DNA from: Liolophura sinensis
Lineage: Eukaryota > Mollusca > Polyplacophora > Chitonida > Chitonidae
Assembly: GCF_032854445.1 (NCBI RefSeq)
Contig: NC_088300.1
Location: 60,610,984 to 60,674,983, forward strand
Length of the DNA stretch: 64,000 nucleotides
Direction: 5' to 3'
The position numbers and the translations under genes are program-made. Of the stretch, positions 1 through 64,000 are shown piece by piece. Every line of letters starts with the position of its first letter. Within the stretch, counting starts at the first letter, position 1. A model generated the notes under the pieces. The model made no database searches. It was not told the origin of the DNA and saw only the letters and a program-made list of their open reading frames with translations.

Positions 1-954
1 TCTGTGAGGAACTTAAATTTTTTTCTTTATAGTGTGGTAAAACAAGGATGGGAGGAATTGAGTCAGTTTCAAACCAGGTAGATTAATAAAGGCCAGGTGC
101 ATTTTTCTGTGTGGAAGTTGCTAGTTTCATCGTGATTCTTTTAGACTTTCATTGTTGTGGTGTTGTACACAGTGCATGTAAATGTTATGTTATATTTCAC
201 TTAAAGGGAAAGACCTCTAAAAATCGAAGTAGGCATCACCAGGTGGACCGCTAAAAACTTATGCTCAAATATATTTACATTCATTTTTTTAGATTTTTGA
301 GAAAAGAATTAAAGGGGCTCAATCATTTAACTTCTAAGGAGGGTTTTGTGGACCATACCATCAGAGGTTATGAACTCTGACATCACAGGAAGTTTGTCCA
401 ACTCTAATCTTGACAATGAATGTTGGAATAACTCATTTTACCCATGAGTGAAAGATTACTGAAATAATGTTCCCAATAATTCCTTCATTCTGGTGAACAT
501 AAGAAAAAATGGTGATGTGACGTCAGAATTGCTGGATACCATCAGTGTGGCTCATAAAACCCACCATTGTTTTCAGATATTTGAATGCCTTTCAACACTG
601 TCAAAAAAATCTAAAAAATAAATGAAAGTATTTTTACACATAGTTTTCAATTGTCTTTATGAGGAACCTTACTTCATGTTTTAGCTTTCTTTTACTTTAG
701 AGTTGACACCCTGGTGGTAACTGAGCCTGGGAATCTCAGACACTTCACCAATATCAAACCTATATCAAAATATAATCAGTATATTATGTTCACTTGTGGC
801 TTTAAGTCAGGAGGTGTCATAAACTCCTGGTGAAGTGTCATGGTTTCCCCGGTCTCTACCCAGTTTTCCCCACCCATAAATTTGACTCTTATCGTGAATA
901 AAATAAGCACCATATCAAAGACAGTAAATTGAGTACTCATTTTCACTCTTCCAG
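1..954. other. No exon recognised (probable intron of WD40 gene)
   Basis: No coding exon was recognised here. The stretch ends in a pyrimidine-rich acceptor (ttcactcttccag) at 954 that opens the first visible WD40 exon. It is therefore probably intron of that gene, whose earlier exons would lie left of the window. Short ORFs present on either strand show no family resemblance. Confidence 0.5.
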
Positions 955-3900
955 GAACCGAGCTGTGGTTGGCAGCAAGGATGGGTTCCTGATATTTTAT
1001 GACCTGGTCACCTGCACACAGTTGGGTCACATCAGGCCATGCACAACTGAGATCATTGGTATACTGGTTACGAAGAACAAACAGCATGTTGTGGCTGCAT
1101 CTCCTAAGTCACTTTTCATACTGGAATCTAATGGAGGTAAACATAGTGGGTACTGCCTAGATTTGCTAATGCATTCCCTAAAACTGCTAACCTTTGTATC
1201 AAAAAGTGTGCAGGGCTGAACATAAACTTCATACAAGTGGTATTGATGGATTCTTTGGGTAAATCTGAGACGAGTTAAAGGTATTCATATGGGTGGGTCA
1301 TATTCAGGTGGGTCTGAGGGATTGTTACAGCTCGGTCTGAGGGATTTGTACAAATGGGTCATTGCAGGGGTAGAAATGACGTCTGTCTACCTGTTGGCGA
1401 CAGGCAATTTTTATCGGCGACAGGTCACAAAAAAACTCAGCTGTTGCAGCGACAGTTAGACACAAAAAGTTTTCAATCATGTTTAAGTCAATATCCATGC
1501 ATGTCTGTGTTTCTGAAGTCTGTATATTTACTAGGCCTTTCCATAATCAGAATGTTGATGCAAAACTTCGTCATGTTCGGCCCAAACAAGTGAACACTGT
1601 TAGGACGTCATCTAGTGGACAAGGCCTTCGTCAACGAACCTATCGCCTTTATGCTTTCAATTCCGAGACCAAACATACCTTCAACATTGAAGAACGCGCT
1701 TCGGTTATTACAGCAACAGCAAAATCAGATCTGCAAAAAGCCGTTTTTGTTACGTAAAATGCCTTTTGTAACACTTTTTCTTAAGGGTCCACAGCTATCC
1801 TGGAAGGAATAGTGTCTACAGGTGCCACTCAACCTGAACTAGAGAACAGTCAAAGGAGAGCAGCGAATCAATCAAAAGTTGAAGTGTCACCCATGACTCA
1901 GAAGTTTCTCAACATTGCATTTGCAGAAGATTAAATCAAATAAATAAATAACAAAATGTGAAATTAATATATATAGTCTCGGCCTCTTCCTAACGCCCAA
2001 AATTGTACAGCTCTAAGACCACATTGTTTACTTTTCTCGCTCGAGGACTATGCGTGGCATTGCAGGTGTAAAGGGGAACAACTCAAGACACACATAAATC
2101 TAAACGCACACGACAGAGTGGTTTTCCTCGGTCGTTTCCCTTGAATGGGAAGCGCATGCATACGCAAGCACAGACTGAACTGTCGGAAGTAAGTTTCAAT
2201 TTAATTGATCGACTGTGCAGAAGTCCCAATCATGACAGAATATTGAATAAAAAGGAAAATGGTACTGAAACCAAATATTCTTGTAACACAGTAGACTGAT
2301 ATTGCTTTGCCAAGGTGACGGTGTTGACAGAAAATTTTATGTTCACAAAAATGTGACAATGGCGACTTTCTAAAAGTAACACTGATGGGGACAGGTGACT
2401 GGTAGAAAAAAAATCTACCGGTTTCTGTGACAGGCGGTTTTAAAAAAACACCTCTTGGTCTGAGGAATTTGTACAGCTGGGTCAGAGGGATTTTGTACAT
2501 CTGGGTCAGAGGGATTTGTACCGCTTTGTCCGAGGGATTTGTACCGCTTGCTCTCAGGGATTTGTACCGCTTGGGGTGAAAGATACATATAGGCATAATT
2601 ACTGTACATGTACTCTGATTAGAAAATGTGCCGGTTGTAAATATACCGGTTCAGTGAAATGTAGTTATGTCAAAAATACCAGAGACTTGTGTCTGTATCT
2701 GTGAAAAGATTTCAGGGTCAAAATGGGGCCTCCTTAGCTCAGTTGGTTTACACGCTAGCGCAGCGTAATGACCCAGGAGCCTCTCACCAATGCAGTCGCT
2801 GTGAGTTCAAGTCCAGCTCATGCAGGCTTCCTCTCCGGCCGTGTGTGGGAAGGTTTGTCCATAAGCTAGCACAAATGTCAGTTTTGTGGTAAACTGTCCA
2901 CACGTGTGCTTATACCTGAATCACATCTTTCTTACAGATACTATTATCAGGGAAATCACTGCCCCAAAGAAAATCAACTGTTTATCAGAGGCAAGTGACA
3001 TCATAGTGGCTGGTCATGGAGGGATGGAAGCATATGGTTATGCCTGGAATCTACACACAGGTGTGTCTGCAAGCAGTTCATAAAGGAATCCAAGCTTATA
3101 TTTAGGAGCAAATCTGTTCAGCTAGCATTTACAACATGCTAATGACACTTCCGATATAAGAATATAAGATCTCACTAGCATGGCACTAACTCACAACTAC
3201 ATGTAGCATACACAGGCTTCCAGGTTTCCTGGACCATTTCACTGATCTGCTAATGTAGAGTTGCTTCACTAGTTTGCTGATATCGTCATCATTTGCATTG
3301 TTTGTTGTTGTTTATTTTTTTTTTTTAGATAAAAATATTACTGCCCAGTCAGGGTACTTGAAATGTGTGTGTAAGTGTTTTCAGCAGGTTAATGTATTAG
3401 GACTACGTGTACAACATTATCATTTATATCCAGTCTTTGGGATTCGTATCACAATAACATACATCTGTTTGCTTTGCACACTGGTTCTACGACTGTCAAG
3501 TCCCTCACATATTCTCATATTTTAATATGTATTTTTTTTCTTACTGTTATGTAGATCTTCACTTCTTAGAACTTGCTGATTTTATTGTTTTTCTAAAATG
3601 GTACATCATGTTTTTGGATTTCAGGTGAATTGCTTGCCAAGTTTCAAGGACTGTATGGTTTTCACTGGATAGCCATTAATTCCAAAGGAACTCATGTATG
3701 TATATCTTCTAACTACCTCTTATTTCAGTGGTTGGAAACCTGTGGCCATACACATAAGTATTTCAGTGTGTCAACATATACCTTTACAAATTACTGTCAC
3801 CAAGACAGTAATATTTATGCATGTGGTCTTAACTTTAAAGGTTAAGCAAAACCTGTCAGAGTCTTGCGTGTGTATATATTTTTCTTCTGCTATGAATTTC

Positions 3901-5106
3901 ACTAAACATATCTGGGTTTTCACAGATTACACCAAGAACTTTGTTTTCCATATTCTTGATGTCCTGGAAAAGTTACCTTCAGAAATAATGTGACAAAACA
4001 TAGGGTATGGGCCTGGTCATTATTCATGATGTAAAGTCTGTTCTTTTCTGTTTTATCTCATTGTAATTTTAGTGAAGCCACCTCATGAGTCAGGGATTCC
4101 CTCTCCCTCAATGAGGCCTTGGTGACAGTAAGTGGTCGTTTTTGCTGGTTTGGCAGCTTGCAAAATCATGAAGAGTTACTTGACCAGCGTCTGTATATCA
4201 TAAGGGAAAGTTCGTTAGTAGCTTGCCAAGGGTCAGTGGTTTACCCTGGGCTCTCCCCACCAAACTAACCACCATTGTAGCAGTGAAAACTTCTTGAGTG
4301 TGGCATTAAACAACAATCAGTCGAACCATACCTGTGTATACTACAAGGTTTGATGTTGAAAAAACAAATCAGATATTTCAAACTCTCCAGTATTTTTAAT
4401 ATCTTTCACTTTTCAGCTTGGAGGTTCATTCTTTGAGTATCCAGTCCTCTATTCAGTGGAGTCAGGTGATATCCTGACAGCCCTGGACAAGGCTGATGTG
4501 ATGATGTCATCACAGTCCTTCCTGGTGTTTAGCCCAGATGACCGCTACCTCGCTGGCGGATCCACTGACGGGAGCGTCCGGGTTATTGATGGCCAAAAGG
4601 GAAAATACCTCTGCCGCTTTCAGCAACTCTCCTCAGCCATACAGGGCTGTTTTTCACCAGACAGCAATATTTTGGTCACGACCGGTTTCCGCACGTTGTT
4701 CTTGTGGTCAATGGAACAAGGTACTTTGTTATGGTCACTTTCTCGGCACCACGACTTTGTGGTCAAGCTGAAGTTTTGTCTGGATGGACGGTATCTGGTG
4801 ACCTCCTCCAAAGACAAGAGAATTGTGGTTTGGGATTGGAAGCATTTATACTCAGTCTGTGATCACATGGCTCACTGTCCAATAGATGTCATGGATGTGG
4901 CAGACGATCTGACATCGGTTATCTATGCTCCCGATAGCGTCAGTTATGTAGCTATTCTCAAACCTAACCCGTACATGACCCAAAAGTTGAATGGTCAGAT
5001 ACAGCACACTCTGGCATCTCGTTTCCATGACGCCCAAGCTGTGGCCCTCTCATTCTCCAGTCAGGGCCTGACAAGGGAGACAACTAGGGCTTGTATTCTC
5101 CTGTAA
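955..5106 (+). CDS. WD40-repeat protein, C-terminal exons (partial gene)
   Basis: Four exons join in consistent phase: 955-1136, 2938-3060, 3625-3695 and 4417-5106 (stop TAA 5104-5106). All have GT/AG borders. The gene starts left of the window. The product is a chain of beta-propeller blades. Blade-end motifs seen include DGFLIFYDL in the first exon, and DGSVRVIDG, FRTLFLWSM and KDKRIVVWDW in the last. Conserved spacers such as FSPDDRYLAGGSTDG and FCLDGRYLVTSSKD precede them. The tail (YAPDSVSYVAILKPN) recalls the C-terminal propeller of NACHT/WD (NWD1/NWD2-like) proteins, but no NACHT domain lies in the window, so that name is only a guess. WD40 propellers serve as protein-interaction platforms; no catalytic residues are expected. 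An AATAAA at 5196 supports the end at 5104. A perfect GTAAGT donor overlaps the stop, so a further exon cannot be excluded. Confidence 0.72.
1312..1363. repeat. Short minisatellite, left block
   Basis: About two to three degenerate copies of a ~23-bp unit (ggtctgagggatttgtaca) lie in the WD40-gene intron. The same unit recurs at 2455-2580, on the other side of a coding-like block. The two may be halves of one array split by an insertion. Confidence 0.5.
1530..1934 (+). pseudogene. Coding-like block in WD40 intron, possible retrocopy
   Basis: One + frame has coding character from about 1530 to a TAA at 1932-1934, including VRPKQVNTVRTSSSGQG, RLYAFNSETKHTFNIEE and, near the end, MTQKFLNIAFAED. 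The frame is interrupted by in-frame TAA at 1755-1757 and again at about 1782-1784, then continues in the same frame. The gap of about 32 bp looks like a tiny intron (GT..AG) but is too short for one and does not preserve frame if removed as such. An AATAAATAAATAA run follows the final stop. It sits inside an intron whose flanking WD40 exons join cleanly without it. I do not recognise the parent gene. A decayed processed copy is the simplest reading; nested terminal exons of another gene are possible. Confidence 0.4.
2455..2582. repeat. Minisatellite, right block
   Basis: About five copies of a 22-24-bp unit (gagggatttgtaccgctt and variants), matching the unit at 1312-1363. Confidence 0.7.
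2725..2862 (+). mobile_element. tRNA-derived SINE, family A (5' part)
   Basis: This is the head of the main SINE family of the window. A pol III box A (TAGCTCAGTTGG, 2735-2746) and box B (GTTCAAGTCC, 2805-2814) are visible, followed by the SINE body (aagtccagctcatgc, ctctccggcc, gtgggaaggt). It is truncated before the usual tail (cggcgtaaaacaccaatcaaataa). It lies 75 bp upstream of a WD40 exon. Confidence 0.85.
4080..4320 (+). mobile_element. SINE-like relic, family C tail
   Basis: A degenerate SINE-like stretch ends in 'cttgagtgtggcattaaac' plus 'aacaatcag', the tail type seen again at about 56.2 kb. The middle contains gtcagtggtttaccctgggctc, which resembles the body of family A. No box A is clear. 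Confidence 0.5.
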
Positions 5107-5195
5107 GTCTATATGATGTTAAGTTTGTTACGATAGATACTATAATCTAGACCACATGGTCTGTAAAGAGTACGTAAAATAGTGGTCAAGGACAG

Positions 5196-5201
5196 AATAA
5201 A
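5196..5201 (+). terminator. Candidate poly(A) signal AATAAA of WD40 gene
   Basis: A canonical AATAAA lies about 90 bp after the TAA at 5104 and is followed by an A-rich stretch. It favours the reading in which the gene ends here. Confidence 0.5.
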
Positions 5202-6149
5202 TGCTTAAAAAAACAAAAAAAAAACATCATGGAATCTGCAGGAAAGTGCTGTGATTTTACATTCTGTACTGCATTTTTATAGTATGTATTTACACGTTTT
5301 GAACTTGTTCTGGTGGTGAAACTTTTAAATTGGTTTATTCTCCTGTAACCATAACAACATTGAAATATGTTCAGTTTAATAATGAGATTATGCAGGGATA
5401 GGCTCTGATTTTACATTCCATTATGTACTTTTTGCAGTATATTTCTACGCATGTTTTTATAGTGATTTTCTTAGTGAAACCTTTAAGCCAGTTAAACTGT
5501 GTTACCACTTTAACTCAGAGCATCTCTTTGATTTGAACATATTTGGCATTTGTGTGTATCTTATAAATGACAAACTTATTCAAATTTAGCTAGAAACATT
5601 CCAAAATGTATATAAGGGTATGGGTATATTATTAGACAAACTCATTAGTCATATCAGTTTCTTCTAAAATTTGTGACACCTTGTGTGCTCATTTCAGCCA
5701 ATACCTGTGTAACAGTCTAACAGGAATATTGAGTTTCCTTTTTCTCACGTGGTTAAACCATCTAATGAACAACATTGAATATCTTCTCTTTTCCAAAAGG
5801 CTGGTAAAGATATGTAATATTCTGCTTTCAACACTACTAATATCTGTCGCAAATTTTAGAAGAAATAGGGTATTGGTACGTAAAGTAGCATAAGTCCATT
5901 ATTCGTAACCTTCTGATATTGGTGATGGATTATTTCTGTTTTTGTCTTTCTTTTTGTTTTTTTTTTCCTTGTCACATACAGAAGATGTTTGTAGTTACAG
6001 ATCTGGGTATATGGCTTTGTATCCAGAAGTACAGATGTTTTATTGTAGTGCTGAATGGTACTCGTACACAGACCACCAATTTTACAGGTTTATGAAATTA
6101 TGATTTGTTATAATATGTGACATAGTGTTAACATATGAGATTTGAAAGT

Positions 6150-6243
6150 CAAACTTTTTATAAACATTGTTGAAACTTGCATCTTTTATATGCATTGTTG
6201 AAACTTGCATCTTTTATAAACATTGTTGAAACTTGCATTTATG
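6150..6243. repeat. Three-copy tandem repeat
   Basis: About three copies of a 33-bp unit containing attgttgaaacttgcatc. It lies in intergenic DNA and has no coding content. Confidence 0.7.
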
Positions 6244-7637
6244 ACTTTTTTGTAAGTGGTTATATACAGTAAGTGATATATTGTTATGTTGTTTACCAGT
6301 AGTATATATAATATACCAGGTGCAGGGAAACTGAATGACAATGCCTTAGTTAAGCCCGCCTGCAGAAAAGAGCCCAGTACTTAGCTATTGACCAGAGGAG
6401 GTGGTTGCCTCAGTTAGAAAGTTAAATGCAGACAATGAGCATTTGGCTCACAGATAGCTGTGAAGCATACCATGTGACCAGTCATATGACCCCTCACATA
6501 GCTTATCATATGATGCAGTGGAGCAGAGTTTACTCCTAATTTTATTGTTAAAACAGCGACATCGTCGTTTACGAGCTTAATTCTTATCGACGAAAATGGA
6601 TGAATCCGCTAATAGATCCGTCATCATTTCGGATGCCATTTTGAACGAACCGCAGGGAAAAGTCACATGATTTATAAGCGCATTTCTATTGGTCTATTCA
6701 TGTATCTTTCTGAGCTGGTGGCTTACACTCACAGCACATGGTGAGATTTTTCACTGAAAATATCAAACAGGCAAGATATTTGAGTCACAGTCTCGCGAGT
6801 TGAAGACCTCGGTAGAACAAAATGAGGTTTTAGTTACTCCTGGTTATTAGATAAGCATTTGGCTATCATCTGCGGCAGGCTTTAGTTGTAGATTTCTATT
6901 CCTAAGGTTGATTTTTTTGTGGGAATGGAGGAAGTGTACCTGTAGGTGTGTAGAGATCTTTATGGGATCTGGTCAGAATTATTCATATCTTCTGTCGCAC
7001 ATTATTGTTTGATTTGTAAGTATGGAATCCAGTATGGTAGATTTACTTCACACATCCGCTTTTGTCAAGTATTGACAGTTAACATTCAACTCTTCATCAA
7101 ATAATTAACCGTTTGATATTCGTGTAAGTTATTCAAGGAAAATTCACAACACGAGCGAACAGAGAGTCCGCAGAAGTTCTCTGTTCTTATGTAAGGAATC
7201 CTGTAATTGGTATTAAATATGCCTCACGTGATTTAATGATATTTGACTTTTTGTTAGACTTTGTTTTGTTAGAACATGCACAATCTGTATGAAGAATGTA
7301 TTTTATCATACATTGTCTTTTGTCGTCCTTACAAGCAGGTGTTTTCAAAGCCTACTCATATATCTGACTAGCTTTCCTTCCTACTTATATCTGTGATATT
7401 ACCTTCAGTTTTATACATATTATGCTGTTATACTGTTATGCCACACTGTTTTGTTAAGTGTTATTTTGTGTCTGTCTCTGACATTTTTACATACGTGTAT
7501 GTATAAACTGTATCAATACTCTATATTTTAGTATAAAATCTGTTCTACCTCAACTTTCTTATTGACATTACTTTATTTACTCCTATGAAAAAATAAAAGT
7601 TCAGACAAAAAAAAGTTGTTTTTTTTTTTACTTTTAC

Positions 7638-7870
7638 AGTGTGTAACAGTGCTACCACTAAAAAATTCAGCAGCTGCATCACACACAAAAAGTTGAGAGT
7701 AAATACGAATGATTAGAGTAGTCCATGCAGTAGGCCAACCAGTTCTGTTTCCTTTCTCTAACCACTCCGTGCTGAGTGCCAAACGAAGCAGCAGCAAGTA
7801 CCATTTTTACAGTGTCAGGTGGGACCCGTGACCGATTTGATCCCAGGATCTGCTGATTTCGATCAAACAT
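7638..7870 (-). mobile_element. SINE family B relic
   Basis: A diverged copy of the family seen best at 63563-63892. It shares 'gccaaccagt' plus 'ctgttt', 'gctgagtgcc', 'gcagcagcaagtacc' and 'tttgatcccagga'. The tRNA-like head is on the minus strand at the high-coordinate end. Confidence 0.6.
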
Positions 7871-9067
7871 ACTGCATCAGATTCAGATATTCTCATGCTG
7901 TCATTCATATTCAGTCTTAAGAGATAGATTTTATGAAAGTATTCTGAAAACTATCTTCTCTCAAAATTAGGATTTCATGTAAATCATATTAAAAACAGCA
8001 AATAAGTATATTGTGCGTGCTTAATGTAAATTGAATTGTCGGGGACAAAATTGTTTCACAATGTTAAATGGTTTATTATTAAAGGTGTGATCACACATTT
8101 AGTAACTATGAAGGTGACATTCCTGTACATGTACTGTATTGCTTTAACAGCACAGTTAGAGTTATCTCCCTTTCTCACTTCTGCGTATGGTCTTGCATTC
8201 ACAGCTAACATGAATTAATGATTTTGGCTTTAGGCCACATCAGTAATATCACAGCTTTATAATGTGACAACTAACCAAAGTTTGGTTTAATGCGTACCTG
8301 AGCCTACAGTCCAAAACATACTTGTAGACAAGAGTGGTATACTGTATTAAATTTGTATGATACATAATATAGGAGGTAAATATTTGTGCAAGCTGAGCCG
8401 CATATTAACACAATATGGTGAGTATACACCACATTTATAAAAACACATCTAAAATAAAATAAAAATAAAGTTATTTTTCATGTTCTTTGAAAGCTCCCGT
8501 CCATTCTTAGTCAAAAATAAAAACATACACAACAGAAATATGGTAAAAAAAAAAAGGAGCAAGGAGAGGGTATAGACGGCATATAGATAATGTATTATAA
8601 CATGCATAAATGAATACTCATTAGGAAATGTTGAATACTATCAAATGTGTACTGATATCTCTTAATTAGGTTTACTGAATGTTTTTCTTCATCAAATATC
8701 AAGTGAAATCACACTGAAATACACTGCACTGCACTTCTAATCATTTCTGTAACATCACTTTTCAATCGTACATTTAATCAGCATACAGCAGAGATCATTT
8801 TACATAAAGTGTTACCATCATTCAGTTTGGCAGCCATCATGGCTGAGCCAATGATTGACATACAACATTATTCTCTCTACAAAATTTCAGTAAACTACAT
8901 ATATCTTATCACAGTTGCTTAGCTGTACATTTCATATGTAAAAGCATCATAATAACTTTGTATGAAACAAAATAGCAGGTAATTCAATATGTTATAAAAC
9001 TATAAGGTTCAAAAATTCATTTCTGCACTAAATCTTGTTTCCCAGCTGTGTCTGTTTTCAGTAAGTT

Positions 9068-12000
9068 TTACTTTGTTTTTCCCAGCAGTCCTTGAGCAGT
9101 GTTGAAAAGGTTGATAGGACTGTTTCCGTCAGTCAGCAGTACACTCTCCAGACCAAGGGATTTCAGCATCTGTACCTGGAAAAGGCCACATGAAGAATTT
9201 GGAAGATAATATCTTGTATTTATTTATTTATTTGACTGGTGTTTTACGCCATACTTCAAGAATATTTCGCTTTATGACGTGGCCAGCATTATGGTGGGAG
9301 GAAACCAGGCAGAGCGTCTATATCTTGTAAGCTGAATGTCCATCTTAAATACATGTACGTACTTAACCTGCTCTTAGTAACCTCAAAGTTATCCTGTAAC
9401 AGACTGCTGGAACTAAACATTAGAGCATGGGCAACAGCTGAGCCGCAACTTCACAAACAGGGGCCAAGGGTTTCATAATCCTGAGTAAGTTCAACCCTGT
9501 GAAGATATGTCAACCTCAACACCTGTCTGCCACAAGGAAACACTAACAGGAGATGAACACCAACTGGTTAAAACCTGTTCGTTTCAGTCCTAAATCTGTA
9601 AAAACTGAAAGTTCTGACAAGCTAACACCATGTTACGATAAGTCGAACTTTCAAAGCTAGAAACTAAGCAATGTAAAGAACTACTAAAATCTGAATTAAG
9701 AAAAAATGGTTATGTTCAGTTATTGTACATTTATCTCTAGGGCCGCCAGAGAATCAAGGCAATATTTTTTACCTCCATTTCTGGTCCCGATGTGGCTATG
9801 GCAGAGATGGTGTCAGCTCCCAGGGTGTCCACTATGTCACTGAACTTCTTCACCTGTGATAAAATAAGTACACATTTTTAATATAGCTTAGTTATTTACA
9901 TTCAGATTTTCTTCACTGTATTCCAGGTGCCTTGCATGTTTAAAATGCACGACATAACACCAGATTACCCAAATTGAAGATGTATGTATGCTTGAGGTTT
10001 TATGTCATACTTAACAATTTTTCAGTCATATGACATCAAACCAATAGTTAAGAAGAGTTTCGTGATAGCAGACAAGACCTGAAGGAATTTATGACACTTT
10101 TTAATAATTAATTAGAATTAGTTGTGCCAAAAATTATTGTATAAACTGATGGACATACATGTAACAATGCCATACCTTAAAACAATCCATATGTATGTAT
10201 TTATTTATGTATGCTTTGCGATTTATGTTATACGTGTACTTAACAATTTTTCGATCATATGACGACGACGACGAGGTGTGTGTAGATGTACTGTGTCTTC
10301 TTGTAACAGGGAAAGTCCACGCCACCAAAGTGCTGCTGCCAATGAATTATCATGCTGAAGACACCAGACAAGACACCCCATCTAGTCACATTATATTGAC
10401 ACCGGGCCAACCAGTCCTATTTTATTACTGTAATCTTTCAGTGTTGAGTGCTAAGTGAGGCAGCAACAAGCACTGTTTTTAAAGTCTGGGTTTGATCCCA
10501 GGTCTCTCAACTTCTAAAACCCATAATGCAGGTTTTTTTAAGTACTTTAAAAAATGTTGAGCAGTGTACTTGATGTGAATACTTCATACATGTGTACCTC
10601 AGTCATCATGTCTGTGACTGGAAAAAACGAAAGTGCCTGGGGATAACCACAACTTGTTAGGTATCTGACAATAAACCTCCTCACCTTATGCGAGATCTAG
10701 TCAGCAACCCCATTAGTCAGAAAATTGGTCACCGTTCAGCACCTGAACTGAATGAGCCGGAAAGGCCTTTTAAATGAGAACACTTAACTCTTAACTTCTA
10801 CTCAACATCACACATGCAAGGCCCAGTTCTTCGAAAGTGCATTAGCTGATACTGGTATTAAGCCATATTCTATATTTAAATTTTAGCCAAACTCAGCAGA
10901 CAAATCAGTTCTCCAAAGTCAATAGCAGCAGTTTGACTTCACATTTAATATACTGGCGTACATTTTTTTTTAGGTTAAGTACAAAACTGAAGACTGGGCT
11001 TAAAGTCAAATCTGGTTCAAGTCTTAAATCAGTTTTAATCAGCCAAGCCCTGAAATATTTCTATATGCTGCATCCACTCTACATTTTCTACAGGTTGTTG
11101 TTGAACACACCACTTAACAGAGATACCTTGTGATCAAACCTCACCTCAATGCAAGATAATTCTCTGCATTTCTCCACTTCCAGATCATTCATTTCTTTTC
11201 TGTAGGAGAGTTCAGATGATCTCGTCTTAAACAGAATGAAAAAAATAATGAACAAGCATTTGGGGAGTACACTGAAACAGATGGGCTAAAAATGAGCTAC
11301 AACTGAGCCAGTTGGACAACAGCTGAGCCGCAACTGAGCCAGCTGGACAACTGAGCCACAACTGAGCCAGTTGGACAACAACTGAGCTGCAACTGAGCCA
11401 GCTGGACAACTGAGCCACAACTGAGCCAAATGGACATCAACTGAAGCCAGTCGGACAACAGCTGAGCCAGCTGGACAACAACTGATCCAGTTTGACAACA
11501 GCTGAGCCGCAACTGAACCAGCTGGACAACTGAGCCACAACTGAGCCAGTTGGACAACAACTGAGCCAATTGGACATCAACTGAAGCCAGTTGGACAACA
11601 GCTGAGCCAGTTGGACAACAACTAAGCCAGCTGGACAGTAACTGAGCCAGATGGACAACAAGTTTCAATTACAAAGCTAGCTGGACAACATCTGAGTCAG
11701 TTTGACAACAACTAAGCTGGCTGGACAACAACTGGGCCACAACTGAGCCAGTTGTACAACAACTGCATATATTAATGACATTACCACTGACAACTGAAAA
11801 CATGAGAAAGAAATTGTAAACAGCTATGATTTATATGCATTCAATGTGGAAACTGTTCAACAAAATTAAGAGATTTCACACTGAGAAGAACGTGTACAGA
11901 GGTGTGCTGACAAACAACTGAGCACTCACCAGATCTTGTATGCTTACAAACAACTGAGCACTCACCAGATCTTGTATGTTTACAAACAACTGAGCACTCA

Positions 12001-15000
12001 CCAGATCTTGTATGCTTACAAACAACTGAGCACTCACCAGATCTTGTATGCTTACAAACAACTGAGCACTCACCAGATCTTGTATGCTTACAAACAACTG
12101 AGCACTCACCAGATCTTGTATTTCCAGCTGTGAATAGTGCTGAATTTCCTCAGCCTGTGCCTTCAGTTTGGCAGCTGTAACAGAAGACACAAATTATTAT
12201 AATTATTTTTTTTGGCAATTGTTTTTTTACCTTCCTGATTTTCTGATATTTTTCTCTACATTCTCTAATAATAAATGCTAAAAATCACTTTTGATATGCC
12301 ATCATGGAGCTTCTATTTTGTCAGTAATTTGGCTATTAGTTTTTAAAGGTATAGGATTTAACAAGGGGGCGTTTTCATCCCACTGCCAACATTATAGTTC
12401 TTTTATCTATTCAGTTTTTTATTTGATTGGTGTTTCACACGGTACTCAAGAATATTTCACTTATATGCCAGCGGTCATCATTATGGTGGGAGGGAACAGG
12501 GCAGGGCATTATAGTTATTATGTCAGTACCTAACATTATACGCTTGTCTTAAGGCATATGTAGTGAGTTGCCTCAAGCTTCCCAGATGCCAAATCTGAGT
12601 TTGGCATAATAAGCACTGTCCACAGTGTCATAAGGAAATCCATTTTTAGACCAAGAAGCTATTCTGAAACATCTATTTTAATGACTGTGACTGAGGAAAG
12701 AGATGCAATGAACCAGGAGCCTCTCACCAATGCTGTCTCTGTGAGTTCAAGTCCAGCTCATGCTGGTTTCCTCTCCGGTCATACATGGGAAGGTCTGACA
12801 TTAACCTGTTGAGGGACATGGGTTTCCCCCAGGCTCTGCCCAGTTTCCTCACACCATAATGCTGGCCGCCGTCATATGAGTGAAATACTCTTGAGTACGG
12901 CGTAAAACACCAATCAAGTAAATAAATAAATAAATAAATAAATAATGGTCAAGAGTTATGATGGGCTGACAACAGAAAATTAGTTCAGTCAAATAAGCCA
13001 GCCAGGGTGCCTTCTCCACAGTACTAATGCTTGATAATCATCAACTGACTAGTAACTGGGAATGACACTTTATTTACACATACTCCTCTCTAATAACCTC
13101 CTTACCCTCGATCTCACTGGTGCACTCTATCCTTGTCTTCTCAGCCTCGGCTTGAGCTTCAGCTTTTGCTTGTCCCGTGGATTCCACAGCCGACGTCACA
13201 GCCCGCAACTCGCACAACGTGATTCTCGCCTTCTCTGCCTCTTTCTCATTGGCCAGTTTCTGGCGCTCAAGTTTTCCTCGGGCAGCTTGTTCCATTCTCT
13301 TGGCTTCATGTGTAGCAGCTGCCTCTATAGAACTTAAGAAATCAAGAACTTAAGGTTCAAAACCTTTCTAAAAATCAATAAACTGAAGAGAATCTTTTCA
13401 CACGAGACAGAATAAGTCACTCATAAAAGCAAATTCATTTTGGTGTCTGAGACCATTTTTTCCTCTCAGAACAACATACCCGTCATATCACTACCCAATA
13501 ACTTGTGGTATAAAGAAGTGGAAAATAATAGTATAAAAAAATTTTCAGTAATTCAGAAACTTACTTAGTTGCGATCTCAATGGCCATCTGAACAGACTTC
13601 ATCAAACTGTCTCTCATCTTGAGGTCTACTGGTTCTATACTCTGGATGTCAATACTTGTGACCACCTGGTAACAGAATACCATGGATTTTAATACATGTG
13701 ACCAACTGATAACAGAATAGTTCTGGATATCAATACTTGTGACCAAATGATAATAGATTACTCTGGAATTCAATACATGTGATCAACTGATAACAGAATA
13801 GTTCTGGATATCAATACTTGTGAAACCCTGGTAACAGATTACTCTGGATGTCAATACATGTGACCAACTGATAACAGAATAGTTCTGGACATCAATACTT
13901 GTGACCAAATGATAATAGATTACTCTGGAATTCAATACATGTGATCAACTGATAACAGAATAGTTCTGGATATCAATACTTGTGACCACCTGGTAACAGA
14001 TTACTCTGGATGTCAATACATGTGACCAACTGATAACAGAATAGTTCTGGACATCAATACTTGTGACCAAATGATAACAGATTACTCTGGATGTCAATAC
14101 ATGTGACCAACTGATAACAGAATAGTTCTGGACATCAATACTTGTGACCAAATGATAATAGATTACTCTGGATTTCAATACATGTGATCAACTGATTACA
14201 GAATAGTTCTGGATATCAATACTTGTGACCAAATGATAACAGATTACTCTGGATTTCTATACTTGAGATCAACTGATAAAAGAATACTGTGGATGTCGAT
14301 GCTTGTGTGATGGCCTGGTAAAAAAAATAGGTATCATTACTGTCATTACTCTGGATGTCAATACTTGTGACCAACCGATAACAGAATACTTCTGGATATC
14401 AATATTTGTAACCACCTGACAAGAGAATACTTCTGGGTATTAATACTTGTCAGCATATGACAACAAAATACTTCTGGATATCAATTCTTGTGACATAACA
14501 AATGATAAGAGAACACTCCATATAACATTACATGTACATACACGTATTACTGGCACTTACTGGCAAGCCCCATCAGACTTCAACCTACCATGTTGTTCAC
14601 ATCAAATCTGAGCTGAGGTTTAGGAGGATTTCCAAACACCGCAGAATGGATGATGTCAGAGGAGTGACGATGAAACTCATCAAATGTCACCTGGGCTACA
14701 GACGCTCGGATACAGCTGCCTGTCAATCAAATAAAAATAATCCAACCTTTGAATCAATAAGTTCAATCAGCACAGGTAAAGGAGCGGTGCCTGAATCAGA
14801 ATCTGATAATACTGAAAAACGGTTGTGAGAAATATGGCAATGGCCGACCTACTTCACAATGGAGATTACTGCAAGCTTTAACTAGATAATGTAGACTGAG
14901 TGAGTATGGCTATTACTACTGAAGTCATTAAACGCAACACACAAGCTGATAAATAATACAAGAAAATTTTAACCTCTTCCAAAAAAAATGTAAAGAAAAA

Positions 15001-15548
15001 ATACTCCCCATTATATTGCAGATGTGACCTTATACCATTGTATGTGCTTATGGGAAAAATATAAAACAGTAACTCTCCTCAGCCTCTCGCCGTGAGTTTG
15101 CTGAATATTGCTGACACAGAGTTAAATCATAATCATTCATTCATTCATTCACTCATTCATAATAACCTCTAAGATTGTCCATTTAAGGAATTCATTTAAC
15201 TGTTGTTGTTTTTTTTGTATCTAAATATACTGTGCATGTACATAAGCCACATGTAGCAACATCACCTGTTACAAACAATTCAATTGCATTTACCTATTTG
15301 TCTGCAAGCAAAGCCGATAAAATCCGGTATAGCAAATATTGCTAGCTCAGACTCCTTCTTCCCTCTTGTGAACTGTTGTTAATAAAAGAATGGAACAAGT
15401 ATTAAACCATAGCAGAAATTTTGTTTGTTTGGGAAAAAAAAGCATATGTATCACCTGTATACTGTGGAGGTGTAGGTGTATATAAAACAGAAGAAACACA
15501 CAGAGATAAACAACCCCAAGTATGGTTTATATATATGTATATATATAT

Positions 15549-15599
<51 letters not shown>

Positions 15600-18500
15600 T
15601 TATACAAATATTCAAATTTCTGTATTTTACCCAAAGTTTAGCATTTTTCAAGTGACATGGTTTGCTTGATTCTGATTGATTCATCCACCTTATAGGGCCA
15701 TGTAAGAGTTTGTTGTGAAGTTCAGAAATATCCAGACAAACTTAAAATTGTTGGCATCAAAAGTATCATTTTACTGCACTTATTGCCTCTGAAAGTGCAT
15801 TTTCACAAGCCAAACTTCAGGTGATTGACAGTACATGAAGGCTTACAAGTGCTGTTTCTCACCTCAAAATGATTATTGAAGGCTATCTGAAGTCTTAGTC
15901 TGGCATGGTCAGAAGTCTCCACCTAGATGGAAGGGAGGTAAATCTGGCAGGTTATACTAAATGAATACATATACTGTACTGTTCTACTCAAAATATCACT
16001 TTGACTGTAACCATTATGATATTACACAATGCACAAGTTATTTAAGAATTCAGCTGCTTGAATGTGAAATATGCCACACAAAAATGACACAGTAACATTT
16101 ATTGGACTCACATCCCCATAATAAAATTGATTTATTTATTTTATTTATTTGATTGGTGTTTTACGCCTTACTCAAGAATATTTCACTTATACAACGGCAG
16201 CCAGCATTATGGTTGGAGGAAACTGGCTTGGGGAAACCCACGACCATCCGCAGGTTGCTGGCAGACCTTCGGCCGGAGAAGAAGCCAACATGAGCTGGAC
16301 TTATACTCACAGCGACTGCACTCAACGAAACACTGTGGAAAGTTTGTTTCCTCATTTTCTCCCCAAGTATTATGACTCATCCCCTCCCCACCTCACCCCA
16401 CCCCAAGTAAAACTACTCTGTTTTCCAGGTAAAATAACTCATTTTCCCTTACGTAAAACTACTTTTTTCAATTAAAATGACTCATTTTTCCCCAAGTAAA
16501 ACTACTTTTGACTCCAAGTAACAATGGCTCTTATTTTCTCATGTAAAATAATTCAAACAAACAAATATATGTAATAACATATACATGTATGTCACCCTGC
16601 TGACCTCCAGACAAAAATGATCAGTAACAAGGGTATTTACAAACTCACTCGTAATGACTAATCACACATACCTCAATTATATCTGAAATAAAATCTGGCC
16701 CCAACATCAAGCATATAGATTTGAGGGCATTGGGCTTTTTGGGCTTCCCGGCTGAAACATAAAAATTCTGATTGATTGTCTTCATCACGCATGCATAACA
16801 GTCAATATGTAGTCAGCTAATGCATGTGGTAACACTCACTATAGAAAACATGAACAAAGGGGTTCTACCGTTTATTTATCTGTTTGTTCGAGATTTACTT
16901 TGTTCTCCAGAATATTTAATTACTACACGTATTTTGGGAAATATCGCTGAAAAAAAGCAACAGTCAAATGTGAACCAATGGAAGCTGGATTCAAGTCTGT
17001 GACCTAATTAGTCAAGACCCAATGAGCCGTGGCCAGATTTCAAACTTGAAGTTGCATTCACATTTGATTGGTCAATTCTGTAGCTATTATATAATGCATG
17101 CACTCATTTAAATATTACAGATTTGTCCATCACCAATGAGAAAGGTGGATAAGCGGGTAAAGGATTAAAATATTTATTTATTAAGAACTCTTGGTTTTGC
17201 TCCTTTCTATGAACTGTATGAACTTTCTATGTGCTTGTAACTCAATATTGTGAATGACCTTTACCCATGTAATTGATATGATAGGGTATAACTGACCACT
17301 AAGACTGAGGACACTGAAGTTTTCATGAGGTCCCAGGATAACCAGCTCTGGTCCAAACACAACCCGAGCGCTCTTTTGTTGGTAGTTATAAACCTGTACA
17401 GCCGTGTTGCCAGGGCAACGGTATGTCACCACGCGACTTTTGTTACGCCCCTGAAGCAAAAAGTCAATGGGAAATTATGATTTCCTTCACATCCACGATC
17501 AGGTAACACTGTAGTTTAATATAAAATATATTTGTCAAACTGTCAAGCACATGTACATATACAATGAGATAAGTTTCAGCATAAGAATGTATATTTGATA
17601 AAGCTGCACAAAGAAACAGGAACAGGTTCTATAGATGTTGTTTGAGTGGAAAAACTATTATGACATAATGAACTGTTCACATCAACAATAAAAGAGCCCA
17701 CCAGGGACAAAAACACCAGTGGCTAATTATTGTGACCACTGTGGTCCCGGTGGTGCTATTCTGCCCTAGCATTAAGTCAGGTGGTTTGTCAGGTGTCTTA
17801 CGTGTGCACGTGTGGTACTTTCTGCACTTTCGTCTTTTCTCTTTCATGGACAATACAATTTTTTTTTGTATTTTAGAAGCCACTCAACATGAAATAAGCC
17901 AAAAATGGAATTAAAATAAACCTGAAAAATCCACCTGAATATCTTGTCCAAAACATGCTTTCATCAACTTCCTGTTTGTGAAGATTTTTCAATCATGTAA
18001 GGATTTGAACAGGAAAATTTACCTGGGAAAGTCCACATTTTCCTCAGTTTAGATGTTTTTCAAGCTTTCTAAATATTTTTATGCCCTGCCCCGCCACAGA
18101 AAATAAGATTTATTCCATCTTTAAAACAACAATTACTTAAAATGATGTGTCCTTTGATCAAATATTCTTGAATAGGGACTACACCAAATATAAACACTTG
18201 CAAACAATTCCTTAGATTCATATCCTGCCAGATGTTTCAATTTTGTGTGGGAGTACAGTTGAATTGTTGAGAATGACGATTCCAGGCATGTGTGGGGGAA
18301 GGTTAGATGTGTATCATCTTAAAACACTGTGATGTTTCTTTTGTTTTTCAATACCTGGAGGATTCCTGGATCAATAGACTGCTCAAAATAGGCAACTTTT
18401 CGAATATCTTCTGAGCCAATCCCTCCTCCTTGTCTGGATATAACCAAAAAAAAACAACAGCACAGTTAGATAATTCTGATAGAGGAAATAAAATAAGAAA

Positions 18501-21500
18501 TGAAATAAAGGTAATGTGATATAGATTTTATTGTTACAAGACTTTCAGACTTTACCTGAGAAAAATAAAAAACAAACAAAATAAAAACAGATAAGCAGCT
18601 AGATTTAAAATCAAGAGTCATAAAAATACATCTTTTTTTGTTTGTTTGTTTGTTTGGGAATTCACATTACTTTGAACATTATTTTGTTGACATTACTGGC
18701 ACATTTATCATACTTACTCACTGAAATGCCATGACATAAGCAGATACCAGACATGCCCTACACAACATGCATGTACAGTATACTGACAAGCCAGTGAATA
18801 CTCTCCATTAAGACTAAAAAGGTGCATTCTGGGATTGTAATTTCCTCATCATGTCAGAGCATGAAAATCTGCCACTTTACCGGTTCAATTTTCCATGATG
18901 AGGGCTGCCACAGTCGTAAGCTTCAGGCTGAGTCGACATGCGATATACATTTTAGATTTATTTATACTGATTTGAGGCAGGGCAGAAATTAAGCCAGCAG
19001 TGTCTTTGCGGCTAATGGTAAAGTTGAGTCACTAAGATGTGCAGGCTTTGTTTTATTTATTTATTTATTTGATTGATGTTTTACACCGTGTGCAGGCTTT
19101 GTAGTTGGCCTTACAAAAATCCTCATGCATGGAATTACCAAGACTGTTCAAATTTGATAAAGTATTTTAGTCTGGGAAAATTGTTATTGCAGGTACAAAC
19201 CTGAGCAACTGTTCAACAAGATCAGAAAGAGGCTTTTCCCATAATTCCTCAAACTCTGTCAACATGTAAGAATCGGGACCGTGCACAGCTCGCACCTAAA
19301 AACAGGGGACATACATGCGCTAAACATCAGACTATACACACATATATTCTATACAAAAAGTAAATCAATCATACTCAAGTCTACTTCAGATAAAAAAATT
19401 GCAACTTGTTTCCAAGAAGAAAGACTTAATTCCAGATGAACAATGGCAACACAAGATTCACACCAAAATAAGCCTAACTGATAAAAGACTGGTGTAATAG
19501 CGCCTGGTAAAGCATAAGAGATCGCCACCAGTACAAACACCTTCATGCAACTGAGATTCTTAAAAATGAAGTTGACTGATCAGCGCGTGCCTTACCGCCC
19601 CTGTCTGGACATCTCTGACGTATACCCCCTCATTCTCACTCAGGGGAATCTTCTCTCTGCAATGAAGTATGCATTAGGGGGCAATTTATTATCATACAAA
19701 CACTAAAGGAAAGGACGGCTCAAAAGTGTTGATAAATCATCAATAAGAGTAGCATTCCTGAGAACTGTTACATTCACACTCTTTGTTTTCTTATAATATT
19801 TTCAAAGAATTACATATACATAGTCAAATGTATTAAGCAAACAAGTAAACATATAGCCTAAGGTTATACCAATCTTATTTTGTGTTTTACGAGCAAGCAG
19901 ATACTAAAAAATCCAAAATTGGAATAAAAAAAAACTGAAAATTCACTTTTCATTTTGTTTGATTTTGCTTGGTAATTTTATGATTTTCCTGTTTTTCAAA
20001 GCATTCCAATAATGTAAATATGTGTTTTTTAAGCTGTTGCTTTTTATATACTTTCCTCGGACATTGGAATAAGATTTATTCTGCTTGTAAAAAGGAATTT
20101 AAAATGAATGTGGCCAAACTGTAGACTTAGCTAACATGGTTCAACCCACAGTGTTCTCAGTTCTCCAGATAACAAGGACCTCATCACTAACATACATGTA
20201 CATCTATCTCTCATCAATGATGTTAAGCTCAATAGGGGGAATATATTCACAAGGACCTCATCACTAACATACATGTACATCTATCTCTCATCAATGATGT
20301 TAATCTCAATAGGGGGAATATATTCACAAGGACCTCATTACTTACATACATGTACATCTATCTCTCATCAATGATGTTAATCTCAATAGGGGGAATATAT
20401 TCACAAGGACCTCATCACTAACATACATGTACATCTATCTCTCATCAATGATGTTAAGCTCAATAGGGGGAATATATTCACAAGGACCTCATCAATTACA
20501 TACATGTACATCTATCTCTCATCAATGATGTTCAGCTCAAAGAGGGGAATATATTCACAAGGACCTCATCAATTACATACATGTACATCTATCTCTCATC
20601 AATGATGTTAAGCTCAATAGGGGAATATATTCACAAGGACCTCATCATTAACATACATGTACATCTATCTCTCATCAATGATGTTAATCTCAATAGGGGG
20701 AATATATTCACAAGGACCTCATCACTAACATACACGTACATCTATCTCTCATCAATGATGTTAAGCTCAATAGGGGGAATATATTCACAAGGACCTCATC
20801 AATTACATACATGTACATCTATCTCTCATCAATGATGTTAAGCTCAATAGGGGGAATATATTCACAAGGACCTCATCAATTACATACATGTACATCTATC
20901 TCTCATCAATGATGTTAATCTCAATAGGGGGAATATATTCACAAGGACCTCATTACTTACATACATGTGCATCTATCGCTCATCAATGATGTTAAGCTCA
21001 ATAGGGGAATATATTCACAAGGACCTCATCACTAACATACATGTACATCTATCTCTCATCAATGATGTTAAACTCAATAAGGGGAGTATATTCACAAGGA
21101 CCTCATCAATTACATACATGTACATCTATCTCCCATCAATGATGTTAAGCTCAATAGGGGGAATATATTCACAAGGACCTCATCACTTACATACATGTAC
21201 ATCTATCTCTCATCAATGATGTTAATCTCAATAGGGGGAATATATTCACAAGGACCTCATAACTTACATACATGTGCATCTATCTCTCATCAATGATGTT
21301 AAGCTCAATAGGGGGAATATATTCACAAGGACCTCATTACTTACATACATGTACATCTATCTCTCATCAATGATGTTAAGCTCAATAGGGGAATATATTC
21401 ACAAGGACCTCATCACTAACATACACGTACATCTATCTCTTATCAATGATGTTAAGCTCCATAAGAGGAATATATTCACAAGGACCTCATCACTTACATA

Positions 21501-24500
21501 CATGTACATCTATCTCTCATCAATGATGTTAAGCTCAATAGGGGGAATATATTCACAAGGACCTCATCACTAACATACATGTGCATCTATCTCTCACCAA
21601 TGATGTTAAGCTCCATAAGAGGAATATATTCACAAGGACCTCATCAGTAACATACATGTACATCTATCTCTCATCAATGATGTTAATCTCAACAGGGGGA
21701 ATATATTCACAAGGACCTTATCAGTAACACACACGTACATCTATCTCTCATCTCATCAATGATGTTAATCTCAATAGGGGGAATATATTCACAAGGACCT
21801 CATCACTAACATACATGTACATCTATCTCTCATCAATGATGTTAAGCTCAAAGAGGGGAATATATTCACAAGGACCTCATCACTAACATACATGTGCATC
21901 TATCTCTCCCCAATGATGTTAAGCTCAATAGGGGGAATATATTCACAAGGACCTCATCAATTACATACATGTACATCTATCTCTCATCAATGATGTTAAT
22001 CTCAATAGGGGGAATATATTCACAAGGACCTCATCACTTACATACATGTACATCTATCTCTTATCAATGATGTTAAGCTCAAAGAGGGGAATATATTCAC
22101 AAGGACCTCATCAATTACATACATGTACATCTATCTCTCATCAATGATGTTAATCTCAATAGGGGGAATATATTCACAAGGACCTCATCACTAACATACA
22201 TGTGCATCTATCTCTCACCAATGATGTTAAGCTCAATAGGGGGAATATATTCACAAGGACCTCATCAATTACATACATGTACATCTATCTCTCATCAATG
22301 ATGTTAATCTCAATAGGGGGAATATATTCACAAGGACCTCATCACTAACATACATGTACATCTATCTCTTATCAATGATGTTAAGCTCAAAGAGGGGAAT
22401 ATATTCACAAGGACCTCATCACTAACATACATGTGCATCTATCTCTCACCAATGATGTTAAGCTCAATAGGGGGAATATATTCACAAGGACCTCATCAAT
22501 TACATACATGTACATCTATCTCTCATCAATGATGTTAATCTCAACAGGGGGAATATATTCACAAGGACCTCATCACTTACATACATGTACATCTATCTCT
22601 CACCAATGATGTTAACCTCAATGGGGGAATATATTCACAAGGACCTCATCAATTACATACATGTACATCTATCTCTCACCAATGATGTTAAGCTCAATAG
22701 GGAGAATATATTCACAAGGACCTCATCACTTACACACATGTGCATCTATCTCTCACCAATGATGTTAAGCTCAATAGGGGGAATATATTCACAAGGACCT
22801 CATCAATTACATACATGTACATCTATCTCTCATCAATGATGTTAAGCTCAATAGGGAGAATATGTTCACAAGGACCTCATCACTTACACATATGTGCATC
22901 TATCTCTCATCAATGATGTTAAGCTCAATAGGGGGAATATATTCACAAGGACCTCATCAATTACATACATGTACATCTATCTCTCATCAATGATGTTAAC
23001 CTCAATGAGGGGATATATTCACAAGGACCTCATCACTAACATACCGGGATACATGTATATACACAAGGACTTCATCATGAACATACACTTTACCTCTGGT
23101 CAATGATGTTAACCTCAATAAGAGGATATATTCACAAGGACCTCATCACTAACATACATGTACCTCTTGTCAATGATGTTAACCTCAATTGGGGGGATAT
23201 ATTCACAAGGACCTCTAATCATCCATCTGTCACCTGGCTCTCTGTCTATTTTAACTGAGAGCAATGAACAATGAGAAACATTAATATTTTAATTCATTAC
23301 AATCGGATAGTCAAGCGTTTTGAGAATTTATACCTAAGAATGATGAAAAATGAGAAACTGTAAGAAACAAGGAGAAATATTACCATTTTATTCCATGGGA
23401 TTTTATGAGCTTTATAAGAATCAATACTGGAGCATTATTCTTACAATTTTCAAAGTACAACGATAACTGATTAAACTTCTCATCTGCCTAGAGGGTAGCC
23501 TTTAATTTCTCATTTACCAGAGAACAACCATGGTCATTAGAACAATTCAAATGATCTTGACATTTATTTATGAAGTAAAAACTGTTATCAGCATTTTATC
23601 AGAGACATTAATTACGAGAAAAAACATCCTGAAATGAACGTTCCCATCTTACCATCCTCAGATGTGTCCGTTATTGCATCCAAAGCTTGTACAACAACAG
23701 CCTCATTCTCTGACAACAGGTGGCAGTTCTCAACACCACTCAACAGTCGCTCACCTGAAACCGCACATCTTGTCAGTTACAGTAAAAATCTTTATTACTG
23801 TTCAGTGTAGACAAACAATATGGCATGTTTCAACGAGAGTTTTATAATGATAAAACTGGTAAAAGTTTCTTAAAGATAAACCAAAATTCTTCAGGGTGCT
23901 ATTTCATAAAATCAACTTCAAAGAGAAACCATTTGGGCACTTGACTCAAAAGGTTCATTTATCTCCCCTCGTCCTATATTCTCTACTCGCAACGATAAAG
24001 ACGCCAATAAGTTGAAGAATTCCAAATTGGGGACAAAACAAAAACAGATAAACACTACAAGTGAGGCCAATCTGCCTGCCAAGTCTCACCTGGGTGCAGA
24101 AAGAAGGTGGCCAATCCCTTACGCAGTTCTCTTTTCCCCAGCTGGGGTCGACCTTTCTTGTCTATGGGGTCCAACACAACGCAATACTGACCCCGACTTA
24201 ACACGGTCCTCTGCACGTGGCAAATCACTTCCTAAAGGGAGATAATCAGCACGCAGAGCATGCAATTACAACAATGCAACAAACTTATCTCAACAACACA
24301 GCCACCTGCTGTAGCACAACTGGGCTGTGCTAAAATTTGAAAGTATTAAATTATTGCATCTGGCTGTACGTGGATAAAGTACACAAAACTAAAAATGATG
24401 ACTTTTTGGAAATCAAACTTTTGATACTTCCTTTAGCATACAAAGTGCACTGCTCGGCTACATGAGGCTGAAATATACTTACTTCGCTATACTTTCTTTT

Positions 24501-27500
24501 ACTCAAGTCTAATGACTGGTGTTCATATTCAAAATTTTAATTTAACCAGCTGTTACTTGACAGACCTCCCACATTAAAAGCTGCAATACATGTAGGTGTA
24601 TTCATATAAAAAAAAGTCCGCTACTAAAAAATAAAATCACAGGTTTTCAAAGACTTTGAAAGTGGTCAATCCAACCAATGTAGTTTTGTCTCCAAAATGA
24701 AATTAAAAATGTGCATAAATTGCACTGAAAGTTGCTCTTTCATATGCAAAAAGGTTGAGGAATTAGGGTATGTAAAATATTAGTAATTTCATTATTTATG
24801 TCAAGGTAGTTCAATTTAATTCAAATGAAATAATTCACATACCACACCAATTTGTGGGTAATATACTTCTGTGTTTTTATTGGTGATGAGCCATTCATCT
24901 CCAGCAATTCTGAAAAGAAAACGGTCAAGACAGATTTAATAAAAAGAAAAATATGTACATAAATCAAAACATAAAAAAACACCATATATGTGTCCTTCAT
25001 AGATTTGTCATTTGTTTACAACATACATGTACATACAGAGAACAACATTATGTAATTCACATGTAGGTTGCATTCATTTCCCTAAAGAATTCACAGCATC
25101 AAGAAATGAAGTCATAAATTATAACGATAATATTTAAAAATACGCAGCGAAAGTCATGTATACAACATAAATATTAAGGCAATAATTTACAAAAATTTGC
25201 TGTGTTCATGCAACCATGATCATGAGTTAACAGTGCAAGGTCATTTCTAGAGCCATTTTAGTTGTGGAAAATGTTTGGGTGCCTGAAGCTAACAAGTAAT
25301 TTGAACAAAAATTTGAAGATTTTCCTCTAAAAAGCTAGTTTTCATGTACAAATTCTTTCATTCACAAACTTGAAAGCTCTCAGAAAGTTTTTTTTTTTCC
25401 ATAAAATTTCTTTATGGAAGATTATGTCACCTTTAAAATTTGGGTTCAGAACCTTCAATATTGTGCTGGACATGGCCCTGCAGGGGTCAGACAAACACAC
25501 GGGCATGTACCTGTCTTAATACAAGATACAATATCTGAAGGTGTCATCCAGTCCTGGCGGATAATAAAACAATCACAGCAATCTGTTAACATGTAGTCTT
25601 GGTACATGTGTCATTAAACATACAGACCAAATGAAGTGAAAGTGTAGCTGTTTCGAACTCTCTGACACGTGGAGAACAGGTGGATGAGCTAGCTGTTTAC
25701 CAGACTGGGGCCTATGTGACAGAGGGGGTTAGCATGCTCATGCAGCACAATGAACCAAGGGCCTCTCACCAATAAGGTCACCGTGAGTTCAAGTTCAGTT
25801 CATGCTGGTTTCGTCTCTAGTCATACCTGCGAAGGTCTGCCAGCAACCTATGGATGGTCATGGGTTTCCCCTGGGTTCTGCCCAGTTTCTTATGTCATAC
25901 CAGTGAAATGTTCTTTACATGTAGTCTGGCATAAAACACCAATCAAATAAATAAACAAATAGACAAATGTCTTTACCTGACATGATTCAGAGAGTCTGTA
26001 AGTGTTTGTGTAGCTCGGAGATGAAGCGCTGTCTCGTCTGTTAACACTGTTGCTTTCTCCACGGCAACCACCTGAAATGTATCACCTTCACAAGTCAATT
26101 CCAACCTAAAAGTACTGTATATATGAAAACTTCATGAAGATACTCTACTGTCTTATTAAATCCAGTATTTCACTGCAGTTTGCTGCACTAACACTGCTTT
26201 CAATTTAGTAATAATCTAGATTATATCTACTATAATTTTACTTTTCACTTAAAACTCAAAATGCTTCAATGCTGAACTATGGTAATTCAATTAATCTTTC
26301 ACAAATAAGAAGTCACACCTCTTCGTAGACCCCAGGAAGGTAGGCTCCAACTCGCCGCACTATCCATTCTTCTCCCGTTACCCGAGGACTGAACATGACA
26401 AAACGCAGACTGGATTACCAAAAAATCCAGTGTACCAAAAAAGCTAGTGTAATGAAAGAAAATTGTACACCAAAAGTGTAATACAACAATTGTACCCCAG
26501 TGGTGTAACGTAAGAAAATTGTAACCTAGTAGTGTCAGGTAAGAAAAGTGTACCCTTGTAGTGTATTGTAAAATGTTGTAACACACAGCATACCTCAATA
26601 TATAAACATTAAAAACCTGTGCACATACTGGATCCTTGTCCAGCTAGTCATTTACGTGCAAGAATAAGGAGACATAATGAGTTCACCCTTTGTACATGTC
26701 TTCATTTATTAAAAAGACTAAATTCATGAAAACTGGATAATACACAAATTCTGAATGGTTAAATTTTGACTGAGAGTAACTGAAAATTCCTAAAGATTCC
26801 TAATTTGGTCATAAGAATCTCAGTCATAAATGGGATAGAGGTAAAAAAAAACATCAGAAAACTGACTGTTTCGGTTTGTAATAAAAAGTGAACTATCTTG
26901 TATAATTTTTACACAGACCAACAGACCCCTAGCATGGGGACAATTTCTCTTGGGTTTTCAGATGCAATGTTACTTTCACCTCCTTTTGCACACAAAAAAA
27001 TCCTACATTTCTTATTTTCCAAACTTCTGCGTACATTTCTTATTTGTCTTTAGAAGTTTTGTCTGACTCCAGACTCTTCAGAATAATAAGGGGATTAATT
27101 CTAAAAGCATAAAATACCGACATACTTCCCGTGGCTATCACAGCAGTCTTGTAAGGCCCGCAGTTTTAAACTTTGTCCGGTCAGAATCACAACAGGTGGG
27201 ACATGCGACAAGATTTCCTGAAATCCAAGGTATGCAAATTCTACATTCCAAAAATACATACACCAGTATAGGAAGGATTGCAATGTAGTTAAATCTCTGC
27301 CTTAACTAGCGAAGCTGTACATTGGATTCTCCAGGCTCCCTCAAACATTTCCTCACAAATGAGGTCATTGTGAAAGGGTCAAAACAAATCTTGTATAGTT
27401 TTAAAAATTGATACAATGTTGTCTAGGCAAAGCAGATTTCCTTCAAACTTTTTAAAAAACACTCAATTTATCCAAGCATGAAGGTATTCATGAAGGCTCA

Positions 27501-30500
27501 TTTAAAATGAACATACACAAAACTGGCTCAGACTGGGCTCAAAACTGGCTCAGACTGGGCTCAAAACTGGCTCTTACTAGGCTCAAAACAGTATCAGACT
27601 GAGTTCAAAGCGGGCTCAGATGGCAAAAAAAAAAAAGGCTGTTACCAGGTTCAAAACTGGGTAAGACTAACATCACTCTTCAAGAGCTTTTTAATACAAT
27701 TGACAGAGTAAGATAAATTACACAGATCTGTCCTGAGACTCAATAACTGCAATCATCAGTGTTGATCAGCTGCCCGGTTAACCGCCTATCCCAAGCCAAT
27801 CATTTGCTTATTTACTTGACTTTTGTTCAACATCATACTCAAACACTGTCCACTTTTACAAGATAGTGATGAGTTTAATACATGGAGGAAGACACAGAGC
27901 TCATGATATACCATCAATCATCAGCAAGTTCCTGACAAACTTGTGATGAACAGATATGTACCCCATATTGGCAGAAGGCAGGTGGTCTTCAACTAACATT
28001 TCACAGTGCAAACAGCCTCAAATACATCGCTGATAACTCATGATCACCAAGGCCCCATGATAATTCATGATCGCCAAGGCCACATGATAACTTATGATCA
28101 CCAAGGCCACATGATAACTTATGATCGCCAAGGCCCCATGATAACTCATGATCGCCAAGGCCCCATGATAACTCATGATGGCCAAGGTCCCATGAACTGT
28201 GAGAGCAGGTGAATCCAAAAATCCCTGACTAACCGAAAACAATGCCCTATGAAGACAAACATATTCTTAGAAAATACCAGTCTCCTGTCAATCATCCTGA
28301 AGTCAAGCATGATCAGCCTGATGAGTACCTCATGAATATTCAGTAACTTACTGCCTGTGGGGTGGGGTAGTAAGTGAGTGGCCCCTCCAGCTGCCAGATG
28401 TCCCCAGCACATCTGGGGACCTCCTCATCCAGGTGGTCAAATCTTGCCCTAAGCCTCAGGCCATGGTTAGGCTTGATGACTGGCAGGGCTTTTATAGCCT
28501 TAGAGTATAGGTCAGGGCGGGGCTTGCTTTGGGGGTCAAGGGTCACACCCACTAAGTTTTCACCAGGGTACAGGGCAAACGGAACCTGATGTTAATAAAA
28601 GATGTATTTCAATGACTGTATAGAGTACACCAACAGATAACTGGAGTATATTTATGTAAGACTGGCAAATGGTCTAATAATTACTGCTTGCAATAATTAC
28701 TGGTGTATTTGACACTTTTATCTTTTTTAGTAATAATCGACAAAGCTATATTAACTAAGCATTTCCCATATAGGCTTTACAAGACAACTTCCTTGCTCTC
28801 CTGATGACAAAACTCAGTGCTACCGCTCAGACAGACAACAGTACACATATTTTGTACATTTTATCATTTGTATGAAAATATTGTGCTAATTTATTTAATG
28901 TAATGGCAAAAATTATTCACAGAAACATTTTACCATAAAGACATCAGACCCAGCTGTTGATACCTTACCCCGTGGAATTTAATCTCCAATTCACCGAGGC
29001 GTAAATCACAAGTTTTACCATGAATATAATTTCTGGGGAGAAAGCAAAGTAACATACATGTATACTGTAATTCTTCTCATTTTAAGACAGGTATTAGCAG
29101 CACGAAAAAAACAAAAATTACATTTTTTCTCATTTTTTTTTGGGGGGGGGGGGTGCGGGAGTTAAGGCCTGTTTAAAACTGTGCATTCCTGTTGCACTGC
29201 CATGTATACTGGTTAAATGATGCAGACCAGATATTCCACAAATCAGGGGAATTAAAGTAAATAGTAAGTTCTAGAAACATATTCCCACACTTGCAAAAGG
29301 GTATGAAATATAGATTCTTAATTTCTAAAAAGACCAAACAAGAAAAAAAAATACAAAGCAAATGTGAGATATGAAACCAAGAAATCTGCACCCAATTCAT
29401 TGCCATATTTATAAATAAGTTATGCTTTGCATATATGGCTAGAAGAGATCTCAAGAAATTACAGAAGCTGGAAATAAATACTGAATACTTGTAATTCATA
29501 GACCTACTTCATAGGGTCCTTTACAACACAGTACTGGCCAGGAGGGACAACCACCAAAGGGAGAGGGCCAGCCGTTAAACGCTCATTTGTCTGCAGCACC
29601 AGTGACTGGGGACCTTTCTCGAGGCGGGTGACATTCGAATTCTACAATGGAATTTGTTTGCTATTTTTGACCATACTGAAAAATATTTCACTCACATATG
29701 TAAATAACAGGAATCGTTTTTAAAGGCAAAAAAGTCACATTTTTTCAACTAAGTGAAAGGCACTTGGAACTATGGATTATACGACGGCCTTTTAAGGCCA
29801 CACTGTGACAAGTTGTCAGGTTTTTGCCACTCAACATACACAGACCTCTAGACTTCTGTATTCACACGCATATACATGGAGTTATGAATGCATTTGCCAA
29901 ATGGATCTTGAGAGAAGTTACGTGAGTGTTTTATAAAAAGATATGGATGTGAAAACAAAAAACTAACTAGAGGTTGATATAACATCATGTCTGACCAATC
30001 TTGTCTACCTCAGGCCAAGAACTCTTCAGCCGACCATCAGCTGACCCTCGGCCGACCGTCAGCAGATCATCAGTCCATGATCAATAAATACTTTAACACT
30101 AAATACACACGGATTTCCTGTAAACTGTTATTTCAAGCCTGTTATGAACATCGTGGATGTTTCGCAGCATATTTACTTACACACTAATTTCGCACAAAAT
30201 TCATGTTTTAATAGCTTACTGTTTGGGACCCCAACTGTTTTCATTCTGCCACCCATACACACAGTTCTCTCGATTACTGGGGATTCAAGTTTTTACCGTG
30301 CGTCTCCAGTACACAATATTTTGTTTTAATATAAATGACTTCACTAATTATTAAATAACAAGCCTACTTAGAGGCATTTATGGCAAAGTTATGTGCTGAC
30401 AAATATACATATTTGCAACACACTGCTTTCTCTGAAGACCACCACTTTGTTCATGACTGCTTTTCACAACCATGGCGGTGTTTCAGAATTTCGAAACGGC

Positions 30501-30875
30501 AACAAGTTGTTTGGCTTATCAGTAAATTTATCACAGTTTCATGTTGGATACAAAATTACACAGGAATATTTGACTTGGTGTGATGTGTGTCAGCCTACAT
30601 GCTTATATACGCTTAAAAAAACCTCTACTGCAAATGAATATCAGTACATCACACAAGGTCTACAATTTATAAAATTTGAACTGCTGACATGGATAAAGAT
30701 CAGCATGTATCTATTTTTCCATTTAATCTTGAGTTCCTAAATTGTATCCCCAATTTCACAATTGTCAATCCTATCGTTTATTAACTTTTATAAGTACAAA
30801 AACATGTTATAAGACAAGCGCAATCATATGTAGCCTTAATATACGCCTGAAGACATGCAATGTTTGCTAAATGCC

Positions 30876-30908
<33 letters not shown>

Positions 30909-31865
30909 CCATCCTAAATCATGAATAAAATCAACCTGTAACAGTAAAAAGAAATGTATTGGTGCAATTCCAATCCAATTTTTGCTGTTACTTTAGAATA
31001 GTCCAAATAATTACCTTTCACAAAATATCAGCCTCGTCTGTGCATGGGTTATGTTCAAAATCGGTAATAAAATACTAAAAATGTATAGAGAATGCCGCGC
31101 GAATGATACAAGGCCGACAGTGTATGTCTGCTGTCGTTCAAACTCCAGCAAGTGACTGAATGTCGCAAAATGATGACACACCATGGAAGAGCTGTCGGCG
31201 GCCGATGGTAGACTTAGGGTGATGGCAGGTTTGAACAGGATCCGGCTAGGGTCGGCGTATTATGGGCGTATAATGCACAGACCATCCAACAACATGGGCC
31301 ATAGGACTGATGGTCAGAATCCGGCAGTATTGTACATGTACCTCTCCATGTTATCTTTTAATCACCTTGTTGTCTGCTTGATGCTGCTTCCTGTCGGTCA
31401 ATTAAGTGTCCAGATATGCATGACCTCGATTATCAACAGTAAATGTGCGTTTTCATAGTTTAATCTTTTGCTTCCAAGAAATGAAGTACCGGTATAAAAG
31501 TACGGTACATAATTTACTCCTCCATTAAATATTATGCACTCTACTACATTAACAGCACTCTCACAACCCCTTTGCTCCACGATCAAAAAACACTGACAAT
31601 CACAAAAGTATACATATTCTCCAAAAAATATATATATATACCAGACTGCGCACTGGCCGTAGGAAAAAGTGTAAAACTGAAAGTTCGCAACTAATCCGTA
31701 ATTTTTTGTAAACAAGCCACTGCAGGTCGATGACATTTTCTGCAAAGCCAAAGCAAAAAAAGCATTTAAAACTATTTGACAGGAGAAACAAACCATTTTA
31801 CACACCAGATCTAAGACATGAACAAACTCAAATGGTGATATCCGAATGACACCTTCCGTGGACAT
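9068..31865 (-). CDS. MVP: Major vault protein (MVP), complete, 25 coding exons
   Basis: MVP forms the shell of the cytoplasmic vault ribonucleoprotein. Coding exons, 5' to 3' on -: 31865-31806, 29641-29508, 29032-28969, 28585-28352, 27217-27126, 26388-26319, 26071-25977, 24909-24843, 24231-24090, 23754-23653, 23254-23164, 19656-19596, 19295-19201, 18433-18355, 17450-17297, 16751-16672, 15922-15863, 15372-15294, 14719-14589, 13665-13565, 13332-13106, 12174-12110, 11225-11145, 9853-9773, 9175-9068. They total 2553 nt (850 residues, close to the ~890 usual), with all phases agreeing. Start is [22 protein letters not shown] repeats ([44 protein letters not shown]) fill residues ~1-460. The shoulder domain ([24 protein letters not shown]) spans ~463-640. 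The cap helix ([30 protein letters not shown]) spans ~650-790, then the cap end ([25 protein letters not shown]). Three arrays copy its splice junctions. Exon 11's acceptor is the least certain border. Confidence 0.96.
9217..9316 (-). mobile_element. SINE family A, 3' part
   Basis: Reverse-oriented tail of family A in MVP intron 24: TATT-rich tail, then gactggtgttttacgcc, caagaatatttcgct and cagcattatggtgggagg. The tRNA head is missing. Confidence 0.85.
9990..10048 (-). mobile_element. SINE family B tail fragment
   Basis: Matches the low-coordinate (3') end of family B: tcatacttaacaatttttc followed by agtcatatgac. It lies in MVP intron 23. Confidence 0.5.
10195..10530 (-). mobile_element. 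SINE family B, near-complete
   Basis: Nearly full-length copy in MVP intron 23. It shares gtacttaacaatttttcg, 'catatgacgacga', 'gaagacaccagacaag', 'tagtcacattatattgacac', gccaaccagtcc and tttgatcccaggtctctc with the copies at 50.5 and 63.6 kb. The short + ORF here is SINE sequence, not a gene. Confidence 0.75.
11280..11765. repeat. Composite minisatellite, MVP intron 22
   Basis: An array of interleaved ~20-bp (ctgagccagttggacaacaa) and ~11-bp (ctgagccacaa) units, roughly 20 copies in all. It lies 55 bp from the acceptor of MVP exon 23. The minus strand is open in several frames (Leu/Ser/Cys-rich) only because the unit lacks stops. A single 19-bp match to the unit lies in intron 24 at 9432-9450. 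Confidence 0.9.
11905..12120 (-). repeat. 36-bp array copying the MVP exon 22 donor
   Basis: Six head-to-tail copies of a 36-bp unit. Read on -, each is ATACAAGATCTG followed by GTGAGT and intron sequence. The copy at 12084-12120 is the live end of exon 22 (IQDL, donor at 12109). The other donors fall 36 bp apart at about 12073, 12037, 12001, 11965 and 11929. The unit is 12 codons ([12 protein letters not shown]) and open in the MVP frame, so use of a distal donor would insert 12-residue multiples without a frameshift. Confidence 0.93.
12416..12510 (-). mobile_element. SINE family A, 3' part
   Basis: Reverse-oriented tail fragment in MVP intron 21: atttgattggtgtttcacac, caagaatatttcactt and atcattatggtgggaggga. 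Confidence 0.8.
12705..12945 (+). mobile_element. SINE family A, lacking only the box A head
   Basis: Body from gcaatgaaccaggagcctc through box B (gttcaagtcc), ctctccggtc, ggtttcccccaggctctgcc and ccataatgctggccgcc to the tail gtacggcgtaaaacacc and an (AAAT)n run. It lies in MVP intron 21. Confidence 0.9.
13625..14510 (-). repeat. 40/41-bp array copying the MVP exon 20 acceptor
   Basis: About 20 copies of alternating 40- and 41-bp units (an ~81-bp dimer), e.g. 'ctggatgtcaatac' plus 'atgtgaccaactgataacag'. On - the unit is an acceptor-like CTGTTATCAG followed by the first ~25 coding bases of exon 20 (VVTSIDIQ). The lowest-coordinate copy, 13640-13680, is the live acceptor of exon 20. The array fills most of intron 19, and copies decay toward 14500. 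Confidence 0.92.
15528..15600. repeat. (TA)n microsatellite
   Basis: A run of TA dinucleotides interrupted by ggtt, in MVP intron 17. It creates spurious Ile/Tyr ORFs on both strands. Confidence 0.97.
16129..16322 (-). mobile_element. SINE family A
   Basis: Reverse-oriented copy with tail, body (cagcattatggttggagg, cacgaccatccgcagg, ggcagaccttcggccgg, acatgagctggact) and box B region. It is truncated in the head. It lies in MVP intron 16. Confidence 0.9.
19051..19092 (-). mobile_element. SINE family A tail fragment
   Basis: About 40 bp only: (TTTA)n then gattgatgttttacaccg. It lies in MVP intron 13. Confidence 0.6.
20171..23217 (-). repeat. 77-bp satellite copying the 3' half of MVP exon 11
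   Basis: About 39 tandem copies of a 76-78-bp unit fill most of MVP intron 11. Read on -, each holds the last ~50 coding bases of exon 11 ([14 protein letters not shown]) followed by the splice-site region and ~25 bp of intron. The highest-coordinate copy (23164-23217) is the live exon, with donor GTACAT at 23163. Most copies differ at the junction (GAGAGATAGAT before GTACAT), which puts TAG in frame and moves the GT by 6 bp. The exon's 5' half and acceptor are not repeated. Copies nearest the exon (23040-23160) are most exon-like. Confidence 0.95.
25706..25955 (+). mobile_element. SINE family A, full length but diverged
   Basis: Runs from ggggcctatgtgac through a box B region (gagttcaagttcag) and body to the tail ctggcataaaacacc and (AAAT)n. 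It ends about 20 bp from MVP exon 7 (25977), within intron 7 next to the donor, and is inserted in antisense relative to the gene. Confidence 0.85.
26400..26590. repeat. Degenerate ~33-bp tandem repeat
   Basis: Four to five diverged copies around the core 'gtgtaa.gtaagaaaattgta' begin ~12 bp upstream of MVP exon 6. It contains no exon sequence. Confidence 0.7.
27520..27650. repeat. ~22-bp tandem repeat, MVP intron 4
   Basis: Five to six copies of gggctcaaaactggctcaga and variants. Confidence 0.8.
28030..28195. repeat. 27-bp tandem repeat, MVP intron 4
   Basis: Six copies of a 27-bp unit (catgataactcatgatcgcc plus aaggccc). The unit is a multiple of three with no stops in one frame of each strand, so both strands show a false ORF. 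It shows no link to the nearby exon 4 donor at 28351. Confidence 0.9.
29642..31805 (-). other. MVP intron 1
   Basis: The largest intron of MVP without a satellite. It holds a TATA-rich microsatellite at about 30879-30908 and no SINE that I can identify. No exon of another gene was recognised. Confidence 0.6.
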
Positions 31866-34807
31866 TGTGAAATGTTTCTGTTTTTGACGTTGACTTGATC
31901 TTCCGTGTTCACCATCAACAAAACAGAAATTCCTTTAGAGCTCTCCGTTGTGTGGGGATTGGTCTGCGACGAAAACAGGAGAATGCAGTCATACCACCCG
32001 AGAAAAGGTTGTTCTTCAGTTCAATGTATCCGTCCTCGGGACCTGAAACACAACAATGCGGCCACAGGACAAAAGCAATACTTAATATTTCTTAACTATG
32101 GTTTATATGTTGAACTTGCATCTATCATTAAAAAATATTTGTTTATTTTTTAAAAGTACGAATTAATACACGTAATTCTTCTTGAATAGAAAACATTTCT
32201 AAACTATACTCTGTACTGCTTATATTTTGCAACTAATTTGCTTATTTTACTTCACATATGCATGTAATTTAAAAAACATATTTTAATTTGCCGATGTCGA
32301 ATTAGTATATTTAAAGCTTATGGAAAACTTGCAATAATAAATACTCATTTACTGGTATGTTTATTTGGGGTTTTTTATTCTGAACTATAGCAGTATGTAA
32401 AATTTTATACCTTCAAAAACAATCTTCATCAATATTGTTTATGATGTTTTGGCTTTTAGTTGCTAGGCCTATACCTCAGTCTATAAAAGCCTGTTGATGC
32501 CACTGTATATAAAAATGTGTCCTGTTATTTCTCTAAAATGGATTACTGTTCCGTTTTAGCGAATTACTAAATTGTTATAACGCATTAGCAAATCGTTTTA
32601 ACGGATTGGCAATCCATTATAACGACTTGCTAATTCGAAATAACCGATTACTATTTCATTTCAGTGGATTATTTCTAGTTTAATGGATTACTGTTAACAT
32701 TCTTTATAAAGACTACATGTAATTGGCATGAGGTTTAACACAGATGCTTGTGTAAAGATTCTCATTTTGAGAATGGACGGCCGTGGAGACTTGTGCACCC
32801 TTTACTTTCGTCTTGGTTTATGCCATTCGGATATCCTGTTGTTCCCTGCACCTATAAGTGGTAATTCATAAGGCAATAATATCGTTTTAATGGATGGTAA
32901 GATTTCGTTATCACGGATTACTTATCCCTTTTAGTTTAGTAATAGTAATCCGTTATAACGAATTAGCCAATCGTATCTTGCTATTCCGAGAAAACGAAAT
33001 AGTAATACGTTAAAACAGAATAATAATCAGTTATATCAATTAGCAAATCGTTATAACGGATTGTCAATACGTTATAACGATTTGCTAATTCGCTATAACG
33101 ATTTAATAATTTGTTAAAACGGAATAGTAATCTGGTTTAGCGGATTAGTTGGACACATTTTATTTATTTACAGTGGCACCAATAGCCCTCCGTATCAGCC
33201 TGACATTTTTTCGTGCGCATTACTTTATGTTATTTTTTTTTTTCATGGGGATATAAGTATTAGTATGGTACAAATTTTTTTTAAGAAAACCTAATTAAAT
33301 GAAGAAATGTTTGTGAGACTTTCTTTACGTGAAGTTTATTGCATTGTGGTGTATAATTGTTATGAATTGTGGTGCTATCATTATGTTCATTTAACTGAAT
33401 TGTAGGCTCAACTTTCGGCCTTTCCAAACAACGAAATGCAATGAGGTCACCGTCACGGCCCTCACGTGGACAAATGCAGCTTGAGCTTGTAGTTGGGTTT
33501 GATTCGTGGTTGCGCGCCACTACATATTGAGTGACTTCCGCTTTGATTTTCGCTGAATTTTCGAATCTGAAGGTAATGTGAGAAGGGCACTTAAGCGTTT
33601 TCCATACAGTTATTGTCTTGTAAAAATGTATATTCTTGTCTCAAATGTATACTAATGTAAGTTTATCAGCCGAAAATCATGTCGAATGTGTCTTTGCCTT
33701 TATTTTCCCACGATTGATAGAGCGTGGTCTGTGTGTTGTTGTTGTATTTTGTGATGTCGGACATGGTTTAGGTCATTTAAGAAATGATGGCTGCAATAAA
33801 AAACGAAGTGTCCATTGTCCATTGACGAGGAGCATTCACTACGCATACGCAGCCGAGCCCAAAAACAACGGGCACTTCCCTTTTTGACTGTAGTTATCAC
33901 AACATAGTGAATGAAGCCATTGTTTCAATTCTAACATTAGTCATAGTGAAATCTAGATGGAGTTAGTTAGCCCGAGACCTCGGTGTAAGGGTGACTTATA
34001 TATGCTGATAGGCGGGGACCACTGACCTCCCTTAGCCTGAGAGCTATACAAACCCAATCCCGTTTAATGCTTACAAAAGAGCCACCCCCTCATTCAGTTC
34101 TGATGCATGTGCATTAGATTCGTCCTGAATACACACAAAGCACAGCAATTCTGAAAGCTAAAATATTTACGCTTAATTTGCCTTAATCATGTGTCTGTGA
34201 TACATTGACAGACGAAAAGTTAAGGGACACAAATATCAGCAAAGTCCAGGCCGTGGAGACATATTTGATGGGTAATTTGTGTCCCAAATACCATTACTAG
34301 CTCTTACAGCAACTGCATCAGGTTATTTAAACGGAGCACGCTCCGACGTTGGTTTGGGGCCATCCTTGGCCAATTAAAATTTTGCCAAACCTAATGTCAG
34401 AGCAGTCTTGAACTAACCTCTTTCCCACTCGAAGCAGTCAATCCATTTTCTCTGCTAGCTCTGTGGGGCTGTATTTATGTAGAAACACAGCCTCACATGA
34501 AAGCATTGACTGTACATGACTGCATCATCTGTCATGCATGCACCATGTTTGAAATTTCCATATGATCACTCAGCAATACTTGGAAGTTATCTGTTTCATA
34601 AGGCCCATAAGGAGGCCCTGCCAAAAAAAAACGAAGTCATGGCTGGCTGTCTCCAAGTATTGCTGAACGAACATCCATAGAACATCCTTGACATTTAACA
34701 TATTTATACACTGTCAAACATTAACGATGTACACAAAGAAATTTTGGTCCTGTCACAAGTGCAAGGCTTGATAGTAGTCATATCCTGTTTACATTTACAG
34801 ATTAATC
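31866..34807. promoter_or_regulatory. Divergent MVP/BUB3 intergenic region
   Basis: MVP (start codon 31865, -) and BUB3 (start codon 34808, +) are head to head, so both promoters should lie here. BUB3 has an acceptor (tttacatttacag, ending 34800) seven bases before its ATG, so a non-coding first exon is expected upstream. A good candidate donor is GAAG/GTAATG with the exon end at 33572, in a locally CpG-containing stretch (33470-33570). No TATA box is assigned. Much of the middle is a palindrome-rich element (32494-33182). Confidence 0.55.
32494..33182. mobile_element. Non-autonomous element with inverted ends and internal palindromes
   Basis: The ends are inverted copies: 'ttgatgccactgta' with 'aaaaatgtgtcc' on the left matches, on the opposite strand, 'ggacacattttatttattta' with 'cagtggcaccaa' on the right. 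Inside each end are many variants of a quasi-palindrome (cgttataacg, ccgttataacgaatta, taacggatt), arranged in both orientations and flanking a ~180-bp unique core (about 32700-32880). No ORF for a transposase is present. It looks like a ~690-bp MITE or foldback element with subterminal repeats. I could not define a target-site duplication. Confidence 0.7.
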
Positions 34808-37800
34808 ATGGCTGAAACACCCAGTGAGTTTAAGCTGAAAAACCCTCCAATGGATGGAGTGTCTGCTGTTAAATTTGGTCCTAACTCCAGCCAGCACCTG
34901 CTGGTATCATCATGGGACTGCACTGTGCGGCTATATGATGTCATCAGTAACAATATGAGGTTGAGCTTCCCACAGCAAGCCCCAGTCCTCGATTGCTGTT
35001 TTCATGTATGTACATGGGCTTGGTTGTTCAAAAGTGTATTAGATAATACTGATATTAAGTTATATTATATATTAATATATTAATTTAACAAAAACCCAGC
35101 TACCAAATGGAACAGTAGCAGACTTAGTTCATATTAATAAACTGTTCCACAATTATTTGAGCCAAGTGCAAAACTGAAGACTTCAAGTTAAATCTGCTAT
35201 GAAGTCTCAAGACTGTTTTGAACAACCAGCTGGTTCATATTACAAAACATGAAAAAATGACTTAAAGTAAATAGTAACAAAGAAAATATGCATTAAATAC
35301 ACATGTAGTCTCTTTGACAGTGGTTGTTCTGAACATATATTTGAAACTTGGCAGATCCAGTATGGTCATGCATATGCACGGTACAAAGGAAGACTTTGCT
35401 GGCTCAAAGCGAAGTCCTTATAGTATGGAAAGTTTCTCTGTTGTCTTATTAATTTCATTGTCTAACTTTCCTGACCATTTTTCAGGATTCAGTTCGAGCG
35501 TATAGTGGAGGATTGGACAAAGTTCTGAAAACTTTTGATTTTAACACTAATGCAGGTAAGTGTGTCTGCAATAAAAGTATGATTGTTGCCAGCGAGAAAA
35601 AGTTGTATTATCAGCATGTCAATAAAAATAGTTGATAGTTTAATTTTGACCCAATGCATGTCTTTATCTGCTTGTCAGTAAAAATAGTTGATAGTTTAAT
35701 TTTGAACCAATACATGTCTTCATCCTATGGAATTCAATCAGCAGACTGATACACAGGTTTTTAAGTATGATATCAAAACTGGCCTTTTTTCTGGGCCTCC
35801 TTTTCTCTGGTGTAAGTTGAGAACAACATCATTGTCAAGTCAGGCTGTCTGGAGTGTGGTGTGTAAAATCAAGCTAATAAGTGAAGAAAATAAGCATGAA
35901 ACCTGTATGTGTATGGCACCGTATAAAGTAGTGTTAGCTGGTATTCTGACGTCTGGAGCAATATTCATCTGCTCAGATTACATTCACATCATGATCTACT
36001 TGTAATAAATTTGTCGTTGTCGTTCTCGCTATTTTCATCCGCCTCGACAAATTTTATAGCAGCAATGAATGGACTCCAAAGTACATGTGTTTTCATTGGT
36101 GGTCCACTATTATGAGTAACTATTGTATATATTCCCTATTGTTGTGTTTGTACAGAGAGAAGTGTAGGAATGCATGACGCCCCTATACGCTGTGTTGAGT
36201 TCTGCCCAGATGCTAATGTCATTGTCACAGGAAGTTGGGATTCTACTGTCAAACTATGGGACCCACGGACACCCTGTAATGCTGGCACCTTCTCACAACC
36301 TGACAAGGTAGGTGGACTCGCATCATGTCCGCAGGTTTTTTTGTTTATCCAGTTTCAATTGAAATTCTGTTTTTTGTGCCTGATTATACACATACTGTTA
36401 CTTGTTCAGAGATATGACCTGAAATGTACTGGTAATTCCTCAAAAATTACTGCATTATTTACAAAAAAATTAAGTTTAATACAGTTTATTTAATTTTTTT
36501 TTTTAATAGACATTCTTGCTAGAATGTTTCATATGTCAAAGAAGTAATTTTTGCAGCAACTCTACTATGACATTTTCAAAGATATTAATCTAGAAAAACC
36601 GATTTTAATTCAGGAAAGCCTTATGTCTACTGAAAGTAGTCATCTTGTGAGAGTTTTTAAGGTATGAGATATAAAGACCTTGATTTTTAGAAGTTTAATA
36701 CAAATCAAACAGTTTTATTTCTAAAGTTTTGCCTGCTTTGAAAATCCTGACATTTTCATTTAAGTTATATCATTCTCTGTTACAGGTATACACCTTGTCT
36801 GTTTGTGGGGACAGACTAATTGTTGGAACTGCAGGGAGAAAGATTTTGGTTTGGGATCTCCGAAATATGGGTTATGTACAACAACGACGAGAATCCAGCC
36901 TGAAATATCAGACACGATGCATTCGAAGTTTCCCTAACAAACAAGGCTATGTTCTCAGCTCCATTGAAGGTACCACTACATACATCAATACTTTGTAACT
37001 TTTGTGCGGTGCTTTTGGATTGGACACATCATAAGATTATTAGCAAGTAGCCAGTTTTCAACACAGACTCAGACCATAACAAAGACTTAATAATATGCAG
37101 TATTAGTAATTACTTGTTATAAAGTGTTCACCATCCTTTGGGGTCCAAGCGAGCACTGGTTGGTTTTGGAGCCAATCCAGTATGACTGGTTATGCATGTT
37201 GTGAGATGGAATCTGGTGTCTTCAGCATGGTGTTTTAGAGAGGCAGCACCATGCACATGTCATTGTGGACATTGGGAGCTGCATGGGAAGAATCCAAGGG
37301 ATGGTGAAAGGGACATTCAACTCAAACCTTTAAGTTGGGAACCTTTGTCTTGTGAATTGTTTTACACCAGGCACCCCAGTTTCCTCACTGTCTGCCATAA
37401 AAAATTTATTTTACACATCAGTCAAATAAATAAAAGCCCAAGCTACCAGGCAGCTAAACTGTTAAAGGCTCTTGCATAAAGGATAAAGTGTTATCTAACT
37501 CTCATTTCTCTGCTCCCAGGTCGTGTTGCAGTGGAGTACTTGGATCCCAGCCCTGAGGTACAGAAGAAGAAATATGCATTTAAATGTCACCGTGTGAAGG
37601 AGCAGGGCAAAGAGAAGATCTACCCTGTCAATGCTATAGCCTTCCATAACGTCCACAACACATTTGCCACAGGCGGCTCTGACGGCATTGTGAACATCTG
37701 GGACGGCTTTAATAAGAAGAGACTGTGTCAGTTCCACAAGTAAGTCTTTCTGTTTGTCAGTCCCCGGAGACAGATTCAGCAAAGCCAGTTTTGACATAAA

Positions 37801-40800
37801 TCAGTCAGTTCCTGAATCATGCATTTAAGGCTTATTTGAATGTTTTTTTATACTCTAATGCATCACCTAGACTTCATCTGGGCACAGTGTCACAAAACGG
37901 CGTACAACTTTTTTTTATCATACAATTGTCGTACGATATTTTGTGTGTCACCATTACTGTACCGTTGCCCTACATGTGGGGTTATCGTACATGCAGGATA
38001 TCTATGTGAAACGGGGTCCCGATGAGGATGGAGAGTTTGAAATATATTTGAGTCACACCAGCCCCTGATAAAGTTGGAGACCAATATACAGCTCTTCGTC
38101 ATTACAGCACTTTCTCATTACAGCACTGTTGTTATGGGGACAAACCTGCCTGGCATGCTGTTTATGGTGCGCACTACATGATGTTCGTTTGCCACCTAAA
38201 ACCTGTATGATATATAATATAGGAACAGATACAGTGACAAATGAGCGAAATATCATGGCTTTCGGTGAATAATTAGTCAAGATAGTCAAGCATCAGAGTG
38301 TAAAGAAGATACAAAATCTGGAGGCTGTGTTATACGGAATTACGTGTTTGTAATGAACTGTGTTATAATGAGAGAGGGTGTACACGTAACTACAGTGTAC
38401 TGTGCGTAGTCGTTAAGGCAAGCCAATGAGTGTTCTGTCCTCCAAGAAATTTATCGTATCATAGACACTTTTTCTGGGAGATAATTGTCCCTGCTGTATA
38501 TGTGATAGGGACAGTAAATCTTCAGTCTTTTCAACCCATTCGCACGTGGGAAGGTCAGCCAGGGTATCCTCCCACCATAATGCTGGCCGCCATCGTATAA
38601 GAGAAGTACAAAACGCCAATTAAATAAATCAATAACCTTTCCAACCACTAAAGCACTTTTTTCAGGGGAATTTATACATACGTTTATTATGAAAATGACG
38701 CTGGAAATGATTTGTTTGTGTCGCTCAAGATGCAGGCTTCATAGGACTGTGCAGATTATTTCTCTACACCACATAGTTCTTTGGGAATGTTTCAGAACAT
38801 TGGTGGCATAGGCATTGAAAGGGTTGAAGAATTAATATGATTAGGGTTGTTGTTGAAATACTACATTAAAGTGACAGACGGCACCTGACTAATGTTTATG
38901 TCCACTGAAAAAACTACCATTTAAAGTATCTTAAACTGGCATTAAATATTTTTCTAGATTTTTTAAGTCTAGTAAAGGTTTAGTGAAACTTTTTCTGGAC
39001 ACAGCCTCAGCGCGTCTCCATTATCCACAGCAAGATGACATCTCATTTACTATATGTATATCTCATTTATTATATTTGTTATAGTTAAAGCAGTAGCCTG
39101 TGGCAGATAAAAGTTGTGGATTTTGATGATGATGGACTGAGTGACAAATAGCTTTCTTGGAAATTGCAAATTGCTGGAAGCATATTTCTTTCACTGCTTG
39201 AACTGTCATTTCACAGTGCTGTATCACAGTAGCCCATACATGTAGATGCACGGGCAGGGTATTCCTGGTGCAGATCCTGACCTCTGGAGGGGTTGTGCTG
39301 GTGATTTTAACCCCTACTAAATGTGTACAAAATTACAATAGGATTGTTGTAGAACTAGATTCATGCTTAATTCTGAAACAAATGGAAATAAATGTAAGCA
39401 TAACTGAGGCTGATCTAAGCATTAGACTGTTGCAGGATTTTATGCTTCAGTTTTGAAGTGGTGGCTTCTAAGATGAGAGCAGTGCTGACCTAGTTATCGC
39501 GGATGTCAGAGAAAGTACCTCAGCTTAAACATGGCGTTTCAAGAATTTTACTGTATTTTATAAAAAGAAACAGGAAAAATTATCCCTTATATGTAAGAAA
39601 GACAAAGGAGAAAAATTTAAATTCTTCAATTCTAGTAAATATAGAGAAAAAATAATTATATCATAAGAATTCATTAATTTTAAGCATTGTTCACTGAGAT
39701 GCCTTCTTCCCATTCTCGTAAACCTTTGGCATCCCTAATGAATTTATCACTGGATCTGATGTTTGTTATTTAGGAACTGCTGACTAAGCGCTAAAATGAA
39801 CGACAATAGTGTATGTGGATAATTTGAACAGCATGTCTAAGTAAGCCTAGGGTTCACTGAAGGGATCTCTGATGAATGCAGTGTGGGCCGAGATGGTATG
39901 CTGTTGTCTGACATAATTTGTGATACCGCCGTTGAATATTACACAACTTGTAAATCAACTAATTTTACTTCTGTGGTGGTCTGTAAATGATACAGACCTG
40001 GCCCACAACACTTTATGAAATAGCCCTTCCGCTACACGGAACTAAATTGCTGTAAATGATCTCAAAGTGAGTAGTCCTGTGTTGTCATGTGTCACTTCAT
40101 GGAGTGAATGGGCAAATGCGGTGTCACAGTTTAGGCCCTGCAGTCTGATAGGAACGTGTTTGATTGGATAAAATTCTCGAGATATCTTCTTCTATTCTCA
40201 CCTGCCATTTGTGCAATATTGTCATTTTGTTCTATGTGTTATTCGGTGAAATCTCATTAAAATAATAAAGTATGATACTTTTTAGAAAGCTTGAGAATCC
40301 TGCTTTCGATTGAAACATGTTTTAGCCAGTTGCTGTCTTGCCCTTTAAAGCACTAATATGATTTGTACCATAAGTGAACGTTTTATGATGTTGAGATGGG
40401 CCTACATGTATGTCACATGTATAATTGTTGAATTCATGAAAAGTTTACTCACCCAGCTAGGCTGAACTACAAACGGTGCATCAGTTTTCTTCTTGCTGTT
40501 TGTTGAAACCAAGTAAAACAGTGTGTTTAGTTGTATCTGAGTGATATTTGGATTTTGAAGTTATGTTATGCAATTCTGGACAAATATTTTAAATACTTGC
40601 AGGCCAGAAAATGTGCGGATTGAATCTTCTTTGTGTCAGAGAGTACTCTCTGTCATTGTCAGAGTGTTCATTAAGTTCACAGAACTGATTAGACCATGTT
40701 TACCGTATGTGGGAAGGTCTGCCAGTAACCTGCGGATGGTTGTGGGTTTCCTCCCACCATAATGCTGTATACATGTAAGTGAAATATTCTTGAGTACGGC

Positions 40801-41062
40801 ATAAAACACCAATCAAACAAAAGTAAATAAATAAATAGATTATGTTTAACATTATAATACAGCATTATCTTATTTATTTTGTCTTTCTTTTTGTCCCCTC
40901 AGATATCCCACTAGTATCGCCTCCCTTGCATTCAGTCAGGATGGTTCTGTGTTAGCGATTGCGTCCTGCTTCATGTATGAACAGGAAGAACCTCCAGAGG
41001 TTACTGAAGAGGCTGTGTTCATCCGGAACGTGAACGACCAGGAAACCAAACCCAAGTCATGA
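34808..41062 (+). CDS. BUB3: Mitotic checkpoint protein BUB3, complete, 6 coding exons
   Basis: BUB3 is a seven-bladed WD40 protein that binds GLEBS motifs of BUB1 and BUBR1 and phosphorylated MELT motifs of KNL1 at kinetochores. Coding exons: 34808-35005, 35486-35555, 36156-36307, 36786-36969, 37520-37739 and 40903-41062. They total 984 nt, 327 residues (human 328), with consistent phases and GT/AG borders. Near-invariant stretches are visible: [15 protein letters not shown] in the first blade, [13 protein letters not shown] and [19 protein letters not shown] (exon 3), [19 protein letters not shown] with [19 protein letters not shown] (exon 4), [20 protein letters not shown] and [14 protein letters not shown] (exon 5), and an ETKPKS end. 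The start agrees with human (SEFKL.NPP.DG). No disruption is seen. The last intron (37740-40902) is the longest. Confidence 0.98.
37100..37430. mobile_element. SINE-like relic, BUB3 intron 4
   Basis: Diverged repeat material with ctggtgtcttcagcatggtg (also seen in part at 56.4 kb and in the DPCD satellite) and an A-rich (AAATAAATAAA) end. The family is uncertain. Confidence 0.35.
38543..38634 (+). mobile_element. SINE family A, 3' part
   Basis: cacgtgggaaggtcagcc, cctcccaccataatgctggc, 'caaaacgccaattaaataaa'. It lies in BUB3 intron 5. Confidence 0.75.
40704..40838 (+). mobile_element. SINE family A, 3' half
   Basis: Runs from cgtatgtgggaaggtctgcc through cctgcggatggttgtggg and ccataatgctg to the tail gagtacggcataaaacacc and (AAAT)n. 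The tail ends 65 bp before the acceptor of the last BUB3 exon. Confidence 0.88.
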
Positions 41063-41189
41063 ACACAATGAACTCCTCTTCCTCCTTCATCATACATCAT
41101 CATCGTATATAATTGTAAACTGGTGGACTTTCCAAAGGTGGATTCTAGACATATCTGGCTGTTCACATTTTTATTTATACATTTATAAA

Positions 41190-41690
41190 GAGCTTAAAGA
41201 CAATATTGGACACACTGATTCCCTGAATAGTTGGAAGAGAGCAAATTTGGACATACTGTTTCTCTTACCAGCTGGAGAAGAGAAAATTTGGACACACTGA
41301 TTCCCTGAATAGTTGGAAGAGAGCAAACTTGGACATACTGTTTCTCTCACTAGCTGGAGAAGGGCAAATTTGGACATAATGTTTCTTTCACCAGCTGGAG
41401 AAGAGCAAATTTGGACATGCTGATTCTCTGAATAGGTGGAGAAGAGCAAATTTGGACATGCTGTTCCTCTCACTAGCTGGAGAAGAGCAAATTTGGACAT
41501 GCTGTTTCTCTGAATAGGTGGAGAAGAGCAAATTTGGACATGCTGTTCCTCTCACTAGCTGGAGAAGAGCAAATTTGGACATGCTGTTTCTCTCACTAGC
41601 TGGAGAAGAGTAAATTTGGACATGCTGATTCTCTGAATAGGTGGAAAAGTGCAAATTTGGACGTGCTGTTTCTCTGAATATCTGAGAAAA
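41190..41690. repeat. 41-bp minisatellite downstream of BUB3
   Basis: About 12 copies of a 41-bp unit (ctagctggagaagagcaaat plus ttggacatgctgtttctctca), with two variants alternating (one with 'ctgaatagg' in place of 'ctcactagc'). It begins ~130 bp after the BUB3 stop, so it may be transcribed in the 3' UTR. The minus strand is open but low-complexity. Confidence 0.93.
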
Positions 41691-41810
41691 AAAGGGAAAT
41701 ACGGATATGCTGCCTTTACAGATAGCTGGGGAAATGGCTAGTGTTTCAATTTCAGTTCCATGCATTACCTGTAATATTTCATTTTCAGAGACTTTCACTA
41801 AAGCAGTCAC

Positions 41811-41900
41811 TCACGTCCAGCTCATGCTGGCTTGCTCTTCACCCATGCGTGAGAAAAGCTACCTGTGGATGGTCGTGGATTTCCCCCAGTTTCTGCTCAG
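41811..41900 (+). mobile_element. SINE family A body fragment
   Basis: Degenerate: cgtccagctcatgctggctt, acctgtggatggtcgtgga, ttcccccagtttctgctcagc. Confidence 0.6.
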
Positions 41901-42859
41901 CGTCCTCAAACCTAGCTCTGTAGGGCTGGTTGATGACGTATACTATCACAGCCCTGTCTTGGTCCATAAGCTTACCTTGAACACCTCTTTACTTCCCTTG
42001 CTTATATACAATTTGTCTGTCTGTACTCATAGTCAACGCAGCTATCAGTTCCAGGTAGCTGTTCCCATGTGTCATTACTAATAAACCCACACAAGCATAA
42101 AACTATAGTGGAAACTGGATAAATTCCAACTCCCATGTTTGAATGCCTGCTCCTCACAGCCCACACAAGGGAGATAACTACTGACATTACTAGCAATTAG
42201 TATATTTTGTACATCTTGTTTAATCTGTTCCTTAATTGTTTGAGAATTTTTTTTTTATTCCTCAGTGTTGATTATGGGTCCCTTCTATGTCATTACTGGT
42301 GAGACTGATCCTAAACAATCAGCCAGTATGCTTGTCAAAAGGTCTAACTTGCCTAGTAGTGGCAGTGGTAATTGTATACAATGTACATGATTCCCCTCAC
42401 TGTGAGGAGTATGCATTTAAACATAGTGGTTGGAGTTAGAATTTATCCAGTTTCCACTAGTTTCATGCTTGTGTGGGTTTACCAGTGATGACACATGGAA
42501 ACACCTACCTGAAACTGATTGCTGAGAAGACTATGAGAACAGACAGACACATTACTTGGCGGCCAACAGTAGTGTATTGAAGCCAGCACTCAAAGTACAG
42601 AGGTGTTCAGGGTAAGCTTATGGAACAAGGCAGGGCTGTGATAGTACACGAAATCACAGCCCTACAAAGCTACATCAAACCATAATACTAGTCACTGTGG
42701 TACAAGTGAAATATTCTTGAGTGGCCTCTTTTTCATCTTAGTCTCATCCCTGTATTTTGTCATCACTCAAATGAGAACAGATATTTTGGACATCTAGGAA
42801 CCAATCCAAAAAAACTTTACCCACCTACAAAGATACTGAGGTTTACCTTATTCCACCAC

Positions 42860-43475
42860 AAAAATGCATTTTTACCATTGTCAGACGAAACACTGCACCA
42901 CAAAAATGCATTTTTACCATCGTCAGACGAAGACTGCACCACAAAAATGCCTTTTTACCATCGTCAGACAAACACTGCACCATAAAAATGCATTTTTACC
43001 ATCGTCAGACAAACACTGCACCATAAAAAATGCATTTTTACCATCGTCAGACGAAGACTGCACCACAAAAATGCATTTTTACCATCGTCAGACAAACACT
43101 GCACCATAAAAATGCATTTTTACCATCGTCAGACAAACACTGCACCATAAAAATGCATTTTTACCATCGTCAGACGAAGACTGCACCATAAAAATGCATT
43201 TTTACCATCGTCAGACAAACACTGCACCATAAAAATGCATTTTTACCATCGTCAGACGAAGACTGCACCATAAAAATGCATTTTTACCATCGTCAGACGA
43301 ACACTGCACCACAAAAATGCATTTTTACCATCGTCAGACGAACACTGCACCACAAAAATGCATTTTTACCATCGTCAGACGAACACTGCACCACAGAAAT
43401 GCATTTTTACCATCGTCAGACAAACACTGCACCACAAAAATGCATTTTTACCATTGTCAGACAAACACTGCAATG
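42860..43475. repeat. Second 41-bp minisatellite downstream of BUB3
   Basis: About 15 copies of a 41-bp unit (aaaaatgcatttttaccatc plus gtcagacaaacactgcaccat). Its sequence is unrelated to the array at 41190. The unit carries a small palindrome (aaaaatgcattttt). ORFs here (MHFYHRQTNTAP repeats) are artefacts. Confidence 0.95.
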
Positions 43476-43857
43476 GCTATTCTGTCAATAAAGGAAGAAA
43501 AACAATGTAAAAAATGTCAGAAATGTTTGTTTTTATTTCTTTGAGACATTTTTACAGCCTTAAGTACTGTTTTTGATTGTTGAGCTGCATACCTAAATTT
43601 GGAATTTTTTTTCCATAACCTCGTTTACACCATCCAGTGACGATTAGACAGTTTGTATTAGTTACTACTAATTCATGTATGTTCTACAAGCCAGGAATCA
43701 CTACCACTGTTCTCACTGGTTACCAAAATCTGCAATTGATTATTGCCCCCTTGTATATAATAAATAAAACCTTAAAAATTAAAGTTTGGGGATTATCATT
43801 TTTTTAAATACATTTGACCACCATGGCTTGGGTTGAGTTTTCATCAGAATCAAAAGC

Positions 43858-43980
43858 CAGTGGTATAGTGGTTGGAGCACTGTGACAACCTGGGTTGAGT
43901 TATAATCAAAATCAAAAGCCAGTGGTATAGTTGTTAGAGCACTGTGACAACCTGCTTGGCTACCATGATAACATGAGCTC
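43858..43980 (+). repeat. Duplicated tRNA-like segment
   Basis: Two direct copies, about 60 bp apart, of 'aatcaaaagccagtggtata' plus 'gtggttggagcactgtgac'. The phrase 'gccagtggtatagtggttgg' resembles a pol III box A. The B box is poor. Probably a SINE head relic. Confidence 0.4.
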
Positions 43981-44717
43981 TACAGACTTAAAGGTGGAGA
44001 AAACATAAAAAAACTACAAAAGTTCAGATGAAAGATTGCAAAAAGTTAGTGATAAATGTGGTCTTCAATATCTTTATTGATTTTTCTTTAAAGACAAGAC
44101 ACTTGAAAATATTTTTGCATGGTGGGTATTTGGGATCACCTTTCGTTGTGTATAGTCTTTGTGTAATGTTATAAATGCGGATCTAATACATGTTTTAATA
44201 AAAATATTACCACTTGAATCTGTGTTTTTTTCAGATAAGAAATGTGTTCAACCTGGATTTTGATCATATTTATATTTTTAATATATCCATAAATATCATT
44301 AGAATGGAGATTAAATGCATATGTTTGGATAAACAACAAATTTCCATTCAAATAAATTTATTAGACATGCACAACATTCTTACTTGGGACATGATGATGC
44401 AACGGCGATAAATACCAAAAGGTGGTCCACCATGCAAAAATATTTCCAAAGACTCTTTAAATCAAGAAAAAACATTAAAGGCCATATTTCCAAATAAGTT
44501 TAGAAGCTCTTTGATCAGATTTTGACATAATTTTTATGTTTTCTTCTCCTTTAGGTCTTTATCTTCCAAAGAACTTACTGCACTGTCTCAGAATTTATGA
44601 TAACAAAACTGAAAATGAAGATTTAAGTCCAAACCTAAGTTTTGGAAGTTTTTACCAGACATTAAGATTAAGTCTGACTTAAATGTAAAACAAAAAAGGA
44701 TCATGACCCTGTTCTTC

Positions 44718-44845
44718 TGATTTCCATGAACAGTTTCTGATTTCCATGAGCAGTTTCTGATTTCTGATTTCCATGAACAGTTTCTGATTTCCATGAACAG
44801 TTTCTGATTTCCATGAACAGTTTCTGATTTCCATGAACAGTTTCT
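44718..44845. repeat. 21-bp minisatellite
   Basis: Six copies of cagtttctgatttccatgaa, one with an internal partial duplication (tttctgatttctgattt). Confidence 0.92.
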
Positions 44846-44939
44846 TTTACCCTTTAACATTTAACTTCCAGATTTTGCTCAGGCGATGCAAGTAAACCAA
44901 ACATTGCTTGAGCTCTAATCTGCAAAGACAAGCTGTCAG

Positions 44940-45015
44940 GGTTGGAGGTCGAATGGTAGAGTGTCTACCTTGGGGTCGGGAGACCTAGGATCAAACCCGA
45001 GTCGGGTCAGATTTA
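44940..45015 (+). mobile_element. tRNA-like SINE head
   Basis: Box A-like 'gaatggtagagtg' and box B-like 'ggatcaaacccg' are ~35 bp apart, as in a tRNA. The stem arms do not pair as a complete cloverleaf by eye and there is no clean acceptor stem. I read it as a SINE head and not a tRNA gene. Confidence 0.45.
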
Positions 45016-45696
45016 AACGGCAAAGAAAACATTATAAAGTATTTATCAAAAGACCATGAAATACTGTCCACAAAAACAGTTTGATTTCTTGTTTTTTTGG
45101 TTTTTTTTGAAATTTTTCTAACCAACTAAACTACATGTAAAACATAGGATTCCATAAGGGTCTGTTAAGACCCAGAGGGTATCAGTGACGTCACAGCAAT
45201 ATATTTGAATTGAAATAGTTTGTTTTAAGATCTATTTGTTGAATGCGTTCATAGCTCTTAATGAAGTGTTTCGAATGATGAAATACTAGTATAGCAATCT
45301 ATGTGTCAAGTGGCAAATAGCTGGAGTGACTTCTCCTGTCTCAGAAGGTCAGAAAAGGCCAAAGAATCCAAAGTATTAACTGCATTTTACTAGGTCAAAA
45401 AATATTCTAAAAAAATAATCAGACTATTATCCCAGACACTGACATGTACTTTATGCTGGTGTGTTCTTTTCCATTAACAATTCATAGGATCTGCCTTTGC
45501 AGTTGTTTTTAGTTGTTCACATCTTTACAGGATAGACCAAACCAGTAATATCACTGGTCTGAATCCCAGTACTGAATGCTCAGCAGGTCTGCTGGTCAAC
45601 AGTACCAAAACAGTACATACACTTCATTTACTCAATTTATAATTGAAGAAAGAAAAAAAAACTTTCTGGAATTGTTTGCACACATTTACAAAATAA

Positions 45697-45702
45697 TTTA
45701 TT
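45697..45702 (-). terminator. Candidate poly(A) signal of DPCD
   Basis: AATAAA on the minus strand, ~110 bp after the DPCD stop codon. Confidence 0.55.
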
Positions 45703-45810
45703 TCATGAACAGTGTACAGGTTATAAAATGAGGCCTAAAGTCACATTGAGGAACATGCGACAATTACAGTGCAATAATACAAGAGTTCATAATAAGAGTA
45801 GTTAACATCA

Positions 45811-53440
<7,630 letters not shown>

Positions 53441-54023
53441 GTTGTTTATAGTAACAAGAAAGAGTTCATTAAGGGGAGACAACCTGTACTGACATAATTC
53501 AATAAAACGCCAGCATCGATATGCCGCCTAGTTTCAACAGCGGGTAGCTCTGCTTGACGTGAAGCACATTTCAGTACATGGCTTGCTTGCTCTAGAGGAC
53601 CAGAATATTCTAAATACCGATGTGGTCCTTAAAGGCCATTTATCGGTGACTGGCACACCGAAACACCAACCAACCAACCGCCCATATATATCTTGCGGCC
53701 TGAACACACTATTTTGTAAAAGCAAACTGCTTAATTTCTTGCCTTTGGGAACACATATTTAACTTAAGAAGGTAAGTCCCACTGGATTATATTACCGGTG
53801 TATATTCCTGTACAGGTAAGCAACATTGTCATCATATGTCTACCGCTATACTTCAAATAGTGCGCATCCCATCGGTGTCCCTAAACACCAATGGAACGTT
53901 GTCAGACGACGTCCTGCTAGAAGTAGTTATCCCAAAACCAAAGGTTTCGTTCCTTCAAGTCTACGTATATGTGTATGTTTCAATTATATTGGCTTGATTG
54001 ATCATAAGAACTGTTGACCAGTA

Positions 54024-54190
54024 GAACGTAAAACTGACCATAGACACTATGGAGCGTAAAACTGACCGTGAACCCTAAAGAACGTAACACAACTAGAAAC
54101 CCTATAAAACGTAACACAACTAGAAACCCTATAGAACGTAACACTGACTGGAAACCTTATAGAAAGTAACACAGACTATAAACCCTACTT
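54024..54190. repeat. ~29-bp tandem repeat, left block
   Basis: About five copies of a unit like aacgtaacactgactagaaa plus ccctatag. It continues at 54540-54655 beyond a hairpin element. Confidence 0.8.
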
Positions 54191-54539
54191 ATTATTTATA
54201 TAAAGGTGAAATGTCAGGATTTTCCCGTCACTGATAAAAGTTATATCTCACTGACTAAAGTTAGATATCACTTTTGTTATTACACACCCCGGCGCCATGA
54301 CATCACAAAGAAATATTTTGATTTATGGCGTTTCAATTCAAGCTTAGCAGAATGACATCATAATATAATATATTTGTCAAAATATAAATAATAAATAGAA
54401 TATTGGACAGTGAAGGTTGAATATCATAAATACTTTTCTCGTGAAAGGTGGAAATGATAACCTTCTCGTATTTGCGTATCATTTTCACTCTCACTCGAAA
54501 AATATTTATGATATTCAACCATCACTGTGCAATATCCTC
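54191..54539. mobile_element. Hairpin (MITE-like) element within the 29-bp array
   Basis: An ~350-bp segment interrupts the array. It contains a strong inverted repeat: ggttgaatatcataaata (54415-54432) is the exact reverse complement of 54503-54520. Imperfect pairing extends to ~60 bp per arm (54399-54460 with 54468-54536). It has no ORF. It is likely a non-autonomous element that inserted into the array. Confidence 0.65.
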
Positions 54540-54655
54540 TGTATAACGTAACAATGACTAGAAACCCTATAGAACGTAACAATGTCTAGAAACTGTATAG
54601 AATGTAACACTGAAAAGAAACCCTAAATAACGAAACACTGACTAGAAAGCCACAA
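54540..54655. repeat. ~29-bp tandem repeat, right block
   Basis: Four copies of the same unit as 54024-54190 (aacgtaacaatgactagaaa plus ccctatag). Confidence 0.8.
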
Positions 54656-55282
54656 GCAATCAGGTTTTGTTTAATGGCCCTTGCACTCGATGCGGCAGCT
54701 AGATGTATATAGCTTTCATCCGTAAAAAGCGGACTTTATTCACGTCCGGGGCAGTTTATCTACATCGATAAGTAGTAGGATCCATAGCGTGAAGGGTACA
54801 TCATTCCATGAATTGCTGCTTTACCTGAAGAGAAACACCACCGATAAGACCGTATATCATTTCTGTACTACAAGCTTGTCCTTGTTTTGAGCGTCCAGGG
54901 TAAGAATTCAGATCCAGGTATTCAATATTTGCTTGTGTATACATAGATATAACCACTATTGTGTCAGGGAAATTAGTACTGAACATCATCCTATTGCTGG
55001 TTTCGTTTACAGTTATTTGGCATAATAATTAATTCATATTCTAGCTTACACATATAACAGGATATATAGTGTTAATGACTCCAAAAAATCATTAGGGCAC
55101 ATTTTCAAGAATCTAAAATTAACGTTTATTTTAGACTGCTGTGCTTTGCTTGTTCTTCCCGACAGGTACTTTAGTGGGAAAATAATTTGTTCAGAATTAT
55201 CCCCCTTGGCTACTTCAACGCTGACAGAATATTACTCCATCAAGAAAAGATAATATTTGTCAGGCCGCAATAATTGACAAGC

Positions 55283-55716
55283 GGAACAGAAAATTGCAAT
55301 ACAAATGTCACCAGTGAATCAGAAGTTATTACTAAATCCAACATGTTTTTCCTACATTTCCCCAGGGTACATATTAGAGATGAGCGGGAAAACCAAACAG
55401 GTATTCTATATCGACCCAGTTGTCAATTTAACTGGCATATTTGTCAGGAAAAATATCAGAATTCGAAAATAACACAATATATCGGCTATCTTGTCACTCT
55501 AGGAGAGAGCCTCATAGGCGATTTAACGTACTTAGAGTCAATCATCGATTATAAATTTGACACGCATTGACTTTCTTGTCCAACGAATCGGAGAATTTCT
55601 CCGCAAACTCAAGTCAAGCGAAAACAACTTTTCTCTCTTCGTTCACACCAGATTAATTTCCTTTTTTTGGACAGAAGTCCTTCTCAGCAAAACACGGGCC
55701 TTTATTGGTGTTTCAA
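55283..55716 (+). repeat. Left copy of ~430-bp inverted pair
   Basis: Opens gaacagaaaattgcaataca and closes ggcctttattggtgtttc. It matches the reverse complement of 58976-59398 over its whole length with moderate divergence. Shared blocks include aatgtcaccagtgaatcaga and cgatgattgac (as its complement). It has no protein-coding signature beyond short ORFs. Confidence 0.85.
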
Positions 55717-55913
55717 GAAGTTTTTTCCCTCTTTTATTAATCTTCTTGTGGGAATGTCACGTTTGAAAATATGAAAGAATCCTTGGTATTATATCTATTC
55801 ATGTGTTATGATATAATATATATATATTATAATACAAAAATAGATATATTAAAGCACAACTCATTATATAATATATGTTATAATCATAAATTGTATAAAA
55901 CAGCTGGGGATTG

Positions 55914-56213
55914 GGTCCAGACCGAGTGGTCAAGATCTTGCCTTTCGGATCAGTTCTTCAATCCCGGCCTTGAATGGGAAGCCTGTAGATTTCTCCGCTC
56001 TTCCTGGGGCTTTGATGAATAAGCGGCTGACGACGCGCTTCTAGAAGTAGACGCAGTTTAACGTTGGTAGAAGGTCGTTTGTCGTCCATATCAAAACTAG
56101 CGTGCAAATCTGTGACAAGGGGCACTCCGGTTTTCTCCAAGCATGCACTAAGAAAACTAACGGAATTCCTAAATTATTCTTGAGTATTAAACAACAATCT
56201 TATCAATCAGCTA
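55914..56213 (+). mobile_element. SINE family C (tRNA-derived)
   Basis: The head resembles a class II tRNA: box A 'gaccgagtggtcaaga' and box B 'cttcaatcccggcc'. The body follows, ending in 'ttcttgagtattaaacaaca' plus 'atc'. The tail type matches 4080-4320. Confidence 0.6.
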
Positions 56214-58466
56214 TACACTGCTTTTCATGATCACTACAGGGGTTGGAGCGTTTATGTCGTACACGAGAGACGGTGGTTCAATCCCGAGTCTGACCATTTA
56301 CATGTATAGGCCTATAATTTCAAATTAATTTAAAATGTTGGACACTTACTCACTTGGCTCCCAGCACAAAGAGGCCAATTTCTGGGCGGCCCATTGTCAA
56401 TGTACTATGTCTGGGAGGGGAGCTGTGTCTTGTGTCTTCAGCATGGCGTGCCAGTGAGACAGCACTATAAATATATGTCGTCATTTGAACTGGCCTGGTA
56501 TGTGGATAAACTGGCGTGACATGACAGAAATGGCATCGAAGATGGTGCTGAAAATAACGTCAAACTTCAAGCAAGGCAAAGGGAAAAAGCGAATTCCTGT
56601 CAGATATCACGTTTCTGACTTTACAAATCTGCCCCTCAGCACTTTGAATTTGAAACTCCTTTTGGGGAATTCTTCCCGCCCAGAGCAATTCGGAACTAAG
56701 CCGTGGAGTCTATTGTTCATTCCTATACAAGTGGGCTATCTTTGCATGCCATTCAGAGCGTTTTAATGGCAAACTGGTCTTGTATTAATTACCTATGCAA
56801 GAAAACAATAGTAATTTCAGCCTGGACCTTTAGTAGCCATTAGTATCAATTCCTTAAACATTGGAAATCATATCGATGACCATTGTGTTGAATCATATAT
56901 TCAGAAAACCGTTTGAATCCATGTATAAACTCTTCGCCAATGCAAGAATTGATCTAGACCAACACCGCCGTTGAATATATACATGTGGCCATACTGTCAT
57001 TATGAAGATTGCACTATATTCTGGAACTTTGTACGTTTGTTCTGGACTTTTGATAATGATGTGGAATAAAGTTTGAAAATATAGGGTACCTTTATTAAAT
57101 ATCTGTTGGTTAGACTTCATTATATTGGTATCGATAACTGACCTCGGTATACAAACAGCGCCATGCGCTTGGTGTCTCATTAACTTGCAGTCGTTAATAA
57201 GTTACACATAATTGAAAACGCTTAACCCTGTAAGGCACAGAATTAACATTTTTGTATAAAATAAGTGATATTATATCCTGGGGAATATTTTATATGCTTT
57301 CGGCTCGTACAAATTTCCTGCTATCCAAGGCGAGTGGTAAGAAAAATGAGACATCGACGATGGCTGTTTTGCAGCGGGTGATCGTTCAGGGCTTTGTCAT
57401 TTTTACAGGAACACAGTGGTAACGAGACGTTTTATTACTTGATTTCCATATTTTGTCGAGTGTGTCGTGGGTGGCCACTTCCGGCAAACATTGAGAACAC
57501 ACGGATATGAAAATAACCGACTTCCGGTTTGTGAGTAAGACAGATCTACCACGGGACGAAGCGCGACGCAAGGATTTATTGCCTCAATTTGAGGATTAAC
57601 TCCAGACCATTTCATGATGACTAAGGAATGGATAATGGGTCGAATACGACTTAACGGTCACACAGTGTTGGATCTGGCGAGAACGGTTTGCCTTGAAACT
57701 CGATATTGCCATATGCAATGATACATCTATAAGATATTTGTTGACTGAAAACGAACACCTTATTTGGATACTATTCAAACCACAGCTCGGATTGGGACTT
57801 TATTTCACTTTTACCAATTTGTTTTTGGTGTTAATAGGTCCCACATGGGTAACTTCATGGCCCCGTCTTTGCTGCTCACGTGGGTCCCACACAAATTTGT
57901 CCGTAGTTTCTGCGTGGGGCACATGTGGGCTACGCACGTGGCCTGATAGGCTTGCTTTGAAATCCGTTATAAGATAATAGGGGACTAGAAACAAACACAT
58001 GTTACGATACCATGTTGACCGCGATGCGGCTTGATGATGTATAATTCGTCTTAACCAATCCTCACTTGCTGTGACAGCATATGAAGACAGCACATGATCG
58101 CGCCTTGACAAAGCTTTTAAGAAGATACAGCTATCGGAGAACGCATGCTATGATTTATGGCTTAACCAGTTCATCAGTATGTAAACATTACTATTGAGCG
58201 GCTTGAATAAAACTCAGGTTAAGAAACTCCTTGTAGTGCAATGGATGCAGCTACACAGCCAATGCCTCACTACCCCTTCTCGTGACAACGTTACTTTTCC
58301 TTCCACTCCCGGGTGAAAGCATATGAAGTCACAGATAGATTGAACATTTCCAACCAATGTGTGGACATCCTGTTGACCTGTTTGCAACAATGATACTTAT
58401 GACTGGTCAACTGCGTGTTCTTGATTGACAGTTTTGAAAGGTATATATGCAATACGGACAATGGTA

Positions 58467-58687
58467 TATTTTTTTATTTATTTGATTGGTGTTTTACGCC
58501 GTACTCAAGAATATTTCACTCATACGACGGTGGTCAGCATTATGGTGGGCGAAAACCGGGCAGAGCCCGGGGAAAACCCACGACCATCCACAGGTTGCTG
58601 GCAGAACTCACAGCGACCGGATTTTGAGAGGCTCCTGGGCCACTACGCTGAGCAAGCGCGCTAACGGACTGAGCCACGGAGGATCCC
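58467..58687 (-). mobile_element. SINE family A, full length
   Basis: The clearest complete copy: (TTTA)n tail, gattggtgttttacgccgta, caagaatatttcactcat, gcccggggaaaacccacgac, ccatccacaggttgctggc, then the head with box B and box A on - (ctaacggactgagccacgga on +). It lies between the arms of the 55.3/59.0-kb inverted pair. Confidence 0.93.
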
Positions 58688-58975
58688 TATGGACAGTGAG
58701 GACGTGGGAATCTATACAAAGTGGATATGTTGAATTTTATAACTTTCAGCACCATATTACCATGATCTCAGTTTAATTTTACTGCACTCTGTTTAAGATG
58801 GGACTATCTTGTTTCCAATTGTATTCAAAGTAAACTAACGTATGCATCACCAACTGTAAAGATTTTACACCTATAGATTTCAAACGCGGTATAAATACAA
58901 AATTCATTACTGTGGTGTCAAACGAAGCATGCCGAACAAATTCAATGCACTTTTGGAAAAGTCTGGCATTGTGTA

Positions 58976-59398
58976 AAACACCAATAAAACTCTGTGTTTT
59001 GCCGGCAAAGACTTCTGCCTAAAAATCAGAAAATCAGCCTGGTGTGAAAGACGAGAGAAAAGTTGTTTTCGCTTGACTTGAGTTTGTGGAGAAATTCTCC
59101 GACTCGAAAGAGGCGAAAAGTCAGTGTGTGTCAAATTTATAATCGATGATTGACTTTAAGTACGTTAACTCGCCTATGAGGCTCTCTCCTAGAGTGACAG
59201 ATAGCCGATATATTGTGTTATTTTCGAATTTTGATATTCTTTCTCACAAATATGCCAGATAAATTGACACTTCGATCGATACAGAATTTTTTTTGCTCCT
59301 CTGTTATATGTACCCTGAGTAAAATTTAGGAAAAACATGTTGGATTTAGTAATAACTTCTGATTCACTGGTGACATTTGTATTGCAATTTTCTGTTTC
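58976..59398 (-). repeat. Right copy of ~430-bp inverted pair
   Basis: Reverse-complement partner of 55283-55716. It opens aaaacaccaataaaactctg and closes attgcaattttctgtttctg. Confidence 0.85.
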
Positions 59399-61915
59399 TG
59401 TTACACACTTGTTTGGCGGAAGTGAGTTGTAACTCGGTGAGTTAAGTGTACGTCAGGCGGTTCCGTTTCGCCCATGCACCTATAAAGCGGATCACCATCT
59501 TATAATTATTTGATCCTTGTTTTACGTCATTTCCCGTCGTATATGGGTAAAACATTCTTAAGTGTGGCGTTAAAGTGTACACAATCCGTCATCATTTACA
59601 AGAGTTATCGCCCTTACTATGGGCACTGACGAGTGAAGGTTGTCCCAGCATGAGACGGGCGGTGTGGCTAAGGCTTAAGAACCACAAAGTAAGGTCCAGT
59701 TAAAGGCAGAAGCTAAAGTAATGGGCAATCCGCTCAATTCTTGTTAAAAAGAGCAAAATGTATAATATGAAAGGGACTTATTTTATATAAAGGTGTTTAT
59801 TTTCAAAAAAAAAAAAAATGAAATGCTAAGCTGTGTACAAGTGTGTCTGGTGAACGCTTTGAATACGGATTTAACTCAGCCGCGTCTTTACCACATCATT
59901 GAAAACTGTTGACTGCTTTTCTTTGTGTGATTCCGCCCTATTTTTGTACTTTATATACCTTCTTAGTTCTTCAGTAGTTTCTGTTAAACGCCGTCTTGGG
60001 TAATGGCCTTGCGATTATTGACTCGGAACATCCATCTTGGTTGACGACTGATATACGAATGTCTCTTTCGACGCGTAAATTCATGAACGAAGCACCCAAA
60101 GCCAATAAATGATTTTTTTTTATAAGAATCCTTGAAAAACTATCAGAACTGAGTTGATGTTTGCTGAAAAGGTGACGCAGTCGTAAGTACAGGTTTACGT
60201 AATTGGAGTTGCCAAACGATTCTAAATTGTCGAGAATTACGTTTAATAATGTTTTATGAAGCCAGGAATAGTGATTAGCTTACATAATATTCTCTGTAGG
60301 CTACGTTCTTTCCAACAGAGCTTTGCGTGAAGTATATCAAGGTTTTTAAATGGTGTACGCTCTGACATCTTTGACTGAATACAATTTTGCCAAACCTAAC
60401 GTCACAGCAATCTCGGACTAGCCGAGAAAAATAAATAAATATAAAATGTAAATTAATAAATAAGTAAATAAAAACAAAGTATATTTTCTTGTCATAGGAA
60501 TGATGCTTGGCGTATCAAGTCACGCACGTAGAAATAAAGCATCTCCTTTATGCTAATCCTGAATGCCGCTTGACCCCTATCTTGTTGTGTGTGAGGCATA
60601 ATTTGAATTTGTTTAGAAAGTGCCTTTGTTCACAAGAGCCACATGTAGAAGCACTTGTGCACCCATATGACACGGTCTTTATGTTTACCCCATAACCGTA
60701 CAGAGGAGATAAGCTTAGGATTTTATCTCGTCTATTTTCGATATTTTGATTTGGCACAAGAATATAGAGAACATCATCTGGAGACAAACAGGAAATTGAA
60801 CAAATTGCCATTAGTACACGACGACTGGTTGGGTGCTGACTATAGGTCGGTTTCTGTTATAACACGCGGTATAGTCTAACAACATTAACCTAGTTTGCAG
60901 ATTGCCGATTTGGCCTGCCGAGCGTCCGAACAGAATACATGGCTGGGCATTGTCTAAGATATCAATAGATGATGGATTGTGTCGGATTGTAAACGTTTAT
61001 GCCAGCTTCACTGACACATGGGCTAAGTAGAATTCCCTTTGCACATCAGAAGTACATCATTTACAATAAATCAGATTTCGTACTGACAGCCACTGAAAGA
61101 GGATCAAAGCGGACGCACTAAACAGCGGTGTCAGATCATACATTTGATCCGACCGTGACACTGGTCTTTAGAGCTTGAAACCACAAAACTGGTTTAACTT
61201 TACAGTTATTCCGCTGCTGCATTACATGGACAAATCATCATCTGAATACGGCATTTAAACATTGGGATCAACTCATCGATACCGATACGATAGAATCCAG
61301 AACGTGTATATGCCAGGGGACGATTTCTTCACGAACTCAAACCACGATCGCAGTGCCGAATTTTACCATTTATATATGAGATACCAAAAAAAATGTCGAT
61401 TCGGGTTTGGATGTCAGTTTAGAGAGTGCACAAACAGAGCTCTCGCCTGCCGAGCTTTGTAATTGGTTGTTTCTGGATGGCGACACAGCCTTTGACCAAA
61501 GGCGTGGCGCGTGAGAAAAATCAGAAATCCAAAAATTAGCTTGACTCCTGTCACATGAATCAAATGTTCTTGAGTTTGGCCTAAGTCACCAAATAGCTCC
61601 TGTAAATGGAAGTCAGTTGGCAGATAACATGCGGCCACATCTCAGTATGGATAGTCCAGGGAGCCCGTCTGTCTGTCGTACAGGGTGACTGTCTGTCTGT
61701 TACTCGCGCCAAATTTAAACGACGTGTAGACCTCGAACCCGTCCCTATATTTGGAATACATGTATCCCCATGTATTTGTTGGGAATTTATTTGACTATTA
61801 CTTTTTTCAGTTTTGGTCTTCAAAAATAAAGATATTCTAGTCATTGTATTTTGTAGTCAACAGCTTATCTTTCAAACAGACAGGACGTACCTTGCCAGAG
61901 ATTCGAGCATGGAAC

Positions 61916-61929
61916 ATGGCGGACGTCAT
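61916..61929 (+). CDS. Possible first coding exon (very tentative)
   Basis: ATGGCGGACGTCAT in good start context (gaacATGG) is followed by a donor GTGAGC at 61930. The reverse strand of the same spot also has an ATG exon with a donor: MFHARISGK then GTACGT, at about 61887-61919. This could be a start-site region for a gene running off the right edge or leftward. No second exon was found, so it may be chance. Confidence 0.15.
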
Positions 61930-63562
61930 GTGAGCTTCTCGATTCAGAATTCTTAGCGGTTGGATTGTTGTTAAGAGAGGGTTTACATTTTGACATCTTT
62001 TGAACGCGGAAAACTTGTGGGTTCATAGTATACCAAATATTAGAATGGATTTAGTGAAATGTTAGTGAAATTTTCCACCTGGGTGAGCTATGGCTTCGAG
62101 AGGTGTTATACGTACTAGTATAGCGTCTCGATGGGCTGTGGTTTGGTTTGACTCACTTGGTCCTATACGCTTAATCGTTTATTGCCATTTACGTTTAATT
62201 CCCGCCAATTGCTATTCACGAGAGTAACCATAGAGTGCCGTATCAGATTACACATACCCGTCGAATTTTTTTTTAAAAGGACATTTTAACCTTAAAATTT
62301 AATGTTGACAACAAGATGAGGTTTCTCGCATTCTTTCAACCCACACAGCCTTCGGATGAGTGCGATAGTTCTGAATAGTGAGCAAATCTCCAAATAAATA
62401 AATAAGTAAAAGTGGCTCCGTGCATGTCATAGATTTAATGTTGGCGATGCCGTCGTGTTGAATGACTTTCGTGTGTTTTAAACCAGCATATGTTTAGTTT
62501 TTGATGTACATGATCTACTTTAACATTTAACACCTAAAAGGCTTAAGTGACTATATTGGTGGCTTTATAATGGTGATGACACCATTTATAATGGTGCTGG
62601 AACCTACTCAAAACGACAAATCAAGTAATGTCTGAATTTATAATTATACATGAATAATTATAGGTTTACAACATATCCGTAACGCGGCATCCATAGTGTT
62701 GTTCTTAATAAAGTGCACGAACTTCCTTGGACAAAAGAAACATTAGTAATAATAATGAAGTCGAGACAACACCACTTGATAATGATCCCGCCATGTGGAT
62801 CGAACGCTTGTAAAAGATTTTACATTTACGTGGTGGTTTCTCAGCTTCATTATTATCACAACTGAACCCACGAACAACTATGAGTAGGCTGTGTAAAAGA
62901 AACATTGTTTCTAAATCAGTTATATTTACAGACCGTCAACTCTAATCAGTGTGACGAAACATGAATCTGAAATTCGAACTCACGAAAAAAAACAATCATT
63001 CGACATATTGTTTCAGGAATTAGCTATAAGATTCACAAGTTTCACAAGAAGTTGGCATGACCTTTAATTAAATTGGGTGAATCCTTTTTTGTCTGCGACA
63101 GAGGATTGGATCGAGCATAAAACAGATGCCTGATTTCAAAGTTCAGGATATAATAGAACGGTTACACACATGTGATATTACCACGAAGAAAATGGATTTT
63201 TGTTGCGGTACTCATTTGTTTCATGGTTTACAGCATGGCTGTGGAAGATGAAGTTTAACACGTGTCGGTTAACAATACCGATGTGGTTTATCACAAAACA
63301 TTCAGGGCAAATTGGCTTAAGGCCACATCAGGTGTTCTCTATGCAGGGTAAAGCTTATTTTTTATTATGACGTTTCTCCAGCTTTTCACGTAAAGCTCTT
63401 GACTTTTTATGCCTTTGTATGCGTAGCGCCAATTTTAACGATACTCTGATCGAAGTCCATAAGCGGCAAAGATAAATATTTTGGTTTCTATATTTATTTT
63501 GCTTCTAACGAATGTATTATCTGGACATATAAATATATATGTTCATACATATGTATATGTAT

Positions 63563-63892
63563 GGGGTTTAACGTCGTACTTAACAAGTTTTCAGTCATAT
63601 GACGACGAGAATTCATAAGGTGTGTATACATATACTGTGTGTTCTTATGACAGCGCGAATGCATGGAGCCAAAACGCTGGCGCCACTGAAGTATCACACC
63701 GAACACCTGGTCACATTATACTGACACCTGGCTATCCAGTCATGTTTCCTTGCTCTAACCTCTCAGTGCTGAATACCAAGCAAGGCAGCAGTAAGCACCT
63801 TTTTCAAAGGCTTTGGTATGACCTCACCCGTGTTTGATCCCGGGTCTCTCGCCTTCGATGTGGACGATCTAACCATTAGACCACCGAAGCGG
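63563..63892 (-). mobile_element. SINE family B, full length
   Basis: The best copy of the family. On - the head reads as a tRNA-like sequence: box A 'tggtctaatggttaga' and box B 'gggatcaaac' near 63830-63885. The body contains gtgtcagtataatgtgacca, and the tail is gttaagtacgacgttaaacc. The + ORF here is SINE sequence. Confidence 0.8.
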
Positions 63893-64000
63893 TCTGCCCT
63901 TGAATGGTATGGAGCCTACGTCATTTGACAGCGATTAAAAAAGCCAAGTACCGGGCATCTCAACCGTTTCACCAAAGACAATTTATTGGCGTGTCAATTT

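What the first reader, a model, noticed from the sequence alone, without database searches (positions are those of the whole stretch)
11145..23254. Three MVP minisatellites are each built from the gene's own splice junctions
Exon 11 (3' half plus donor, 77 bp x ~39), exon 20 (acceptor plus first ~25 coding bases, 40/41 bp x ~20) and exon 22 (last ~12 coding bases plus donor, 36 bp x 6) each run directly into a tandem array made of that junction. The three arrays are unrelated in sequence, so this happened at least three times in one gene. Nearly all other arrays in the window lack exon sequence. That suggests a local mechanism, such as slippage or repair at exon borders, or conversion between copies and the live exon. 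It could also be selection for variable splicing of the vault shell gene.
Basis: partly seen in the sequence, partly recalled or inferred. Interest (0 to 1): 0.85.

Follow-up and report, generated by a model that had tools for sequence, protein, structure and literature searches.

The report
Splice-junction minisatellites throughout a chiton genome
Three introns of a chiton's vault-protein gene hold long tandem repeats copied from the gene's own splice junctions, and many other genes sampled from this animal show the same, so it is not special to this gene but looks like a general habit of its genome.

Summary
The major vault protein gene (MVP; 25 exons, minus strand, 31865 to 9068, intact reading frame) has three arrays that begin inside an exon and repeat its splice junction: exon 11 donor (about 39 units), exon 20 acceptor (about 20) and exon 22 donor (6). 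They are unrelated in sequence.

It is not MVP-specific. In 29 loci of other conserved genes from the same genome (250,100 bp, chosen by exon hits only) the same kind recurs. Of 62 arrays, 10 span a detected splice junction, against 2.4 to 2.8 expected from uniform or GC-matched seeding (P about 1e-4). With five more found by eye and checked by alignment, at least 15 of 62 do, in 13 of 29 loci. MVP's rate (3 of 48 junctions) does not differ from theirs (10 of 262; Fisher P 0.43).

Assembly statistics identify the genome as the chiton Liolophura sinensis. Such repeats have a name, 'mirages', from amphioxus. I file these as mirages in a mollusc, with a measured excess at junctions. Best mechanism: tandem duplications across a junction are tolerated because the outermost copy still splices; junctions also seed arrays three to four times more often than other intron sites, cause unknown. 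No RNA or population data were available.

The parts
9068..31865 (-). Major vault protein gene, 25 exons, intact 849-aa reading frame
   Evidence: exon chain, GT-AG sites; match to vertebrate MVP, E 8e-246; exon 1 (31865-31806) read from the sequence printed
23164..23254 (-). Exon 11, live copy; last 52 bases lie in the array
20172..23215 (-). Exon-11 donor array: 77-bp units (about 37) plus about two divergent 71-72-bp units next to the exon; 384-bp higher-order period
   Evidence: altered junction in most units
13565..13665 (-). Exon 20, live copy; first 25 bases lie in the array
13641..14307 (-). Exon-20 acceptor array, about 41-bp units (16 parsed, the live one included), AG kept in 10 of 15 decoy copies
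14350..14491 (-). Detached further piece of the exon-20 acceptor array (3.5 units)
   Evidence: 81% match to the exon-20 unit
12110..12174 (-). Exon 22, live copy; last 12 bases lie in the array
11905..12121 (-). Exon-22 donor array, 36 bp x 6, GT kept in 5 of 5 decoy copies, open in the MVP frame ([12 protein letters not shown] per extra copy)

Best explanation
These are 'mirage' minisatellites: tandem arrays whose founding unit was a short segment across a splice junction. A first tandem duplication (slippage or microhomology-mediated repair) copied the exon edge together with the splice signal. The outermost copy still makes the right exon, so the duplication costs little, and the inner copies become intron and then expand by unequal exchange or slippage. 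In this chiton genome the process is general. Junctions found arrays about three to four times more often than other intron sites, so besides tolerance there is a bias toward exon borders of unknown cause. Shown: the anatomy, the intact gene, the recurrence in other genes, the excess over uniform and GC-matched placement. Inferred: the duplication mechanism, neutrality, and that splicing uses the outermost site.
For: Anatomy and intact MVP frame. Recurrence: 10 of 62 arrays in 29 loci span a detected junction, expected 2.42 (uniform, P 1.5e-4) or 2.79 (GC-matched, P 1e-4); over four score and two overlap limits P stays between 5e-5 and 3e-3. With arrays collapsed to one unit, 13 of 72 (MVP included) against 4.0 (Poisson P 3e-4), with no excess at 0-50, 50-150 or 150-500 bp. 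Nine arrays, among them the five found by eye, were aligned to the live junction: the match crosses the junction with 8 to 30 exon bases in each and scores above all 200 shuffles. Strand test that needs no exon annotation: donor scores >= 8 in 11 of 72 units on the sense strand and 2 of 72 antisense; acceptor scores >= 6 in 14 and 4. Of ten exon peptides beside such arrays, 8 match their Pfam family above its cut-off; L012 (E 4e-7) and L005 (E 0.047) match below it. Decoy GT or AG kept in 105 of 115 copies in ten arrays, exon 11 left out, so decoys are not being removed.
Against: No RNA: use of the outermost site is inferred. One genome; four gene families, all conserved. Exon edges were set by a script and some were wrong: one call was dropped for that, and in L026 the edge lies about a unit off though the array does cross the junction. 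If L026 and the 2-copy L017 were dropped too, 8 of 62 would remain (Poisson P 0.004 to 0.008). The fresh replication set was too small (5 arrays in 4 loci, 1 junction array, expected 0.28). The score model was trained on MVP introns, and 10 of the 72 units are MVP's. Acceptor scores show no overall shift (36 against 33, Wilcoxon P 0.84), only an excess of high ones; for the 57 arrays not touching a detected exon the donor difference is weak (sign P 0.11, Wilcoxon P 0.034). The cause of the excess is unknown; a like share among arrays of at most 3.5 copies (4 of 19) and larger ones (9 of 53; Fisher P 0.73) only hints at a bias at birth.
Confidence: 0.82

Rival explanations
1. Plain chance: minisatellites start anywhere in introns, and some seeds fall on junctions; MVP simply drew three.
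For: For MVP alone, 3 of 10 against 0.77 expected is only P 0.034 and the gene was picked for it. Most arrays in the sample do not span a detected junction (52 of 62 by the automatic count).
Against: 10 of 62 in other genes against 2.4 to 2.8 (P about 1e-4); strand asymmetry of strong splice signals; the excess is confined to the junction itself.
Confidence: 0.1
2. Selection for spare or variable splice sites: the extra donors and acceptors are used, either to secure splicing or to give variants (in exon 22, in-frame additions of 12 residues to MVP).
For: Decoy signals are well kept (105 of 115 without exon 11); the rank of the core dinucleotide among all dinucleotides of the unit averages 0.63, P 0.067, a figure that includes the exon-11 array, whose units were parsed out of register. 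The exon-22 array is open in frame through all six units. The human IFI6 minisatellite is cited as giving used donor sites (passage).
Against: No clear preference for unit lengths divisible by three (5 of 11). The MVP protein built with the first donor aligns across the exon-22/23 border with vertebrate MVP without a gap, which shows that this reading fits, not that the others are unused. In amphioxus, mirages are reported not to disturb regular splicing (passages).
Confidence: 0.08
3. Assembly artefact (collapsed or spurious repeats).
For: 14-fold HiFi coverage is modest (PMC11068029, passages); contig C99 holds seven COX1 copies about 15.5 kb apart, so some odd joins exist.
Against: HiFi reads average 8.3 kb, longer than the 3-kb exon-11 array; units differ from one another in nearly all arrays parsed, least in exon 22; the kind recurs in 13 of 29 loci.
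Confidence: 0.02

Closest known systems
Mirages of amphioxus (Adh3, globins BflGb6 and BflGb9, others; PMC3087553 passages, PMC3902484 passage)
   Different: Here a mollusc (chiton). Frequency and excess over chance are measured in 29 loci plus MVP. Unit numbers reach about 40. Splicing and polymorphism are not tested here.
IFI6 (6-16) minisatellite of humans, said to provide multiple splice donor sites (title of Turri 1995 in a reference list and a passage, both in PMC4526556)
   Same: A minisatellite at an exon end whose units carry splice donors.
   Different: There two downstream units are said to be used as donors; here use is unknown.
Intron gain by tandem duplication (Rogers model, discussed in PMC3087553; human tandem repeats at exon-intron boundaries in PMC2812944; passages of both)
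   Same: Tandem duplication that copies splice signals.
   Different: No new intron is shown here; the introns carrying the arrays were not compared with other species.
Ordinary intronic minisatellites
   Same: Unit lengths, copy numbers, TRF match (median 92% for junction arrays, 87% for others, P 0.29).
   Different: The founding unit includes coding sequence and a splice signal.

Membership tests
Mirage (exon-intron boundary minisatellite) | Tandem units that contain exon sequence, the boundary and intron sequence | tested here: met
   for the three MVP arrays; for others. In the exon-11 array the junction is altered in most units.
Mirage (exon-intron boundary minisatellite) | An authentic junction remains at the array edge and the gene stays intact | tested here: met
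   MVP frame intact with GT or AG at the edges of all three arrays; for other genes only single exons were checked
Mirage (exon-intron boundary minisatellite) | Many copies carry AG or GT splice signals | tested here: met
   105 of 115 decoy copies in 10 arrays, exon-11 array left out because its units were parsed out of register
Mirage (exon-intron boundary minisatellite) | Regular splicing is not disturbed | not testable with these tools
   no RNA data
Mirage (exon-intron boundary minisatellite) | Copy number varies between alleles or somatically | not testable with these tools
   one assembly, no reads
Splice-donor minisatellite in use (IFI6 type) | Inner copies are used as splice sites | not testable with these tools
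   no RNA data; the exon-22 array is open in frame, which permits but does not show it
Intron gain by tandem duplication | A new intron at a non-conserved position bounded by the duplicated segment | not tested
   no intron positions of related species were compared

The most novel reading that the evidence does not exclude
Exon-intron junctions, perhaps above all donor sides, are a preferred birthplace of minisatellites throughout this genome, through a mutational process tied to exon borders (for example breakage or repair linked to transcription or to the composition or nucleosome step at the border), so that about a quarter of intronic minisatellites in genes are copied splice junctions and introns fill with intact decoy splice sites.
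Probability: 0.4. Interest if true: 0.72.

Novelty: new member of a known kind. Interest (0 to 1): 0.52.

Why it matters
Mirages were described gene by gene in amphioxus, with the suggestion that they might be more general in cephalochordates. Finding them in a mollusc, in 13 of 29 sampled loci besides MVP and three to four times above chance placement, makes two open questions testable: why exon borders seed minisatellites, and how the spliceosome picks the right one among up to dozens of near-identical sites. They are also natural raw material for intron gain and for splice variation between individuals.

Tried and rejected
MVP-specific mechanism: rejected, because other genes show a like rate (Fisher P 0.43 per junction, 0.37 per array).

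Dispersed satellite or mobile origin of the 77-bp unit: no match outside the locus.

One automatic junction call, L004 7173-8343, was dropped: the script had set the exon end too far inside the intron; I corrected the edge before the counts, so 11 became 10.

Donor preference: 9 donors and 4 acceptors in the automatic set (P 0.27); 15 and 4 with those found by eye, L033 included (P 0.02), but several of these were noticed through donor scores, so I do not claim it.

Special conservation of decoy signals: P 0.067 including the mis-registered exon-11 array; not claimed.

By-eye inspection covered 29 views (20, 9, one of the latter outside the 29 loci), not all 62 arrays, so 15 of 62 is a floor. 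L013 holds two more arrays that look like the same unit, not counted again. L015, L008 and L003, seen, were not counted.

Replication with 4 fresh loci was too small (5 arrays); its one junction array (L033) had its exon edge mis-set by the script but aligns across the junction.

Orthologue comparison was not done: the collections offered hold prokaryotes, viruses, plasmids and metagenomes, and I did not search them for MVP. Literature: eight searches on the repeats (listings) led to the name 'mirage' only in amphioxus papers, and to human cases of repeats at exon ends (IFI6, PMC2812944); this does not show absence elsewhere. Passages of PMC4039745, PMC3862624 and PMC12783039 held nothing on repeats that span splice junctions.

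Full report
What was claimed and what is there. The window carries the major vault protein (MVP) gene on the minus strand. I chained 25 exons with GT-AG splice sites; the 849-residue product is open throughout and matches vertebrate MVP end to end (E 8e-246). Three arrays found by TRF start inside exons: the exon-11 donor side (52 exon bases; 77-bp units at 20172-23044 and about two 71-72-bp units up to 23215), the exon-20 acceptor side (25 exon bases; 13641-14307 with a detached piece at 14350-14491) and the exon-22 donor side (12 exon bases; 36 bp x 6 at 11905-12121). Seven main array units of the window do not match one another, and a query from the 77-bp array matched only here in the genome. 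One correction: in the exon-11 array the junction is mostly changed, with GATGTACAT 26 times against the live form GAGGTACAT once.

Is it more than chance in MVP? If founding units fall uniformly in the gene, 0.77 of its 10 arrays should span a junction; 3 do (P 0.034). For a gene picked because of this, that is weak.

Is it special to MVP? No. I searched the genome with four protein families, chose 29 stretches by exon hits alone, before seeing any repeats, and fetched them (250,100 bp, 131 exon hits). TRF gave 62 arrays (period at least 17, score at least 80). An automatic rule (array overlaps exon and intron by at least 8 bases) called 11. One call came from a wrong exon edge and was removed, leaving 10, against 2.42 expected (P 1.5e-4), or 2.79 when placement is matched for GC (P 1e-4); over four score limits and two overlap limits P stays between 5e-5 and 3e-3. 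By eye the pattern is plain, for instance a chaperonin exon ending KAADK|GTGAGT followed by copies of that end (L001), and a myosin exon preceded by 43 units of its acceptor, the live one included (L011). Five more arrays (L005, L012, L013, L020, L022 6568-7000) match the junction of an exon that was absent from the hit list or, in L013, about 60 bp away. Alignment to the live junction bears out these five, and L014b, L017, L026 and L033: each match crosses the junction and beats 200 shuffles. So at least 15 of 62 arrays in 13 of 29 loci are of this kind. Of ten exon peptides beside such arrays, 8 match their Pfam family above its cut-off and two below it (L012, E 4e-7; L005, E 0.047). MVP does not differ from these genes (3 of 48 against 10 of 262 junctions, Fisher P 0.43). 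If the 2-copy L017 and L026, whose exon edge the script misplaced, were dropped, 8 of 62 would remain (Poisson P 0.004 to 0.008). Four fresh loci added only 5 arrays, of which 1 is a junction array (expected 0.28), too few to test anything.

A second test needs no exon annotation. In the 72 array units (10 of them MVP's), strong donor-like sites (score at least 8, model trained on the 24 MVP introns) occur in 11 on the sense strand and 2 on the antisense strand; acceptor-like sites at 6 or more in 14 and 4. Over all units the donor difference is significant (Wilcoxon P 0.002), the acceptor difference is not (P 0.84). For the 57 arrays that touch no detected exon the donor difference is weak (sign P 0.11, Wilcoxon P 0.034).

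Where exactly is the excess? With arrays collapsed to one unit, 13 of 72 span a junction against 4.0 expected, while distances of 0-50, 50-150, 150-500 and above 500 bp show 5, 9, 21 and 24 against 7.1, 9.9, 20.6 and 30.5. The excess lies on the junction, not near exons in general. The share is alike among arrays of at most 3.5 copies (4 of 19) and larger ones (9 of 53; P 0.73), which hints at a bias when arrays are born, with little power.

How it probably works. A short tandem duplication across a junction leaves one intact junction at the outer edge, so it is tolerated, unlike most duplications inside an exon. Inner copies become intron and expand. Splice signals in them are kept about as well as the rest of the unit: GT or AG intact in 105 of 115 decoy copies in ten arrays, exon 11 left out because its units were parsed out of register. 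Identity to the live copy falls with distance in L001 and L004a (r -0.81, -0.76), less in exon 22 and L011 (-0.58, -0.42), and hardly in six others, so renewal from the live exon is not general. Unit lengths show no clear preference for multiples of three (5 of 11 as parsed), which speaks against selection for variant proteins; the exon-22 array is open in frame ([12 protein letters not shown] per copy). Why junctions are favoured is not known.

Which animal? The assembly length, 632 scaffolds and scaffold lengths (longest 96,433,062; 60,359,117; 58,388,612 and others; contig lengths) agree with the chiton genome published as Liolophura japonica (PMC11068029, passages), renamed L. sinensis in a correction (PMC12441733, whole text). 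Two scaffolds differ by a few thousand bases from the printed lengths. The mitochondrial gene order (genes named by eye) fits a chiton as I recall it. The assembly rests on HiFi reads averaging 8.3 kb at 14-fold coverage.

What is known. [quoted passage not shown] they are reported in Adh3 and in globin genes, with regular splicing said to be undisturbed and with length instability (PMC3087553, passages), and likened to duplications in PGBD5 and reported in troponin C (PMC3902484, passage). The 2002 Adh paper itself is not held. The human IFI6 minisatellite is cited as providing splice donors (PMC4526556, passages). A comparative chiton genome paper has no match for 'tandem repeat', 'minisatellite' or 'satellite' in its main text (PMC12005716). 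I therefore file these arrays as mirages. New here, as far as my eight searches show, are the phylum and the measured excess.

Noticed in passing
G000 contig C99 (L031, L032): A 108,685-bp contig holds seven COX1 matches about 15.5 kb apart (one of them partial), so it looks like a head-to-tail multimer of the mitochondrial genome; probably an assembly artefact.
   Followed up: partly
window 45978-49401: 85-bp x 41 array of high GC (about 0.48-0.49); 53 bases of its unit match window 10353-10403 (79%) and 44 match 63704-63747 (77%), so it may derive from a dispersed element rather than an exon.
   Followed up: partly
window 20172-23044: The exon-11 array also fits a higher-order period of 384 bp (about five 77-bp units).
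   Followed up: no
L029 6-242: 79-bp x 3 array that begins near the end of an aldehyde dehydrogenase reading frame, around the stop codon rather than a splice site (by eye).
   Followed up: no
window 12419-12945 and 16130-16330: Copies of a dispersed repeat, one ending in TAAATAAATAAA, lie in MVP introns; it looks like a molluscan SINE (recalled, not tested).
   Followed up: no
L032, about 4550-4970 (C99:12350-12770): Long simple-repeat tract in the mitochondrial genome next to COX3.
   Followed up: no
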